Shown: positions 1-64,000 of the stretch, piece after piece | Numbering within the stretch: the first letter of the stretch is position 1 | How the letters are laid out: the number at the start of each line of letters is the position of its first letter | NCBI GenBank assembly: GCA_902557735.1 | Contig: CACEBC010000009.1 | Location: 1-64,000 of the forward strand | DNA from: Porticoccaceae bacterium | GTDB lineage: Bacteria > Pseudomonadota > Gammaproteobacteria > Pseudomonadales > Porticoccaceae | Direction of reading: 5' to 3' | DNA length: 64,000 nt | Position numbers and translations under genes: made by a program | Notes under the pieces: model-generated | Database searches by the model: none | Told to the model about the DNA's origin: nothing | The model's input: only the letters and a program-made list of their open reading frames with translations

Positions 1-500
1 TAAACTACTACGGTCGCTTTTATGTTGAATCAAAACTTTTCGACCTGGCAAATCCCACGATCCATTTTTATGACCCAAGGCTACCAGATGAGGTTCGAAG
101 TGATCTAGACTGGGCAATCTATCCGCATGGTTTCTTCCAAGTTTTGGCCGCAACACACGAGCGCTATGGAAAACCGATCTATGTTTTGGAGAATGGGTTG
201 GCTGACGAGCAGGACGATGACAAAAGAAGGCAGCAATTCCTTGTGACCCACATTCGAGAGATATGGAATGCAATAAATCATGCAGGAGCGGATGTCAGAG
301 GCTATATGCACTGGTCTTTCATCGACAACTTTGAGTGGGCAGAGGGCTTTTCAGCTCGCTTCGGCCTGATCAGAACCGAATACGAAAATGAGTTTAAACG
401 TGCACCGAGACCCAGTGCATACCTGTACCGAGATATCATTAACTCTAATGGTATTAGTTCAGAGGTTTGGGATAATTATTATGAGCGACACACGGACTGA
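1..500 (+). CDS. Glycoside hydrolase family 1 (beta-glucosidase type), 3' part only
   Basis: The reading frame is open from the left edge (first full codon at base 3) to the TGA at 498-500, so the N-terminal two thirds lie outside the window. The visible ~165 residues match the C-terminal part of the GH1 TIM barrel. They show NYYGR at the start, a YGKPIYVLENGLAD block whose Glu (codon 189-191) fits the GH1 nucleophile of the I/V-T-E-N-G motif (here V-L-E-N-G), and then GYMHWSFIDNFEWAEGF, the aglycone-site motif. The family hydrolyses beta-glucosides or beta-galactosides with retention of configuration; the exact substrate cannot be read from this piece. No signal peptide can be judged. The Thr before Glu-Asn-Gly is replaced by Leu. 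The next gene is convergent, 10 bp away. Confidence 0.93.
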   Translation, partial: NYYGRFYVESKLFDLANPTIHFYDPRLPDEVRSDLDWAIYPHGFFQVLAATHERYGKPIYVLENGLADEQDDDKRRQQFLVTHIREIWNAINHAGADVRGYMHWSFIDNFEWAEGFSARFGLIRTEYENEFKRAPRPSAYLYRDIINSNGISSEVWDNYYERHTD

Positions 501-509
501 ATAATTGCG

Positions 510-1712
510 TCAGTTATCCAGCCTCATATTCCAAAGGACTGCTCGGGCTGCAAGGCTCGTCAAAAACATTATGCCAAAAATGGGCATCAGTGATCCTTTT
601 GACAACATTGCGGCCAATGCTCCTATGAAACCGCCAAACAAAAAAATAACAGTCGAGTGAAGGGATGCGGCAGCGCCACTTAGGCGATCAAAAAAGGTCA
701 TGTAAACTCCTGCGACTGTAGTTCTTATACCCCCCGCCACTGACACACAGATAAACAGCGTAACCAAGACCCCGCTGAGTCCCAATTGTTCTGTTAGTGA
801 TAAGATCCAAACAACGAGTAAAAGCGCAATGTGAATACAGTTGCCATAGCTTGCAATCCTCATTGGCGCCATGCTCAGCATCAGTCGTTTTGAGAGCACG
901 GTGCCCATCATGGCACAAAAACCGCCGAACCCAAAGACCAAGCAGAACTGAAATTGGGTTAACGAAAAATATTGCGTTAAGATAGCCATCGAGTTGGTGA
1001 GGTATGCAAAAAATACCCCTGATGTAAGAGAGCTAAAGAGAGTGTAGCGAGAAGCCATATAGCGACCGCTCCGTTTATGCGTGACGACCCTCCAATAATT
1101 TGAAAAAAGACTTCTTATCTCAAAACGCTCCGGCAAATTATGTACCGATTCGGGAATGCGCAATAGAAACACGCACAAAAGAGATAAACTATAGATCGTC
1201 AAAACCACAAAGATTGCCCGCCAACCGAAGCCCAAGAGAAAAAAGCCGAGCATCGGCGCAATCATAGGGGCAACCAACATCACCATCATCACAGAAGCCA
1301 TGCGCTGCGGAATCTCATCTTTGGGATAAAAGTCTCTCACCTGTGCCATACAAACCACTGCAGCGAAACCACCGCCAATTGCTTGGAATATTCGATACAC
1401 CTGAATCTGAAAGATTGTCTCGGCAAGTGCTATCAATAAAGTTGATGCTGAGAACAAGAGCAAGCCGAAACTGCCCAGGGGTTTTCGACCTAGCTGATCG
1501 GATAGTGCGCCACCGACAAAAGTACCCAGAGCATGGCCAATTAGGTAAGTGCTCACTGTCAGATTAACTTCGACAAGTCCAACTCCATAGTGATCAGCAA
1601 TAAGTGACAAGGCGGGTAAGTATGCATCGACCGCGAAAGGCACCACTGCCATTATCGAGCCCAGAAAAACAATTAGACGCGGTGAATCAACCAGATTCTG
1701 TCGATTTTCCAT
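510..1712 (-). CDS. MFS drug-resistance transporter, Bcr/CflA type
   Basis: An inner-membrane major facilitator superfamily protein of about 400 residues with 12 predicted hydrophobic segments. The first segment is followed by D-A-Y-L-P-A, the Asp/Pro motif typical of the DHA1 Bcr/CflA branch, and the TM2-TM3 loop has G-x-L-S-D-Q-L-G-R-K-P, the MFS signature motif A. The family exports small drugs or metabolites by proton antiport; the substrate is unknown here. An upstream in-frame start at 1802 would add 30 mostly non-hydrophobic residues. The ATG at 1712 (MENRQN) is preferred because it begins a normal cytoplasmic N-terminus just before TM1. The gene is divergent from the TIGR02444-type gene across about 130 bp. 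Confidence 0.88.
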   Translation of the reverse strand: MENRQNLVDSPRLIVFLGSIMAVVPFAVDAYLPALSLIADHYGVGLVEVNLTVSTYLIGHALGTFVGGALSDQLGRKPLGSFGLLLFSASTLLIALAETIFQIQVYRIFQAIGGGFAAVVCMAQVRDFYPKDEIPQRMASVMMVMLVAPMIAPMLGFFLLGFGWRAIFVVLTIYSLSLLCVFLLRIPESVHNLPERFEIRSLFSNYWRVVTHKRSGRYMASRYTLFSSLTSGVFFAYLTNSMAILTQYFSLTQFQFCLVFGFGGFCAMMGTVLSKRLMLSMAPMRIASYGNCIHIALLLVVWILSLTEQLGLSGVLVTLFICVSVAGGIRTTVAGVYMTFFDRLSGAAASLHSTVIFLFGGFIGALAAMLSKGSLMPIFGIMFLTSLAARAVLWNMRLDN

Positions 1713-1842
1713 ATTTTTTCCCGTAGCGAAGAAAGGAAAAGTTTTATGGCCCCGAGAAAGTTGAAACCATAGGATCTTTTCTAATACGAATTTTGGAGAC
1801 AACTTGTTATAGTCACGTGCCTATCATTTGCCGAGTACCATA

Positions 1843-2352
1843 ATGACAGATTCGGAGGATACCCCGCTATGGTTATTTTCTCTAAAATTTTATTCGTATC
1901 AGGGGTTTCGCGAAAGTTTACTTGCCTTTCAAGATTTTTCAGGGGCTAACGTTAACATCGTATTGTATCTTCTGTGGCTCGCATCACATCGCAGAGCTAT
2001 TTCATTGAATGAAGTTGAGAAAATCATTAGCTCAACCAAGGGCTGGAATGAAGAAATCGTTCAGCCCTTGAGACGGATAAGACAGAATCTCAAGAAAAAT
2101 GTGGACGGTTTGTTTTCAGAAGACATACTGTTGTTAAGAGAAGAAGTGAAAACTCTCGAATTGGAGGCAGAAAAAATCGAACAAAGGACTCTTTTTAACG
2201 CATATGAAATTCAGTTTCTTGGGTCGTTGGGTACCGAGATAGAAGCGATCGCCAGAGCAAACTTAGAAACTTACGAAGAGCTGCTTGACGCATCGTTCCC
2301 CAAACAACATTTTGAATGCTTGATTGACGGAGTGAGTAATGGGTTTCATTGA
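1843..2352 (+). CDS. TIGR02444 (DUF2390) family conserved protein
   Basis: A small cytoplasmic protein of 169 residues. The N-terminal part (LWLFSLKFYSYQGF, LLAFQDFSGANVNIVLYLLWL) follows the pattern I associate with the TIGR02444 family, found mainly in proteobacteria and without known function. The C-terminal half is charged and predicted helical, with heptad-like spacing (EEVKTLELEAEKIEQ). The ATG at 1843 is chosen over a TTG at 1828 because it directly precedes the conserved region; no strong ribosome site is visible for either. It is transcribed away from the MFS gene and is followed by a 383-bp non-coding stretch before nuoA. Confidence 0.7.
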   Translation: MTDSEDTPLWLFSLKFYSYQGFRESLLAFQDFSGANVNIVLYLLWLASHRRAISLNEVEKIISSTKGWNEEIVQPLRRIRQNLKKNVDGLFSEDILLLREEVKTLELEAEKIEQRTLFNAYEIQFLGSLGTEIEAIARANLETYEELLDASFPKQHFECLIDGVSNGFH

Positions 2353-2735
2353 AGCCTCCCTATGATTTATGAAAAAAACTCGGCAGACGCATTTGTGAAC
2401 CCTCGGAGCCGAAAATAGCTCCGCCTTGTCGCCGCTCTTAAAGGCAAAAAGATTACTCGCAAAACTTGATAAACTTGACAAAAATAGGTATCTTTGCAAC
2501 CGACTCAATCTGCTCCTTAAATCTTTAAGTTCACAATTAAATTAATTTGCTGATTAATGATCTGCATCAGCAATTAAGCAGTACAACATTGCGATTGAGA
2601 GCCATTTAAAAAGGACCTTCAAGGCGAACAGTTCAGAAGGCGGTCATCTGCTGATGGCAACATGTAAGGCGCGAGAACCGTTGCGGCATGGACCGGGCAG
2701 TTCTTTTTTCTCTGACATGAAGTTGAGGAGAACCT
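2353..2735. other. Intergenic region upstream of the nuo operon
   Basis: No gene was recognised in these 383 bases. A short inverted repeat, CGGAGC and GCTCCG around an 8-nt loop near 2404-2423, follows the preceding gene but has no T-run. A TTGACA hexamer at 2475-2480 has no convincing -10 partner. A GAAC (2675-2678) and GTTC (2700-2703) pair followed by six T (2704-2709) lies just before nuoA, but the stem is too imperfect to call an attenuator. The nuo promoter is presumably in this stretch. The GAGGAG near 2726 serves the GTG start of nuoA. Confidence 0.5.
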
Positions 2736-3158
2736 GTGACCCCTAATCAACCCGCTGAAATCTGGCCATTGGTCTTATTTGCCGCATTGGTCCTCTTTTT
2801 AATCGTTGCCATGCTTTTTGTTGGGTGGCTTTTGGGCCAGCGAAAAAGGGTAGATGCCACGAATGACCCGTATGAATCGGGAATCGTTTCGGTTGGAAGC
2901 GCGCAACTTAAGATTTCAGTCGAGTTTTACCTGGTAGCAATGTTTTTTGTAATATTTGATCTAGAGGCTATTTTCATTTTTGCGTACGCAGTAGCTTTCT
3001 TTGAGTTGGGATGGCAAGGGTATATATCCATGATGATCTTTATTGGAGTGCTTGCGATTGCGCTTATTTATGGCTGGCTCAGCGGAGGGTTGGACTGGGG
3101 TGCCAAGAAACGGACTGGGTTAACAGAGGCTCTACAGAGAGAGAGAGGTCAGTCATGA
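2736..3158 (+). CDS. nuoA: NADH-quinone oxidoreductase subunit A
   Basis: Membrane subunit A of proton-pumping Complex I. The protein has 140 residues with three hydrophobic segments and the conserved loop motif DPYESGI after the first one, a loop that in solved complexes lies near the quinone channel between subunits H and A. The start is a GTG preceded at the right distance by GAGGAG. It is the first gene of the nuo operon in the classical gammaproteobacterial order, and its TGA overlaps the nuoB ATG by 4 bp, implying coupled translation. The charged C-terminal tail after the last membrane segment is normal for the family. Confidence 0.96.
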
Positions 3159-3790
3159 GATGGTCATTAACCAAACCTGATGAACCGAGGGAAACTTTCG
3201 AGCAAGACTTTGTCGAGGAGCAGGTCCAGCGGAATGTCGCTTTTGCCAAACTCGAAGACCTGATTGCTTGGGGTAGGTCTAACTCATTGTGGCCATTTAA
3301 CTTCGGACTATCTTGCTGCTACGTGGAAATGGCTACCGCCTTCACCAGCAAGCACGACATAGCCCGTTTTGGGGCTGAGGTGATTCGAGCCACCCCTCGG
3401 CAGGCCGATCTAATGGTAATTTCCGGCACATGCTTCCTGAAAATGGCTCCGGTGGTGAAAAGGCTTTATGACCAGCTGCTTGAACCTCGCTGGATTATAT
3501 CCATGGGATCCTGCGCCAATTCGGGAGGAATGTACGACATCTATTCAGTGGTTCAAGGCGTGGACAAATTCATCCCAGTAGACGTTTATGTCCCGGGTTG
3601 CCCTCCCCGACCAGAAGCATTCATGCAAGGGCTCCTCATGCTTCAGAAAGCCGTAGGACAGGAGCGTCGTCCACTAAGCTGGGTGGGAGGAGATCAGACC
3701 GTGGTGAAGCCTAGCAAGATCAGTAAAAGAGACGAGCTTACGCCTGATCGGATACTTGCAACCGAGTTGAGAGAGCCTAAGGACATATAA
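3155..3790 (+). CDS. nuoB: NADH-quinone oxidoreductase subunit B (cluster N2)
   Basis: Peripheral subunit carrying the terminal [4Fe-4S] cluster N2, which passes electrons to quinone. With the ATG at 3155 the protein has 211 residues. Its N2 ligands are visible as the adjacent pair Cys54-Cys55 (LSCCYVEM), Cys120 (GSCANSGG) and Cys149 (VPGCPPRPE). The frame is open further upstream to 3011, but those 48 residues lie inside nuoA and do not resemble NuoB. The ATGA overlap with nuoA fixes the start. A short 7-bp gap separates it from nuoCD. Confidence 0.97.
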
Positions 3791-3797
3791 AAGTTTC

Positions 3798-5570
3798 ATG
3801 GAAACCTTACTAGCTGAAGCACCTGTCGCGAAAGATCACAACGCTTATGCTGTGCAGGCTCTGTATAATGAGTTTGGTAGAGAATCGTTCGTAGTCCAGG
3901 TTTGTGCCGATGACATACCCACGCTCTGGATCAAGGCCGAGCTGCTAGTGGGTGTGATGAAATTCCTAAAGCCTCGCTTTTGCATGCTCTATGATCTGTT
4001 TGGGATAGATGAACGCACCAGAGTGCATCGCAGTGATCAGCCTTCCGCAGACTTCACAGTGGTTTATCAATTATTGTCAATCAAAAGAAATGATGACCTG
4101 CGGATCAAAGTTGCCCTCCAGGAATCAGATCTCAATCTGCCTTCGATCATCGACGTTTGGCCCAACGCTAATTGGTATGAAAGAGAAGCTTGGGATATGT
4201 TTGGAGTAGTTTTCAAAGGTCATCCCACGCTCTTCCGAATCCTTTTGCCACCAACCTGGGAAGGGCATGCCCTACGAAAGGATCATCCGGCGCGAGCGAC
4301 AGAGATGGGGCCTTTTGAAATGGGGGACGAGCGCGTTGAACGGGAGCAAGAGGCGCTCCGGTTCAGGCCAGAAGACTGGGGCATGGAGACTAAGGACGAA
4401 GACAATGAATACATGTTTCTCAACCTAGGCCCCAATCATCCCAGTGTTCATGGCGTCTTCCGGATCGCGCTTCAGCTGGATGGAGAGGTGATAAAGGACT
4501 CGGTTCCAGACATAGGGTACCACCATCGCGGTGCTGAAAAGATGGGCGAACGACAGACGTGGCATACGTACATCCCATACACAGACCGAATTGATTACTT
4601 AGCAGGGGTCATGAATAACCTGGCCTACGTTCAGGCTGTAGAATTACTCGCGGGCATTAAGGTTCCTGATCGAGCTAAAGTGATCCGAATCATGCTGGCG
4701 GAGCTCTTCCGAATCTCGAGCCATCTCGTGTTTTATGGTACTTTTGTTCAAGATGTTGGACAGATGTCACCCGTATTTTATATGTTCGCTGATAGGGAAA
4801 GGCTTTTCGGTATTGTAGAGGCCATTACAGGTGGAAGGATGCATCCGGCATGGTTCCGAATCGGCGGGGTGACTGCAGACCTTCCCAATGGATGGGAAAA
4901 GTTAATTCGCGACTTTATAGATTCGATGCCCGCTCGGCTAGACCACTATGACAAGATGGCTATGCAGAACAAAATACTGAAGGATCGAACTGTAGGAGTA
5001 GGGGTCTACACGCAGTCGGAAGCCCTTGATTGGGGGATAACGGGGCCCGGATTGCGCGCAACGGGCAGTGACTGGGATCTGCGCAAGACTCGACCCTACA
5101 ACAGCGGGTACGATCAGTTTGACTTTGAAGTGCCGACAGCAGAAAACGGTGACTGCTACGACCGCGCGGTTGTCAGAATTGAGGAAATGCGGCAAAGCTT
5201 AAGAATAATCCGGCAGTGCATAGATAACATGCCAGCTGGACCATACAAGAGCGATCATTCACTAACGACGCCGCCCCCAAAAGAGCGGACTATGCAAGAC
5301 ATCGAAACCCTAATACATCACTTTTTGAACGTGACTTGGGGGCCGGTAATTCCGCAAGGGGAAGCCTCTGTGATGCTGGAGGCAACGAAGGGAATAAACA
5401 GCTACCATTTGGTTAGCGATGGCGGCACTAACTCGTATCGCACTCGTATCCGTACCCCATCCTTTCCTCACCTGCAGCAAATCCCCTTGATTAGCAACGG
5501 TTTGATGATTCCCGACCTAATCGCGATTATTGCAAGTATCGACTTCGTGATGGCGGACGTGGATCGATGA
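3798..5570 (+). CDS. nuoCD: NADH-quinone oxidoreductase fused subunits C/D
   Basis: A 590-residue fusion of the 30-kDa (C) and 49-kDa (D) subunits, the arrangement typical of Enterobacteria and many other gammaproteobacteria and close to the E. coli length. NuoC spans roughly residues 1-190 (includes [12 protein letters not shown] and LRKDHP). NuoD begins near residue 208 at [11 protein letters not shown] and contains the invariant HRGAEK and YTDRIDY blocks, which line the quinone-binding cavity next to cluster N2. The C-terminus ends with the conserved [11 protein letters not shown]. Its TGA overlaps the nuoE ATG by 4 bp. Confidence 0.98.
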
Positions 5571-6082
5571 TGGAAGCGCTCATACAAACCGACCTAGCGT
5601 CAGTGCTAACTAACGAAGAAACCGCAGCAATCGATGCTGAATTGGAACATGTGCCTTACAAATCCGGCGCGGCAATCGATGCGCTAAAAATCGTTCAATC
5701 TAAAAGAGGCTGGATTTCTGATGAGTGTCTTACGGCGATATCAAAGCACTTAGAAATGTCAGTGGATGAGTTGGAGGGCATTGCGACATTTTACAATCTT
5801 ATATATCGAAAGCCGGTAGGCGAGAAGGTGATACTGTTTTGCGATAGCGTCAGTTGTTGGATTTGCGGTTGCGAAGACGCGAAGGAAAAAGTAAGCAAAG
5901 TTTTAAACATAGGTTACGGCGAGACAACGGCCGACAACAAATATACGCTGCTGCCTGTGCCATGCCTTGGTGCTTGCGACCGTGCGCCGGTAATGATGGT
6001 TGGTGATGAATTAATAACTAACTTAGATGATGCTAAGATTGAAGCCACGTTCAGTCAAAGCCTTCTAAGCGAGGACTATTGA
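5567..6082 (+). CDS. nuoE: NADH-quinone oxidoreductase subunit E (cluster N1a)
   Basis: A 171-residue thioredoxin-like subunit of the NADH dehydrogenase module, binding [2Fe-2S] cluster N1a through Cys92, Cys97, Cys133 and Cys137 (C-x4-C and C-x3-C). The N-terminal half is the helical bundle with the family motif [10 protein letters not shown]. Two adjacent ATG codons (5567, 5570) could both act as start; the first overlaps the nuoCD stop. Two extra cysteines, Cys100 and Cys102, follow the first ligand pair (SCWICGC) and are probably not ligands. The stop overlaps the nuoF ATG by one base. Confidence 0.97.
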
Positions 6083-7380
6083 TGGAGAGAGTTCTTACCC
6101 GCAACATCGCGGACGATCCTATACCCATTAATCTAGCAACTTATGAAGCTAACGAGGGGTATGAGGGATTAAAAAAGGCCCTAACCGACTTGAGTCCAGA
6201 GGATTGTGAGTCAATCGTTAAAGATTCTAAACTCCGAGGGCGAGGAGGGGCAGGGTTCCCGACAGGGATGAAATGGAGCTTCGTACCAAAAGGAGATGCT
6301 TGTACGCCCGGGCATAAATATCTTGTGTGTAATGCGGACGAAATGGAGCCCGGCACCTTCAAAGACCGCTTGCTAATGGAATTCGACCCGCATCAACTTA
6401 TAGAGGGAATGATTCTTTCTGCATACACCCTTGGCGCTGATATAGCATATATATTTATCCGCGGAGAATATGTTGTTTCGATTGAGCGACTTCGGGAAGC
6501 AATTGCCGAATGCTATGAGAAAAACTATCTGGGAAAAAACATCCTAGGCTCTGAATTCTCTCTCGAGATGTATGTCCACCCTAGTGCGGGTCGATACATC
6601 TGCGGCGAAGAAACGGCACTAATAAATGCATTAGAAGGGAAGCGCGCAAACCCAAGGGCAAAACCTCCATTCCCTCAAGTCAGTGGGCTTTGGGGCCGTC
6701 CTACCATCGTAAATAATGTAGAAACCCTGTGCAACATCCCCCACATTATTCACAGAGGTGCTGACTGGTTCCGGACACTTGGCCGTGGCGAGGATAGCGG
6801 GACCAAACTGTTTGGGGTGAGCGGTAAGGTCAAGAATCCCGGATGTTGGGAACTGCCAATGGGCACTCCAGTTCGTGAAATCATTGAGGACTGCGCCGGC
6901 GGTATGCTCCCGGGCCTAAAGCTTAAAGGTTTCCTTCCTGGTGGTGGTTCAACTGATTTTCTGACCAGCGATCACCTCGACCTTGCTATGGATTATAATG
7001 TAATTGGTGCCGCAGGCAGTAGGATGGGAACCGGCACCATGATAATCCTTGATGACCAGACATGTCCTGTTGGCATGGTCCTTAACCTAATAAGGTTTTT
7101 TGCTCAAGAATCCTGCGGGTTTTGTACTCCCTGCAGAGATGGGCTGCCCTGGACTCGCCAAGTGCTCGAAGATATCTACAATGGTCGCGGCCGAAAGGAA
7201 GACCTGGAAACGCTGGCCTATCAGGTGAAATATATCGGCGGGATTGGCAATACGCATTGCGCGCTTGCTCCGGGAGCAATGGAACCGCTGCAAAGCGCGC
7301 TGAAGTACTTTTACTCGGATTTTGAAAAGCTGATTGAACGCAATAGCGGTCAACAGCAAAACGTAGCGAGGGGACAGTAG
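6082..7380 (+). CDS. nuoF: NADH-quinone oxidoreductase subunit F (NADH/FMN, cluster N3)
   Basis: This 432-residue subunit oxidises NADH, holds FMN and passes electrons to [4Fe-4S] cluster N3. GRGGAGFPTG at residues 53-62 is the glycine-rich NADH/FMN loop. The N3 ligands are Cys345, Cys348 and Cys351 (SCGFCTPC) plus Cys393 (THCAL). The ATG at 6082 shares its A with the nuoE TGA; a TTG one codon earlier is unlikely. The TAG directly abuts the nuoG ATG, and the GAGGGG inside the nuoF end serves as ribosome site for nuoG. Confidence 0.98.
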   Translation: MERVLTRNIADDPIPINLATYEANEGYEGLKKALTDLSPEDCESIVKDSKLRGRGGAGFPTGMKWSFVPKGDACTPGHKYLVCNADEMEPGTFKDRLLMEFDPHQLIEGMILSAYTLGADIAYIFIRGEYVVSIERLREAIAECYEKNYLGKNILGSEFSLEMYVHPSAGRYICGEETALINALEGKRANPRAKPPFPQVSGLWGRPTIVNNVETLCNIPHIIHRGADWFRTLGRGEDSGTKLFGVSGKVKNPGCWELPMGTPVREIIEDCAGGMLPGLKLKGFLPGGGSTDFLTSDHLDLAMDYNVIGAAGSRMGTGTMIILDDQTCPVGMVLNLIRFFAQESCGFCTPCRDGLPWTRQVLEDIYNGRGRKEDLETLAYQVKYIGGIGNTHCALAPGAMEPLQSALKYFYSDFEKLIERNSGQQQNVARGQ

Positions 7381-10143
7381 ATGCCCAAAGTTTTAGTAGA
7401 CGGACAACCCATCGAAGTCAACGAGGGTGAAAACTTGCTTGAGGCCTGCCTGAATGCCGGGCTTGATCTCCCCTATTTCTGCTGGCACCCGGCAATGGGT
7501 TCTGTCGGTTCATGTCGGCAGTGCGCGGTAGTTCAGTACCAGAGCGACGAAGATACAAATGGCCGAATTGTCATGGGTTGCATGACCGAAGTTAAAGAGG
7601 GTGCCAGATTTTCCTTGGAAACAGAAAATGCTGTTCAATTTCGTGAGGCCATAATAGAGTCTTTAATGCTTAACCATCCTCATGACTGCCCAGTATGCTC
7701 GGAAGGGGGTGAATGCCACCTGCAAGACATGACGGTAATGGTTGGTCACCGCGACAGGAGATATACCGGCAAAAAAAATACGCACCGAAACCAGTACCTC
7801 GGTCCACTGATTAATCATGAAATGAACCGCTGTATTACCTGCTATCGATGCGAGCGTTTTTATAAGGATTACGCCGGTGGCAAGGACTTCGGAGCCCAAG
7901 CGTCTAGGGACAGGGTCTTTTTTGGTCGGCAAACAGATGGCGTTTTGGAAAGCGAGTTCTCCGGCAACCTCGTGGAGGTTTGTCCAACAGGGGTATTCAC
8001 AGATAAGCCCTTCTTAGCCCACTACAGCCGGAAATGGGACTTACAATCCGCGCCCTCGATCTGTACTGGATGCGGGGTAGGATGCAACACTGCCCCAGGG
8101 GAGCGATATGGCCGGTTGAAGCGAATTCACAATCGATATAATTATGATATCAATGGATATTTTATCTGTGATCGTGGAAGATTCGGAGCCGGATACGTCA
8201 ATAATAAGGAAAGAATCGACTACGCTGGATTGCGAGAAGTTGATGGCAGTTACTCAGCTATTCGTCATGAAAACGCGCTAGCAACTGCAGGTCAGTGGCT
8301 CAATGACAAGCGGGTTGTTGGCATTGGTTCACCAAGGGCCTCTCTTGAATCTAATTTTCTTTTGAAACATTGGTTAGGCCCAGCTAACTTCTCCTCAGGT
8401 CTGTCTGATGCCGAAGGCCCAGGAATGAAACAGTTGATCAAGGTTCTATCCACAACGAAGGCCAATGTCCCGTCGGTCCGACAAATGCAGTCTGCCGATG
8501 CGATACTTATATTAGGTGAGGATGTCGCCAACACTGCACCAAGAATTTCGCTAGCACTTCGGCAAGCAGTGCGAAACAAGTCTTTTTCGATGGCAGAGGA
8601 GGCCGGCATACCAGAGTGGCAAGACGCCGCCGTCAGAAACTTAGGTCAAGACGAACTTTCACCCTTAATTATTGTAACTAGCAGTGAGAGCCGTTTAGAT
8701 AATATCGCTTCACACATTTATTCTTTGAGCCCTGACGCAATAGCTGACTTTGGTTTCTCACTGGCTGCGCGGCTCGATGGAAGTGATATTGAAGACGAAA
8801 TGGTCTGCGGCGTTGCCGATATCCTGTCGCAAGCTAGTCGTCCATTAGTTGTCAGCGGGATAGGATCTTTTAGTCCCGACATATTGTCTAGTGCCGCTAA
8901 AGTAGCTGATTCGCTCAGCAATTTAAACAAAAAAGCCATGCTGAGCCTATGTGTATCTGAAAGTAATAGTATGGGTGTAGCTATGCTAAGTGATGAGCAT
9001 ACGCTATCTCTGGCTTCTGTAATGGAACAGTTGGACGACATAGACACTCTGGTAATCCTGGAAAATGACTTGTCCCGCAGGCTGGATAGGAGTGCTCTGC
9101 AAAAATTATCTGAATCAAAAGTAAACATTATTGCGCTGGACGTAATAGAAAATTCAACGCTCAATCGCGCTAGCATGGTGCTTCCCGCGGCGTCGTTTGC
9201 GGAGTCCGAGGGATCGTTGGTAAACTTTGAAGGCCGAGCTCAGCGCTACTTTCCCGTTTTTGAGCCAGCCAGAGATCGTCTCCCGAGCTGGCATTGGTTA
9301 ATAAAACTGGCCTCCTTGGACAACGATAACAAACTATCGGCGCTTGCCTGTTTTGATGATGTGGTTTCATTGCTCGCCGACAGTGACAAAAAGTGGGAAG
9401 AAATAGTCAAGGTAGCACCCGGGCAAACGTTCAGAGACCGAGGTCAAAAAATTCCTAGGCAAACCCACCGCTATAGCGGCAGAACTGCCATGAATGCTTC
9501 CGTATCAGTGCATGAGCCACCTCAGCCAAAGGATAACGAAACTGCGCTTGCATACAGCATGGAAGGTTTGAATCGAGACCAACCATCGACACTGTCACCT
9601 TACGTTTGGTCGCCCGGTTGGAACTCGAACCACTCGGTCCAGAAGTTTCAGTCCAAGGTAGATGGCCAACACAAGAATCAGACCCCAGGCATAATTCTGA
9701 TATCATCAAACCAAAATGGCTTCGGCGAGTCCGTGAGTTATGAAAGAACTGGCGCGCTCGAGGCAAACAATTGGACGTTGATACCCATAGCATGTATTCA
9801 TGGCTCTGAGGAACTATCATCCTATACCAAAGAAATAGCCGAGTTGTCCGGAAATGCCTTTATTGCTATATCAGAAGATGCAGCAAACGCACTAGGCGTC
9901 TTAGATGGAGACGGTTTACAGGTTATCGGCGGTAGTGCCGAGATATCCCTTGAGGTACGAGTCGTTGATCGCATGGCCGAGGGGTGTGTAGGTTACAGTG
10001 TAGGCTATGAAGAAACGCTCAGTTTGGCCCCAGGCCAGACTGTCCGGTTGGCGAAGGATGCAAGCTGGATTAGATCTAAACCGCATCTGATAGCGACTGA
10101 CGGGGCTTCTGAAGCTTCGTTGGGAGAGAGCCTTTATGTCTGA
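7381..10143 (+). CDS. nuoG: NADH-quinone oxidoreductase subunit G (N1b, N4, N5, N7)
   Basis: The 920-residue large electron-transfer subunit. The N-terminal ferredoxin domain has the N1b ligands Cys34, Cys45, Cys48 and Cys67. The His-Cys cluster N5 motif is His101/Cys103/Cys106/Cys112, and the next cluster uses Cys151, Cys154, Cys157 and Cys201. The motif C-x2-C-x3-C-x27-C (Cys228, 231, 235, 263) for the extra cluster N7, absent from mitochondrial Complex I, is intact. The remainder is a molybdopterin-oxidoreductase-like fold without cofactor. The C-terminal third is more variable in sequence. The stop overlaps nuoH by 8 bp. Confidence 0.98.
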   Translation: MPKVLVDGQPIEVNEGENLLEACLNAGLDLPYFCWHPAMGSVGSCRQCAVVQYQSDEDTNGRIVMGCMTEVKEGARFSLETENAVQFREAIIESLMLNHPHDCPVCSEGGECHLQDMTVMVGHRDRRYTGKKNTHRNQYLGPLINHEMNRCITCYRCERFYKDYAGGKDFGAQASRDRVFFGRQTDGVLESEFSGNLVEVCPTGVFTDKPFLAHYSRKWDLQSAPSICTGCGVGCNTAPGERYGRLKRIHNRYNYDINGYFICDRGRFGAGYVNNKERIDYAGLREVDGSYSAIRHENALATAGQWLNDKRVVGIGSPRASLESNFLLKHWLGPANFSSGLSDAEGPGMKQLIKVLSTTKANVPSVRQMQSADAILILGEDVANTAPRISLALRQAVRNKSFSMAEEAGIPEWQDAAVRNLGQDELSPLIIVTSSESRLDNIASHIYSLSPDAIADFGFSLAARLDGSDIEDEMVCGVADILSQASRPLVVSGIGSFSPDILSSAAKVADSLSNLNKKAMLSLCVSESNSMGVAMLSDEHTLSLASVMEQLDDIDTLVILENDLSRRLDRSALQKLSESKVNIIALDVIENSTLNRASMVLPAASFAESEGSLVNFEGRAQRYFPVFEPARDRLPSWHWLIKLASLDNDNKLSALACFDDVVSLLADSDKKWEEIVKVAPGQTFRDRGQKIPRQTHRYSGRTAMNASVSVHEPPQPKDNETALAYSMEGLNRDQPSTLSPYVWSPGWNSNHSVQKFQSKVDGQHKNQTPGIILISSNQNGFGESVSYERTGALEANNWTLIPIACIHGSEELSSYTKEIAELSGNAFIAISEDAANALGVLDGDGLQVIGGSAEISLEVRVVDRMAEGCVGYSVGYEETLSLAPGQTVRLAKDASWIRSKPHLIATDGASEASLGESLYV

Positions 10144-11110
10144 TTTAATGCTTGTGCTCCTCGCTGTTTCCATACTTGCAGGTGGAATTACAGTAGCAGG
10201 GGTGCTTGTTTGGTGGGAACGCAGACTCCTGGGATTCTGGCAAGACCGTTTAGGACCTAATCGTATTGGCCCCTTTGGCATAGGTCAGTTGGGCGCAGAT
10301 ATCATAAAATTGCTGTTCAAAGACGATTGGGTCCCACCGTTTGCCGACCGCTTCGTATTCGTGCTTGCTCCAACCGCCATCATCGCGTCCATGATGATGG
10401 GCTTCGCGATTGTACCCTTTGCGCCCGGCGTACACATTGTCGATCTGAACATTGGCCTACTGTTTTTCCTTGGCATGTCCGGATTGGCGGTATACAGCGT
10501 ATTGCTCGGAGGTCTAGCCTCCAACAATAAGTACGCCCTATTGGGAGGCCTAAGATCAGCCTCTCAGATGGTTAGCTATGAGGTATTCATGGGCTTGTCC
10601 CTCATGGGAGTGGTCATGATCACTGGCAGCTTTAGCCTTGTTGATATTGTTGAAGCCCAAGAGGAAGTTTGGTTCTGCTTTTCCCAAATTCTGGGCCTAT
10701 TCGTCTTTGTGATCGCTGGTATAGCAGAGAGCCACAGGCTTCCCTTCGATCTGCCTGAGGCAGAACATGAACTAACCGCCGGTTTTCATACTGAATATGG
10801 AGGAATGAAGTTTGCCATGTTTATGTTAGGGGAATACCTTGGACTTGCCCTAATCTCTTGTATGATAGTGACGCTTTTTTTTGGCGGATGGATGGGACCG
10901 AGTATTTTTGGAGATTGGGTTCCACCATTTGTCTGGTTTAGTGTTAAGGTGATTTTTGTCATCAACTTTTTCATTTTATTGAGAGCGGCCATACCCCGTC
11001 CGAGATATGATCAACTTATGGACTTAGGATGGAAGGTTATGCTTCCAATAACGCTTGTAAATTTGGCCATAACTGGTGCGATACTTCTGTGGATGAGGGA
11101 GGTTGTCTGA
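10136..11110 (+). CDS. nuoH: NADH-quinone oxidoreductase subunit H
   Basis: A 324-residue integral membrane subunit joining the quinone site to the proton-pumping arm. Conserved features are [11 protein letters not shown] after TM1 and the quinone-cavity loop [14 protein letters not shown] followed by [15 protein letters not shown]. About eight hydrophobic segments are visible. The ATG at 10136 lies inside the last codons of nuoG, with GGGAGAG just upstream, and the two coding regions overlap by 8 bp. The stop overlaps the nuoI ATG by one base. Confidence 0.98.
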
Positions 11111-11625
11111 TGCTAAGCATGCTGCGCACAATGTGGGAGATTTTTATCCATCTTTTTCGCAAAGCCGAAACAGTTCAATATCCGGAAGAAATGCCATACT
11201 TAGCTCCTCGCTATCGCGGTCGTATTGTATTAACGAGAGATCCAGACGGTGAGGAGCGATGCGTAGCTTGCAACCTTTGCGCAGCTGCATGTCCAGTTGA
11301 TTGTATAGCCTTGCAGAAAGATGCCAGAGAGGATGGCACATGGTATCCCGAATTTTTCAGGATTAATTTTTCTCGGTGTATCATGTGTGGGCTTTGTGAA
11401 GAAGCCTGTCCAACTTACGCCATCCAGCTCACGCCAGACTTCGAGATGTGTGAATATGATAGACAGAACATGGTGTACGAAAAGGAGCACCTACTAATAA
11501 ATGGCGTCGGCAAGTATCCAGATTACAACTTCTACAGAGTTTCGGGTATCCAGACAGCCACAAAGGATAAAGGCGAGGCAATTAACGAAAGCGCGCCGAT
11601 TGACACAAAAAGCTTGATGCCATGA
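11110..11625 (+). CDS. nuoI: NADH-quinone oxidoreductase subunit I (clusters N6a/N6b)
   Basis: A 171-residue ferredoxin-like subunit with two [4Fe-4S] clusters, bound by Cys51/54/57/61 ([12 protein letters not shown]) and Cys90/93/96/100 ([12 protein letters not shown]). The frame is open upstream to 11029 inside nuoH, but the ATG at 11110, sharing a base with the nuoH TGA, gives a normal N-terminus with the amphipathic anchoring helix [14 protein letters not shown]. The TGA overlaps by 4 bp a short ORF that fills the space to nuoJ. Confidence 0.97.
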
Positions 11626-11678
11626 TTATGGATCCCATTTCTGACAAGCGACCGAAATGGGACAAATGGAAAAAATAA
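11622..11678 (+). CDS. Candidate 18-codon coupling ORF between nuoI and nuoJ
   Basis: A short ORF begins at an ATG overlapping the nuoI stop by 4 bp (ATGA, 11622-11625) and ends with a TAA at 11676-11678 directly abutting the nuoJ ATG. The predicted peptide is [18 protein letters not shown], hydrophilic and strongly basic at its end, with two K-W repeats. Seen directly: perfect tiling between the two genes, in the same coupled style as the rest of the operon. Inferred: it may keep ribosomes moving from nuoI to nuoJ, which has only a weak A-rich ribosome site, or may encode a small accessory peptide. No family is recognised and chance cannot be excluded. Confidence 0.45.
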
Positions 11679-12185
11679 ATGCTTGAAACAACAATTTTTT
11701 ATATCTCGGCTGCCGTCGCATTGGCCGCAACCATACTGGCAATGACTAGGACCAACGCCATTCACGCACTCATCTATCTGATCGTCTCCCTCTTAGCAAT
11801 AGCCGTGATATTTTTTGTTGTTGGCGCGCCCTTCGCTGCCGCATTAGAGGTTGTCATATATGCCGGCGCAATCATGGTGCTTTTTGTGTTTGTCATCATG
11901 ATGCTGAATCTGGGGGAAGAAGGGGATGCGCGAGAGCGGAAATGGCTTGAACCAAGCATATGGATTGGTCCAGCCACCCTCTCTGTGGTTCTGTTAATCG
12001 AACTGATCTTTTTAATTGGCTCGGTAGAGGGCCAAGTTTCTCAGGGCGTCGTTTCAGCTAAAATGGTAGGAATTTCACTATTTGGTCCTTATGTCCTAGC
12101 GGTGGAGCTTGCCTCCATGTTACTCCTAGCCGGTATGGTAGGCGCCTTCCATTTAGGCAGGCGACTTTTAGAGAAGAGAGCCTAA
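11679..12185 (+). CDS. nuoJ: NADH-quinone oxidoreductase subunit J
   Basis: A 168-residue membrane subunit with five hydrophobic segments. It carries the conserved TM3 stretch EVVIYAGAIMVLFVFVIMML, which contains the pi-bulge region implicated in coupling in structural studies of Complex I. The start ATG directly follows a TAA of a short upstream ORF; the local ribosome site (ATGGAAAAAAT) is weak. nuoK starts 3 bp after the stop. Confidence 0.96.
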   Translation: MLETTIFYISAAVALAATILAMTRTNAIHALIYLIVSLLAIAVIFFVVGAPFAAALEVVIYAGAIMVLFVFVIMMLNLGEEGDARERKWLEPSIWIGPATLSVVLLIELIFLIGSVEGQVSQGVVSAKMVGISLFGPYVLAVELASMLLLAGMVGAFHLGRRLLEKRA

Positions 12186-12188
12186 TCC

Positions 12189-12503
12189 ATGAATGAGCTA
12201 GCAGTGCCCCTCAACCACTTACTCTTTCTTTCTGGCCTTCTTTTCTCTATTGGTATGTTGGGCGTTATGATAAGACGAAACATTATTTTCATTCTCATGT
12301 CCATTGAGGTTATGTTGAACGCATGCGCGCTAGCCTTCGTCGGGGCCGGAGCCCACTGGGGCCAACCAGATGGGCAAGTAATGTATGTGATGATTCTCAG
12401 TATTGCTGCAGCTGAGGTAGCAGTGGGCTTGGGACTTGTATTGCAAATCCAAAGACGCTTCAAAACGCTGGATATGGACCAAGCAAATCGGATGCGAGGT
12501 TAA
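12189..12503 (+). CDS. nuoK: NADH-quinone oxidoreductase subunit K
   Basis: A 104-residue, three-helix antiporter-like subunit. The membrane-buried glutamates of the family are visible in [14 protein letters not shown] (TM2) and [11 protein letters not shown] (TM3), both part of the central proton relay. The first few residues before [13 protein letters not shown] are slightly longer than in E. coli. nuoL starts with a GTG 2 bp after the stop. Confidence 0.97.
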
Positions 12504-12505
12504 GC

Positions 12506-14353
12506 GTGACAGATTATATCTGGCTCATACCGATATTGCCGCTCATTAGCTCAATCACTTTGATGCTGGGCTCAGCCTATTTGGGTCGGTCTGTTATTGC
12601 TACCCTAGGCGTGGGCTCGGTGGGATTAGCCGCAGTTTTGACAGGCGCGCTAGCATATAATTTTTTGCATGCTCCGGAACCAATTCACGTTGTATATTGG
12701 ACTTGGATGCAAGTTGGGCAGTTCGATCCTTCTATCGCATTTTATTTCGACGGCCTGACACTGGTGATGATGTCAGTCATAACTGGCGTAGGTTTTTTAA
12801 TACATCTGTTCTCAAGCGAATTCATGGAGCATGACAACAGCTATGCCCGCTATTTCGCCTACCTGAACATGTTTGTAGCAGCGATGCTGATCTTGGTTCT
12901 AGCCGATAATCTGCTCCTTATGTATCTTGGATGGGAGGGCGTCGGGACGTGCAGCTATTTGCTGGTAGGCTTTTGGTATCAGCATAGCGCAAATGGCCGC
13001 GCAGCTAGAAAAGCTTTTATTGTCACCCGAATTGGGGATACGGCAATGGCAATTGGGCTGCTAGTTCTCTTCACCGAACTCGGTACGCTCAATATACAAG
13101 ATTTGGTAGCGGCGGCTCAGGCAAAATGGCAAGTTGGAGACGTAATACCACTGCTTATCTGTGTGTTGCTTCTTGCAGGAGCTGCCGGCAAGTCCGCACA
13201 ATTGCCATTACACACTTGGCTCCCGGATGCGATGGCTGGACCAACACCTGTGAGCGCGCTGATTCATGCAGCTACCATGGTGACGGCTGGAGTGTACCTG
13301 ATTGCAAGAACACATGGCTTATTTCTCTTATCTCCAGATGCGATGACCGTGGTGGCTGTCGTTGGCCTGTTAACATCACTTGTGGCGGCTTTCACCGCTT
13401 TGGCTCAACACGATATCAAACGCATCCTCGCATATTCCACGATCAGCCAAATAGGCTATATGTTCCTAGCACTTGGCGTTGGCGCATGGACTGCGGGCGT
13501 TTTCCATCTCATGACCCATGCTTTCTTCAAAGCACTTTTATTCCTCGGTTCAGGCGCGATTATTCATTGTCTCCATCACGAACATGACATTTTCAAAATG
13601 GGCGGCTTACGATCTCGGATGCCCGTGACCTTCTGGAGTTTTTTGATTGGTTCAGCGGCTCTGGCGGCACTGCCCTTAACCTCTGGTTTCTTTAGCAAGG
13701 ACTTAATTCTCCTTCAAGCATATCAGCAAGCTAACATAGGCCCTCTACTTTGGGTTGGAGGTCTTGGAGGCGCATTGCTTACCGCGATATATAGCTTCAG
13801 ATTGGTGTTCATCGTTTTCTTCGGGCACGCAAACACGTCACCTGACAGAGAGATTGGCTGGCGTATGGCTATTCCTCTAATTCTGCTCTGTGCGCTTTCC
13901 CTGATCGGTGGCTACTTCAGTTTGCCCGTTGAGAAGGTCTTCCCCATAGATGACAATCAGCATCCCGACCAGTGGGTCGAATTGGTATCCATCAGCATAC
14001 CAATATTTGGTGTTTTTTTGGCTTATTTGTTGTTCTTGGGACGTCAGTTGGATCCTGGTTTCTTGATAGAATCTGCAAGCGGACGTTGGCTCAAGCAGTT
14101 TTGGTACAGCGGATGGAAAATCGATAGACTGTATGACCTCGCCTTAGTTAATCCATATTATTGGATTGCAACAATCGCCCGCAATGAACCCGTAGATAAG
14201 TTCTACCAATCAATCGTGATAACCAATCAAACACTTAACGCCGCCTTAAGCAAAATGCAGACAGGGCGGATGCGTGGTTACATTGTAAGCATGGTGATAG
14301 GGCTGATTGGATTTCTCGGGTTGAGCTTATTCTTCGTTGCCGGAGCGGTCTGA
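12506..14353 (+). CDS. nuoL: NADH-quinone oxidoreductase subunit L
   Basis: The distal antiporter-like subunit, 615 residues. Key proton-channel residues fall at the E. coli positions: Glu144 in LGWEGVGTCSYLL and Lys229 in AGAAGKSAQLPLHTWLPDAM. The long C-terminal amphipathic helix plus last TM that run along the membrane arm fit the region after residue 500. A GTG start is used. The stop overlaps the nuoM ATG by one base. Confidence 0.98.
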   Translation: MTDYIWLIPILPLISSITLMLGSAYLGRSVIATLGVGSVGLAAVLTGALAYNFLHAPEPIHVVYWTWMQVGQFDPSIAFYFDGLTLVMMSVITGVGFLIHLFSSEFMEHDNSYARYFAYLNMFVAAMLILVLADNLLLMYLGWEGVGTCSYLLVGFWYQHSANGRAARKAFIVTRIGDTAMAIGLLVLFTELGTLNIQDLVAAAQAKWQVGDVIPLLICVLLLAGAAGKSAQLPLHTWLPDAMAGPTPVSALIHAATMVTAGVYLIARTHGLFLLSPDAMTVVAVVGLLTSLVAAFTALAQHDIKRILAYSTISQIGYMFLALGVGAWTAGVFHLMTHAFFKALLFLGSGAIIHCLHHEHDIFKMGGLRSRMPVTFWSFLIGSAALAALPLTSGFFSKDLILLQAYQQANIGPLLWVGGLGGALLTAIYSFRLVFIVFFGHANTSPDREIGWRMAIPLILLCALSLIGGYFSLPVEKVFPIDDNQHPDQWVELVSISIPIFGVFLAYLLFLGRQLDPGFLIESASGRWLKQFWYSGWKIDRLYDLALVNPYYWIATIARNEPVDKFYQSIVITNQTLNAALSKMQTGRMRGYIVSMVIGLIGFLGLSLFFVAGAV

Positions 14354-15870
14354 TGGTACTCGTCAATCTCATTCTAATCTTGCTTTTGGGAGGGGTTGTA
14401 GCCGCAGTATCCGAGCGGGTAAGTTCTACCACCCCAAGACAAGTGGCCCTATTGGTAATTGTTCTGGCATTCTTGTACTTAGTATCCGAGTTATCTGGTC
14501 TTGACAGTTTAAATCAACTGCAGCCATCTACCCCAAATGACCCAAATTCTTGGCTCATCCACTTCAAAGCGAGTTGGATACCCGCTTTTGGCATCAGCAT
14601 TGAGTTTGCTCTCGATGGACTCAGCCTTCTGATGGTCCTTCTCACCTTGGTGCTTGGCGCCATCGCTGTCAGTGCGTCATGGACAGATATTACTGAGAGA
14701 CATGGTTTTTTTGAAGCCAATCTCCTTTGGACCATAGCAGGTGTTCTAGGTGTCTTTATGGCCTTGGACTTATTTCTGTTCTTCCTGTTTTGGGAAGTCA
14801 TGTTGATACCGATGTACTTCCTCATCGCCATCTGGGGACATGAAAACCGCGGCTATGCGGCGATGAAGTTCTTTATCTTCACCCAAGCAAGCGGCTTGCT
14901 GATGCTGGTAGCGACCCTAGCTTTGGTGGCAGTTTACAGAGACTCCATGGGGCACTATAGCTTCAGTTATTTCGATTTATTAAACACACCGATGGCAAAA
15001 AATACCGCATGGTGGCTAATGCTAGGTTTTTTTGTTGCGTTCGTTGTCAAGTTACCCGGCTTTCCCTTTCACACCTGGCTACCTGATGCTCATACTCAAG
15101 CACCCACTGCGGGTAGCGTTATCCTAGCCGGCATTCTCTTGAAGACGGGAGCTTACGGTTTAATTCGTTTCACAGTTCCGCTATTCCCTGATGCAGCTCT
15201 GGAGTTTTCAAATGTTGCTTTAACTCTTGGGGTTGCCGGAATAATCTACGGCGCCGTCCTTGCCTTTGGCCAGACGGATTTCAAACGTTTAGTGGCATAC
15301 AGTAGCGTAAGCCACATGGGCTTTATCTTATTGGGAGTCTATGCTTGGAACGAACTGGCTCTTCAGGGAGCAGTGATGCAGATGGTTGCACATGGTTTTA
15401 GTACCGCGGCACTTTTCATGATTGCGGGTTCTCTTCAAGAGAGATTGCATACTCGGGAAATGCCAAAAATGAGTGGGCTTTGGCAAAGCATGCCGAGAAT
15501 GGGAGCCATGGCCATGTTCTTTGTGCTAGCCTCACTTGGGCTGCCTGGCTTGGGTAATTTCGTTGCCGAATTCTTAGTCCTTCTTGGGCTGTTCCAAGTA
15601 AATCCCTGGTTAACAGTCCTTGCCTCAATGGGCTTGATCACCGGGGCTATATATTCTCTCATGCTCATGCAACGTTCCTTTCAAGGTGAACCCAATCCGC
15701 AGCTTGAAACAAAAACCCTCACAGACTTTGGCTCCCGAGAGCTCCTTACTATGGCGGTTATGGTTATCGCGTTAGTGGTGCTCGGTATATATCCACAACC
15801 CGTTTTGGATATCGCACAAATGACCATAGCAAGCACTCTGAAATTTGGTCTACCGGGAGCCATGCCATGA
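14353..15870 (+). CDS. nuoM: NADH-quinone oxidoreductase subunit M
   Basis: A 505-residue antiporter-like subunit. Glu148 in LFFLFWEVMLIPMYF and Lys233 in VVKLPGFPFHTWLPDAH correspond to the essential TM5 Glu and TM7 Lys of the family (Glu144/Lys234 in E. coli). It is coupled on both sides: a one-base overlap with nuoL and a 4-bp ATGA overlap with nuoN. Confidence 0.98.
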   Translation: MVLVNLILILLLGGVVAAVSERVSSTTPRQVALLVIVLAFLYLVSELSGLDSLNQLQPSTPNDPNSWLIHFKASWIPAFGISIEFALDGLSLLMVLLTLVLGAIAVSASWTDITERHGFFEANLLWTIAGVLGVFMALDLFLFFLFWEVMLIPMYFLIAIWGHENRGYAAMKFFIFTQASGLLMLVATLALVAVYRDSMGHYSFSYFDLLNTPMAKNTAWWLMLGFFVAFVVKLPGFPFHTWLPDAHTQAPTAGSVILAGILLKTGAYGLIRFTVPLFPDAALEFSNVALTLGVAGIIYGAVLAFGQTDFKRLVAYSSVSHMGFILLGVYAWNELALQGAVMQMVAHGFSTAALFMIAGSLQERLHTREMPKMSGLWQSMPRMGAMAMFFVLASLGLPGLGNFVAEFLVLLGLFQVNPWLTVLASMGLITGAIYSLMLMQRSFQGEPNPQLETKTLTDFGSRELLTMAVMVIALVVLGIYPQPVLDIAQMTIASTLKFGLPGAMP

Positions 15871-17306
15871 CCCTGTCTAAACTAATAGCGCTTGCACCAA
15901 TACTAATCCTGTCAATCACCATCATTGTATTGGTGCTTCATGCGTCACTTAAGCGCGATCACAAAAGCGCGTGGTATGTCAGCGCGCTAGGCCTGCTGAT
16001 TACTATTTGGGGAAGTTATTACGCCTCTGGCTATGCTCAGCAAGTTACAGTGCTTTTAAAAGTAGATAATTGGGGATTGCTTTTCTCTGCACTCATAGTG
16101 GTATCTACGCTGACCACCCTCGCAATCTCTCGAGATGTTTTTTTGGCTGAAGGAAATCGCAAAGAAGAGTACTATCTACTCATTCTGCTTTCGACTCTTG
16201 GCGCGATTGTATTATGCCAATCTTCTCACATAGTCTCTTTATTGCTGGGGATGGAACTAATGGGCATAGCAGTTTACGCCATGATTGCTTTCCCCGAGGA
16301 GGATGCTCTCCCGCTCGAAGCTAGTATAAAATATTTGATTCTATCTGCTTGCGCCTCTGCGATGTTATTATTTGGCTTCGCCCTCTTGTATGCAGCCACC
16401 GGCGATCTAAGCTACGCAGGAATAGGCTCAAAAGTCGCCTCTGCATATGAATCAAACCCGATGCTAGTAGTTGCCGGCACAGCGATGGTTCTGTCCGGAA
16501 TAGGTTTCAAATTGTCGTTAGTTCCCTTCCATATGTGGACTCCAGATGTCTATGAAGGAGCTCCAACACCAGTTACCAATTTTCTGGCCACCGTGTCTAA
16601 AGGGGCGATGTTTGTCGCCCTGACCAGGCTATTCCTAGACGGAAAATTCTACCAATTTCCGTCACTAATAGTGGCCCTGACCTTGATCTCAGTCGCCTCA
16701 ATGCTGGTAGGAAACTTGCTCGCACTAAGGCAGGAAAATGTTAAGAGACTATTAGCATATTCATCAATTGCCCATTTTGGTTATCTTTTGATGGTCATAG
16801 TCGGGTTTTCCAGTCTTAAAGAAACAGGGGAAATTCTCAACCTTGGGCGGGACGCACTAACATTTTATCTGGCCGCTTACATCCTATCAACTCTCGCAGC
16901 TATTGCTGTTGTAGCTAATGTGGTAGGGGAAAAAACCGCCCATATTGAGGCTTTTACTGGTCTTTTCTGGAAACAACCCTTGCAAGCCGCAGCACTCATG
17001 GTAGCCATGCTTTCGTTTGCAGGAATTCCGCTTACGGCAGGATTCATGGGCAAGTTTTATCTCATCACCCTAGGCCTTGATGCAGGATTATGGTTATTGC
17101 TATCGGGACTTATTATCGGAAGCGCCATAGGCATTTATTATTATTTGCGTCTAATTTTCGCCATGAGTTCGCCGCTAGGCGACCCATCTGTTGTTCCGTC
17201 GAAACATAGCCTGAGTTGGCGGGACGCCCTTGCATTTGTCTTATTATTATCCGTTTTATACATGGGATCATGGCCGCAACCGTTTATTGACTTTGCTGGA
17301 GTCTAG
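15867..17306 (+). CDS. nuoN: NADH-quinone oxidoreductase subunit N
   Basis: The last gene of the operon; 479 residues, close to the 485 of E. coli. The conserved buried Glu (LLGMELMGIAVYAM) and Lys (GIGFKLSLVPFHMWTPDVYEGAP) of the antiporter fold are present. It completes a full set A-B-CD-E-F-G-H-I-J-K-L-M-N, so a functional proton-pumping NADH:quinone oxidoreductase is expected. No good intrinsic terminator follows; only a weak AT-rich inverted repeat (TAAACAT/ATGTTTA) lies about 20 bp after the stop. Confidence 0.97.
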   Translation: MTLSKLIALAPILILSITIIVLVLHASLKRDHKSAWYVSALGLLITIWGSYYASGYAQQVTVLLKVDNWGLLFSALIVVSTLTTLAISRDVFLAEGNRKEEYYLLILLSTLGAIVLCQSSHIVSLLLGMELMGIAVYAMIAFPEEDALPLEASIKYLILSACASAMLLFGFALLYAATGDLSYAGIGSKVASAYESNPMLVVAGTAMVLSGIGFKLSLVPFHMWTPDVYEGAPTPVTNFLATVSKGAMFVALTRLFLDGKFYQFPSLIVALTLISVASMLVGNLLALRQENVKRLLAYSSIAHFGYLLMVIVGFSSLKETGEILNLGRDALTFYLAAYILSTLAAIAVVANVVGEKTAHIEAFTGLFWKQPLQAAALMVAMLSFAGIPLTAGFMGKFYLITLGLDAGLWLLLSGLIIGSAIGIYYYLRLIFAMSSPLGDPSVVPSKHSLSWRDALAFVLLLSVLYMGSWPQPFIDFAGV

Positions 17307-17489
17307 CGATGTCATCACCATAATAAACATATTATTTGATGTTTAATTGTGTTGCACTCTGGTTAATGTTGGCGCTCTCATGTTGCTTGATCCAATCACT
17401 ATTTATCCAAAAGATCTTCCGTAATTGCGGTCCAATTAGTTACACACAGAAAAAATTCCTTCTTGTAGCTTGCAGATTCAATGGACGTG

Positions 17490-17760
17490 CCTCTCGGCGT
17501 TCTGTCTGAAATGGATCGCCCTAAAGTAGCACTTTCAGGAAAATATAATAATCAGCGCGAGACAGATGAAGTCTTCGTTTAGATGGTCAAAGCGATCGAA
17601 AGAAGCGGTACTCAATCAAATTGAGAGAGCGTGACCGCTGGCATAATAAAAAAGGACCGCCGCCGAAAACCCGTCTTGAGAAAAAAGTTGGTTGGAGAAA
17701 TACCATGTCGACAGCTTCTCCTTGTGGTGGGGGAGTTCAACCATGATCAGGCCGCTGGCA
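17490..17760 (-). mobile_element. Possible decayed IS5-type transposase fragment
   Basis: Read on the minus strand, short pieces in shifting frames recall the C-terminal end of IS5-superfamily transposases: NLIEYRFFRSL (compare the I-E-x-F-F-x-x-L-K motif with the catalytic Glu), then a piece resembling the xRRxxxRxDYxxxxFL stretch. Stops and frame changes interrupt it everywhere, and no terminal repeats or target duplication could be found by eye. Treat it as a weak resemblance only. Confidence 0.25.
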
Positions 17761-17879
17761 ACTATGATCCCCTTTAACTTGGATCTGCTGCAATTAGTCT
17801 ATGCAGCTGGCTGAATTAAAAAATTAAAAAAAATGGGAACTAGTTTGTTCAATGGGTGTCTTATTAAATACCCGATGCG

Positions 17880-17921
17880 CCCGTTGTCCATTATATCTCC
17901 CCCTCTAAAGTGGGCAACGGG
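17880..17921. repeat. Inverted repeat, 11-bp arms
   Basis: CCCGTTGTCCA (17880-17890) and TGGGCAACGGG (17911-17921) can pair over 11 bp with one G-T wobble around a 20-nt pyrimidine-rich loop. There is no T-run on either side, so it is not a typical intrinsic terminator. It lies about 100 bp downstream of the SnoaL-like gene on that gene's strand. It could be a transcript 3'-end stabiliser or a relic of a mobile element. Confidence 0.5.
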
Positions 17922-18027
17922 AGTGTCGAGGACCAAGTCTCACTGAGCTAGAAAAAAACTTCACGATGCTCCCTCGGAAACAGATGAACCGGTTTCCTTA
18001 TGAAGCAATGTAGGATAAAAACCTCTG

Positions 18028-18429
18028 TCAAGCATGACCTCCGGCGACATCAGCCAGCATCTTAGTATCAAAATAGTAGGGCACCACTTCTATTATTTTG
18101 CCCTCTCGGAAAGTCCATACCTCCGCTATTGGCACTTCAAAAGGCATCCCTGTAGTCTTACCGGAGCCAGTCATTACTCCTAAGAGAATCACATGCTCTC
18201 CCTCTGAAACCCAGCGGTTTACGGTAACATTACAATCGCGCCAAGTGCCAAAAACTGTAGGTATTAGTTCCATGAAGGCATCAGGCCCCTCATGAATTCC
18301 GCCATAGGGCAGTGATTCGGCCTCTATCACCCTAATCTCAGGATGAAGATAATCTCTCATTTCCTCTTCATCCTGCCTCTCAGATGCTTTAAGAAACGAC
18401 CTAAGAATATCTCGGTTTTCCATCTCCAT
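18028..18429 (-). CDS. SnoaL/NTF2-like small protein
   Basis: A 133-residue protein of the NTF2-like fold, judged by the N-terminal helix with FLKASERQDEEEMRDYLHPEI, the middle G-G-I-H-E-G-P-D-A-F-M-E-L segment and the C-terminal strands ending F-R-E-G-K-I-I-E-V-V-P-Y-Y-F-D. This superfamily includes ketosteroid isomerases, polyketide cyclases and many proteins of unknown function, so no reaction can be named. GGGAGG five bases before the ATG supports the start. It follows the acyl-CoA dehydrogenase gene by 43 bp in the same direction, probably in one operon. Confidence 0.8.
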   Translation of the reverse strand: MEMENRDILRSFLKASERQDEEEMRDYLHPEIRVIEAESLPYGGIHEGPDAFMELIPTVFGTWRDCNVTVNRWVSEGEHVILLGVMTGSGKTTGMPFEVPIAEVWTFREGKIIEVVPYYFDTKMLADVAGGHA

Positions 18430-18472
18430 TAATGCCTCCCAGATATTATACTGACCGCGATTACATGATTGC

Positions 18473-19636
18473 TCAATACGAACGCGGAAGACCGAAGCTT
18501 TCAGCTATTTGATTGCGCGCCATTTCGTTGCTAACTGGTCCTATCCTGAGCAATCGAGAGTCGCGCCAATATCGTTGCATGTCGGTTTCCGCCGAATAAC
18601 CCATCCCACCGAGAATAGAAATACCCAAGTCTGCTGCCTTGCTGGCATATTCAGAGCACAACGTTTTAACCATGGCTGATTCTACTGCATTGGGCGCGCC
18701 CTCTTCTTGCAAACGCGCCGTATGATGAACCATAAGTTCGCCCTGTTTCTGCCACATTGCTATATCTGCCACGTAATGCTGTAGTGCTTGAAAACGACCA
18801 ATGGGTCCGCCAAAAGCATTCCGCGTCTTCAAATGTTCGACAGCATCTTCCAAGACACCATCCAGCATTCCGAGACAAGTCGCAGCATTGACAAGGCGTT
18901 CATTATTTAGCGGCTTTAGGGAGGTGTACCATCCTTTGCCCTCCTCACCAAGCAATAACTCGTCTGGGACGAAAACGTCCTCCAAATATACCGAACATGA
19001 ACTGGCAGCGCGCATCCCAAGCTTCGGAAGTTCTGTCATAGTGATGCCCTCACTCGCCGCCGGTACAAAAAACATCGAAATACCGTCTGAGCGTTTGGCT
19101 ACCTCTCGATCACTCCTCGCAAGCACCAGCAAATAATCAGCATTGCTAGCTAGAGTGCTCCAAATTTTTTCTCCATTGAGTCTCCATCCGCCGTCCGTCT
19201 TTTGTGCCGAAGTTTTCATGCCTCCAAGAAGATCTGTGCCCCCACCGGGTTCGGTATAACTCATTGCGGTTTTTAGTTTGCCCTCTGCGATTAGAGGGAG
19301 GTACTTTTGTTTTTGATCCTCGGTTCCGCAGTAACCGATCGCCTTGCTGCCTGAAAAGGAGGTTACACCCCAGATCCAGCTCAACCCACCCGCAGTTCGA
19401 GCTATTTCCCGAGCGAAAATGCTTTGCATTGTTATCGTCCCACCTAAACCACCATACTCCTCCGGAATACCAATACCGTGAGCACCATAGTCAACCAATT
19501 TATCCCAAAAAGCCTGAGGGAACTCATGCTCTTTTGACTCCAGTTCTCTACACCAGGCTTTTGGAAATTGCTTATCTACCCATTTTCTGGTGGTTTCACG
19601 AAATAATTCACTCTCTTCATCAATTTCTGTTCTCAT
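18473..19636 (-). CDS. Acyl-CoA dehydrogenase family protein
   Basis: A 387-residue flavoprotein dehydrogenase with the usual N-terminal helical, middle beta (TAMSYTEPGGGTDLLGG; NGEKIWSTLASNADYLLVLARS) and C-terminal helical domains (LKTRNAFGGPIGRFQALQHYVAD). The ATG at 19636, with AGGAGA just upstream, replaces a longer ORF start at 19753 that would add 39 non-family residues. Where short/medium-chain enzymes have the catalytic Glu (YEGT motif) this protein reads RIGPVSNEM. A Glu in NNERL fits the position of the base in isovaleryl- and long-chain-type enzymes, by memory of those families. Substrate unknown. Cotranscribed with the SnoaL-like gene. Confidence 0.9.
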   Translation of the reverse strand: MRTEIDEESELFRETTRKWVDKQFPKAWCRELESKEHEFPQAFWDKLVDYGAHGIGIPEEYGGLGGTITMQSIFAREIARTAGGLSWIWGVTSFSGSKAIGYCGTEDQKQKYLPLIAEGKLKTAMSYTEPGGGTDLLGGMKTSAQKTDGGWRLNGEKIWSTLASNADYLLVLARSDREVAKRSDGISMFFVPAASEGITMTELPKLGMRAASSCSVYLEDVFVPDELLLGEEGKGWYTSLKPLNNERLVNAATCLGMLDGVLEDAVEHLKTRNAFGGPIGRFQALQHYVADIAMWQKQGELMVHHTARLQEEGAPNAVESAMVKTLCSEYASKAADLGISILGGMGYSAETDMQRYWRDSRLLRIGPVSNEMARNQIAESFGLPRSY

Positions 19637-19957
19637 TTGATCTCCTAGAACTTTCGGCCAAAAATAGCTGGCTACTGTGTCTGATCCAGCACAAAAGGGT
19701 AACCAAAGCGTTAACCTAAACCAAATATTAATCTTTATTTGAATGTTCTTCAAATAAAGATTCTCGACATGAAAATCATCGCCTTTCGATGAATATGTTG
19801 TTTTGAAATAGGGTCTGTGGGCTCAATTTTTCTCTAAATCATCGGAAAGTGATCAAATTTTTCCCTAAAAAACCTTTGACGGATTGACCCAGAGACAAGT
19901 GTTCTATAGGGTGGGGGCTGTTGTAATTCTGTTATATAAATTGGGACACAAATATAA
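19637..19957. other. Divergent intergenic region, acyl-CoA dehydrogenase / xseB
   Basis: A 321-bp non-coding stretch between divergent transcription units. A TTGACC (19884-19889) with TATAGG (19905-19910) at 15-bp spacing, or the AT-rich TTATATAAA around 19932-19940, could serve the xseB-ispA-dxs operon; neither is a strong match. No operator or structured element was recognised. Confidence 0.4.
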
Positions 19958-20197
19958 GTGAATCAGACAAGTCCGAAAATCGACTTCGAGCAACAACTTA
20001 GCAATCTGGAGTCACTCGTTACTTCATTGGAAGGGGGTGATCTTACCTTGGAGGAATCACTCAGTTCGTTTGAGCAAGGCATAAAAATTGCCCGAGAATG
20101 CCAGCAAGCGTTGCAAGTCGCCGAACAACGTGTCGAGGTTCTGATGAAACAGGGAGACGAAATTGTAAGCCAGCCCTTTGAACCTGAAAATAACTAG
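19958..20197 (+). CDS. xseB: Exodeoxyribonuclease VII small subunit
   Basis: A 79-residue helical protein matching XseB: IDFEQQLSNLESLVTSLEGGDLTLEESLSSFEQGI is the characteristic helical hairpin. Several XseB copies coat the XseA catalytic subunit in the single-strand exonuclease; xseA is not in this window. The start is a GTG with no clear ribosome site. It is the first gene of the widespread xseB-ispA-dxs cluster, 11 bp before ispA. Confidence 0.95.
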   Translation: MNQTSPKIDFEQQLSNLESLVTSLEGGDLTLEESLSSFEQGIKIARECQQALQVAEQRVEVLMKQGDEIVSQPFEPENN

Positions 20198-20208
20198 CCG
20201 GAATTATT

Positions 20209-21087
20209 ATGGAAACCTTCATTGTAGAATGCCACGACCAAGTAAATGACCAACTTGAAAAAATTCTTCCATCAGAAAAAGAACCTGGGGAGCGTCTTAA
20301 TGCTGCTATACGCTACTCCGTCTTCAGTGGAGGAAAGCGGATTCGACCCCTTTTATGTTTTGGCAGTGCTTGTGCAGTTGGAGAACCGGATGAAAATACC
20401 ACCAAAATAGCTGCTGCTCTAGAGATGATGCATACTTATTCGCTAATTCATGATGACCTGCCCGCCATGGACGATGACGATCTTAGAAGAGGAAAGCGCG
20501 CATGTCATAGGGAATTCGATGAGGGCACGGCTATTTTAGCCGGAGATGCGCTTCAATCCCTTGCAATAAAGCAATTAACAGAGTTGTCAGATATCGATCC
20601 ATCCATAAACTTGGAATTAATTCGGCTCCTCGTTCGCGGCAGCGGAACTCAAGGCATGGTGACGGGGCAGGCGATTGACATGGCATCTACTGGAGCACAA
20701 GTAGACTTACCGACTTTAGTAGAAATGCATAGACTGAAAACCGCTGCAATGATTCAATCCAGTGTTTTAATGGGTGCGCTTGGCACTGGCAACGCGACTG
20801 AAGACCAATTAGATGCTCTTAAAAGTTATTCTACTGCCATTGGAGTAGCCTTCCAGATACAGGATGATATCCTAGACGTTGAGAGCACCACTCAAGATAT
20901 GGGAAAGAACCAAGGTGCAGATACACGGGCCGAAAAATCCACCTTCACCTCTGTATTAGGTGTTGACTCTGCAAAAGAGAACGTCAAAGAGCTCTATGAT
21001 GACTGCATTAATAGCTTAGAGCCATTAGGTGAAAGTGCTGACAAGCTGCGTCACATAGCAAACTTCATCGTTACCCGAAATTTTTAA
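20209..21087 (+). CDS. ispA: Farnesyl diphosphate synthase (polyprenyl synthetase)
   Basis: A 292-residue trans-prenyltransferase that condenses isopentenyl diphosphate with dimethylallyl and geranyl diphosphate to give farnesyl diphosphate for quinone and undecaprenyl lipid synthesis. Both aspartate-rich Mg-binding motifs are present: DDLPAMDDD at residues 82-90 (first motif with the two-residue bacterial insertion) and DDILD at 219-223. GGKRIRP at 41-47 binds diphosphate. Position between xseB and dxs supports the assignment over longer-chain synthases. Confidence 0.95.
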   Translation: METFIVECHDQVNDQLEKILPSEKEPGERLNAAIRYSVFSGGKRIRPLLCFGSACAVGEPDENTTKIAAALEMMHTYSLIHDDLPAMDDDDLRRGKRACHREFDEGTAILAGDALQSLAIKQLTELSDIDPSINLELIRLLVRGSGTQGMVTGQAIDMASTGAQVDLPTLVEMHRLKTAAMIQSSVLMGALGTGNATEDQLDALKSYSTAIGVAFQIQDDILDVESTTQDMGKNQGADTRAEKSTFTSVLGVDSAKENVKELYDDCINSLEPLGESADKLRHIANFIVTRNF

Positions 21088-21171
21088 ATATCTGAAGATA
21101 TCTCGCTAGACACTCTTACCATCTTGGTGCAGTATTGTTGACCCAAAAAAAGGCCCGCGTGCGCAAGTACC

Positions 21172-23097
21172 ATGGTAAAAACATTCCAAGACATCCCGCA
21201 TCAGCGACCGACCACGCCAATTCTTGACGCGATCGAGACTCCAAGCGATATGCGAAAGCTCGAAAGAGGTAAGCTTACCGCTTTAGCAGATGAGATAAGG
21301 GCATATTTACTTTATTGCGTTGGCAAAACTGGGGGTCACTTCGGCGCAGGCCTCGGAGTTGTGGAACTAACAATAGCACTACACTATGTATTTAATACCC
21401 CTCATGACCGTCTTGTTTGGGATGTTGGTCACCAAACCTACCCACATAAAATCCTAACTGGACGGCGCGAGGAAATGCTCACGATGCGACAGCAAGGTGG
21501 GCTATCAGGTTTCCCCAAGCGCTCTGAAAGTGTCTTTGATACTTTCGGCGTCGGCCACTCCAGCACAGCGATGAGCGCGGCGCTGGGTATGGCCATAGCA
21601 GCCTCCAAGCAAGAAACAGATAGAAAAACCGCTGCGATAGTCGGCGACGGCGCCATGACAGCAGGCATGGCATTTGAGGCTATTAACCATGCTGCTCACG
21701 TAGACGCAAATTTATTGGTTATCCTAAATGATAACCAAATGTCAATTTCTCGTAATGTTGGCGGCCTTTCGACATACTTTTCGAAACTTTGGAGCAGCAA
21801 GGCCTATACCCAGTTCCGCGAGACAGGTAAAAAGGCGCTCAGTTCCATGCCAGGAACGTCAAACTTCGTGCGCCGCACCGAGGAGTTTATGAAAAGTCTG
21901 GTCTCGCCAGCCACGATTTTTGAGGAGTTGGGTTTTTATTATGTCGGTCCACTGGATGGTCACGATCTAAATCTTATGGTGGAAACGCTTGACAACCTAA
22001 AAGATGTCAAGGGCGCTATCTTACTGCATATCATAACTCACAAGGGAAGAGGGTTTGGGCCGGCCGAGAGCGATCCAGTTGGGTACCATGCACTTACCAA
22101 GATCGAACCCAAGCAAGATTTGCAAAGTGCGGAACCACCTTTAACAACGCAAAAGCTACCAAAATACCAAAAAGTTTTTGGGGATTGGCTGTGCGACATG
22201 GCTGAGAAGGACGAAGGACTGATCGCCATTACACCCGCGATGTGCGAGGGATCAGGTATGAATGAATTTGCTGAGAAATTCCCAGACCGCTTTGAAGATG
22301 TTGCGATAGCAGAGCAACACGCATTAACCTTAGCTGCCGGAATGGCATGCGAGGGATCAAAGCCTGTGGTGGCCATCTACTCAACCTTCCTTCAACGCGC
22401 TTATGATCAACTGATTCATGATATAGCACTTCAGGATTTAGACGTTTTGTTTGCTATAGACCGCGCAGGGTTAGTCGGCGAGGACGGCGCTACACATGCT
22501 GGTGCTTTCGACATAACCTACCTGCGTTGCATACCCAATATGGTTGTCATGACGCCCTCTGATGAAAATGAAACCAGACAATTGCTTTACACGGGATATC
22601 GCTACAAAGGTCCCGCGGCAGTTCGATACCCTCGAGGTACTGGGCCAGGCGCCAATATTGAAAAGGACATGACAGAGTTTCCTATCGGGAAAGGGATAGT
22701 TTGCCGAAATGGGGTCGAGGTAGCAATTCTTAACTTCGGTACGTTGATAGGAGTAGCAACAAGCGTTGCAGATCAGATTAACGCAACTGTGGCAGATATG
22801 CGTTTTGTCAAACCTCTTGATGAAGAGTTAATAGAGAAGCTAGTGCACCAGCATGATTTGTTAGTCACCATTGAGGAGAATAGCGTGGCAGGCGGTGCTG
22901 GAGCCGCCGTAAGTGAATATCTTGCGTCGACTGGTCTGATAACCCCCATCATTCATCTGGGTCTGCCTGACCATTTTGCTGATCACGGAAAACATCATGA
23001 GCAACTGCAGTCTGTGGGACTGGGAGAAGCAAGCGTACTCGAAGCCATCAAGTCACGTCTCAAATTGCTGCGAAGAGGATCAACTAAGGCATCGTAA
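21172..23097 (+). CDS. dxs: 1-deoxy-D-xylulose-5-phosphate synthase
   Basis: First enzyme of the MEP isoprenoid pathway: a thiamine-diphosphate enzyme joining pyruvate and glyceraldehyde-3-phosphate. The protein has 641 residues. The cofactor motif is GDG at 158-160 followed by ND at 186-187 (VILNDNQMSIS), and the catalytic Glu lies near residue 379 in AIAEQHALTLAAG. The C-terminal transketolase-like domain is complete. The ATG at 21172 gives an N-terminus slightly longer than that of E. coli Dxs. An intrinsic terminator follows about 80 bp later. Confidence 0.96.
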   Translation: MVKTFQDIPHQRPTTPILDAIETPSDMRKLERGKLTALADEIRAYLLYCVGKTGGHFGAGLGVVELTIALHYVFNTPHDRLVWDVGHQTYPHKILTGRREEMLTMRQQGGLSGFPKRSESVFDTFGVGHSSTAMSAALGMAIAASKQETDRKTAAIVGDGAMTAGMAFEAINHAAHVDANLLVILNDNQMSISRNVGGLSTYFSKLWSSKAYTQFRETGKKALSSMPGTSNFVRRTEEFMKSLVSPATIFEELGFYYVGPLDGHDLNLMVETLDNLKDVKGAILLHIITHKGRGFGPAESDPVGYHALTKIEPKQDLQSAEPPLTTQKLPKYQKVFGDWLCDMAEKDEGLIAITPAMCEGSGMNEFAEKFPDRFEDVAIAEQHALTLAAGMACEGSKPVVAIYSTFLQRAYDQLIHDIALQDLDVLFAIDRAGLVGEDGATHAGAFDITYLRCIPNMVVMTPSDENETRQLLYTGYRYKGPAAVRYPRGTGPGANIEKDMTEFPIGKGIVCRNGVEVAILNFGTLIGVATSVADQINATVADMRFVKPLDEELIEKLVHQHDLLVTIEENSVAGGAGAAVSEYLASTGLITPIIHLGLPDHFADHGKHHEQLQSVGLGEASVLEAIKSRLKLLRRGSTKAS

Positions 23098-23174
23098 TGA
23101 ATGACCAATCCATAAAGGCTTGAGTCGCAGCACTATATATATCCAGTCTGTCCCCTATCTTCTGGCCAGCGGCT

Positions 23175-23203
23175 AAAAAAAAAGCCCCGTTGGCGGGGCT
23201 TTT
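23175..23203. terminator. Bidirectional intrinsic terminator between dxs and the lipoprotein gene
   Basis: A perfect 10-bp stem, AAAAGCCCCG (23180-23189) and CGGGGCTTTT (23194-23203), encloses a TTGG loop. An A-run upstream (from 23175) acts as a U-run for minus-strand transcripts; the T-run on the other side is shorter. It can end both the dxs operon and the convergent receptor/lipoprotein operon. Confidence 0.92.
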
Positions 23204-23224
23204 GTGCTCGAATAAGCGTAAACA

Positions 23225-26134
23225 CTACTGAATGTTAGGAACCGTTCCGGTCGGCAGCGATCCCGGTAATACCCAACCGTTCCACCAAGGCGTTGTTCCG
23301 GGCTTGACGGCACCGATGAAGTCCGTCGAATCGAAAGAGAAACCTGATCCATTATCCTGAGACGCTATGCCTTCAGCAGCCACGGACGCCGATGCATTGG
23401 TAACAGCGAAATTACTATCCAGAGTTATGTTCTCTTGAATGATGTTAGTTCCGCCGTCTATCGGACTTTCTTTGTTGAAGGTTACAGCTGCGCCATCATC
23501 ACAGAGAAAGTTTTTCATGGTAACCGGCGTATCCTGTTTTGGAGTGCTGCTATCACCATCGGTGTCTGAATCGTCAATACGAGCGCACGTAGTCTTGTAA
23601 CCGGTCACAGCTGTGTTATGGATAGCTGCTGTAACAGAACCTCGAACTCGCATCCCGAATTCTTTACCGGTGTAGTCTGTGCCATTCCAGTTCACTGCAT
23701 CACCACCTATTATGGTAACGTTTGCCACCACACCGGCTGTCTGCGGCACATAATCGCCGTCTGACGAGTTTAGCTCCAGGCCTCGAGGATCGTTACTTCC
23801 TATTGGCTTGCCATTTGCCGTCTGGTTCTTAATTATCATCGCGTATTGGATGTTGCCTTGGAAGCCTTCGTCAAAGTCAATGTCGTCATCGTCATTATCT
23901 GTTAACAATGCATACCTGACATTGACTGTTCCACCAAACCATTCGATACCATCATCCTGATTGCCATGTACCTGGACATATTCGACAAGGGTTCCATGTC
24001 CGACGCCTTGAAGTGTAAGGCCGTTGATTTCGTTGTTTGGTCCGGCAATCAAGCCCCCTTCAGCAATTCGAACGTATCGAATAACGCCGCTGTTGTCAGC
24101 AGGAACATTACCGCCATATTTCCCAACAAAATCACCACCTTCTCCATCCACGTTGCACCACGTTTCTCCCGCGGCAAAACAAGCGCCTGTGTTCCCAGCC
24201 CCATACTGAGGCGCGAAACCTTGAATAACGATACCACCCCACTCACCAGTACCAGCATAATCAGCGTCCAAACTACTGAATGTGATCGGCTTATCGGCTG
24301 TTCCGCTTGCAAAAAGCTTCGATCCGCGAGTCACCAGAAGAACCCCGTCGTCGAAAGCTTTTACGTCAACCCCCGGTCTGATTGTCAGAGTTACCCCAGC
24401 ATCTTGTATAGCGGTCATTCCAGCGGCATCCGATATGGTAATGTTTCCGTTACCAACCTTTACGACGCCTTCTAGTTGGTACTCTGTTCCAGCAACCATG
24501 GTGTAGTCTGCGTCAATGGTGCCCTTCAATGTGCACTGTGTCTTAGCGCTGTTGCATGTCGCGAAACTTGGAGAGTCATCAGCCTCCTCAACGACTGAAA
24601 CGGTACCAGGAAACGTCCAATCAGCCCACCAGGCCTCTGATGCGCTCGGGTCAACTGCACCTATGTACCTCGTCTCATCAAATGCAAATGCAGATCCATT
24701 ATCTAACGCGGTGATCGTAGTAGAGTTATCAAGTGTTGCTGTAGCATTTACTATTGCAATCTTGTCGTCAAAACTAATGCCTTCCGTGACAAGACCCGTG
24801 ATACTTTCCGGTTGCTCCTTGTTAAAGGTGGCCCCTGGGGTATCGCATAAGAAGTTTTGCATTGTGATCGGGGTATCAATTTTTGGCGTGGCACTATCAC
24901 CATCATCATCTGAATCATCAATTCTGGCGCACGTTACTTTGTAGCCAGTCACTGCCGAGTTGTGTATTGCGGCAGTTACAGAGCCCCGCAACCGCATACC
25001 GAATTCTTTTCCGCTGAAGTCGGTTCCATCCCAGTTTGTAGCATCGCCACCGACAATAGTTACATTGGCAACGACCGCGGCAGTTTGGGGAACATAATCC
25101 GCATCCGAAGAATTAGCTTCAATTCCGCGAGGGTCATTTGATCCAATGGGCTTCCCGCCCGAAGTCTGGTTCTTTATGATTAATGCATGCTGGATGTTGC
25201 CTTTATAGCCCTCATCAAAATCTAGATCGTCATCGTCGTTATTCGTTAGAACCGCATGGGTAACGTTTGCTGTCCCCCCAAACCACTCTATCCCATCATC
25301 CTGATTGCCATGGACCTGAACGTAATCAATGATGGTTCCATAGCCGACGCCCTGAAGGGTTAAACCGTTTATTTCGTTATTCGGCCCGGCTATGAGGCCA
25401 CCCTCTGCCATTCTCACATACCGAATAATGCCACTATCATCCGCTGGCAAATTGCCTCCATAGTTTCCTACAAAATCTCCGCCCTCTCCAGCTACGTTGC
25501 AGTACTCGTTCCCGTCAGCCCAGCAAGCTCCGGTGTTACCGGCTCCATACTGAGGCGCAAAACCTTGAATAACGATACCGCCCCACTCACCGGTGCCTGC
25601 ATAGTTGGCATCCGACCCACTGCTGAAGGTAATTGGCTTCGCTTTGTAGGCATCGGCATTCAACTTGGAACCGCGGGTAACCAAAAGCACGCCGTCTGAA
25701 TTTGCCTTAACATGGACACCCGGCTCGATGGTCAAAGTCACCCCTGCGGCCTGAATATCCTGCATTTGAGTCGCTGAAGTAATCTCAACGTTTCCGTTGC
25801 CAACCTTAACAACACCGTCCAGAACGTAACTCACATCCTCAATCAGCGTGTAACTCGAGTCTATAGTCCCGCTAAGGGTTCCGATAGAGCAATCCGAATT
25901 GAAGCTCACAAAACTAGCTTCTGTCACCAACGCACAGTTTCCAGCGGGTGCAGGCGTCTCTTCAACCACTGGCGGAGGCGTCGTCGTGTTATTTTCGACA
26001 CTGTTATCCACTGTAATTGGATTTTCAACGGTGACGTTAATGTCACCCGCGCTTTCGCTATTTCCGTCACAACCGCCAAGGCCTGCAAGCACTATGGATG
26101 CCAGCAGACTGATTGCGTATGAGTTTGTTTTCAT
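23225..26134 (-). CDS. Lipoprotein with two beta-helix-like modules, Pho-operon partner of a TonB receptor
   Basis: A 969-residue secreted protein. The signal peptide ends in a lipobox (VLAGLGGC, lipidated Cys22) followed by Asp at +2, then a disordered Thr/Pro/Glu linker to about residue 66. The rest is two ~430-residue copies of one module (roughly 82-505 and 533-969). Each has VLLVTRGSKL, EWGGIVIQGFAPQYGAGNTGAC, EINGLTLQGVG, VQVHGNQDDGIEWFGGT, GSNDPRGIE/L and GSVTAAIHN. The repeated short-strand pattern suggests a right-handed beta-helix; Asp-rich turns (NNDDDDLDFDEG, DDSDDDGDS) suggest Ca binding. No phosphatase motif was recognised and function is unknown. AGGAAGG precedes the ATG. It lies 83 bp after the TonB receptor gene, very likely in one Pho-controlled operon. 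Confidence 0.85.
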   Translation of the reverse strand: MKTNSYAISLLASIVLAGLGGCDGNSESAGDINVTVENPITVDNSVENNTTTPPPVVEETPAPAGNCALVTEASFVSFNSDCSIGTLSGTIDSSYTLIEDVSYVLDGVVKVGNGNVEITSATQMQDIQAAGVTLTIEPGVHVKANSDGVLLVTRGSKLNADAYKAKPITFSSGSDANYAGTGEWGGIVIQGFAPQYGAGNTGACWADGNEYCNVAGEGGDFVGNYGGNLPADDSGIIRYVRMAEGGLIAGPNNEINGLTLQGVGYGTIIDYVQVHGNQDDGIEWFGGTANVTHAVLTNNDDDDLDFDEGYKGNIQHALIIKNQTSGGKPIGSNDPRGIEANSSDADYVPQTAAVVANVTIVGGDATNWDGTDFSGKEFGMRLRGSVTAAIHNSAVTGYKVTCARIDDSDDDGDSATPKIDTPITMQNFLCDTPGATFNKEQPESITGLVTEGISFDDKIAIVNATATLDNSTTITALDNGSAFAFDETRYIGAVDPSASEAWWADWTFPGTVSVVEEADDSPSFATCNSAKTQCTLKGTIDADYTMVAGTEYQLEGVVKVGNGNITISDAAGMTAIQDAGVTLTIRPGVDVKAFDDGVLLVTRGSKLFASGTADKPITFSSLDADYAGTGEWGGIVIQGFAPQYGAGNTGACFAAGETWCNVDGEGGDFVGKYGGNVPADNSGVIRYVRIAEGGLIAGPNNEINGLTLQGVGHGTLVEYVQVHGNQDDGIEWFGGTVNVRYALLTDNDDDDIDFDEGFQGNIQYAMIIKNQTANGKPIGSNDPRGLELNSSDGDYVPQTAGVVANVTIIGGDAVNWNGTDYTGKEFGMRVRGSVTAAIHNTAVTGYKTTCARIDDSDTDGDSSTPKQDTPVTMKNFLCDDGAAVTFNKESPIDGGTNIIQENITLDSNFAVTNASASVAAEGIASQDNGSGFSFDSTDFIGAVKPGTTPWWNGWVLPGSLPTGTVPNIQ
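23230..25890 (-). repeat. Tandem internal duplication within the lipoprotein gene
   Basis: Two ~1.3-kb copies of the same coding module, about 24600-25890 and 23230-24545, are arranged head to tail. They remain close at DNA level in places; for example, the stretches near 24200-24245 and 25545-25590 differ at only a few third positions. The copies keep the same order of motifs. Unequal recombination between them could add or remove a module. Confidence 0.8.
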
Positions 26135-26217
26135 GGTTACCTTCCTAGTTTAAGTTAGTGGTTTTGTTACTTTGTTCAATAAACATCATGAAGAGCGCTT
26201 TGAGAGCTGGACCGGCC

Positions 26218-29200
26218 TCAGAACTCATAACTAAGCGACGCACTAATTGATGTTCCAGTTTCATACAGCTCAATCTCGCGATTGTTTTGTACATAGGAGA
26301 CAGGCTCATTCGTTAAATTTCTGACCTTGAACTTTAGGACCCAGTGATCCGAGATCAAATTCTCATAAGTCAAATCTATGACTAGTCGACCCTTCTCCAT
26401 GATTGGCCCTCTAGCCGCTCCGCGCGCTATTCGATATATGCGATCATCAAAGTGATTCACCAAGACAGTAATCTTCTGGTCGCTCGGAAAATGGTCGAGG
26501 CCTAATTGAAGATTTGCCAAGTACTCGGATTGTGCTTGAAGCGGCCGCCCGTTTGCCGTTTCGCCCTCAAGTCTCAATTGGTTGTCAGACAGATCAACAG
26601 TAGAATCGATATAGGACAAATTCCCGTTAAGGAAGATTAAAAAGTTATCCCTTTCCATCAGAGTGGTGTTGAAATCGAGTTCAATACCCTCTAGTTCTGC
26701 ATTTTTTTGATTCTTGAACGTAATTGCAGAGGCTGCTTGAGAGCCGGAGGAGTCGGCTATCGACCGTTCGACGGGGTTATCAATGTCTTTCACAAAAAAG
26801 GCCAGAGAGGCACGACTAGACTCTCCGAAATAATACTCTACCCTGAGATCAAGGTTCTCTATTTCCGCCACAGCAAGATTTGAATTGCCGATGATGACAT
26901 CGTCAGTTTTTGGATCAAATACCCTTGAGTCGGAGCGCTCAATCAACCCGGGATAGGACACCGTCTTACTTGCACCCAGACGAAATTGCAGCTCCTCAGT
27001 TGGACGCCATGTCACATTAACGGCTGGAAACCAGTCATCAGTTTCCAAGATGCCGTTGTTTTGCGGTGCGTTAGGGTAGAGTATTTCCTGAGTAAAGTCT
27101 TCGAATCTCGCACCCAACTCGACCGTCCAATCGACGCCAATCTCGTTGACCAGTTTAAAATAGTAAGCCGTTGTTTCCTCCAAAGATTCATAGGAGTCAG
27201 TAGCGGTGGTGGTGGTTCTTAATCGCCAGGCATCTGCAGCGATGTTCTCGATGCTAAGCACCGCCTCCACACCATCGGCAACACCTCTATCTACCGGATA
27301 ACTACCTTGACGAAAACTGAATCGCCACATATCCACGTCACGCTCTTTCTCTGAGTAGAGTGCCCCGAGCGTGAGGGTAGAAAAATTCTCACTGCCCCAG
27401 TCCGCAGATAGATCAAAATCAAAACCAACATCTTTACTGACCTCATTTAAGTCAGACCAGCGTCTTTCAACGGATGAGGGCACTAACTGGCTACTCTGGA
27501 TATAGTAGGATCTTCTGTCTGGTTCCAACCGATCTGTTTCTGAGTAACCGAGGCGCCAGTCAAACTTACTCTCCATTTCACCGATGGAAAACTCGTTGAA
27601 ACCATTCAAACTTGTTGAGAACAGCTGACGCTGGACGTATTCGAGAATAACGTCCGTCAGATCTCTCTCCTCCCGACTCTCAATGCCCGAGGACCTTCGC
27701 GTCACATCATCGGTCGATCGCAATAAAGTCGTCTTCGAAAGAATCTCACCACCGTCAAACTCATATCCGACAACGCCATAGCCTGAGACAACGACATTGT
27801 CCTTGCTTCTGAGGTAGCCGCCGGTGACACCGTTGGGGTTATCTAAGACCGCGTCACCTCTGTCGCCCATGGATCTGCCATAGCTACCGGATAAGTAGAA
27901 GCCTAGCTCACCATCTTGGAACTCTAAACGGTCGCCGAAATTGATATCGAATCCTATATCAGGGTGAGCCGTGACCTGATCAATGTCATAGTCCGGTCGG
28001 AAAGAGAGCGCATACGCCATCGCAACAGGTTGCGGCGTGCAACCATCATAAAGACCGGCTATGTCCTGTCCCGTCTGGATTATATTAGTGGTTCGGTCCG
28101 GGTCGCCCTGAGAGTAGTCGTAGGCAGGGCAAATAACCAAGCGTGTCCCTCTCTCAGTCCCTTCGAGCACAGTGCCATGCATGTCACGCAAACCGTTATC
28201 AAAGCCGAGGGCTTCGGATTCGCTGTCTCGGTAACCTAAAACATCATCGCCAGTGAAATCCGAGTTAAAGCCCATTGAGACTGATATTTTGGCCACTCTC
28301 TCATCGGGCAGTCCTTTCGTATTGATACTGATCGATCCGCCAGTCGTAGTGGCAAGCTGATCTGCAGAAAAAGACTTTTGTACCTCGATCGTTTCAACAA
28401 TTCCGGTAGGAAACAAATCCAATTGGATATCGCGTCTCATAGGGTCAGTGCTGGGCATCATGATCCCATTGAAGTTGGTTGCTATGTATCGTCCGTCCAA
28501 GCCTCTGACATTAGCAAACTTATCGTCAGTGACCGACAAACCAGAAATTCGGCCAAGAACGCCGGCAATGTCGCTGTCACCAAAGCGTGACAATTGCTCG
28601 GCATCGATAGCACTGACAATTGTGGTGGCATAACGCTCGATGCTCTCAGTATCATCGGTGGCATTAAAAACACCTAGCACGACCACTTCTTCAAGACGTT
28701 GGGGCGACAAGTCTATCTCCTGGCCATCAGGACCGGTATCAAGCAGACGGAAGCTTACATTAACCCCTCCGCCAGCAAAGAGCCTGACATCCGAAGCCAT
28801 AGCGCTCTCAAAATTGGGATGTTCGACCTCGATCTCGTGCTTTCCACGATTTAGAACAAGCGAGTAAATACCTCTGGAATCGGTGTAAACTTCCGTGTCC
28901 AGATTTTCCACAAAAACCGCTGCGTTTGGCACTGGCGTCCCGTCGCTCGAAATAACCTGTCCTGCCACCAAGCCATAAACGGCATCATCTGATCTATACA
29001 CACCTATCTGAATGTCAGGTTTTTCCCCCTCCGCCCTCTTGAAAATAACAGTTGCTTCTGATTCTGCCTGTTCCTCTACGGGTATCGAAACAGGGAAGCG
29101 AGAATCATCGTTAACGAGGTCTACCTGATAATTTCCAGGCGCCAAGTCTGTTTCAAGCATGCCGGCATCGTCCGAAGAGCCAATCAGCTCATTGCCAATG

Positions 29201-29325
29201 TAGATCTGCACGCCTTTCACGGGTGCTTCATCGAGAAAAATTTGGATGAAAACTGGTTCTGCGAGGACAGCTGGCGCCCAAAGCGCAGATAGAAATAACG
29301 CCATGGAAACGATTCGTTTAGTCAT
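26218..29325 (-). CDS. TonB-dependent outer-membrane receptor, Pho-regulated
   Basis: A 1035-residue receptor. It has a signal peptide (cleavage near AVLA/EP), a PEGA-like beta domain (~25-95), a carboxypeptidase-regulatory-like domain (~118-175, GQVISSDGTPVPNAAV, DSRGIYSLVL), a plug (~220-345, with FANVRGLDGRYIATNFNG and ATTTGGSISINTKG) and a 22-strand-type barrel ending in SASLSYEF with the C-terminal Phe of outer-membrane proteins. Such receptors import scarce large substrates using TonB energy. The substrate is not evident. Six Pho-box half-sites lie 130-200 bp upstream, and the cotranscribed lipoprotein is the likely surface partner. The next gene upstream is phoU. Confidence 0.92.
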   Translation of the reverse strand: MTKRIVSMALFLSALWAPAVLAEPVFIQIFLDEAPVKGVQIYIGNELIGSSDDAGMLETDLAPGNYQVDLVNDDSRFPVSIPVEEQAESEATVIFKRAEGEKPDIQIGVYRSDDAVYGLVAGQVISSDGTPVPNAAVFVENLDTEVYTDSRGIYSLVLNRGKHEIEVEHPNFESAMASDVRLFAGGGVNVSFRLLDTGPDGQEIDLSPQRLEEVVVLGVFNATDDTESIERYATTIVSAIDAEQLSRFGDSDIAGVLGRISGLSVTDDKFANVRGLDGRYIATNFNGIMMPSTDPMRRDIQLDLFPTGIVETIEVQKSFSADQLATTTGGSISINTKGLPDERVAKISVSMGFNSDFTGDDVLGYRDSESEALGFDNGLRDMHGTVLEGTERGTRLVICPAYDYSQGDPDRTTNIIQTGQDIAGLYDGCTPQPVAMAYALSFRPDYDIDQVTAHPDIGFDINFGDRLEFQDGELGFYLSGSYGRSMGDRGDAVLDNPNGVTGGYLRSKDNVVVSGYGVVGYEFDGGEILSKTTLLRSTDDVTRRSSGIESREERDLTDVILEYVQRQLFSTSLNGFNEFSIGEMESKFDWRLGYSETDRLEPDRRSYYIQSSQLVPSSVERRWSDLNEVSKDVGFDFDLSADWGSENFSTLTLGALYSEKERDVDMWRFSFRQGSYPVDRGVADGVEAVLSIENIAADAWRLRTTTTATDSYESLEETTAYYFKLVNEIGVDWTVELGARFEDFTQEILYPNAPQNNGILETDDWFPAVNVTWRPTEELQFRLGASKTVSYPGLIERSDSRVFDPKTDDVIIGNSNLAVAEIENLDLRVEYYFGESSRASLAFFVKDIDNPVERSIADSSGSQAASAITFKNQKNAELEGIELDFNTTLMERDNFLIFLNGNLSYIDSTVDLSDNQLRLEGETANGRPLQAQSEYLANLQLGLDHFPSDQKITVLVNHFDDRIYRIARGAARGPIMEKGRLVIDLTYENLISDHWVLKFKVRNLTNEPVSYVQNNREIELYETGTSISASLSYEF

Positions 29326-29459
29326 TAATGTTTACCCATCCGCCGTGTGGTTCGAAATCGAAAAGATTTTAACCATCTGAATTAACGTTATTTTTACATC
29401 GATTAACTCTCATCTGAACCGAAAAAGCATCTCGAATGTCGAAAGAATAAAGGCGTTAA

Positions 29460-29521
29460 ATGAATATAACGTGACAAAAAAGTGAATTAAAATTTACAAT
29501 AAGATGACAAAACTATGACAG
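29460..29521 (-). promoter_or_regulatory. Pho-box array upstream of the TonB receptor operon
   Basis: Read on the minus strand, half-sites TGTCAT, TGTCAT, TGTAAA, ATTCAC, TGTCAC and ATTCAT begin at exact 11-bp steps (plus-strand left ends 29515, 29504, 29493, 29482, 29471, 29460). The first pair, CTGTCAT-N4-TTGTCAT, is almost the PhoB consensus. The spacing and sequence are those of direct-repeat PhoB sites, so phosphate-starvation induction is expected for the receptor and lipoprotein. Confidence 0.88.
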
Positions 29522-29602
29522 TAAGATCGGGCTTGTGTTTTCACCGGAAGTTGCACTGCGAAGTGGATGAATCTTTGCTGAATCTAACCTTTGATTCGCG
29601 GG

Positions 29603-30301
29603 CTAATGCGTGTCATCAAAAACTGCTTGATGCCGGATATCCGTTCCTCGTACGACGAAAACAATTTGCTCGCAAAGATTCTTGGCATGATCGCCAACTC
29701 GCTCAAGGGATCTAATAACCCACAAAATATTGATCACGCGGCTAATACTCTTAGGGTCTTCCATCATATAAGTTACTGATTCACGCAATGCCGTCTGATA
29801 ATCTAAATCAATTTGCTGATCTTGATTGAACGTTCTTAAAGCAGCCTCAGTATCGAACCGAGCGAAAGCATCTAAAGCATTATTTAAAATGCTCAGCGCT
29901 GCCTTGCCAAGATGCCTCACCTCGGTGAAACCCCATGGATTTTCTTGTTCAGAAAGTAGAATTGCTTGTTTAGCGATCTTTTTAGCCTCATCACCTATTC
30001 TTTCAAGATCGTTGACCGCCTTAGAAACCATCATTACAAGTCTCAGGTCGGTCGCCGCAGGCTGCCTTCGTGCTATAATAGTCAAACAGGCTTCATCGAT
30101 CTCAAGCTCCATCTCATCTACCCGTTTATCTCGCTCAATCACGCTATCGGCCAATCCGCTATCCACCTTAACAATCGATTGAATAGAATCCTGCAGCTGC
30201 TGTTCTACCATACCTCCCATCGCCATTAAGAGGGTACGTATTTCATCCAACTCCTCGTCAAACTGCTTTACAATATGATTTTCAAGCGCGATGTCTTCCA
30301 A
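29603..30301 (-). CDS. phoU: Phosphate-specific transport system regulator PhoU
   Basis: A 232-residue all-helical protein with two PhoU repeats. The metal-binding family motifs occur as DLRLVMMVSKAVNDLERIGDEAKKIA and, in the second repeat, ISRVINILWVIRSLERVGDHAKNLCE. PhoU links the Pst transporter to PhoR to keep the Pho regulon off when phosphate is plentiful. The start is a TTG, supported by AAGGAG at good spacing. It is the last gene of pstSCAB-phoU, 13 bp after pstB. Confidence 0.96.
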   Translation of the reverse strand: MEDIALENHIVKQFDEELDEIRTLLMAMGGMVEQQLQDSIQSIVKVDSGLADSVIERDKRVDEMELEIDEACLTIIARRQPAATDLRLVMMVSKAVNDLERIGDEAKKIAKQAILLSEQENPWGFTEVRHLGKAALSILNNALDAFARFDTEAALRTFNQDQQIDLDYQTALRESVTYMMEDPKSISRVINILWVIRSLERVGDHAKNLCEQIVFVVRGTDIRHQAVFDDTH

Positions 30302-30314
30302 AACAAACTCCTTC

Positions 30315-31202
30315 TTAGCCGAAACGGCCCGTAATATAGGATTCTGTAAGATTATGTTCAGGCATGGTAAATACCTGTTCAGTTGGATTCACCTCAATGA
30401 GTTTACCAAGGTGAAAATAGGCTGTTCGGTGAGAAACTCTCGCGGCCTGTTGCATATTATGTGTCACAATCGCAATCGTAAAATTCTGGCTAAGTTCTTC
30501 AATGAGTTCCTCTATCCTTGCCGTTGCAATTGGATCGAGCGCTGAGCAAGGCTCATCCATCAAAATCACCTCGGGACTGACGGCAATCGCCCTGGCAATG
30601 CAAAGGCGCTGCTGTTGCCCGCCGGAGAGGCCCGTACCGGGCTGCTGCAATCTATCCCTGACCTCATCCCAAAGACCGGCTCGTCGAAGACTTTCCTCCA
30701 CAATCTCATCTAGCTCATATCGCGAATCTGTTAGGCCATGAATCTTGGGACCATAGGCAACATTGTCATAAATGGATTTAGGAAAGGGGTTAGGCTTTTG
30801 GAAAACCATCCCGACCCTTGCTCTCAATTCCACAACATCCAGCTTGGGAGAGTATAGATCCTGTCCATCCATACTGATGTGGCCCTTGACCCGGCAACCT
30901 TCAATAGTATCATTCATCCGGTTCAGTGACCGCAGGAGAGTCGACTTACCACACCCGGATGGACCAATCATGGCAATCACCTGATTTTCAGTAATATCGA
31001 CCGACGCGTCAAAGATTGCCTGCTTGTTTCCGTAAAATACGCTCACATTCTTGATCGACATTTTCGCATTCTCAGAAAAACAAGTTCCAACAGTTACATG
31101 ATCTTGAATATCATTTAAGAAATTCGTTTGATCACCACTCATCAAATGCTGTGAACGTGTATTAGAGTCTGTTTCGGCTGCGGAGACTACAGTAGTTGAC
31201 AT
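30315..31202 (-). CDS. pstB: Phosphate ABC transporter ATP-binding protein PstB
   Basis: The ATPase of the high-affinity phosphate importer. Walker A is GPSGCGKST at residues 80-88, the ABC signature is LSGGQQQR and Walker B is VILMDEP. The protein is 295 residues, with about 47 residues before the usual start ([11 protein letters not shown]). The longer ATG is kept because AAGGA lies six bases upstream and it sits 13 bp after pstA, while no better site precedes the inner Met. The Ser/Thr-rich extension has no recognised function. Confidence 0.96.
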
Positions 31203-31214
31203 TTCAAATCCTTA

Positions 31215-32495
31215 TCACCAGCGTCGTTCTAGTTTTTTGCGGAGCCAAACGGCAGATAGATTCATCGTTATCAAAAAAGCCAGCAACACCATAATAGCTG
31301 CTGATGTCTTCTCAATAAAGGCCCTCTCAGGGCTATCCGCCCAAAGAAAGATCTGTACAGGCAGCACTGTGGCTGGGTCAGTAAAACCGCCAGGCACGTC
31401 TGCAATAAACGCCACCATGCCTATCATAAGCAACGGCGCAGTTTCTCCCAAGGCCCTTGCCATTCCAATTATGGAGCCGGTCAGCATGCCAGGCATCGCC
31501 AATGGTACCACATAATGCAGCACCACTTGGTTTGGAGAAGCACCCAGCCCCAGAGCAGCTTCCCGAATGGATGGCGGAACAGACTTAATTGCTGCACGGC
31601 TGGTAATAATAATGGTTGGCAATGTCATCACTGCCAGAACCAAGCCCCCTAAAAACGGTATTGAACGCGGCACATTGAAAAAGTTTATAAATATAGCGAG
31701 TCCAAGCAATCCAAAAATTATGGATGGTACCGCTGCCAAATTGTTGATATTTACCTCGATGAATTCAGTCCAACGATTTTTTTCCGCAAATTCTTCCAAG
31801 TAAATCGCAGCTGCTATACCAATAGGAAATGAGAGAAGAAGGGTTATAACGAGTGTAAAAAAAGACCCAAACATTGCGCCCTTAATTCCTACCTGCTCGG
31901 GTTCCCGAGAATCTCCTCGACTAAGGAAGTTTGCATTGAATTGCAGCTCAATTCTATCCTGATCAATGAGCTGCTTGACTCGCTCTAGCTGAGCCAGAGA
32001 AAGTCGAGCAGTGTAGGCTCGCCCTTTCAACAAACTCTTGTAGTAAGTATCGATATCATCATCAGCAAGAATCCAAAACTTTTCAGTTTGATCCAACAAC
32101 TCAGGCTCGCTCAGAAGCCTTTCCTTGAGATCGTAACCGGCTCCATTACTGACCAAAGCGTAAAGCTCCCTTCTTTCTGATCTTTTTCGCACTTGGGGAA
32201 ATTCTTGCCTTAAAGCGGTTTTGTGCAGTCTATCCCAATCAGCCAACATTAACGCCCCCTCATCAGACAGGTCGTCTATGCCAAGCACCTCTTGATCATA
32301 ATTGATTTCGAGCTGAATATAGGTTGCTGAAAAAGCGCTCTTTCCTTTAAGAAAAATATCGGCAAAAAGAACCAAGACTGCCAGAAGTCCCAGCGTCACC
32401 GCCGCAATTCCACAAAGGCGAAATGCCTTTTCAGCACGATACCGGGATACCAGCGACCTTTGAATTCTTTCTAAATTTCTACTGGGTTTACTCAT
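31215..32495 (-). CDS. pstA: Phosphate ABC transporter permease PstA
   Basis: A 426-residue inner-membrane permease. After a first TM (~25-48) there is a long, mainly hydrophilic periplasmic insert to about residue 205, then the canonical binding-protein-dependent transport domain with five helices and the EAA loop (IREAALGLGASPNQV). The insert makes it much longer than E. coli PstA (about 296 residues); such enlarged PstA proteins occur in marine gammaproteobacteria. Its ATG overlaps the end of pstC by 8 bp. Confidence 0.95.
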   Translation of the reverse strand: MSKPSRNLERIQRSLVSRYRAEKAFRLCGIAAVTLGLLAVLVLFADIFLKGKSAFSATYIQLEINYDQEVLGIDDLSDEGALMLADWDRLHKTALRQEFPQVRKRSERRELYALVSNGAGYDLKERLLSEPELLDQTEKFWILADDDIDTYYKSLLKGRAYTARLSLAQLERVKQLIDQDRIELQFNANFLSRGDSREPEQVGIKGAMFGSFFTLVITLLLSFPIGIAAAIYLEEFAEKNRWTEFIEVNINNLAAVPSIIFGLLGLAIFINFFNVPRSIPFLGGLVLAVMTLPTIIITSRAAIKSVPPSIREAALGLGASPNQVVLHYVVPLAMPGMLTGSIIGMARALGETAPLLMIGMVAFIADVPGGFTDPATVLPVQIFLWADSPERAFIEKTSAAIMVLLAFLITMNLSAVWLRKKLERRW

Positions 32496-33876
32496 ATTGT
32501 TCTCGAAATCGTTTCACGACCTGAAGGGCTATCACGTTTAGGATTAAAGTAACAATGAATAACATGAGTCCAAGGGCAAATGCTGCCAGCGTTTTGGGAC
32601 TGTCAAACTCCTGGTCACCCGTTAGCAGGGTGACAATCTGTACCGTCACGGTGGTAACAGACTCGAGCGGATTCGCTGTGAGATTCGCAGCGAGACCAGA
32701 GGCCATGACAACGATCATCGTTTCCCCAATTGCTCTTGAAATAGCCAGCATAATCCCTGCCACGATGCCCGGCAATGCAGCTGGAATAACGACACGCCAG
32801 ACTGTCTCGGAATGCGTGGCGCCCATAGCCAAGGATCCGTCTCTCATTGCTTGTGGAACCGCAGTAATAACGTCATCCGCAAGAGAAGAGATGAACGGGA
32901 TAATCATGACGCCCATCACAATCCCAGCCGCAAGCGCGCTTTCGGATGATACGGATAAGTCAAAACTTTCGCCGATTGTGCGCAAATATGGGCCCAAGGT
33001 AAGAGCCGCGAAAAATCCATAAACCACTGTTGGAATGCCTGCTAGAACTTCTAAAGCGGGCTTCGCATAAGTTCTGGTTGATCGGTGCGCATACTCCGCT
33101 AGATAAATGGCTGACATCAAACCGACAGGGACCGAAATGCACATTGCTACAGCCGAAACGAGCAAGGTGCCAACAAATAATGGTACCGCTCCAAAACTCC
33201 CAGAGGAGCCAACCTGATCGTCTCTGATCGCTGTCTGCGGGCTCCATTCTAGACCAAAAACGAAATCAAATACTGGCACAGACTTAAAAAATTGCAGCGA
33301 CTCGAAGATCACCGATAATAAGATCCCAAGAGTGGTAAAGATAGCCACCACGGCGCAGCAAAAAAGTACGTATTGGGCCACACTTTCAACCGGCTGACGA
33401 GCTCTAAATTCAGTCGACAAATATGACCTTCCCCAACTAAATCCCATCAGCGCGGTACACGAAACAACAGCCGCCATAGTCCAGCGTGAGAATTCGTTGT
33501 AACGAAGAAGTTGTTTCGCCGCCGCTAAAATCTCAGTTGGCTGTCCGTCTCGCGGCAGGACACCCAAAGCCAAGTTATTTATTTTATTTGCGAGTAAGGT
33601 CGTGCTTGAGGTGTCTGTTGGGAGCAGATGTTCTGGAAGTGACTCAAAAGTTAATCTGATAATCACATAGTTTTCCAGCGTCATCCAGATTATCAGAACT
33701 AAAAGCGCTGGCAGCGCGGTCCAAATAGCAGTGAAATAACCGTGATAATTTGGGAGCGAATGTAAGGAATTAAGTCCACCTGAGATGTGAGCGAGCGCCT
33801 CAGAACGGCGTCGCCCTAGGAAGAACGCCAAGACGGAGGCACCTAACAAAAGGAGGAACATTTCACTCGATTGCAT
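32488..33876 (-). CDS. pstC: Phosphate ABC transporter permease PstC
   Basis: A 462-residue inner-membrane permease partner of PstA. It has extra N-terminal TM helices and a periplasmic segment (to ~residue 215) before the standard permease core, which contains the EAA loop (MRDGSLAMGATHSETV). Like PstA it is longer than the enterobacterial protein. It follows pstS by 73 bp. Confidence 0.95.
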   Translation of the reverse strand: MQSSEMFLLLLGASVLAFFLGRRRSEALAHISGGLNSLHSLPNYHGYFTAIWTALPALLVLIIWMTLENYVIIRLTFESLPEHLLPTDTSSTTLLANKINNLALGVLPRDGQPTEILAAAKQLLRYNEFSRWTMAAVVSCTALMGFSWGRSYLSTEFRARQPVESVAQYVLFCCAVVAIFTTLGILLSVIFESLQFFKSVPVFDFVFGLEWSPQTAIRDDQVGSSGSFGAVPLFVGTLLVSAVAMCISVPVGLMSAIYLAEYAHRSTRTYAKPALEVLAGIPTVVYGFFAALTLGPYLRTIGESFDLSVSSESALAAGIVMGVMIIPFISSLADDVITAVPQAMRDGSLAMGATHSETVWRVVIPAALPGIVAGIMLAISRAIGETMIVVMASGLAANLTANPLESVTTVTVQIVTLLTGDQEFDSPKTLAAFALGLMLFIVTLILNVIALQVVKRFREQYE

Positions 33877-33949
33877 AAGGCGCTATCAAACCTCATAAAA
33901 TTGGCATGCAAAGCAACAAATTGGGCGTCACTTTGCCAACTTATTCACA

Positions 33950-35008
33950 CTATTTCAATGGTTCATCACCAGTCATCGGCAACAACGCTCGAGTATTTTT
34001 ACCAGTGAGCCGCCTCTGTTCGGTTGACAGCGGGATCATCCCCTTTTCGGCAAGGTATCCCTCCTCGCCCCAGGCTTTTTCGCTAGTAAATTCATCAAGA
34101 AAACCCTGGATACCGGGCACTACGCCTACGTGTGCTTTTTTCACATAAAAATAAAGCGGCCGTGATACGGGGTAAGATTTATCTGCGATAGAGTCAAATT
34201 CAGGGGCAACCTCTTCTATAAACGCTCCATGAACGGAATCGGCGTTCTGATCAAGAAAGCTGAAGCCGAATATACCCAGGGCTTTTGGATTCGCCTGAAG
34301 TTTCTGAACGATAAGATTATCGTTTTCACCGGCTTCTATGAAGTGCCCATCCTCCCTAATCGTGTGGCAGATGCTTTTAAAGGCTCTTTTGTCCGTCTTC
34401 TCCATTGCTGCCAACCAGGGAATCGCCTTGCAACCTCCTTCCATCGCCAATTCGACAAATGCATCCCGGGTACCCGATGTTGGTGGTGGGCCCAACACTT
34501 CTATCTTATCATCCGGAAACGACTCATTTATTTGCTTCCAAGTCATGTAGGGGTTGTCGATTAACTCCCCTTCTTTGTCTCCGGGAACTTTAGCGGCCAG
34601 TGCCAAAAAGATCTCTTTGCGAGAAAGTTTCATAACTGGGCTTTCGACAGAGTTTGCCATTACGAGCCCATCGAAACCCACTTGTACCTCGACAATTTCC
34701 GAAACACCATTCTTTTGACATTGGTTAAACTCAGACTTTTTCATCCTGCGGGATGAATTCGTGATATCTGGAAACTGCGTGCCGATACCGGAGCAGAATA
34801 GTTTCATCCCGCCACCCGACCCGGTCGACTCTATTTTTGGAGTCGCTTTGCCACTGCTTCTTCCATAACGCTCCGCTACCACGGTAGAGAAAGGGTAGAC
34901 CGTTGAGGACCCAACCACTTCAATATTTTCTCTGGCAGACGTCGTGGCTGCGAGTGACAACACCAGTGTGATTGCTAAAAAGACTTCGAAAGTTTTTTTG
35001 ATAGACAT
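33950..35008 (-). CDS. pstS: Phosphate-binding periplasmic protein PstS
   Basis: A periplasmic solute-binding protein with a signal peptide (cleavage near TSA/RE). The phosphate-binding loops are visible as VVGSSTVYPFS near the mature N-terminus, ESTGSGGGMKLFCSG and PPTSGTRDAFVEL. The ATG at 35008 (MSIKKTF) is chosen because GGAG lies seven bases upstream; the GTG seven codons earlier would add polar residues before the signal peptide. It is the first gene of the pst operon and has a clear Pho box upstream. Confidence 0.95.
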   Translation of the reverse strand: MSIKKTFEVFLAITLVLSLAATTSARENIEVVGSSTVYPFSTVVAERYGRSSGKATPKIESTGSGGGMKLFCSGIGTQFPDITNSSRRMKKSEFNQCQKNGVSEIVEVQVGFDGLVMANSVESPVMKLSRKEIFLALAAKVPGDKEGELIDNPYMTWKQINESFPDDKIEVLGPPPTSGTRDAFVELAMEGGCKAIPWLAAMEKTDKRAFKSICHTIREDGHFIEAGENDNLIVQKLQANPKALGIFGFSFLDQNADSVHGAFIEEVAPEFDSIADKSYPVSRPLYFYVKKAHVGVVPGIQGFLDEFTSEKAWGEEGYLAEKGMIPLSTEQRRLTGKNTRALLPMTGDEPLK

Positions 35009-35043
35009 GTCTGACTCCGTTTTAGACACTTTAAAATCAATTT

Positions 35044-35072
35044 ATGAAAAGTTTGTGACATTAAAATGACAG
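35044..35072 (-). promoter_or_regulatory. Pho box upstream of pstS
   Basis: On the minus strand CTGTCAT-TTTA-ATGTCAC matches the PhoB box closely (35055-35072), and a weaker third half-site TTTCAT (35044-35049) follows at the same 11-bp step. The array ends 35 bp before the pstS ATG, leaving room for a -10 element. This predicts PhoB activation of pstSCAB-phoU. Confidence 0.92.
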
Positions 35073-35082
35073 TATTTTTTAA

Positions 35083-35121
35083 TGCCACAAAAATGTAATA
35101 ACTTTGCCATATATTTGCCAA
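35083..35121 (+). promoter_or_regulatory. Degenerate Pho-box array facing the porin gene
   Basis: On the plus strand TGCCAC, TGTAAT, TGCCAT and TGCCAA begin at 35083, 35094, 35105 and 35116, exactly 11 bp apart, in the same intergenic region as the pstS box but pointing the other way. Individual half-sites are weaker than in the pstS box. It probably drove the porin gene, now a pseudogene. Confidence 0.6.
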
Positions 35122-35185
35122 GCAACACACATGACACTTATTGCGAAAAACAATTACTCATGTCTCGGACTTTATGGAGAAATAA

Positions 35186-36199
35186 ATGAAATCAGCCATT
35201 CGAATAACGGCGCTAAGCTTTGTTCTCGGGTTCTCTTGCAACCCAATGGCCGCGGGACCGATCGACGGAAAAACCTATGGAAAAATAAACATATCTGTGG
35301 TGAACGATGATCAGGATGAAAACAAGCACTGGCAATTGGACAGCAATGCATCACGTTTTGGCTTTGCCGGTAAAACAGAAATCACTGATAGTCTTTTCGC
35401 CATCTACAAAGCCGAGTTTGAAATGTACGCTGATGATGGGAATAAGACATCGAGCACCACCGCTTGTGTTGATGACTCCGCTGGGGATGAATCCTGCCGG
35501 GTTGACCGTGATCGACTAACGCTGTCGCAACGAAATATTATGCTTGGAATAATGGGAAATTTCGGCACCATCTGGGCAGGCAAACACGACTCCCCTACAA
35601 AACTCACATTGAGCAAAGTTGATCTTTTTAATGATCTTCAAGGCGACGTTAAACACACGTTTAAGGAGAAAACCGACTGTCCAATGTATTTGCTTACACT
35701 TCACCAGAGCTGAATGGCTTATCCGCAACCATAGCCATAGTCCCCCGTGAGGGCAGTGATATAGATGGAGATGGGAGCAGTGACACCGGTATAGCTGACG
35801 GCATGTCCTACTCGGTAAGCTATTCAGGAGAGAATCTATATCTAGCGTTGGCCGGAGATCAGGACGTTGACAAACAGGATTTGTTGCGCCTGATTGGTCG
35901 ATATAAAATTGACTCAAGGCTCTGGGTTTCATGCTTCAGCAAAACGAAAACGATCTGAGCGGTCTGGATGAATCAGGCTACTTTTTAAGTGCCTCTTACC
36001 AAATCGAAATTGCATTCTAAAGGCACAATATGGTCGCGTTGAGGATGATAGTACAGGGAACGAGGAAGACACTCTTTCTGTGGGTGAAGATTATAAACTG
36101 TCAAATAAGACCAAACTATTCGTCTTTTAAACAAAAAATGAGGGTTCCAATGAACAAGACTGGAATTCACTGGGGTTGGGGATAGAACACAAGTTTTAA
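35186..36199 (+). pseudogene. Gram-negative porin, broken by frameshifts and a stop
   Basis: A trimeric-porin-type gene that can be followed across its full length only by changing frame. It starts with a signal peptide (AMAAG) and KTYGKINISV, SRFGFAGKTEI and GTIWAGKHDSP in frame one. The continuation is in other frames: ENRLSNVFAYTSPELNG (shift near 35670), FMLQQNENDLSGLDESGYFLSASYQIE (shift near 35925), NCILKAQYGR (shift near 36010), then KLSNKTKLFVF, an in-frame TAA where Tyr is expected, and TKNEGSNEQDW to the terminal GIEHKF with the C-terminal Phe. At least three frameshifts and one nonsense change are needed. A good ribosome site (ATGGAGAAATAA) and a Pho-like promoter remain. Sequencing error could explain one shift, hardly all. 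Confidence 0.85.
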
Positions 36200-36224
36200 T
36201 TCAAAAAACCAAATTTTAAACGAG

Positions 36225-36737
36225 GTGATAAACGGTCAAAATATACCCAATAGACTATCCTTAAAAGGCACAAATGGGTTTTATCCCATATTATTGATGG
36301 TCTCGACCATGGCAAGCTCCGAGTGCAAATTTGATGCAGATGCGATCGATCAGTCTGATTTTGTATCCCAAATAGGTTCATGCGAGCACATTGACAAAGA
36401 TCAGTCATTGAATCAGGCAAAGAAGACCCCGATATCGCTTTTTGGCGACGGAATATTAGATTCTGTCTCTGGCATCGCAGAACGCAATATAAGCACCCCA
36501 AATGCGATCAGGCATACCCCAAATCAAGCATACATTGCTCGCCGAAAGTATTCTTTGCGATCAGATACAAAGTTCGAGCAATCGGTTAATCTTGCCATTC
36601 ACCGATTACATTTGGATATGGCACATAACTGCTCGAGGGGATGGCGCCTCGAAATGCAATGGAGCGAGATGATTCAATCTCGGGAGGGTGACTACTACCT
36701 CCACTACCAATTTCGCTGCTCGGATATCAAACAATAA
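36225..36737 (+). CDS. Hypothetical protein, possibly exported
   Basis: A 170-residue ORF not recognised as any family. An N-terminal hydrophobic stretch (GFYPILLMVSTMASS) followed by Cys could be a weak export signal, and the C-terminal part (NLAIHRLHLDMAHNCSRGWRLEMQWSEM, YYLHYQFRC) has paired cysteines suggesting a periplasmic disulphide. The true start may be an internal Met. It lies between the porin pseudogene and the 3' end of phoR (convergent, 10 bp). It could also be a remnant of genes decayed together with the porin. Confidence 0.45.
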   Translation: MINGQNIPNRLSLKGTNGFYPILLMVSTMASSECKFDADAIDQSDFVSQIGSCEHIDKDQSLNQAKKTPISLFGDGILDSVSGIAERNISTPNAIRHTPNQAYIARRKYSLRSDTKFEQSVNLAIHRLHLDMAHNCSRGWRLEMQWSEMIQSREGDYYLHYQFRCSDIKQ

Positions 36738-36747
36738 AGGCAGTCCA

Positions 36748-38019
36748 TTATGTCCTCGGCAGTTTGCACAAAAACTCAGCGCCCTCGCCGATTCGGCTGC
36801 TAACTATGAGGCTACCGTTATATCGATTAAGCGTATGCTTTACAATTGCCAATCCCAATCCAGTCCCACCAGAGTGTGAGTTTCGGCTTGCATCAACCCG
36901 GTAAAATCGCTCGGTAAGGCGAGGTATTTCAGTCGAATCAATACCTACGCCATCATCTCGGATGGATACATTTAAGAAGTTGGCATCCTCACCGGCATGT
37001 ATGTCTATATTTGCTCCCTTTGGATTATGATTCACGGCGTTGAACACAATATTACTGAACGCGCTTCGTAATTCGTTCGCATTTCCGAGAATCTCCAACC
37101 GGCTGTCACAATCGAGTTTGATGACATGTTTTCCTGCGCTCAAACGTCTGGCGTCATTGACAATATCATCCAGCAACGGCTTGAGTTTAACCGGATTTAT
37201 CGGCTGGGGCGGGGTTTCCGACTCTAGCCTCGATAATAAGGCTAAATCATCAGCTAATGCCTCCATTTTTTCTACTTGAAGGCTTATTTGAGCGAGGACC
37301 TTGGCCTCGCTCTTGGGTACGTCTGATAAATCTCGCAGGGTCTCCACATACCCTTTAATGACGGTCAGTGGTGTTCTTAATTCATGGGAAACGTTTTCCA
37401 CAAACTCTTTCCGCAAAGTCTCCAGATTATCTAGTTCGGTAACATCTGTAACGATAAGGACTATTTCACCCTGTCCCACATTAGAACCGAAGAATTCGAG
37501 CTGAACATTAGGTTCGGAGCCAGAAGGTATCCGGAGAGGCTCTTTAAAACGTGCCTTTGAAACAAACTTTATGAAATCGGGATGCCTAACAAAATTCGTG
37601 ATGGGACTACCTCGGTCGGTCTTGCGGAAACCTAACAGGGACTCGGCAGAGCCATTCCACCAGTCCAAGCTTAAATCTCCATTCAATATAACCATACCCT
37701 GGTCTAGAGACTTGGTCATTCGCCGAACACGCTTGACGGTGAACCGCAGTTTTTCTTTTGAGCGTCGTCGCAACTGCTTTAGTCGCTCTAATAGGCGAAT
37801 AACCTCGATCCACGCACCATTGTTGAATGGTGGCGCACCTCTCATGCCTCCTTCCGCCCAGCGAAAAATCGCAAAACCTTTTCGCATAAACCATATTAAA
37901 TAAACACTCAGTCCCAGCAAGAAAAATTCAAGCGGTGCCTCGAGTAGAATTCCGATCAACAGAGAAAAAAGCATTAAAGCGGAAAAGCGTCGAGCTTCAG
38001 TCTGAATGCCGTATCGCAA
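36748..38019 (-). CDS. phoR: Phosphate regulon sensor histidine kinase PhoR
   Basis: A 423-residue membrane kinase. Two hydrophobic segments at ~14-45 are followed by a charged linker, a PAS domain (~100-195) and the dimerisation/phosphoacceptor helix with His212 in FVENVSHELRTPLTV. The ATPase domain has N (FNAVNH), G1 (IRDDGVGID) and G2 (GGTGLGLAIVKH) boxes. Lack of a large periplasmic sensor domain is normal for PhoR, which reads phosphate through PstSCAB-PhoU. It lies 23 bp after phoB, in the same operon. Confidence 0.96.
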   Translation of the reverse strand: MRYGIQTEARRFSALMLFSLLIGILLEAPLEFFLLGLSVYLIWFMRKGFAIFRWAEGGMRGAPPFNNGAWIEVIRLLERLKQLRRRSKEKLRFTVKRVRRMTKSLDQGMVILNGDLSLDWWNGSAESLLGFRKTDRGSPITNFVRHPDFIKFVSKARFKEPLRIPSGSEPNVQLEFFGSNVGQGEIVLIVTDVTELDNLETLRKEFVENVSHELRTPLTVIKGYVETLRDLSDVPKSEAKVLAQISLQVEKMEALADDLALLSRLESETPPQPINPVKLKPLLDDIVNDARRLSAGKHVIKLDCDSRLEILGNANELRSAFSNIVFNAVNHNPKGANIDIHAGEDANFLNVSIRDDGVGIDSTEIPRLTERFYRVDASRNSHSGGTGLGLAIVKHTLNRYNGSLIVSSRIGEGAEFLCKLPRT

Positions 38020-38042
38020 AACAACAAAGACCTTTGTCGGAT

Positions 38043-38759
38043 TTATTTTGTCCGGGTAGAGAATCTGTATCCGGCTCCCCGAACAGTCTGAACATATTTT
38101 TCATGTCCTGCAACCGAAATTGCCTTCCTAAGCCGACGAATATGAACGTCAACCGTTCGCTCGTCCAGATAGACGTTGGCGCCCCAAACATGGTCTAGAA
38201 TCTGGTCACGTGAGTAGACTCGTTCTTGGTGAGTAAGAAAAAACTGCAACATTCGGTACTCGGTTGGTCCAATGTCAACGGATTCATCGCAAATGCTAAC
38301 CCTATGGCTCTCTGGATCAAAAAGCATTTCACCGACCTTTATTGGTTCGCTGGGTTCTGTCACTGTTGAGCGTCTGATGATAGCCTTGATCCGAGAGATT
38401 AGCTCTTTCGGGGAGAAGGGTTTGGATATAAAGTCATCAGCTCCCGAATCTAGGCCAGTAATTTTACTGTCTTCTGATGTTTTAGCGGTTAGTAAAATCA
38501 CAGGGATCTTTTCTGTCAAAGGGTCTCTCCTCAGACGCCTAAGCAATTCAAGACCAGTGGTCCCGGGCATCATCCAATCAAGGAGCACAACATCAGGCTG
38601 TGAGTCAATGATTATAGCGCGACCTTCTTGCGAATCACTTGCCTCAAGAACATTGAATTTGGCTGTCTCAAGAGCCAGAGACACCATCTCTCTGATGGCA
38701 GCCTCATCATCAACAATCAAAACCGTCTTTCTGCGCACCTCGGCTTCCTCTTGATTCAT
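38043..38759 (-). CDS. phoB: Phosphate regulon response regulator PhoB
   Basis: An OmpR-type response regulator, 238 residues. The receiver has the acidic pocket DDE at 17-19, phosphoacceptor Asp61 (LLDWMMPG) and Lys in FISKPFSPKEL. The winged-helix DNA-binding domain ends with ERTVDVHIRRLRKAI and TVRGAGYRF, whose recognition helix reads the TGTCA half-sites. A Pho-box array directly upstream predicts positive autoregulation. The four arrays found in this window are its expected targets. Confidence 0.97.
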   Translation of the reverse strand: MNQEEAEVRRKTVLIVDDEAAIREMVSLALETAKFNVLEASDSQEGRAIIIDSQPDVVLLDWMMPGTTGLELLRRLRRDPLTEKIPVILLTAKTSEDSKITGLDSGADDFISKPFSPKELISRIKAIIRRSTVTEPSEPIKVGEMLFDPESHRVSICDESVDIGPTEYRMLQFFLTHQERVYSRDQILDHVWGANVYLDERTVDVHIRRLRKAISVAGHEKYVQTVRGAGYRFSTRTK

Positions 38760-38795
38760 TAGATTTAAGTTTCCATTACATTAGATGACTTTTTA

Positions 38796-38834
38796 ATTTC
38801 ACAAATATTACATTCAAGTTGCAGTAATGTGACA
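38796..38834 (-). promoter_or_regulatory. Pho-box array upstream of phoB
   Basis: On the minus strand TGTCAC, TGCAAC, TGTAAT and TGAAAT start exactly 11 bp apart (plus-strand left ends 38829, 38818, 38807, 38796). The array ends 37 bp before the phoB ATG. Half-sites are more degenerate than at pstS, in keeping with a weaker autoregulated promoter. Confidence 0.75.
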
Positions 38835-39023
38835 CATACTTCGACGAATCATTTATGTCTGAGTAAAGTTATGGCACTAACTCGCGCGACAGGCAGGCAA
38901 GCTGAGGTCGGTCATTTTGTTGTAGCCACAGAAACAAATTGCTTTTCCGAGCCATTACCCTTTTACTCAAAACCCCTCGTCTGTTAGGGTGCTAGTTGAG
39001 AAATCGAACTAGACAACACAGAT

Positions 39024-39380
39024 ATGAATCAACAACAAATAGATGGCATGAATCCTAACGAGTTATATCGGGAGGAAAGCTATACAGATCAAAAACTCGG
39101 TAACATCCGAAAACTCATCCCGATCACTGCTGACGGCAGCGACGATGTTGGACGACCCATTCAGTTTGTGGGCTCTGCGCAAATTATGAGCCCAATGGGC
39201 GCAATTCCCTTGAGTTTCGAGCTCGACGGAACGACTATCGGCGAAGCCGCGGAAGATTTTGCGGATAAAGCCCAAAAAGCCATTGAGGAGGCTTCGGCTG
39301 AGATCGAGCGAGTTCGTCGCGAGCAAGCGTCACAGATTGTTGTCCCCGGGCAAGGTGGCGGAAGCGGAATTATTTCTTAG
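39024..39380 (+). CDS. Conserved hypothetical protein, 118 aa
   Basis: A soluble protein resembling a conserved gammaproteobacterial family of unknown function, judged from LYREESYTDQKLGNIRKLIPI, a middle VGSAQIMSPMGAIPLSFEL and a C-terminal helix (AEDFADKAQKAIEEASAEIERVRREQA) that could form a coiled coil, then a Gly-rich tail. No catalytic motif is seen. It is divergent from phoB and overlaps the convergent GIY-YIG gene by 4 bp at its 3' end. Confidence 0.7.
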   Translation: MNQQQIDGMNPNELYREESYTDQKLGNIRKLIPITADGSDDVGRPIQFVGSAQIMSPMGAIPLSFELDGTTIGEAAEDFADKAQKAIEEASAEIERVRREQASQIVVPGQGGGSGIIS

Positions 39381-39655
39381 CGTCTGCTTTTTCTAGGTTT
39401 CAAGTCCTCGCTAGCCTCTATCAACTTGATCTTGTCTGAACGGCAGAGCTTTTTGATTTGTGCTTCTCTTTGACTCGCGGCGCTCCGGGTGGGATGCTCT
39501 TCAGTAAACTTGATTGATTTAGCTTTGCGCCCTCGAAAATATTTAGCGCCGCCTAGACCCGATGCGTGTTGGCGAAATCGACGATCAAGATCGGTCGTGA
39601 TGCCAGTGTAGAGGCTTTGATCGCTCGCTTCTATAATATAGACAATCCAATTCAT
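39377..39655 (-). CDS. GIY-YIG nuclease-family small protein (UPF0213/YhbQ type)
   Basis: A 92-residue single-domain GIY-YIG protein. The family's two short strands appear as WIVYIIEA and SLYTGIT, followed by DLDRRFRQH with the conserved Arg and His, and a later Glu (REAQIKKL) that fits the metal-binding position. The ATG at 39655 (MNWIVY) matches family N-termini; the ORF extends 8 residues further upstream. Bacterial members of this short type have no settled role. Confidence 0.85.
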   Translation of the reverse strand: MNWIVYIIEASDQSLYTGITTDLDRRFRQHASGLGGAKYFRGRKAKSIKFTEEHPTRSAASQREAQIKKLCRSDKIKLIEASEDLKPRKSRR

Positions 39656-39833
39656 TTGGCCGAAGATGATTACCCTCAAAAAATTTGGTGAACATGTTCA
39701 TGTTACCGCAAGCCCTAAGCTTTATAGAACTAAAAACAGTTTTAGACGTGATCTTTTGTAAGCCTAACCAAACGCACTATTGGGTTGTTTTTGATCACGC
39801 CACTCAAACTCAGACAGAGGCTAAATTTCCACG

Positions 39834-40649
39834 ATGAACGTAGATCTCCATTGCCACTCCAATGCCTCTGATGGAATTCTGAACCCAAACGAAGTGGTGA
39901 AACTGGCGATCGAGAGAAAGGTGGACCTCCTATCAATCACAGATCATGATACGCTCAATGCATACCATAACCTCGCAGATTCGCCCCGAATACGATTAGT
40001 TCGGGGCATTGAGCTTAGCACCTCATGGAGAAACTTAGATATACATATTGTGGGCCTTAACCTAGACATTAGTCACCAATCAATTTTGACCGCAGTGCAG
40101 CTGCACACAGTTGCAAGAGCAAAACGCGCAGAAAAAATTGCGGCCAAACTAGACAGTAAAGGGATAAAAAATAGCCTAGAGGGTGCGTATATTGAAGCAG
40201 GTTGCGGACAGATCGGCAGACTTCATTTCGCTAGATATCTCGTGAGAATCGGTGCAGCAAGCACCATTCAACAGGCGTTTAAAAAGTATTTAGGCAAAGG
40301 CAAGGTAGGCGATATCGGGGCCTGCTGGGCTTCAATGCGGAGTGTCATAAATTGGATATTAGAAGCTGGCGGAATCGCAGTACTGGCGCATCCGGCAAAA
40401 TACGGGCTCACACGCACTAAGTTAAACCTTTTGATATCAGATTTTAAGAGTTCTAACGGCAAAGCCATTGAGGTTATATCAGGCCGCCAAGATCAAAACC
40501 TTACGCATGAATTAGCCTCTTTAGCCAAAAAACATCGTTTGTTTGCGTCCTGTGGCTCTGATTTCCACTCTCCTGATGTCCCTTGGTCGGGCCTGGGCCA
40601 GGTAGAAAAACTGCCCACTGGGTGTTCACCTGTTTGGGAGAACTGGTGA
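39834..40649 (+). CDS. rnm: PHP-domain phosphoesterase (RNase AM / TrpH family)
   Basis: A 271-residue PHP-domain protein of the TrpH/YciV group, known in E. coli as a 3',5'-nucleotide bisphosphatase and 5'-3' exoribonuclease (RNase AM). Metal ligands are visible: DLHCHSNASDG at residues 4-14, SITDHDT, the Glu in RGIELS, LAHPAKYG and CGSDFHSPD near the end. The start ATG is six residues before the first His. The usual neighbour yciO is absent here. Confidence 0.9.
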   Translation: MNVDLHCHSNASDGILNPNEVVKLAIERKVDLLSITDHDTLNAYHNLADSPRIRLVRGIELSTSWRNLDIHIVGLNLDISHQSILTAVQLHTVARAKRAEKIAAKLDSKGIKNSLEGAYIEAGCGQIGRLHFARYLVRIGAASTIQQAFKKYLGKGKVGDIGACWASMRSVINWILEAGGIAVLAHPAKYGLTRTKLNLLISDFKSSNGKAIEVISGRQDQNLTHELASLAKKHRLFASCGSDFHSPDVPWSGLGQVEKLPTGCSPVWENW

Positions 40650-40749
40650 ACAATCAAGGAAATTAAAATTTCCCAGCCAATTAATGAAGTGTATACTCCT
40701 CTGTACCTTTTTATCTGCTACATAAACTTGACACATAGCGGCGATTGAT

Positions 40750-41163
40750 GTGGAAATCTTCTTATTTTTAGGCGAACAATGGATTTTAGTGACTGTTCTA
40801 ATGCTGCTAATTTACGCCTACCTTTTTAATGAGCGAAAGAAAAGTGGTAAATCAATTGGACAACACGAATTAGTGAGCCTAATTAATTCCGGCGAAGCGG
40901 TACTTGTGGATGTTAGAGCAGCAAACGACTTCTCTCAAGGGCATATTCAAGGAGCAATCAACATACCTCATACAAAAATGAGCAATCGCTTTGTGGAACT
41001 AGAAAAAGAAAAATCTAAAATAGTCGTTTTAACTGATCAGTATGGGCAACATGCATCTTCGGCAGGAAAACTACTAATGGCAAAAGGTTTCGAGGTGCGC
41101 CGTCTTAATGGCGGTATGATCGAATGGAAAGAACAAAATATGCCAGTCGTAAGAAAAAAATAA
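40750..41163 (+). CDS. Membrane-anchored rhodanese-like protein (YibN type), Cys-less
   Basis: A 137-residue protein with one N-terminal TM (ILVTVLMLLIYAYLF) and a rhodanese domain (VLVDVRAANDFSQGHIQGAINIP, later LNGGMIEWKEQNMPV). In E. coli yibN also lies just upstream of the grxC-secB region, so this is likely the orthologue. The catalytic loop reads VVLTDQYGQHASSAG; the active Cys expected after V-L-x is Asp, so sulphurtransferase activity is unlikely. A GTG at 40750 is the start. No grxC gene lies between it and secB. Confidence 0.85.
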   Translation: MEIFLFLGEQWILVTVLMLLIYAYLFNERKKSGKSIGQHELVSLINSGEAVLVDVRAANDFSQGHIQGAINIPHTKMSNRFVELEKEKSKIVVLTDQYGQHASSAGKLLMAKGFEVRRLNGGMIEWKEQNMPVVRKK

Positions 41164-41226
41164 ACAACTTTTTCATTTACTATCCAGAAAAATGGTAACA
41201 CTCACCAATATGGAGATATTAAGGCA

Positions 41227-41745
41227 ATGGCCGACACAGAAGGAAACGATGAAATCTCGGCAACCGATCAAGCGCCCACAGAGCCAAGCTTTTCACCACA
41301 GCGCTTATATTTAAAGGACCTATCGTTTGAGACCCCTATGGGAACCGATATATTTTCGCAGCAGTGGGAACCAAAGGTTGGCCAAGACCTCAGTACCACC
41401 TCATCGAAGATAGGCGCTGACCTCTATGAGGTCGCGCTCCGAATAACTATTACAGTGAAGCACGGAGAGGACGTTTTATATCTGATTGAAGCTGAGCAGG
41501 GTGGTGTTTTCAAAATTACTGGGCTAACAGGTCAACAACTCTCCCAAGTCCTAAATACCGCCTGCCCCAACATCCTGTTTCCATATGTTCGAGAGGTTAT
41601 TGACAGCACCGTAACAAAGGCATCCTTTCCCCCAATAATGCTGCCACCCGTAAACTTTGACTCGCTTTTCATAGCAGCAATCAATAAAGCGAAGGCCGAG
41701 GAGAGTACCATGCCCACGCAAGGAGAAAGCCCTACCGCTCATTAG
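41227..41745 (+). CDS. secB: Protein-export chaperone SecB
   Basis: A 172-residue cytosolic chaperone that holds preproteins unfolded and delivers them to SecA. Family features are IYLKDLSFE-like LYLKDLSFETP, the strand with ALRITITVK, the QGGVF stretch and the conserved CPNILFPYVREVI followed by FPPIMLPPVNF. The first ~20 residues are a Glu/Thr-rich tail longer than in E. coli, and there is a matching extended C-terminus. It is convergent with ntrC across 17 bp. Confidence 0.96.
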   Translation: MADTEGNDEISATDQAPTEPSFSPQRLYLKDLSFETPMGTDIFSQQWEPKVGQDLSTTSSKIGADLYEVALRITITVKHGEDVLYLIEAEQGGVFKITGLTGQQLSQVLNTACPNILFPYVREVIDSTVTKASFPPIMLPPVNFDSLFIAAINKAKAEESTMPTQGESPTAH

Positions 41746-41762
41746 TTGGCGTCAGCACCTCT

Positions 41763-43181
41763 CTAGCAGTGTGAATAGTCGTCAGACCCATGTTCCTGTA
41801 GTTTTCTCGTGAGGGTGTTTCGACCCCATCCCAGAAGCAGAGCCGCATCTTTCTTCCTCCCGCCGGTGTGTGTTAGCGCGGCGTCCATCATCACCTTTTC
41901 AAAATCTGCAAGAGCTGTGGTCATGATTTTAGAAGCGCCGGCATTTAATTGGGACTCACCCCAGCGACGCAACATTTTCTGCCAGGACCTATCATCAGAT
42001 ATCGAAGCCGAAGTTTCTTGAGAAATAAGTTCTGACGGTAAATCTGACATCAGCACCTCTCGACCCGCGGCCATTACGGTGAGCCATCTGCAAGTATTTT
42101 CCAACTGCCTCACGTTTCCCGGCCAAGGCAAGTCTTGACACAAAAGACTGACCTCTTCCGATAACACCTTAGGCTCCACGTCAAGTTCTTGAGCCGCCTT
42201 TAAGAAAAAGTGTCGCATCAGCATCGGTATGTCCTCATTTCTCTCTGACAATCGGGGGAGATGCATCCGTATAACATTCAGTCGATGAAAAAGATCTTCG
42301 CGAAAACGGTTCTGCTCGACCAACTGCTCCAGATTTTGGTGGGTTGCTGCAATAATTCGAACATCTACCCTAATCGATGTGTGACCCCCCACACGATAAA
42401 ATTCCCCATCGGACAGCACCCGTAAAAGTCGGGTTTGCGCCTCTGCAGGCATATCGCCGATCTCATCTAAAAATAAGGTCCCGCCATTTGACTGCTCGAA
42501 ACGTCCTTGACGTTGCTGCGCGGCCCCGGTGAAAGCGCCTTTTTCATGCCCGAAAAGCTCTGATTCAATTAAGTCATGGGGAATCGCGGCCATATTCAGA
42601 GCTACAAATTCTTTGTTTTTCCTGGGGCTATGATTATGCAGCGCTCTAGCAACTAATTCTTTGCCGGTTCCCGATTCTCCATTTATGAGAACAGTAATAT
42701 TTGAATTGGCTAGGCGTCCAATTGCTCGGAAGACCTCCTGCATGGCAGGGGCTTCTCCAATAATTTCTTTCGAGGCAGTCATGTCCTCAACAGTATTTCC
42801 TTTTTTCTCCTTCGAAATGGCAATTGCCCGTTTGGTTACGGCAATCAACTCTTCTATGTCAAATGGTTTGGGAAGATATTCGAAAGCTCCACCCTGATAT
42901 GCAGATACGGCACTATCAAGGTCGGAATGTGCCGTCGTGATTATAATTGGTATGTCTGGGAAGTTGGCCTCCACGCGCTTCAAGAGAGCCAACCCATCAG
43001 TACCGGGCATTCGGACATCTGAAATAACCACCGTTGGCCGCGCTTGAGTTAAAGCAGCGAGGAGGTGATCTCCGCGCTCAAAACAACGAACGCCGATGCC
43101 GGCTCGCGTCAACGCCTTCTCCATAACCCAACGCAATGATCGATCATCTTCAGCAATCCATATTTTCGAGGAAGTTTCCAT
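41763..43181 (-). CDS. glnG: Nitrogen regulation response regulator NtrC
   Basis: A 472-residue sigma54-dependent activator. The receiver has phosphoacceptor Asp55 ([10 protein letters not shown]), the AAA+ domain has Walker A GESGTGKE, the sigma54-contacting GAFTGA loop and Walker [12 protein letters not shown], and the C-terminal Fis-type helix-turn-helix is [23 protein letters not shown]. The ATG at 43181 (METSSKIW) lies 2 bp after the ntrB stop; the longer ORF start at 43241 lies inside ntrB. NtrC-type operators are present upstream of glnA and ntrB. Confidence 0.97.
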
Positions 43182-43183
43182 AA

Positions 43184-44260
43184 TTAAACCTTTATCGGCA
43201 AGTAAATTGAAAAGCACGTGTCTCCGGGTATCGAATGGCACTCAATTAAACCGTCGTGACGATTGATCGCAGCCTGAGCGATGGTTAGGCCCAATCCAGC
43301 CCCTTCATTGTGACCACTGATCATTGGAAAAAAAATTCGCTCCTTAATTGTTTGATCAATGCCAATTCCGTTATCTATTACGTCTATCCTGCAAACCGCT
43401 CTGCGGCGCAAACCTGCAATGGTAAAGCTCTGCTCGATTCGAGTTTTTAAGATGATTTTTGGGTCCGAACGTTCACTTCGATGCAAGGCTTGCATAGCAT
43501 TTCTGGCAACGTTTAAAAAAGCCTGTATAAGTTGCTCGTGATCACCTTGGAGGACCGGTATGCTAGGGTCATAGTCTTTATCAAGCGTAACTTCACGCTT
43601 TGTCTCAGCTTCCAGAAGAATGGCCACGTGATCAAGGACTTCATGAATGTTCAGACTTGACATGGCTGGCAGCTGGCTGGGCCCAAGGAGTCTGTCAACT
43701 AAATTACGCAGCCGATCAACTTCTGTGACGATGATATTACAGAATTCTTGCGTCTCTGAGCCCGCAAGACTATCAATCAGCTCCTGTCGGAGCAACTGTG
43801 CTGCCCCGCGAATTCCTCCCAACGGATTCTTAATCTCATGCGCCAATCCTTTAATGAGGTTTCTAGAGCTATCTTGCACGGAGGTCAGCGCCTCCTCACG
43901 GTTGATGCGAAGAAATCGGTCTATTCTTTGCATCTCGATTATTAAAGAGTTGGCGTCTCCATATTGGAAGGGCGTAACTGAGTAATCAATCAAGCTTGAT
44001 TCGCCATCGTGCAATTGCAGAGTTTCATGACGCTTGGTATATGGCTGATTAATGCGCAGCGAATCCACCATCGCGGTTTTAGCCAATTCCACTTCGCCAA
44101 ATAGTGTGCATACATTTGTTTCCTTAAGTTTTAAAAAGCTTACTTTCAGCAAAGATTCCGCAGCGATGTTTGCGTAACGAATGTGCAGGGCGTCATCAAC
44201 TAAAAGGACCGCCGTATTGAGACTGTCTAGCAAAGGCTGGTCTTCTACTCGCAACTCCAT
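43184..44260 (-). CDS. glnL: Nitrogen regulation sensor kinase NtrB
   Basis: A 358-residue soluble histidine kinase/phosphatase that responds to PII. It has a PAS domain (~10-115), the phosphoacceptor motif GLAHEIKNPLGGIRGAAQLL and an ATPase domain (RIDVIDNGIGID, GAGLGLTIAQAAI). The ATG at 44260 (MELRVED) gives the standard N-terminus; an earlier ORF start at 44335 adds 25 residues from the leader. It is followed directly by ntrC. Confidence 0.96.
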   Translation of the reverse strand: MELRVEDQPLLDSLNTAVLLVDDALHIRYANIAAESLLKVSFLKLKETNVCTLFGEVELAKTAMVDSLRINQPYTKRHETLQLHDGESSLIDYSVTPFQYGDANSLIIEMQRIDRFLRINREEALTSVQDSSRNLIKGLAHEIKNPLGGIRGAAQLLRQELIDSLAGSETQEFCNIIVTEVDRLRNLVDRLLGPSQLPAMSSLNIHEVLDHVAILLEAETKREVTLDKDYDPSIPVLQGDHEQLIQAFLNVARNAMQALHRSERSDPKIILKTRIEQSFTIAGLRRRAVCRIDVIDNGIGIDQTIKERIFFPMISGHNEGAGLGLTIAQAAINRHDGLIECHSIPGDTCFSIYLPIKV

Positions 44261-44397
44261 GATATATACTCTTGCAAGGCTGATGCAGAATTTATTTCTT
44301 AGGTCTCGAAGCAATAAACAAGCCAACCCAACCAAATGAACAATTTTTCCTGTTACAGCTCGATAAAACCCAAACTTTTTGGCTATTCGTTGGGGAT

Positions 44398-44403
44398 ATT
44401 ATA
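44398..44403 (-). promoter_or_regulatory. Candidate -10 of the ntrB promoter
   Basis: A perfect TATAAT on the minus strand lies 138 bp upstream of the ntrB ATG. No TTGACA-like -35 is present; the NtrC palindrome (44422-44438) occupies the -35 area, a layout suited to repression. Confidence 0.5.
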
Positions 44404-44421
44404 ATGAACTCTTAGGACTTT

Positions 44422-44438
44422 CGCACCAGTCTGGTGCG
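44422..44438. promoter_or_regulatory. NtrC operator upstream of ntrB
   Basis: CGCACCAGTCTGGTGCG is a perfect 7+3+7 palindrome and matches the NtrC consensus GCACC-N5-GGTGC. It lies between glnA and ntrB and just upstream of a TATAAT, so NtrC probably represses ntrBC from here, as at glnL in E. coli. Confidence 0.85.
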
Positions 44439-44503
44439 TTTTGGGGACGGCGCATTTTAGCAATTAAACGGCGTCACTGCAAAATAGGACTAGAAGAGGA
44501 AAC

Positions 44504-44525
44504 CCCGTGTTTGCAACAACACGGG
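44504..44525 (-). terminator. Probable terminator after glnA
   Basis: CCCGTGTT (44504-44511) and AACACGGG (44518-44525) form an 8-bp stem with a 6-nt loop. On the minus strand it is followed by GTTTCC, a short T-run, and lies 40 bp after the glnA stop. It may attenuate read-through into ntrBC. Confidence 0.6.
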
Positions 44526-44565
44526 CTCTCTTCAATAGTCAGTCAATTGAGGCTGAACTCGGGCG

Positions 44566-45573
44566 CTAAAGCGCTTCTTTGGTCGTTTTAATAATGGCAG
44601 CTGCAACCTTGTAAGGATCAGCATTGGATGCGGGTCGTCGATCCTCCAAACGTCCCTTCCAACCATCCTCTACCGTTCCCACAGGGATTCGAATCGACGC
44701 ACCACGGTCGGAAACTCCGTAGCTAAATTCATTGATCGATTGGGTCTCATGATCACCGGTCAAACGTTGATCGTTATCAGCACCATAGACGCTTATGTGC
44801 CGTTCAATGTTCTTTCCGAATTCATCGCATATTTTGTTAAAGAGCGACTCATCACCAGACTCACGCATGGCACCGTTTGAGAAGTTGGCGTGCATACCGG
44901 AACCATTCCAATCTAATTTGCCGAAGGGTTTGGGATGATAGTCCACCGCAAAACCATACTTCTCCCCGGTTCTTTCCAGAAGATATCTTGCAACCCAGGT
45001 TTCGTCTCCGGCACGCTTCGCTCCCTTAGCAAACACCTGAAACTCCCACTGCCCCGCAGCTACCTCAGCATTGATTCCCTCAACGGTTACTCCAGCTTCC
45101 AGGCAAAGGTCAAGGTGATCGTCGATACAGTCTCGCCCAAAAGTATTAGCCGCGCCCACCGAACAGTAATACGGCCCCTGTGGCCCAGGAAAACCTCCGG
45201 CCGGGAATCCCGGAGGTAGTTTTGTGTCAGTGTCTATCAAGAAATATTCTTGCTCGAAACCAAACCAAAAATCATCATCATCATCATCAATGGTGGCCCG
45301 CCCGTTACTCGCGTGTGGCGTACCATCGGCATTAAGCACCTCCGTCATGACCAAATACGCGCTGGATCGATCTGGGTCTGGAAAAATAGCTACAGGTTTA
45401 AGAAGACAGTCTGATGAACTACCGTCCGCTTGCAAAGTGGAACTTCCATCAAACGACCACATGGGGCACTCCTCTAGGGTACCTCCGAAGTCGTTCTCTA
45501 TCCGCGTCTTACTTCTCAGGCTTTGAGTTGGCGCGTAACCGTCTAGCCAAATGTATTCTAGTTTTGATTTCAT
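44566..45573 (-). CDS. glnII: Glutamine synthetase type II (eukaryotic-like)
   Basis: A 335-residue ligase making glutamine from glutamate, ammonia and ATP. Length and motifs are those of GSII, not the ~470-residue GSI: KLEYIWLDGY at the N-terminus, MWSFDGSST, FWFGFEQEYF with the metal-binding Glu pair, EVAAGQWEFQVF, NGSGMHANFSN and RGASIRIP. A run of six Asp precedes FWFGFEQEYF. No GSI adenylylation loop is present, so GlnE control is not expected. It occupies the glnA slot next to ntrBC, under a sigma54/NtrC promoter. GSII is known from rhizobia, actinobacteria and some other bacteria; transfer into this lineage is inferred. Confidence 0.95.
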   Translation of the reverse strand: MKSKLEYIWLDGYAPTQSLRSKTRIENDFGGTLEECPMWSFDGSSTLQADGSSSDCLLKPVAIFPDPDRSSAYLVMTEVLNADGTPHASNGRATIDDDDDDFWFGFEQEYFLIDTDTKLPPGFPAGGFPGPQGPYYCSVGAANTFGRDCIDDHLDLCLEAGVTVEGINAEVAAGQWEFQVFAKGAKRAGDETWVARYLLERTGEKYGFAVDYHPKPFGKLDWNGSGMHANFSNGAMRESGDESLFNKICDEFGKNIERHISVYGADNDQRLTGDHETQSINEFSYGVSDRGASIRIPVGTVEDGWKGRLEDRRPASNADPYKVAAAIIKTTKEAL

Positions 45574-45706
45574 TGTAGGTGAGTCTCCAAAATTTTATCG
45601 TCGTAATAAGTGTGCAGTTCGCTCGTGGGCCGAATCAGTTAGAATACCGACTTTTCCTTCAATCCTGCGGTAGCCCAATGCGACGCACTTGTAAGCTCTC
45701 TGGAGG

Positions 45707-45722
45707 TGCAATTGCCATGCCA
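45707..45722 (-). promoter_or_regulatory. Sigma54 promoter of glnII
   Basis: Minus strand TGGCATGGCAATTGCA fits the -24/-12 consensus TGGCAC-N5-TTGCA with the GG and GC dinucleotides exactly 10 bp apart. It predicts a start near 45696, giving a ~120-nt leader before the glnII ATG. Confidence 0.88.
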
Positions 45723-45828
45723 AATGCCTTGAGATAAACATTCTGAGAAATTTTTGCGCGCTGCGGGGCTTTCAGGGTCAACTATTTTTCTACAGGGCAG
45801 GGAAAAAGGAAGCCTAGCACCTCATTTA

Positions 45829-45845
45829 AGCACCGGTTCGGTGCA
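45829..45845. promoter_or_regulatory. NtrC operator 1 of glnII
   Basis: AGCACCGGTTCGGTGCA is a near-perfect palindrome of the NtrC type, centred about 140 bp upstream of the predicted sigma54 start point, at typical enhancer distance. Confidence 0.85.
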
Positions 45846-45859
45846 TATTCTCTCAAAAG

Positions 45860-45876
45860 CGCACCATTGTTGCGCT
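45860..45876. promoter_or_regulatory. NtrC operator 2 of glnII
   Basis: CGCACCATTGTTGCGCT has one good NtrC half (GCACCA) and one degenerate half. It is 31 bp, three helical turns, from operator 1, as expected for cooperative binding of two NtrC dimers on one DNA face. Confidence 0.7.
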
Positions 45877-45949
45877 AAATATTCTTATTTAACGAAAGAA
45901 AGTTTTGATCTTATCTCAATAGAGATCTAAAAGATTATACTTCTTGCCG

Positions 45950-45955
45950 TATAAT
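45950..45955 (+). promoter_or_regulatory. Candidate -10 of the typA promoter
   Basis: A perfect TATAAT 32 bp before the preferred typA ATG. It overlaps the first ATG of the longest typA ORF (45954), an argument against that start. The -35 region is poor. Confidence 0.45.
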
Positions 45956-45986
45956 GCGCCTCGTCTTCATGCTTGCCAAGGTTAAT

Positions 45987-47846
45987 ATGCAATCCTCAAC
46001 ACATCAAACACTAGCTGTCGAATCGATACGTAATATCGCTATTATCGCGCATGTTGATCACGGGAAAACCACCCTCATTGACAAGCTATTGCTGCACACC
46101 GGTGCTTTAGATAGAAGAAAGATCAAGACTGATCGGATTATGGATTCTAATGATCAGGAGAGAGAGCGTGGCATCACAATCCTCGCTAAAAACACCTCCA
46201 TTAACTGGCGAAACTATCATTTAAATATCGTCGATACGCCAGGGCATTCCGACTTTGGTGGCGAGGTAGAGCGAGTTTTATCAATGGTTGATTGTGTGTT
46301 GCTTCTTGTCGATGCTGTCGAAGGTCCTATGCCTCAGACCAGATTTGTTACCCAAAAAGCATTTGAAACGGGTCTTAATCCAATATTGGTTATTAACAAG
46401 ATCGATCGTCCAGCTGCGCGACCCGACTGGGTTTTGGACCAGGTTTTTGACCTATTCGACAAATTAGGGGGCAGTGATGAACAGTTAAGCTTTCCTGTTA
46501 TTTATGCTTCCGCGCTTAATGGTATCGCCGGAACGGATATTAACAACCTCGGCAGGGACATGACTCCACTCTTAGAACTTATCATTCAAGAGGTGCCTCA
46601 TCCAAATGTTGATATTTCTGGGCCCTTTCAAATGCAGATTAGCGCGCTTGACTACAATAGCTATGCTGGCATTATCGGGATAGGGCGCATTACACGGGGC
46701 GCACTCCACCCCAACTCTCGAGTGGTGGTTGTGGACCGTGATGGACGTACACGCAAAGCAAAGGTCTTGTCAATCATGCGTTATAAAGGCCTCGAACGAA
46801 TCGAATCGCGGATCGGGTCAGCTGGGGAAATTATCTGTATCACAGGAATCGAAAATCTCAACATATCAGATACGCTTTGTGACCCTGACAGCATTGAAAT
46901 ACTTCCACCACTCTGCGTGGATGAACCGACAATGAGAATGACATTTCAAGTTAATGACTCTCCCTTCGCAGCTCTCGAGGGCAAGTTTGTCACTTCAAGA
47001 AATATCAAGGAGCGTCTAGAGCGAGAAATGATCCACAACGTAGCACTGCAAGTCGACGAGGGAGAGACAACCGAAAAATTTATCGTCTCTGGCCGCGGCG
47101 AACTGCATCTTTCCGTTTTAATCGAGAATATGCGGCGCGAGGGCTTCGAAGTGGGTATCTCGAAACCTGAAGTTATCCAGCGAAATATAAACGGCAAGAT
47201 TCATGAACCTTTCGAGCTCGTCTCCATTGACATCGAACTTGGGCATCAAGGTTCAATCATGAAAGAGATGGGATTAAGAAAAGCAGACGTTTTGAATATT
47301 GACCCAGATCAAAACGGCCGCCTAAAACTTGAGTTTGTTGCTCCGTCAAGAGGGCTGATTGGATTCCGTTCGCAATTCCTTTCTATCACGCGCGGAACAG
47401 GCATTCTTTCCCGTACTTTCGACCACTATGGATTGGCAAAATCAGGGCACCTGGGCAGAAGGCGCAATGGGGTCCTAGTTTCAATGAAATCAGGTAAAAC
47501 ACTTGCATATGCGCTGTTTGCTTTGCAAGATCGGGGGCAATTATTCATTGGCCATGGTGTCGAAATATATGAAGGACAGATTGTCGGAATTCATTCGCGA
47601 AGCAATGATCTGCCGGTAAATCCCTGCAGGGCAAAACAATTAAGTAACGTCCGAGCGTCCGGAACCGATGAAAACCTCATTCTCTCGCCTCCCATTGAGC
47701 ATACATTGGAACAAGCCCTTGAGTTCATCGACGACGACGAATTAGTTGAAGTGACCCCATCCTCGATACGGATCCGAAAAAAACTGCTAACCGAAAATGC
47801 GCGTAAACGCGCTCAAAAAGCTACAAAAAATCAGGAAGAAGTTTGA
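45987..47846 (+). CDS. typA: Ribosome-associated GTPase TypA/BipA
   Basis: A 619-residue translational GTPase of the BipA family, needed for ribosome assembly and growth under stress or cold. G motifs: [10 protein letters not shown] (G1), RGITI (G2), DTPGH (G3), NKID (G4). The EF-G-like domains and the BipA-specific C-terminal domain follow ([30 protein letters not shown]). The ATG at 45987 gives ~13 residues before [11 protein letters not shown]; the 45954 ATG lies within a TATAAT. Divergence from glnA matches E. coli. Its 3' end overlaps tag by 16 bp. Confidence 0.96.
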
Positions 47847-48445
47847 CACTCCGACCACCTAAAACAATGCTGCAAATGATCATTTATAAAGCCCATTGCC
47901 TGAAGATAGGAATAGCATATGGTTGGGCCGAAAAACTTAAAACCTCTTGCTTTCATATCGCGACTGATCAATTGCGAAAGTTCCGTTGTTGATGGAATTT
48001 GCTCAAAATCTTGCCAATGATTAATCAGCGGCTCGTCATCAAAGAAGTCCCAGAGATAGTTACTGAAACTCCCAAACTCAGCTTGCACCCTAATGAAGCA
48101 ACAAGCATTATTCTGAGCACTAACTATTTTCGCTCTGTTACGCACAATTCCTTTCTCATTCATCAAGCGAGCAAAATCATTTTCATTGAAACGACTTACA
48201 ATCTCCACATTAAAGTCGGCAAAGGCCTTTCGATAGTTTTCTCTTTTTCGCAAAATAGTGATCCAAGACAAACCCGCCTGAGCACCTTCGAGAACCATAA
48301 ACTCAAATAGCTTCGCTTCATCTCTGCATGGAATCCCCCACTCCTCATCATGATAGCGTTTGTAGATCGGATCATTCCCATGCCAAGGACAACTTTTATT
48401 ACCCACAACACACCCAGAGCTCGGTTCGAATAATTTAAATAACAC
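47831..48445 (-). CDS. tag: DNA-3-methyladenine glycosylase I
   Basis: A 204-residue helix-hairpin-helix glycosylase that removes 3-methyladenine from alkylated DNA. The zinc ligands of the family are visible: Cys in SCPWHGNDPIYKRYHDEEWG with the His of YHDEEWG, and a C-terminal His-x3-Cys in NDHLQHC. EGAQAGLSWITILRKRENYR and GFKFFGPTICYSYLQAMGFINDH are diagnostic. There are ~18 residues before the usual N-terminus; no better internal Met exists. The gene is convergent with typA and overlaps it by 16 bp. Confidence 0.95.
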   Translation of the reverse strand: MLFKLFEPSSGCVVGNKSCPWHGNDPIYKRYHDEEWGIPCRDEAKLFEFMVLEGAQAGLSWITILRKRENYRKAFADFNVEIVSRFNENDFARLMNEKGIVRNRAKIVSAQNNACCFIRVQAEFGSFSNYLWDFFDDEPLINHWQDFEQIPSTTELSQLISRDMKARGFKFFGPTICYSYLQAMGFINDHLQHCFRWSECQTSS

Positions 48446-48516
48446 ATCATACTCGTTGAAGTATTTGACATAAATGCTATGTGTTAGAATACAGGCAAAA
48501 AATAGTTTCGATAAAT

Positions 48517-48954
48517 ATGATTGGACTTATTCAGAGGGTTCTATCGGCTAGTGTGGAAGTTGGCGCGCAAACGGTCGGAAGGATCGATTCCGGACTAACG
48601 TTGTTTTTGGGCATTGAAAAGGACGACGACAAATCGAATATCGATAGACTCACGCGAAAAGTCCTAGGCTACCGCGTATTCTCAGATGATGCGGGCAGAA
48701 TGAACCTCTCTTTGGCAGACACACAAGGAGGTTTGTTGATAGTGTCCCAATTTACGTTGGCTGCTGACACGCGAAGGGGATTAAGAGCAAGCTTTTCATC
48801 TGCAGCATCATCAAAGGGCGCTCAAGATATATATGACGCCTTCGTCCGAAGAGCAAGATCGCTTCACCCGATCATAGAAACTGGCATTTTCGGTGCTGAC
48901 ATGCGAGTGAAACTTAGCAACGACGGCCCTGTAACATTTATCTTGCGCGGTTAA
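48517..48954 (+). CDS. dtd: D-aminoacyl-tRNA deacylase
   Basis: A 145-residue proofreading enzyme that hydrolyses D-aminoacyl-tRNAs. Both signature motifs are present: SQFTLAADTRRG (S-Q-x-T-L) and the C-terminal NDGPVTF containing the cross-subunit Gly-Pro that rejects L-amino acids. The ATG at 48517 (MIGLIQRV) is the family N-terminus; a GTG at 48481 would add 12 residues. It overlaps the convergent mpl gene by 4 bp. Confidence 0.97.
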   Translation: MIGLIQRVLSASVEVGAQTVGRIDSGLTLFLGIEKDDDKSNIDRLTRKVLGYRVFSDDAGRMNLSLADTQGGLLIVSQFTLAADTRRGLRASFSSAASSKGAQDIYDAFVRRARSLHPIIETGIFGADMRVKLSNDGPVTFILRG

Positions 48955-50312
48955 GTAGTCAAACATCCCACCAATTTCGCTTGCAAACCCTGAAATCCGC
49001 CATTACTCATAATCACTATGCAAGTTCCGGATTTGACAAAATCTAAGCATCGATTAACTAGAAGATCGATTTTATCGATAACATCATAACTGACCTCAGA
49101 GCAATCCATAGCTCGATGAATACCCTCACCAATAATGTTGTCGCAGAACCATAGCACATGATCCGCGGACGCAAGGGATTGCCCCAAGCTGTTATTATGC
49201 ACCCCCAAACGCATACTAGCTGATCGCGGCTCAATAACCGCTATAATTCGAGCTTTCCCAACCTTTTGTCGGAGGCCAACCAATGTTGTCTCAATAGCCG
49301 TTGGATGATGTGCAAAGTCGTCATACAAGAAAAAATCATCTTTGCTGTAAAGCATTTCCATACGTCTCTTTACACCGGGAAAACGACTAAGTATCTCACA
49401 ACCATGTTGAACAGAAATGCCCGCTTGATTCGCCGCCATCACGGCCGCAACTCCATTATATACATTGTGACGGCCGCTCAAAGACCAATCAACCGTGCCT
49501 TGCTGCGCTCCATCGAGCGTCTCTCGAATAATCTCGAACTGGGAGTTTCGATCGCCCATTTGAAACTGCCATTCTCCCGCCAAGTGGCCAAAACTACTCT
49601 GATTACTCCAACACCCTAAATCTAAGACAGATTGAATCACTTCATCACCCGCCGGAAAAATAACAGTGCCAGACTTGGGTAATGTGCGAACCAGATGGTG
49701 GAATTGCGTCTTGATTGACTCTAAATCGCGAAAGATGTCTGCATGATCAAACTCTATATTATTGATCACTAGCGTATTGCTATGATAGTGCAAAAATTTG
49801 GACCTTTTGTCGAAAAAGGCACTGTCATATTCATCCGCCTCCACCACGAAAAATTCGCTTTCCCCGAGATCCGCTGTACATGAACTGGCAATGGGAACCC
49901 CGCCGATCAAGTACCCTGATCGAAGTCCTGCCGAATGCAGAATGAAAGTGAGCATAGCAGTGGTGCTAGTTTTGCCATGAGTACCTGAGATTGAAAGAAC
50001 ATTTCGATCGAAGAGAATATTGTCTCCAAGCCATTGAGGACCAGAAATGTAAGGAATTCGATTATCGAGCATATGCTCTATACAAGGATTTCCCCGAGAA
50101 AGCGCATTTCCGACAATTACCAAATCTGGTCTAGGTTTAAGCTGCTTCGGGTTGTACCCATCAATAAGGTTAATTCCAATTTCTTGAAGCTGAGTGCTCA
50201 TCGGCGGATAAACCTCAAAATCACTCCCTGTGACATCATGCCCAAGTTGCTTGGCTAAACGGGCAATACTGGCCATGAACGTACCGCAAATACCCAACAT
50301 ATGAATATGCAT
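48951..50312 (-). CDS. mpl: UDP-MurNAc:L-Ala-gamma-D-Glu-meso-DAP ligase
   Basis: A 453-residue Mur-ligase-family enzyme of murein recycling, attaching the recovered tripeptide to UDP-MurNAc. It begins with HMLGICGTFMASIA (nucleotide-binding G-x-x-G loop), has the ATP loop SGTHGKTSTTAM, the VVEADEYDSAFFDKRSKF stretch and the Mpl/MurC DDFAHHPTAIETT motif. The ATG at 50312 follows AGGGAG by 5 bp; the frame extends 8 residues further. Confidence 0.96.
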   Translation of the reverse strand: MHIHMLGICGTFMASIARLAKQLGHDVTGSDFEVYPPMSTQLQEIGINLIDGYNPKQLKPRPDLVIVGNALSRGNPCIEHMLDNRIPYISGPQWLGDNILFDRNVLSISGTHGKTSTTAMLTFILHSAGLRSGYLIGGVPIASSCTADLGESEFFVVEADEYDSAFFDKRSKFLHYHSNTLVINNIEFDHADIFRDLESIKTQFHHLVRTLPKSGTVIFPAGDEVIQSVLDLGCWSNQSSFGHLAGEWQFQMGDRNSQFEIIRETLDGAQQGTVDWSLSGRHNVYNGVAAVMAANQAGISVQHGCEILSRFPGVKRRMEMLYSKDDFFLYDDFAHHPTAIETTLVGLRQKVGKARIIAVIEPRSASMRLGVHNNSLGQSLASADHVLWFCDNIIGEGIHRAMDCSEVSYDVIDKIDLLVNRCLDFVKSGTCIVIMSNGGFQGLQAKLVGCLTT

Positions 50313-50422
50313 AAAACTCCCTAGTTTTAAAAGCAAACGTCAAGCAGGACAAACAAAGTTTGATTTTAAATTTTACTATGAAAATAAGACATACATTCTT
50401 ATCTAGAGCGAGTTCGATGAAG

Positions 50423-50428
50423 TATAAT
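50423..50428 (+). promoter_or_regulatory. Candidate -10 for the phosphofructokinase gene
   Basis: TATAAT 82 bp upstream of the chosen ATG, inside the N-terminal extension of the longest ORF. No clear -35 hexamer. It supports using the internal start at 50510. Confidence 0.4.
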
Positions 50429-50509
50429 GGTTGTCATTATATGCAAAGAACATCCATCTTCATTGTGCAAATAAACTCAGTAGTACGTCAATTTTTAAGA
50501 GAGAAAAAT

Positions 50510-51796
50510 ATGTCAAAACGCAAGATGAATGCCTTTTATGCTCAGTCGGGTGGTGTTACTTCCGTCATAAATGCTTCAGCAAGCGGAGTCATCCAGATGG
50601 CGCGTCAGCATCCAGAGCGAATAAATCATGTCTATGCTGGAAGAAACGGAATACTTGGAGCTCTTCGGGAAGAGTTATTTGACACACAGCAAGAGTCTCC
50701 AAGTGATATTGAGAAGCTAAAAACTACGCCAGGAGGAGCTTTTGGCTCTTGCCGATACAAACTGAAAGAAGTTTCCTCCTGCAATAATGAATACAAAAGG
50801 ATAATAGATGTATTTGAAGCTCATGATATAGGATATTTTTTTTACAACGGAGGTGGCGACTCAGCTGACACCTGCTTAAAGATAGCTCAGGTATCTGCAG
50901 AAATGGGTTATCCGATCAGTGCAATCCATATTCCAAAAACGATCGACAACGACTTGCCCATAACTGATTGCAGTCCAGGTTTTGGCTCGGTTGCAAAATA
51001 TGTGGCAATATCAACAAAAGAAGCTAGTCTAGACATTGCGTCCATGCGCGAGACGTCCACAAAAGTATTTATTCTAGAAGTAATGGGAAGGAATGCCGGT
51101 TGGATAGCAGCTAGTGCTGGCCTTGCTGCATCGAGAGCATCTGACCCCCCGCACATCATACTTTTTCCAGAAATTGCATTCGATCAAGCACGATTTCTGG
51201 AGAGAGTTCGACAAACCGTGGATCAAGAGGGTTTCTGCGTAATAGTAGCCTCCGAAGGCATCACGTTTGAGGACGGTTCTCCCATCTCCGGATCCGGGGA
51301 CAAGGACGCTTTTGGACATCAACAACTTGGTGGGGTAGCACCCGCATTGGCAGATCTTATAAAGAACGAGATGGGGTACAAACACCACTGGGCCAAATCA
51401 GACTACCTGCAACGTTCAGCGCGCCATATTGCCTCAGCCACCGATGTCAGCCAAGCATATGCCGCGGGGCAGCAAGCTGTCGAAAGAAGTTTAAACGGCG
51501 AGAGTTCGATCATGATTACCATAGAACGAGAAATGAGCCCAAATTATCAATGGGGTTTAGGGTCAGCTCCGTTAATTGATATTGCTAACAAGGAAAAATA
51601 CGTGCCCACCGATTTTATAAGGCCAGACGGCTATGGCATTACAATGAACGCTGTAGATTATTTATTGCCTCTTATTCAGGGCGAATCGTACCCAGATTAT
51701 ATAGATGGATTACCGCAGTATGCAAAACTCAAAAATAAATTAGTGCCCAAGAAACTCTCACAAACGTTCAATCTTGAGTCCACTCGACATACTTAA
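50510..51796 (+). CDS. pfp: Phosphofructokinase, probably pyrophosphate-dependent
   Basis: A 428-residue phosphofructokinase. The substrate loop reads PKTIDND (142-148); Lys in place of the Gly of PGTIDND is the family marker for pyrophosphate rather than ATP as donor. The nucleotide loop is GGGDSAD (114-120) instead of GGDGS. Further conserved parts are EVMGRNAGWIAA and SEG. The ATG at 50510 follows AGAGAG; the ORF runs 50 residues further upstream through a promoter-like segment. The PPi enzyme is reversible and serves glycolysis and gluconeogenesis. Confidence 0.88.
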   Translation: MSKRKMNAFYAQSGGVTSVINASASGVIQMARQHPERINHVYAGRNGILGALREELFDTQQESPSDIEKLKTTPGGAFGSCRYKLKEVSSCNNEYKRIIDVFEAHDIGYFFYNGGGDSADTCLKIAQVSAEMGYPISAIHIPKTIDNDLPITDCSPGFGSVAKYVAISTKEASLDIASMRETSTKVFILEVMGRNAGWIAASAGLAASRASDPPHIILFPEIAFDQARFLERVRQTVDQEGFCVIVASEGITFEDGSPISGSGDKDAFGHQQLGGVAPALADLIKNEMGYKHHWAKSDYLQRSARHIASATDVSQAYAAGQQAVERSLNGESSIMITIEREMSPNYQWGLGSAPLIDIANKEKYVPTDFIRPDGYGITMNAVDYLLPLIQGESYPDYIDGLPQYAKLKNKLVPKKLSQTFNLESTRHT

Positions 51797-51889
51797 GGGA
51801 TAAAACATTCTATAATTTGAAGCAAAAGATTGTCTGAAGCAGACCTTTTTTATACTCGGCCAGACGGTTGCCAACGAGGAGTTTTTTCG

Positions 51890-54466
51890 ATGTCATCAAT
51901 CCCATTAAAAGCTTACGAGAACTCTGTTCTAATGCATCCGCGGATAACATTAACATGTGTTTTCATGATCGTCGTTTTCATGGCGTTCGGATTGAAGCAT
52001 TTTAAAATTGACGCCTCAGCCGATGCACTCACATTAGAACTTGACGAAGATCTGATTTATTACCGAGAGATGGTGAACCGTTACGGAACCTCTAATTACC
52101 TAGTGGTTACCTATGAGCCAAGGGATGGGGATCTCTTCGAAGACAAAATTTTAACTCATCTTCAATCTTTAATAGATGAGTTGGTTGCAGTGCCCGGAAT
52201 TATGGGGAGTTTATCAATTCTCGATGTGCCGCTTCTTTACAGCCCAAAGATTTCGGTAGCCGATTTCAGCGATGACTTGCGGACATTGCTAACTCCTGGG
52301 GTAGACCGAAACCAGGCAAAACAAGAGTTTCTTAACAGCCCGATCTATAAGGATACCATATTGAGCTTGGATGGTAAGACGACTGGAATTATGCTGAAGC
52401 TGGAGCTTGATCAGCGATACCTATCTTTGGTCAAGGCTCGAGATACGCTCCGCCAGCAGCGTGCAGAGCGGACACTTACCGCAGCAGAGAGCGAAGATCT
52501 CGATAGAATCAGTCAAGAGTTTCTTGATCATAGAACCGAGCAGACTATTAAAAATCAGCGTCTAATTGCCGATGTGCGATCAGTTACCGCCGGCTACAAA
52601 GATAGAGCGATAATTTTTCTCGGCGGTCCAGACATGATTACTGTAGACATGGTTGATTTCTTGAAAAGCGATCTAATCATTTTTGGCAACGGCATTATAG
52701 TATTTATAATATTGACTCTGGTTTTAATTTTTAGGCGTGTGCACTGGGTGGTTCTTCCCTTATTGAACTGTACCGCCTGCATCATAATTATGCTGGGCTT
52801 TTTTAGCTGGATTGACTGGCGCCTCACTGTGATCTCGTCAAATTTCGTCTCTCTTCTCATGATCGTCACATTAGCACTAACGATTCATCTTATCGTGCGC
52901 TACCGGGAACTGTCTGGGCAAAAACCAGATGCTGAGCAGATCGACCTGGTGAAAGAAATGGTTTACTCAATGAGCAGGCCATGCTTGTACACCGTTTTAA
53001 CTTCCGCCGTTGCCTTTGCATCCTTGGTCGTAAGTAATATCCGACCGGTGATAGATTTTGGTTGGATGATGACTTTGGGGATATTCCTCGCTCTACTCAT
53101 TTCATTCATCATTATTCCGGCCGGAATGATGATGATCGGACGCATTTCCGATAGCCATCAAAAGGATTCTGTATCTATTACCCGAATTTTTGCGGCCTTT
53201 ACCGAGCGTTATGGTAATGCAGTGCTTGGCATATCATTAACGTTAGCGGGCCTTGCAGTCTTCGGAATCTCAAGGTTGGAGGTTGAGAATCGGTTTATCG
53301 ATTACTTCCATAGTGATACTGAAATTTATAGAGGCATGGAAACCATTGATACCTCATTAGGGGGCACAACGCCCCTCGACATCATTATTCAAGCTCCAAA
53401 CCTGAATCTACTCCCCGACCTTGACCTCGCAGCCGAAAATTTAGAATTTCTAGATGATGAATCATATGATTATGATTCCGGACTCGACGAGTACGACGGG
53501 TACGATGAGTATGATGAAAACGCGTTCGATATGACTGATCAGGAAAGCGGAGAGGTAAAAAACAGCTATTGGTTTTCGTCAGCTGGTCTTGATGATATAG
53601 GCGCATTGCACGCTTTTCTTGAAAATCAGCCTGAGATAGGCAAAGTAAACTCTCTGGCTCAACTTCACCGAGTTGCGAATGATTTGAGTGGCCACAAACT
53701 AAACGATTTTGAGCTGGCGTTTCTGCGAAAAAGTTTAAGCCCTGAGATTTTCAATCAATTGGTTGGCCCGTTCTTCATAGAGGAACTTGATGAGACTCGC
53801 ATTCAAATGCGCACTATGGAAACAAGCGGAGATTTGCGGCGAGAAGACCTCATTAAGAAAATCAAACTCTTTGCAATTAACGAGTTAAAAATAGATGCGG
53901 ACAACATCCGGTTCAGCGGCCTATTAGTTTTATACAACAACATGTTGCAGAGCCTGTATAAATCACAGATTCTTACTTTAGGTGCAGTTTTCATGGGCAT
54001 TATGTTTATGTTCATGGTCCTGTTCGGGTCTATCAAAATTTCATTTATTGCGGTAATACCAAATTTGCTCGCCGCAGGCATTGTATTGGGCGGCATGGGT
54101 ATTGCGAGGATACCTTTGGACATGATGACTATAACAATAGCTGCTATCACTGTGGGTATTGGAGTTGACCATGCAATTCACTACCTTACCCGGTTCAGAA
54201 AGGAATTCGGAACCGACCAAGACTACTTAGCATCAATGTATCGATCTCATGCAACTATCGGGAGAGCACTCTTTTACACTGCAATAACGATCATTGTAGG
54301 TTTTTCGATCCTGGCTTTGTCTAATTTCATCCCATCTATCTATTTTGGTTTGCTTACAGGTTTGGCCATGATAGCCGCGCTTCTGGGATCCATGACGCTA
54401 CTGCCAAAGTTAATCCTTTTAACAAAACCATTTGGACCCGAAAGTGGCCACAGTCAAGCAAACTAA
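51890..54466 (+). CDS. RND-superfamily exporter (MMPL/SSD type)
   Basis: A single-chain RND protein of 858 residues with 12 predicted TM helices in two halves, each with TM1, a large periplasmic loop and five further TM. Helices 2-6 of the first half contain the sterol-sensing-like region (LTVISSNFVSLLMIVTLALTIHLIVRYREL), and the second half has MMTITIAAITVGIGVDHAIHYLTRFR with the membrane Asp-His of this superfamily. It belongs to the predicted-exporter group that includes hopanoid and lipid transporters; cargo unknown. Residues ~520-555 in the second loop form an unusual Asp/Glu/Tyr-rich insert. The ATG at 51890 with GAGGAG upstream is preferred over the longer ORF. Confidence 0.88.
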   Translation: MSSIPLKAYENSVLMHPRITLTCVFMIVVFMAFGLKHFKIDASADALTLELDEDLIYYREMVNRYGTSNYLVVTYEPRDGDLFEDKILTHLQSLIDELVAVPGIMGSLSILDVPLLYSPKISVADFSDDLRTLLTPGVDRNQAKQEFLNSPIYKDTILSLDGKTTGIMLKLELDQRYLSLVKARDTLRQQRAERTLTAAESEDLDRISQEFLDHRTEQTIKNQRLIADVRSVTAGYKDRAIIFLGGPDMITVDMVDFLKSDLIIFGNGIIVFIILTLVLIFRRVHWVVLPLLNCTACIIIMLGFFSWIDWRLTVISSNFVSLLMIVTLALTIHLIVRYRELSGQKPDAEQIDLVKEMVYSMSRPCLYTVLTSAVAFASLVVSNIRPVIDFGWMMTLGIFLALLISFIIIPAGMMMIGRISDSHQKDSVSITRIFAAFTERYGNAVLGISLTLAGLAVFGISRLEVENRFIDYFHSDTEIYRGMETIDTSLGGTTPLDIIIQAPNLNLLPDLDLAAENLEFLDDESYDYDSGLDEYDGYDEYDENAFDMTDQESGEVKNSYWFSSAGLDDIGALHAFLENQPEIGKVNSLAQLHRVANDLSGHKLNDFELAFLRKSLSPEIFNQLVGPFFIEELDETRIQMRTMETSGDLRREDLIKKIKLFAINELKIDADNIRFSGLLVLYNNMLQSLYKSQILTLGAVFMGIMFMFMVLFGSIKISFIAVIPNLLAAGIVLGGMGIARIPLDMMTITIAAITVGIGVDHAIHYLTRFRKEFGTDQDYLASMYRSHATIGRALFYTAITIIVGFSILALSNFIPSIYFGLLTGLAMIAALLGSMTLLPKLILLTKPFGPESGHSQAN

Positions 54467-54537
54467 TCGTCAAGTCAAAAATAGCGAAATAACGGATATG
54501 GCTTTAAACTTATGCTAACTCCGATTATGAGGTGTTT

Positions 54538-56076
54538 ATGAACGGGAAACCTCTGGTTTTGGTAATTCTGGACGGCTTTGGCTGTAATCAAAACGACAGT
54601 TATAATGCTATTAAAAATGCTGCCACGCCCAATTGGGACTCTATTTGGGCCCAGTATCCAAAAACAACAATTCTCACATCCGGAAGCGCCGTCGGGCTGC
54701 CTGAGGGGCAAATGGGAAATTCCGAAGTCGGGCATCTCACGCTTGGTGCAGGCAGACTCATATTTCAAAACTTGACCCGAATAAACAAAGCAATAGCCGA
54801 CGGAAGCTTCTTCAATAATAAGGCTTATTGTCATGCAATTGATAGTGCGATAGCTACCAATAAAAATATTCATATCCTCGGTCTGCTCTCTGCTGGCGGA
54901 GTGCATTCTCATGAAGACCACATAAATGCAGCTATTGAATTAGCGGTTGCGAGAGGTGCCTCAAAGGTCTTTCTGCATGCTTTTTTGGACGGAAGGGATT
55001 GTCCTCCTGGCGAGGCCATTCGGTCACTGGCGCGGACTCAAGAGTTATTCGATCGCTTAGGACACGGGAAAATCGCTTCTGTAATAGGACGCTTTTATGC
55101 AATGGATCGCGACCAAAACTGGGACCGAATCCTTCATGCATATAAACTAATTACTGAAGCAGATGCGCCATATGAAGCCGATAACCCCATCAGCGCGCTT
55201 GAGGCTGCTTATGCGCGCAATGAAACAGACGAATTCGTGAGCGCGACTAAAATCTTAGGGAAAGACCAATGTGTAACTAAAATTGAGGATGGCGACTCGG
55301 TGATCTTCATGAACTTTCGCCCAGATCGAGCGCGGCAGCTGTCGCATGCTTTAATTGGCAAACAATCCTTTTCGGGCTTCGATAGACCCGTCCAACGAGA
55401 TTTATCAAGCTTCGTAATGACGACACAATATGAAACATCATTGAGTTCACATTGCGCATTTCCGCCGCAGACAATCAATAACTCAATCGGTACATATTTG
55501 GCAGATATAGGCAAAAGACAATTAAGGATCGCTGAGACAGAAAAATATGCTCACGTGACCTTTTTCTTTAACGGTGGAGAGGAGGCTCCTCTTGACGGTG
55601 AGGAACGAATATTGCTGCCCTCACCAAACGTCGCTACATACGATCTTCAACCACAAATGAGTGCTCCAGAAGTCACTGAAAAGCTTGTCCGAGCAATAAA
55701 ATCAGAATGCTTTGATGTAATAATATGTAACTATGCGAATTGCGATATGGTTGGCCATACCGGAAACTTTCAGGCATCCATCCAAGCGGTCGAGGCGATT
55801 GATAACGCCTTAGGTCAAGTATTGAAGGCACTTTCCTGTGTCGGAGGCGAAGCGCTCTTTACAGCCGACCATGGGAATGTTGAGCAAATGTTCGACGATA
55901 TAAATCATCAACCACATACTCAACATACCACCTTTCCAGTTCCATTCGTCTATGTAGGAACCAGCAAACTTACCCTGCGAAAGGGCGGCACATTGGCTGA
56001 TGTGGCACCAACAATGCTTCAATTGCTAGGCCTCCCGAAACCAAAGGAGATGACTGGTGAATCTCTCATTGAATAA
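54538..56076 (+). CDS. gpmI: 2,3-bisphosphoglycerate-independent phosphoglycerate mutase
   Basis: A 512-residue two-metal enzyme interconverting 3- and 2-phosphoglycerate. The alkaline-phosphatase-like domain has VILDGFG (residues 9-15), the phosphoserine nucleophile Ser62 in GQMGNSEVGH and the metal-binding NYANCDMVGHTG and TADHGNVEQM; the inserted transferase domain has HAFLDGRDCPP and GRFYAMDRD. The ATG at 54538 follows GAGG by 5 bp; a GTG two codons earlier is possible. The stop overlaps the envC-like start by one base. Same neighbours as in E. coli (gpmM-envC). Confidence 0.97.
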   Translation: MNGKPLVLVILDGFGCNQNDSYNAIKNAATPNWDSIWAQYPKTTILTSGSAVGLPEGQMGNSEVGHLTLGAGRLIFQNLTRINKAIADGSFFNNKAYCHAIDSAIATNKNIHILGLLSAGGVHSHEDHINAAIELAVARGASKVFLHAFLDGRDCPPGEAIRSLARTQELFDRLGHGKIASVIGRFYAMDRDQNWDRILHAYKLITEADAPYEADNPISALEAAYARNETDEFVSATKILGKDQCVTKIEDGDSVIFMNFRPDRARQLSHALIGKQSFSGFDRPVQRDLSSFVMTTQYETSLSSHCAFPPQTINNSIGTYLADIGKRQLRIAETEKYAHVTFFFNGGEEAPLDGEERILLPSPNVATYDLQPQMSAPEVTEKLVRAIKSECFDVIICNYANCDMVGHTGNFQASIQAVEAIDNALGQVLKALSCVGGEALFTADHGNVEQMFDDINHQPHTQHTTFPVPFVYVGTSKLTLRKGGTLADVAPTMLQLLGLPKPKEMTGESLIE

Positions 56077-57215
56077 TGAAAAATCCAATTATCATACTTT
56101 GCACTAGTCTCAGTCTCTTATTTTTTTGTGGCAAAATCATTGCCGAAGACAAGAGCGTTAAGGAGCTTTCTGAACTGCAGGAATCTATTTCTAGTCTCCA
56201 GAAGACGCTCCAAGCAGGCAGTAAAGAAAAAAACCTATTAGAGAATGAGTTAATGTCCGTGGAATTGGAGGTCTCTCAATTAAACAGTGCTTTACGTCAA
56301 CTAAACAACCAAGTCATTTCTCTGGAAACTGCGCAATCTGACTTAGAGCGCCGCCAAGAGACTTTGCAACAAGGCATTTCTGCACAAAAAGAAATATTAG
56401 CACAGCATCTCCGGGCTGCGCATAAGATAGGAGCCCAAGAGCCAATTAAACTCATTCTTAATCAGAGAGATCCCAGTAAATTTTCGAGAGTTTTGGGTTA
56501 CTACAACTACTTTACGGAATCTCGCACCAATAAATTAAATAAATTCGAGCAAGATTTGGCGGCACTGGACGAGATAATAATTGAGCTGGATCAACAAAGA
56601 GTTAAACTTACAGTCTCTCAGGAATCCTTATCTCAAAATTATGACAAACTGACCTTGGGCCAAAATCAGCGGGAGAAAACCCTTGAAAAACTGATGCGGT
56701 CCCTGCAAGACGACCAAAAAAAGCTGAGGCAGTTGGAAAAGCAACGCGCTCGCCTACAAACAATATTGAATTCGGTCGAGCAAACATCTAAAGAATTGAC
56801 CCTTTCAGAAGATTATTTGCCGATTTCATCGCGCAAAGGGTCGCTATCATGGCCAGTCAGAGGCCGAGTTGCTAAACAGTTTGGGAATATCAGGAGCGGA
56901 TCTCTTCGTTGGGAAGGATGGCTTATCAACACGGTAGCCGGCACTCCGGTAAATGCAGTTCATCAGGGTAGAGTCGTTTTCTCTAACTACTTGCGCGGCT
57001 TTGGACTCTTGATAATACTTGATCATGGTGAAAGTTTCCTGACTTTGTATGCACACAATCAGGAGTTGCTCAAAAATACTGGTGACTGGGTCGAGATAAA
57101 TGACACGCTAGCTCACTCTGGTAACAGCGGAGGTATTGACAAACCAGCTCTTTACTTCGAGATACGAAAAAACGGATCCCCAATTAACCCTAAAGTTTGG
57201 CTCGCGAAAAAATGA
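56076..57215 (+). CDS. envC: Murein hydrolase activator, EnvC family
   Basis: A 379-residue secreted protein with a signal peptide (ends near GKIIAE), a long coiled coil (~25-245; LQESISSLQKTLQ, Glu/Gln/Leu heptads) and a C-terminal LytM domain (~260-379). The LytM zinc ligands are incomplete: the first His is missing at KQFGN and the last motif reads ALYFEIR rather than HLHFEIR. This fits EnvC, which activates the AmiA/AmiB amidases at the division site and does not cut murein itself. It is coupled to gpmI by a TAATG overlap. Confidence 0.93.
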   Translation: MKNPIIILCTSLSLLFFCGKIIAEDKSVKELSELQESISSLQKTLQAGSKEKNLLENELMSVELEVSQLNSALRQLNNQVISLETAQSDLERRQETLQQGISAQKEILAQHLRAAHKIGAQEPIKLILNQRDPSKFSRVLGYYNYFTESRTNKLNKFEQDLAALDEIIIELDQQRVKLTVSQESLSQNYDKLTLGQNQREKTLEKLMRSLQDDQKKLRQLEKQRARLQTILNSVEQTSKELTLSEDYLPISSRKGSLSWPVRGRVAKQFGNIRSGSLRWEGWLINTVAGTPVNAVHQGRVVFSNYLRGFGLLIILDHGESFLTLYAHNQELLKNTGDWVEINDTLAHSGNSGGIDKPALYFEIRKNGSPINPKVWLAKK

Positions 57216-57358
57216 TGATAAAAAACATCAAAAGGGGTTAAGACGGCCGTTCTCGAACTTAAGAGATGGACAACTCAGATGCACGATTAGCAAAACATTA
57301 ATGGAACAATTAGTATGCAATATTATTCAGGATTCAGTTTTTCAATTACGAGGCAAAA

Positions 57359-58684
57359 ATGAAACAAATGAGTATCAAGTATTTTGTTTTTATATTGTTT
57401 TTCATGTCTGCAATAATTTCGGCAAGCACCGACAACCCCGACCGCGGACAAAACAACAGTAGAAATGAAGACGCTCGACTACCGCTAAAAGAGCTCAGAA
57501 TATTCACTCAAGTATTTGAGCAGGTGCGTCGAGGTTACGTCGACGAGGTCACCGACATACAGCTTCTAGAAAACGCCGTTGTGGGTCTGCTCCTCGAACT
57601 AGATCCTCATTCGGCATATTTGGACCTAGAAGAACATAAAAAACTCCAAGAGAGTGCAAGTGGTCAATATGGTGGTCTCGGTATCGAAATTAGTGCCCGA
57701 CGCGGCATGTTAGAGGTAATTGCTCCCATTGATGATAGTCCTGCACAAAAGGCTGGAATCCGAACTGGGGATCTTATCCACGAAATCAACGGTGAGCCAG
57801 TGCGTTCCTTTGCCCTTCCCGAAGCAATTGACAAGCTTCGGGGTCCTAAAGGCAGTCCGATTGATTTAACTATTTTGCGTCAAGGTGAAGACAAGCCTGT
57901 TAGCTTCAACATAATCCGAGACATTATTTATTCTAGCGCAGTCCGAAGTCGACTTTTACCGTCCGACATAGGCTATGTTCGCATATCCCAATTCCAAGAG
58001 AATTCAGACGAAGATTTTGTTGCTGCGCTAAAAAAGCTTAACGACTTAGACAATTTAAAAGGAGGCTTGAAGGGTCTCATAATAGATTTGCGAAACAACC
58101 CTGGAGGACTTATTCCTCCCGCAGTTGAAATCGCGGATGTTTTCTTAGATGACGGAGTCATTGTCTACACTGAGGGACGAACGCCCAGCTCCAATCAAAC
58201 ATTTTTTGCCAGTCCCCGTAAACTTCTAGAGGATGTTCCAATTGTTGTTTTAATAAATGGCGGCACTGCCTCAGCGGCCGAAATTGTTGCGGGCGCGCTG
58301 CAAGATCACACGAGAGCTGCAATCCTAGGTACTCAAAGTTTTGGGAAAGGTTCTGTACAAACGGTGATACCTTTTGGTGATGGAAGGGCTATAAAATTAA
58401 CCACAGCTCGATATTTCACCCCGCTGGGTCGATCCATACAGGCAGAAGGTATAATTCCCGATATTAATACACCTAGGGCTGAAGCAAAACTCTTAGAGTC
58501 CAAGCCATTCCCTCGCGAGCGCGACCTTGATGGGCATTTAACAAGTCCCGATGGACATTCTTACAGCGAGCAGCCCTCGGCCACTGAGGAGGAAAATGAC
58601 AATCAATTGAAAGAGGCAGTCCACATACTGAAGGGTTTTAATCTTTTGAAACAAAACTGGCCTCTTCAAACTATTCCACTTTAG
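57359..58684 (+). CDS. ctpA: C-terminal processing peptidase, S41 family
   Basis: A 441-residue periplasmic serine protease with a signal peptide ([15 protein letters not shown]), a helical N-terminal region, a PDZ domain (~95-180, [24 protein letters not shown]) and the S41 domain. The catalytic dyad is Ser305 ([14 protein letters not shown]) and Lys330 ([10 protein letters not shown]). Such proteases trim or degrade periplasmic proteins, and several act on murein hydrolases, which suits the position after envC. Its 3' end overlaps the convergent parC by 14 bp. Confidence 0.95.
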
Positions 58685-60929
58685 TGGTGCAGGCCAATCT
58701 ATCCACTCGTTGGAATCCCCTTGGTAATTTCCGGCCCCTTCTGCCACGTTCACCTAAATAATATTTTAAATCTTTATTTTTAATTACATGATGCCGCTTA
58801 CCTGAGTAGACGACTAGCGAGCCCTCATGCTCTATAATAGCGTAGTCTGAAACAAACTCTTGTCTATCAACCAAACGAGAAGCCGGAATATTGAGAATTT
58901 TGTTTCCTTTTCCTCTTGCCAATTCGGGCAATTCAGTGACACGAAAGATCAGCAAGCGTCCTTCATTGCTCACTGCTGCGATATAAGAATTGTCTCCCAA
59001 AATGATTTTGGGACTAATAATTTTTCCACCAAGAGGAATGGAGACAACTGACTTACCCGCTCGATTTTTTGTCATAAGGTTGCCCACCTGGGTGACGAAA
59101 CCATAACCCGCGTCACTACCCAAAAATACTTTTTGACTGTCGCCCCCCATCAAAACATCTGTGAAGGATGCGCCCAAAGGAGGGCTCAACCTTCCCGTAG
59201 CTGGCTCTCCTTGCCCCCTCGCAGACGGAAGAGTATGACTGGGCAGAGAATAAAATCGCCCGACAGTGTCCTGTAGGTAGACATTTTGATTGCTGCGCCC
59301 CCTTGCCATTGACAAAAATGAATCACCGGATTTATAACTTAAAGAATTGGGATCGAGCTCATGCCCCTTGGCTGCACGAATCCATCCGCTCGCTGAAAGA
59401 ATAACTGTTATTGGTTCATTGGTGAGCAAGTCTTTTTCGTTAAAGGCCTGAGCTTCATCTCGCGAAACTAGAGGTGATCTGCGAGCGTCCCCATAATCAT
59501 CAGCAACCGTTTGCAACTCGCGTTTAACCATGTTTTTCAAACGCTTATCGGAACCAAGCAGCAACTCCAGCTCTACTTTTTCGGTCCCAAGAAGGTCCTT
59601 TTCGGCACGAATTTTAACTTCTTCAAGCCGGGCCAGTTGGCGGAGACGAGTCTCTAAAATATACTCTGCCTGGAGCTCGGACAAATTAAAGGCATTTATT
59701 AGCGAAATTTTTGGTTTTTCCTCGGTACGGATAATATGGATGGCCTGATCTAGGTTCAAAAAGACCTCTAGTAGCCCATCAAGCAAATGTAACCTTTTTC
59801 CAACGCGTTCTAACCGGTGGATAATGCGGCGACGAGTTGTGGCAATACGAAATTGATTCCATTGGTGAAGAATGGAACGTATTCCCATGATGCGGGGTCG
59901 ACCATCCATTCCTATAATATTCAAATTTATCCTGTAACTGCGCTCAAGGTCTGTTGTTGCAAACAGGTGGTCCATCACCGATTTAATATCAACGCGATTT
60001 GAGCGAGGAGAAATAACCAGACGCGTTGGATTTTCGTGATCAGATTCATCCCGCAGGTCATCAATCATAGGAAGCTTTTTATTGCGCATTTGAGCTGCAA
60101 TTTGCTCCAGCACCCTTGAACCTGAGGTCTGAAATGGAAGTGCGGTCACAACAACATCCGCACCCTCTTTCTGCCAAACCGCTCGCATTTTCAGCGAGCC
60201 TCTTCCGGTTTCATAAGCAGCACGCAAATCACTCTTTGGGGTAATGATCTCAGCATCTGTAGGATAATCAGGTGCCTTTAAGAGTTCCATAAGTTCCGAT
60301 GTGGTCGCTTTCGGGCGGTCAAGCAAATGTAAACACGCACCAACAACCTCTCTCAAATTATGTGGCGGAATATCAGTTGCCATCCCAACGGCTATACCTG
60401 TTGTGCCGTTTAGCAGGATATTAGGCACGCGGGCTGGGAGAATTTCTGGCTCTTGCATGGTCGCATCGAAATTTGGACGCCACTCTACGGTTCCCTGAGC
60501 CAATTCAGACAGCAGAACCTCAGAATATCTCGACAACTTGGATTCGGTATATCGCATCGCTGCAAAGGATTTCGGATCGTCTGAAGAACCCCAGTTGCCT
60601 TGACCATGCACCAAGGGGTAACGATGGGAAAAAGGCTGGGCCATTAATACCATGGCCTCATAGGCCGCGCTATCACCGTGAGGATGGAACTTCCCAATAA
60701 CGTCTCCCACCGTTCGCGCGGACTTCTTAAATTTAGCTGCCGCATTCAACCCAAGCTCACTCATAGCATAAATTATGCGACGTTGGACAGGCTTCAAACC
60801 ATCGCTGATATGAGGCAGTGCTCTATCGAGAATCACATACATAGAATAATCGAGGTAAGCCTGTTCTGCATATTGACTGAGGGGCCGGGTTTCCTCTCCT
60901 TGGTCGTTATACGTGACAATATCAGTCAT
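58671..60929 (-). CDS. parC: DNA topoisomerase IV subunit A
   Basis: A 752-residue cleavage/religation subunit that decatenates daughter chromosomes. The catalytic Tyr is in [11 protein letters not shown] and the quinolone region reads [13 protein letters not shown], with the sensitive Ser and Glu. The coiled-coil gate and a six-bladed GyrA-like C-terminal domain follow; the C-terminal domain lacks a full GyrA box, consistent with ParC. ParE is encoded 23 bp upstream on the same strand. Confidence 0.97.
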
Positions 60930-60952
60930 TGAAATATCCTTTAATGCTTACC

Positions 60953-62845
60953 CTATAGGTTACCGGTGTCGGCCAAGTCGCCCTTGCCCTCCAACCACAT
61001 TCGTCTGTCGGACGCCCGTTTCTTAGCCAGCAACATATCCATGGTGCCATTAGTGTCGTCCCCGGGCTGAAGGGTCAACTGAACCAAACGTCTTGTATTT
61101 GGATCCATAGTAGTTTCACGGAGCTGTATTGGATTCATTTCTCCCAACCCTTTGAATCTCTGCACATTGGTTTTTGCTCGCTTCTTATCCGACTCTAAAC
61201 GTTTTAAAATTGCCTGTTTTTCGACCTCATCAAGAGCATAAAATACCTCTTTTCCCATATCGATGCGAAAAAGTGGCGGCATTGCAACATAAACATGTCC
61301 GGCAATCACAAGTGAATGAAAATGACGAACAAAAAGTGCACATAGCAGTGTGGCGATATGTAAACCGTCAGAGTCAGCATCTGCAAGGATACAAATTTTA
61401 TGATAACGTAACGGTCTAAGGTCCTTAGTCGCAGGATCAATACCAAGCGCGACAGAAATATCATGGACCTCTTGTGACGCCAGAATATCCCCAGAATCGA
61501 CCTCCCAGGTATTCAGTATTTTGCCTCGCAATGGCATGACTGCCTGATTTTCTCGATTCCTTGCTTGCTTAGCGGATCCGCCTGCGGAGTCACCCTCAAC
61601 AAGAAACAACTCACATCGCTCGGCCTCTACGCTTGAGCAATCAGCCAACTTGCCCGGCAGTGAGGGTCCTTGCGTAACCTTTTTTCGCACCACCTTTTTG
61701 CTTGCGCGCATCCGTTTTTGGGCTGCAGAGATACATAACTCGGCGATTCGTTCAGCCTCGTTAGTATGTTGATTTAGCCATAAACTAAATGCATCTTTCA
61801 AGCGTCCGGATATAAAGCTCGCGGCCTCTCTCGACGATAATCGATCCTTAGTTTGGCCAGAGAATTGAGGCTCTATGAGCTTAGCGGAAAGAACATAACT
61901 ACATCGTTCCCAAATATCATCCGGAGTTAATTTTATCCCTCTCGGAAATAGGTTTCTGAATTCACAAAACTCGCGAATTGCCTCGAGCAAACCACTTCTA
62001 AGTCCGTTAACATGTGTGCCCCCTTGCGTTGTTGGAATTAAATTAACATAACTTTCCTGCACAAGGTCACCACCTTCTGGCATCCATTGCAACGCCCAGT
62101 CTGCAGCCTCGGAATCCGTTGAAAAACAACCCACAAAGGGCGTCGCCGGAATAACCTCCCAGCCAACAGTCGCTCCAACCAAATAATCGGATAAGCCGTC
62201 CTCATAGTACCAAGTTTCGTAACTTGTGGACTGTTCATCCTTCAATGTGACTGTTACGCCAGCACAAAGAACAGCTTTAGCGCGCAAGTTATGTTTCAGT
62301 TTAGACAAAGAAAATTTAGTTGAGTCAAAGTAGGAAGCGTTTGGCCAGAATCGAAGTGAAGTTCCCGTGTTTCGTTGACCACAGTTACCTATGACAGTTA
62401 AGTCTGAAGTTTTATGGCCATCTGCATACCCAATGTGATAAATATTGCCATGACGTTTTACTGTTACTTCCAATTTCGCTGACAGCGCGTTTACCACGGA
62501 TACGCCAACTCCATGCAATCCTCCAGAGAATTGATAATTGTCACTAGAAAATTTCCCGCCGGAATGCAAGGTGGACAATATAACCTCAATCCCGGGAACC
62601 CCTTGTTCCGGATGCAGATCAACTGGCATCCCTCGCCCGTCGTCATCAACAGATAGTGAACCATCCTCATAAAGCACTACATCAATACGGCTAGCATGAT
62701 TAGCCAAAGCCTCGTCCACACTGTTGTCTATCACCTCCTGTGCCAAATGATTTGGTCGAGTGGTGTCTGTATACATACCCGGCCTCTTCCGAACTGGATC
62801 CAGGCCGGTCAATACTTCAATGTCTTTTGCGCTGTAATCATTCAT
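60953..62845 (-). CDS. parE: DNA topoisomerase IV subunit B
   Basis: A 630-residue ATPase subunit. GHKL motifs are EVIDNSVDEAL and DDDGRGMPVD, with GGLHGVGVSVVNALS; the Toprim metal-binding region has EGDSAGG and LADADSDGLHI. The short C-terminus and ~630-residue length distinguish ParE from GyrB. The order yqiB-yqiA-parE-parC is also found in other gammaproteobacteria. Confidence 0.97.
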   Translation of the reverse strand: MNDYSAKDIEVLTGLDPVRKRPGMYTDTTRPNHLAQEVIDNSVDEALANHASRIDVVLYEDGSLSVDDDGRGMPVDLHPEQGVPGIEVILSTLHSGGKFSSDNYQFSGGLHGVGVSVVNALSAKLEVTVKRHGNIYHIGYADGHKTSDLTVIGNCGQRNTGTSLRFWPNASYFDSTKFSLSKLKHNLRAKAVLCAGVTVTLKDEQSTSYETWYYEDGLSDYLVGATVGWEVIPATPFVGCFSTDSEAADWALQWMPEGGDLVQESYVNLIPTTQGGTHVNGLRSGLLEAIREFCEFRNLFPRGIKLTPDDIWERCSYVLSAKLIEPQFSGQTKDRLSSREAASFISGRLKDAFSLWLNQHTNEAERIAELCISAAQKRMRASKKVVRKKVTQGPSLPGKLADCSSVEAERCELFLVEGDSAGGSAKQARNRENQAVMPLRGKILNTWEVDSGDILASQEVHDISVALGIDPATKDLRPLRYHKICILADADSDGLHIATLLCALFVRHFHSLVIAGHVYVAMPPLFRIDMGKEVFYALDEVEKQAILKRLESDKKRAKTNVQRFKGLGEMNPIQLRETTMDPNTRRLVQLTLQPGDDTNGTMDMLLAKKRASDRRMWLEGKGDLADTGNL

Positions 62846-62864
62846 TTTTTAAGTACAAACATTT

Positions 62865-63443
62865 TTAATATTCCTCAAACAGAAATTGATAAATTTGCTC
62901 AAGATAATATTGATAATTGGTAAAAGAGTGGTTTCCGCCTTGCTCAACAATGGTCGAACAGCCTGCATAGTATTCTACTGCATCTCTGTAATCTAACACC
63001 TCATCACCACTTTGCAATAGGACAAGGTAGTTCGACTTATTTTTTATCTTTTCGTGAGCATTATCGCGATACTCTTCGATATGACGAGGCTCCAGGGTCC
63101 AAAACTCAGTGCCCTGAAAATTTTTATGTTTGCCAAGCAAATCTTCCATCCCTTTGGCTGGGTCTACAGCGGGATTCACTAACACCCCTCTCAGATCATA
63201 TTTCTCAATCAAACATGTGGCAAAAAAACCTCCCATCGAGCTTCCAACCATGTGCACGGTTCGACCTTCTAAGGGAGCAATCTCGTTCTCAAGCATATCC
63301 ATTGCGGCATGGGCAAATGGCGGTATGGCAGGACAAAGGAAATCAACAGTTGGGGCTCGGTGGGCAAACCACTCTCTAGTTAACCTCGCCTTCTTTGATT
63401 TGGGAGAGCTATTAAGTCCGTGAAGATACAGCAATGTAAACAT
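62865..63443 (-). CDS. yqiA: YqiA-type alpha/beta-hydrolase esterase
   Basis: A 192-residue small alpha/beta hydrolase. The N-terminus LLYLHGLNSSPKSKKA is family-typical, the nucleophile elbow is GSSMGG with Ser69, and the acid/base appear in QSGDEVLDYRDA and GGNHSF. E. coli YqiA hydrolyses short acyl esters; its biological substrate is unknown. The ATG at 63443 (MFTLLYLHG) is preferred over the longer ORF. It lies 19 bp upstream of parE in the same direction. Confidence 0.92.
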   Translation of the reverse strand: MFTLLYLHGLNSSPKSKKARLTREWFAHRAPTVDFLCPAIPPFAHAAMDMLENEIAPLEGRTVHMVGSSMGGFFATCLIEKYDLRGVLVNPAVDPAKGMEDLLGKHKNFQGTEFWTLEPRHIEEYRDNAHEKIKNKSNYLVLLQSGDEVLDYRDAVEYYAGCSTIVEQGGNHSFTNYQYYLEQIYQFLFEEY

Positions 63444-63525
63444 ATGCTTAGAATTACTCAATCCAGTCAAATCCAGCAGTTCAAGCTATCTGCATTGCAA
63501 CGGTGATTATTCTCTATAGGACCGA

Positions 63526-63966
63526 TCAATTTGAGGTTTCAATTTTAGCTAGACTGCTACGACTACCATAAGATAATAATTCACTCAGAAAAACATTCCA
63601 TTGCCACTTCTCATCTCTCGATTGCATACCTGAGGATTCCGACAGCACAAAAGGAATCGTTCTATCTCTGCACCACTCGACCACTTCTGCCATCTTTGCA
63701 TCGTGATAAACGCGAACTTTTAAATCAATATCTGTAAGCCATGCAGGACAAGAGCTTGGCGCTGTTATGCGCACCAAACTAGTATATTTGGTCACCTCAA
63801 TCACTTTAAGCGAAACTCCGCCTTCAGAAAACTCATCAACGAGGTAGCTTGTTGAATAACCAACCTCATAGGTTTTGCCCATTATTCGTCTTAAGCGGTT
63901 ATAGTTAAGCTCGCATTCCTCATGAAGCAGCTCCAAGTTTACAGATTTATTTCTGTTCCCAAGCAC
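63526..63966 (-). CDS. yqiB: DUF1249 protein (YqiB type)
   Basis: A 146-residue protein of unknown function, DUF1249, recognised from LLHEECELNYNRLRRIM and the C-terminal NVFLSELLSYG, and by its place next to yqiA-parE. The start is a GTG at 63966; the frame stays open to the window edge, so a start further upstream cannot be excluded. In related genomes nudF usually precedes it; the last 34 bases of the window could be its 3' end but are too short to say. Confidence 0.8.
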   Translation of the reverse strand: MLGNRNKSVNLELLHEECELNYNRLRRIMGKTYEVGYSTSYLVDEFSEGGVSLKVIEVTKYTSLVRITAPSSCPAWLTDIDLKVRVYHDAKMAEVVEWCRDRTIPFVLSESSGMQSRDEKWQWNVFLSELLSYGSRSSLAKIETSN

Positions 63967-64000
63967 CTTTCCATCCCGAATTTTCGAAATTGCAGTATAG

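Follow-up and report, generated by a model that had tools for sequence, protein, structure and literature searches.

How larger organic phosphorus compounds pass the outer membrane in phosphate-poor seas is, to our knowledge, an open question. It is raised by one locus in the stretch of 64,000 nucleotides of a Porticoccaceae genome analyzed here (hereafter the window), at which genes for a TonB-dependent receptor and a large lipoprotein adjoin genes of the phosphate-uptake system. Which compound would such a pair acquire, and under which control?

Organization of the locus

The receptor and lipoprotein ORFs, both open and separated by a gap of 83 bp, form a two-gene unit on the minus strand, downstream of phoU, pstB, pstA, pstC, and a PstS-like gene on the same strand (Table 1). 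The names pstB, pstA, and pstC were assigned by sequence reading rather than by a Pfam scan of their families. The first-pass annotation had described this unit beside pst-phoU as closed by its own terminator, preceded by strong PhoB half-sites, and tied to phosphorus acquisition, and each of these points was borne out. The predicted terminator is a 10-pair hairpin with a T run, found in a scan that yielded 7 terminator-like sites in total against 6.6 in shuffles and thus no excess.

Table 1. Features of the receptor-lipoprotein locus and the neighboring phosphate genes in the window.
Feature	Position	Strand	Evidence
Predicted intrinsic terminator	23180..23203	-	10-pair hairpin and T run
Double beta-helix lipoprotein, 969 aa	23225..26134	-	ORF; no Pfam/NCBIfam match; beta-helix model
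Beta-helix unit 2, residues 516-969	23228..24589	-	Unit HMM
Acidic turns of unit 2, residues 701-755	23870..24034	-	Conservation, 16-sequence alignment
Beta-helix unit 1, residues 67-517	24584..25936	-	Unit HMM
Acidic turns of unit 1, residues 253-307 (NEIN / NQDD / DDxxD, ~22 residues apart)	25214..25378	-	Conservation
Signal peptide, residues 1-21; lipobox LGGC, acceptor Cys22, Asp at +2	26072..26134	-	By eye
TonB-dependent receptor, 1035 aa	26218..29325	-	ORF; PF00593 and PF07715 over cut-off; structure model
Receptor plug, residues 233-330	28336..28629	-	PF07715, 39.2 bits vs 23.9
Receptor CarboxypepD_reg domain, residues 120-194	28744..28968	-	PF13620, 51.2 bits vs 32.3
Receptor N-terminal beta domain 1, residues 24-110	28996..29256	-	Strands in AlphaFold2 model
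Array of six Pho-box half-sites, 11-bp register	29460..29521	-	Motif scoring, shuffles
phoU	29603..30301	-	PF01895, 148.7 bits
pstB, pstA, pstC, and PstS-like gene	30315..35029	-	Order, conservation in relatives
PstS-like gene	33950-35029	-	PF12849, 159.4 bits
Pho box upstream of PstS-like gene	35044..35072	-	Second-best site of the window, at 35055-35072
phoR	36748-38019	-	TIGR02966, 352.1 bits vs NCBIfam cut-off 334.2
phoB	38043-38759	-	TIGR02154, 323.7 bits vs NCBIfam cut-off 296.2

A Pho-type promoter and its recurrence

The array ahead of the pair consists of CTGTCAT repeats in the register typical of the E. coli Pho regulon. Its site CTGTCAT-N4-TTGTCAT at 29504-29521 was the top two-unit site on both strands of the 64 kb (20.3 bits), and when the 277-bp region upstream was shuffled 1000 times with dinucleotides preserved, the two-, three-, or six-unit score was never matched. 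The scoring matrix was set by hand from what we take to be the Pho-box consensus, and sites were ranked within the window, at homologue loci, and in control stretches; promoters with less than 250 bp of sequence were dropped.

Among the nearest homologues, 15 of 19 scored promoters reached the 95th percentile set by 46 background promoters, a count depressed by split ORFs that entered as separate targets (second pieces in L045, L048, and L053). A gammaproteobacterial order sample gave 44 of 79 homologue promoters at or beyond the 95th percentile set by 302 control promoters, and 35 of 79 with no site above it. Wrong spacings brought 5-19 of the 79 to this level and 19 of 20 permuted motifs brought 4-14, the twentieth (TGTCACT, nearly a one-base register shift of the true motif) reaching 42. 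Wrong spacings still exceeded the controls in rank tests (p 0.018 to 4e-9, p values here being guides only because related genomes are not independent), and part of the Pho-box excess in this sample is independent of register. One 80-locus set comprised the best 80 of 307 loci rather than a random draw.

Pst or PhoBR genes were present in the surrounding stretch (some 10 kb either side of the locus, shorter at contig ends) at 15 of 78 homologue loci and in none of 40 control stretches, which were hand-picked positions on the longer contigs of genomes in the same sample (Fisher p 0.0012). Of the refuting condition set at first pass, that homologues sit mostly away from Pho genes and lack Pho boxes, the part on position held, with no Pst/PhoBR gene in the stretches of 63 of the 78 loci, but the part on promoters did not: 35 of the 65 promoters from loci that lack such genes close by reached the control percentile.

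The E. coli-type Pho box was at chance level in the Bacteroidota loci (3/61; we apply this term to L057-L118, of which one record, L116, is labelled Chlorobiota). These loci are lipoprotein-first and mostly single-unit. Seven of them (L057, L059-L061, L063, L088, and L092) adjoin both phoB- and phoR-like genes, and 17 of 62 contained a Pho or Pst gene at a loose 100-bit PhoB/PhoR threshold, a count that stands without control stretches. On an Alteromonas macleodii plasmid, the order is phoB-phoR-PstS-like-oxygenase-lipoprotein-receptor-DUF3450-ExbB-ExbB-ExbD-TonB, while a Marinobacter plasmid, one of four examined among 21 plasmid records, carries the lipoprotein with no annotated receptor alongside.

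Recurrent co-directional neighbors include housekeeping, type II secretion, and TonB-ExbBD genes, named by sequence reading except in L197, L198, and L200, where they are annotated. No constant phosphatase, nuclease, or phytase appeared among the close co-directional neighbors, few of which were domain-scanned. Deduction of the substrate from neighboring genes was rejected on this ground and because third genes are inconstant.

Within the window's family, the site behind phoU holds the present pair type, a reversed-order pair, or neither, in one case with a deletion scar. The reversed-order pair at this site is a distant relative with strong Pho boxes; four further pairs in reversed order are found elsewhere than at pst (L157, L245, L246, and L247), one of them without a Pho box (2.8 bits). 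The two pair types appear able to replace each other in a task linked to phosphate. Behind the pair stands a GH81-domain gene, at about 80 bp in L248 and further off in L250 and L243, and this gene occurs in L258 though the pair is absent; in L252 and L253, a PhoD-like gene after the lipoprotein takes its place. None of the four GH81 genes scored had a Pho box (6.1-9.8 bits). Judging by their equal lengths, L248, L249, and L250 are apparently the same contigs as L041, L040, and L046 and are therefore not independent. The GH81 and PhoD-like third genes were discarded as a clue to the substrate, being inconstant and devoid of a Pho box in the scored cases.

Tandem units and fold of the lipoprotein

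Profile scans of the lipoprotein against Pfam and NCBIfam at E up to 1 gave no family, in agreement with the earlier view that it is not SusD-like, and PDB sequence searches with the protein, alone or as a profile, gave nothing relevant. The two halves (residues 67-517 and 516-969) share 69.6% identity over 441 aa. Their description as a double beta-helix thus stood for the tandem units, whereas the fold class comes from a structure model of moderate confidence (pLDDT 65.7), in which the halves resemble right-handed parallel beta-helices. Z-scores in this model were 16-20 to many beta-helix proteins, including tailspike enzymes, alginate epimerase/lyase, and polygalacturonases; whole-chain Foldseek scores were poor (TM <0.2 by query length), so our claim is limited to the fold class.

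Seven acidic residues (D279, D280, E283, D301, D302, D305, and E339) are conserved in 97-98% of the units compared, which number 199 and come from 159 proteins. The unit tree covered 159 of these 199 units and omitted roughly three quarters of those belonging to loci L065-L118. No glycosidase, GH28, or lyase family matched any of 16 lipoproteins in Pfam at E up to 1. The weak matches were to Cupin_3 (7/16, best 1.2e-5), Peptidase_M29, Cupin_2, and Beta_helix (3/16, best 0.048).

The lipobox Cys22 is invariant in an alignment of 16 homologues. By the rule stated in passages of Le Blastier 2010 (PMC2996285), Asp at +2 is an inner-membrane retention signal, so a surface location requires another route. 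The genome encodes a type II secretin, GspD, on contig C39 (over cut-off); no type II secretion genes were found between ispA/dxs and phoB in the 64-kb window.

A receptor matched to the lipoprotein

The receptor contains a TonB-dependent barrel (PF00593, 96.8 bits, over cut-off). The carboxypeptidase-regulatory-like domain proposed at first pass was recovered by its Pfam profile. The domain before it, then called PEGA-like, matched no Pfam family at E up to 1 and is retained here as a predicted beta domain. As suggested at first pass, these N-terminal domains may be where the lipoprotein docks. The receptor model (pLDDT 77.3) has the fold of TonB-dependent transporters (TMt 0.48-0.79 in the 50 best matches), and its closest solved folds are mostly haem and siderophore receptors. 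Receptors partnering related lipoproteins in Alteromonas, Indioceanicola, Sphingomonas, and two Bacteroidota/Chlorobiota loci scored 146-215 bits to the window receptor, against at most 10.4 bits for eight other receptors of its own genome. Judged by these scores, the pairing of receptor and lipoprotein, proposed at first pass for the window, is a matched one that extends to other phyla.

Comparison with known systems

Passages of two papers describe systems of this kind, so the claim of an undescribed system was not supported. In Caulobacter crescentus, ElpS (CC0170) is a surface-exposed lipoprotein induced by phosphate starvation and encoded with the TonB receptor CC0171; CC0171 is reported there as constitutive, intracellular phosphate as unchanged, and ElpS overproduction as accompanied by higher secreted alkaline phosphatase activity (passages of Le Blastier 2010; PMC2996285). 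In Flavobacterium johnsoniae, the lipoproteins FI/FII and TonB-dependent transporters of PUSIII/PUSIV are strongly induced by Pi depletion, PUSIV is located with phoBR, FI/FII are likened to polygalacturonase through modelling, and low-Pi loci including lipoproteins are tightly repressed in iron limitation (passages of Lidbury 2020; PMC8115612). Publications on the function of such pairs beyond these two were not found among the matches listed, preprints and most subscription papers being outside the scope of the search.

The window locus shares with ElpS/CC0171 a lipoprotein adjoining a TonB receptor, and kinship with ElpS, CC0171, and the F. johnsoniae lipoproteins was judged by locus resemblance, via proxies in like gene arrangements. 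The order lipoprotein-receptor-type II secretion genes recurs on plasmids of Sphingomonas and Indioceanicola. Over aligned parts, identity to the window lipoprotein is 34% for Sphingomonas, 31% for Indioceanicola, 36% for L088, and 43% for L116 (E 2e-37 to 5e-102). ElpS-type loci are lipoprotein-first and lie beside type II secretion genes, a neighborhood found neither for FI/FII nor at the window locus, whereas the window has a receptor-first order, a doubled lipoprotein, and a pair placed after pst-phoU. The likeness to PUSIII/PUSIV consists of a receptor and lipoprotein with phosphate-linked control, predicted in the window from the promoter; those systems belong to another phylum, in which related loci lack an E. 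coli-type Pho box. SusCD and PusCD are similar by analogy, as a receptor and lipoprotein presumed to form a capture-and-import pair, but the window lipoprotein has no SusD family and the receptor scored 17.5 bits against the SusC cut-off of 368.25 (TIGR04056). On sequence grounds, the window pair is of one kind with the low-phosphate pairs of lipoprotein and receptor in Caulobacter and F. johnsoniae; the tandem units, receptor-first order, and integration into the pst locus are newly seen features.

Proposed function and alternatives

The best reading, which we regard as fairly probable, is that a phosphorus-bearing and perhaps glycan-linked compound, as putative substrate, is captured and then imported in a TonB-driven manner. 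When phosphate is exhausted, PhoB would act on the six-half-site array and turn on both genes jointly. The lipoprotein would serve as a surface capture arm, in which the conserved acidic ladder of each beta-helix unit would bind, and may cut, the compound, for which a phosphorylated glycan or a polymer of that sort is the likeliest candidate. How an acidic cleft would bind phosphate is not evident, save through a metal or the glycan part. The dedicated receptor, with which the lipoprotein would physically pair, would pass the bound piece across the outer membrane, periplasmic phosphatases would release phosphate from it, and the neighboring PstSCAB would import this phosphate. In its favor we count the Pho array and its recurrence at homologue loci, the excess of Pst/PhoBR genes near homologues, the pair types found behind phoU, the matched receptors, the conserved acidic residues, and, in relatives, the reported induction by Pi depletion and surface exposure of ElpS. 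Against this explanation we count the many loci distant from Pst/PhoBR genes, the promoters below the control percentile, the register-independent part of the Pho-box excess, the chance-level Pho boxes in Bacteroidota, the reversed-order pairs away from pst, the lack of a constant phosphatase among the neighbors surveyed, the reports of a constitutive CC0171 and unchanged intracellular phosphate in Caulobacter, the Asp at +2 of the lipobox, and the moderate lipoprotein model.

The pair could instead mediate phosphate-controlled glycan acquisition. The lipoprotein would then bind or cut beta-1,3-glucan or another polysaccharide that lacks phosphorus, and the receptor would import the oligosaccharides, with Pho control explained by the release of such glycans from phosphate-starved algae. 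The beta-helix class abounds in polysaccharide enzymes, a GH81-domain gene stands behind the pair in three relatives, and passages of PMC8115612 model FI/FII as polygalacturonase-like. We nevertheless consider this unlikely: the window has no GH81 gene in the interval from the pair to dxs, the gene occurs without the pair and without a Pho box in the scored cases, a PhoD-like gene stands in its place in two relatives, and the glycosidase and lyase families of Pfam left all 16 lipoproteins unmatched at E up to 1. Those PhoD-like genes, and the raised phosphatase activity on ElpS overproduction in passages of PMC2996285, would suit a surface accessory of secreted phosphatases, in which the lipoprotein aids an extracellular phosphatase and the receptor is a sensor or an independent importer. 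So loose an association does not explain a receptor family kept across phyla, and in the genome's own assembly (69% complete) PhoX was not found and PhoD matched only below cut-off, which makes this account quite unlikely.

Very unlikely, in our view, is metal uptake for the starvation response, with the receptor importing iron or another metal for metal-dependent phosphatases and the acidic lipoprotein binding it. Acidic ladders are suited to metal ions, the oxygenase of the Alteromonas locus is of the 2OG-Fe(II) type, and haem and siderophore receptors dominate the solved folds closest to the receptor; however, any TonB-dependent receptor would show such fold neighbors, in sequence the receptor hardly resembles the eight other receptors scored from its genome, and the repression of low-Pi loci in iron limitation (passages of PMC8115612) runs counter to this role.

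Significance

Extending our preferred reading of capture and import, we tentatively propose, as a possibility that we hold with less than even confidence, that these pairs are a further outer-membrane importer design, functionally parallel to SusCD, in Pseudomonadota and Bacteroidota. In this design, a Pho-controlled beta-helix lipoprotein, its sites numbering one to three in tandem, would capture polymers or glycans that contain phosphorus, and two distant pair types would swap at the pst locus of the SAR92 family. The compact two-gene unit, strong Pho-type promoter, conserved candidate site, and presence or absence in close relatives make the proposal testable. The promoter survey suggests that a group of proteins without a Pfam family is a regular member of the Pho response in gammaproteobacteria, and a SAR92-type marine bacterium hosts such a pair beside its phosphate-uptake genes.

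Organization of the locus and its Pho-box array

The assembly carrying the window comprises 1.95 Mb in 69 contigs (estimated completeness, 69%), with the window on contig CACEBC010000009.1. Among the best 80 of 307 homologue loci, the nearest named relatives were SAR92-clade and Porticoccaceae records, and the stretch from Porticoccaceae bacterium NAT43 (L050) contained a piece 99% identical to the window. The minus strand reads PstS-like gene, pstC, pstA, pstB, phoU, TonB-dependent receptor, and double β-helix lipoprotein, with phoR and phoB further upstream of the PstS-like gene. Receptor and lipoprotein are separated by 83 bp, in which the terminator scan listed no terminator-like site, and a hairpin terminator closes the two-gene unit. 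A separate upstream region of 277 bp, lying between phoU and the pair, contains six Pho-box half-sites, the first two of which form the top-scoring two-unit Pho site when both strands of the 64 kb were scanned; the runner-up lies upstream of pstS. The score of the array was reached by 0 of 1000 shuffles.

The porin gene, which diverges from pstS, is disrupted, leaving a 175-aa ORF; at the same place in relatives L041, L043, L050, and L254, the ORFs comprised approximately 290–340 aa, some of them truncated where the stretch ends. The broken ORF represents either a decayed gene or an assembly error.

Features of the window and of homologous loci (L-numbers)
Feature	Location	Strand	Description
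Receptor	26218-29325	-	1035 aa
Lipoprotein	23225-26134	-	969 aa
Pho-box half-sites of the pair	29521 down to 29460	-	CTGTCAT, TTGTCAT, TTGTAAA, AATTCAC, TTGTCAC, TATTCAT; one per 11 bp
Pho-like half-sites upstream of porin gene	35082-35121		
Porin gene	35186-36200	+	broken
Single-unit lipoprotein	L252:9243-10823		526 aa
Lipoprotein remnant	L254:9459-9527		last 23 codons and stop
GH81-domain gene	L248:4069-8526		
GH81-domain gene	L250:4887-8327		
GH81-domain gene	L243:14982-18680		
GH81-domain gene	L258:10609-15282		
PhoD-like phosphatase gene	L252:7471-8550		after lipoprotein
PhoD-like phosphatase gene	L253:7723-9144		after lipoprotein
Polyphosphate kinase and Ppx/GppA-family genes	L260:10446-14011		behind phoU
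Small phosphatase-/arsenate-reductase-like gene and putative Na/Pi cotransporter	L081:10144-12262		behind Saprospiraceae pair

Phosphate-related neighbours and promoters

Genes for Pst were found upstream of the pair in 14 of the 18 nearest loci (L039–L056, among the best 80 of 307); L049 and L052 lacked them in the fetched stretch, and L051 and L055 start inside the lipoprotein. In this nearest group, with 46 background promoters as reference, 15 of 19 scored promoters were at or above the 95th percentile. Strict matches to PstS/C/A, PhoU, PhoB, or PhoR occurred in 15 of 78 order-sample loci versus 0 of 40 control stretches. Among L057–L118 (from the same best 80 of 307), an uncontrolled count gave a Pst or looser PhoB/PhoR match in 17 of 62 loci.

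The promoter test provided a stronger phosphate link than the neighbour-gene test. Scoring the promoter of the pair, or of a lone lipoprotein or receptor, across the order sample placed 44 of 79 at or above the 95th percentile of the controls and 22 at or above their 99th. Where the locus lacked Pst and PhoB/PhoR genes, the numbers were 35 and 18 of 65, respectively. The 95th percentile was reached by 16/25 receptor-first pairs (the order seen in the window), 20/34 lipoprotein-first pairs (the reversed order), 8/18 orphan lipoproteins, and 0/2 lone receptors. Against 439 background promoters from the same loci, 39 of 79 passed. With wrong spacings of 8–14 bp, the count was between 5 and 19 of 79; permuting the motif gave 4 to 14 in 19 of 20 cases and 42 in the remaining one, TGTCACT, which is nearly the true motif shifted by one base. 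Since wrong-spacing scores still differed from those of controls in a rank test (p = 0.018 to 4e-9), off-register half-site-like sequence accounts for part of the signal. No such Pho box was found in L057–L118 (3 of 61 promoters at the background 95th percentile), and the PhoB-like promoters of these loci likewise carried none (0/16). By reading of the sequence, hemC- and hemD-like genes lie downstream of lipoproteins without an adjacent receptor in L165, L169, L175, L178, and L180.

Variation at the site behind phoU

We compared the region that usually extends from phoU to dxs in 14 family genomes besides the window. The window-type pair occupied it in five (L248, L249, L250, L252, and L253), where L253 is cut inside the lipoprotein with phoU not seen, and L249 ends before dxs. 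A lipoprotein-first pair followed phoU in three (L149, L243, and L244; Pho boxes of 18.9, 21.8, and 17.0 bits), and no pair was present in six (L254, L255, L256, L258, L259, and L260; phoU of L256 was not called as an ORF). Just behind phoU in L254, from the same genus and with a PhoU 92% identical to that of the window, the end of the lipoprotein gene remains as a deletion scar.

Eight further family stretches misfitted or were uninformative. Lipoprotein-first pairs lay away from pst in L157 (with a PhoB gene beside the pair), L245, L246, and L247 (14.3, 2.8, 13.4, and 15.8 bits); the receptor-first pair of L251 stood on a short contig that lacks pst (10.8 bits); phoU was at the contig end in L257; and other genes neighboured phoU, without a pair, in L261 and L262. 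By gene order and identity, no genome of the family sample, which includes many drafts, contained both pair types. That pairs have been lost and replaced at a single Pho-linked site suggests that the two types share the same kind of job.

Other genes also occupy this neighbourhood. In SAR92-family relatives, a gene for a large protein with a domain of the β-1,3-glucanase family GH81 comes after the pair or, if there is no pair, after phoU; no Pho box was found at the four scored promoters. PhoD-like phosphatase genes in two congeneric genomes, polyphosphate-related genes in another family member, and the genes behind a Saprospiraceae pair (assigned by reading) are listed in the table.

Structural features of the lipoprotein and receptor

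Neither a family in Pfam or NCBIfam nor any solved chain matched the lipoprotein sequence. Its two units are 69.6% identical to each other, and in a model of only moderate quality (pLDDT 65.7) they resemble right-handed parallel β-helices; in second-look structural alignments, Z scores reached 20.3 for a phage tailspike enzyme, 19 for alginate epimerases, and 16–18 for polygalacturonases. Residues conserved in at least 95% of 199 units (159 proteins) included many glycines as well as W184, E217, N256, T267, D279, D280, E283, D301, D302, D305, and E339. N256, D279-D280, and D301-D302 are spaced by approximately 22 residues, near the strand spacing of the model, and this ladder could be a candidate ligand cleft. 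One unit was present in 124 proteins, two in 30, and three in 5, cut proteins included. In L252, a genome of the same genus, the lipoprotein at the corresponding position has a single unit, indicating that unit number varies within the genus.

At its N terminus, the receptor has a β domain that Pfam does not name, followed by a CarboxypepD_reg domain, the plug, and the barrel. Its model lay closest to solved TonB-dependent receptors with haem, siderophores, and other substrates, a result that is hardly informative on its own substrate. The receptor scored 146–215 bits against five partner receptors from other groups versus at most 10.4 bits against eight other receptors of its own genome (8 of 25 other matches); by these scores, the partner receptors are a family of their own.

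Distribution and phylogeny of lipoprotein units

Homologues were present in 20 of 61 genomes of the family sample (in one, merely a scar), 68 of 194 of the order sample, and 51 of 398 of the phylum sample, own genome included in each. The unit tree covered 159 of 199 units, with approximately three quarters of the L065–L118 units left out. Clade 1 (50 units; support, 100) contained mostly receptor-first units, from the window, SAR92, Cellvibrionaceae, and others; clade 2 (92 units; support, 99) comprised most lipoprotein-first gammaproteobacteria, Bacteroidota, alphaproteobacteria, and three receptor-first units. The majority of the 17 units outside both clades were receptor-first. First and second units of SAR92 formed a single group of 26, indicating doubling, or its homogenisation, within that lineage. 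A SAR92-type locus labelled Flavobacteriaceae bacterium TMED48 (L039), with a lipoprotein 81% identical to that of the window, is probably a misbinned contig.

Relation to known systems and proposed function

ElpS of Caulobacter is reported to be a surface-exposed phosphate-starvation lipoprotein that requires type II secretion for release; its gene adjoins type II secretion genes and that of the TonB receptor CC0171 (PMC2996285). A second study describes FI and FII of F. johnsoniae, which sit in PUSIII and PUSIV together with TonB-dependent transporters; it links these lipoproteins to ElpS on sequence grounds, and its modelling likens them to polygalacturonase (PMC8115612). The Caulobacter PhoB regulon includes TonB receptors and type II secretion, as stated in a 2024 study (PMC11208175). 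The ElpS arrangement also occurred among our loci in named Sphingomonas and Indioceanicola plasmids, and an Alteromonas plasmid combines phoB, phoR, a PstS-like gene, a three-unit lipoprotein, a receptor, and a TonB system. The pair, which the first-pass annotation had considered a possibly undescribed system, is thus a variant of a kind already described.

Glycan uptake, support of a phosphatase, and metal uptake are rival, less likely roles for the pair. The most likely course is that the β-helix lipoprotein would capture a phosphorus-bearing compound at the cell surface, possibly in complex with the receptor, which would then import it in a TonB-driven manner.
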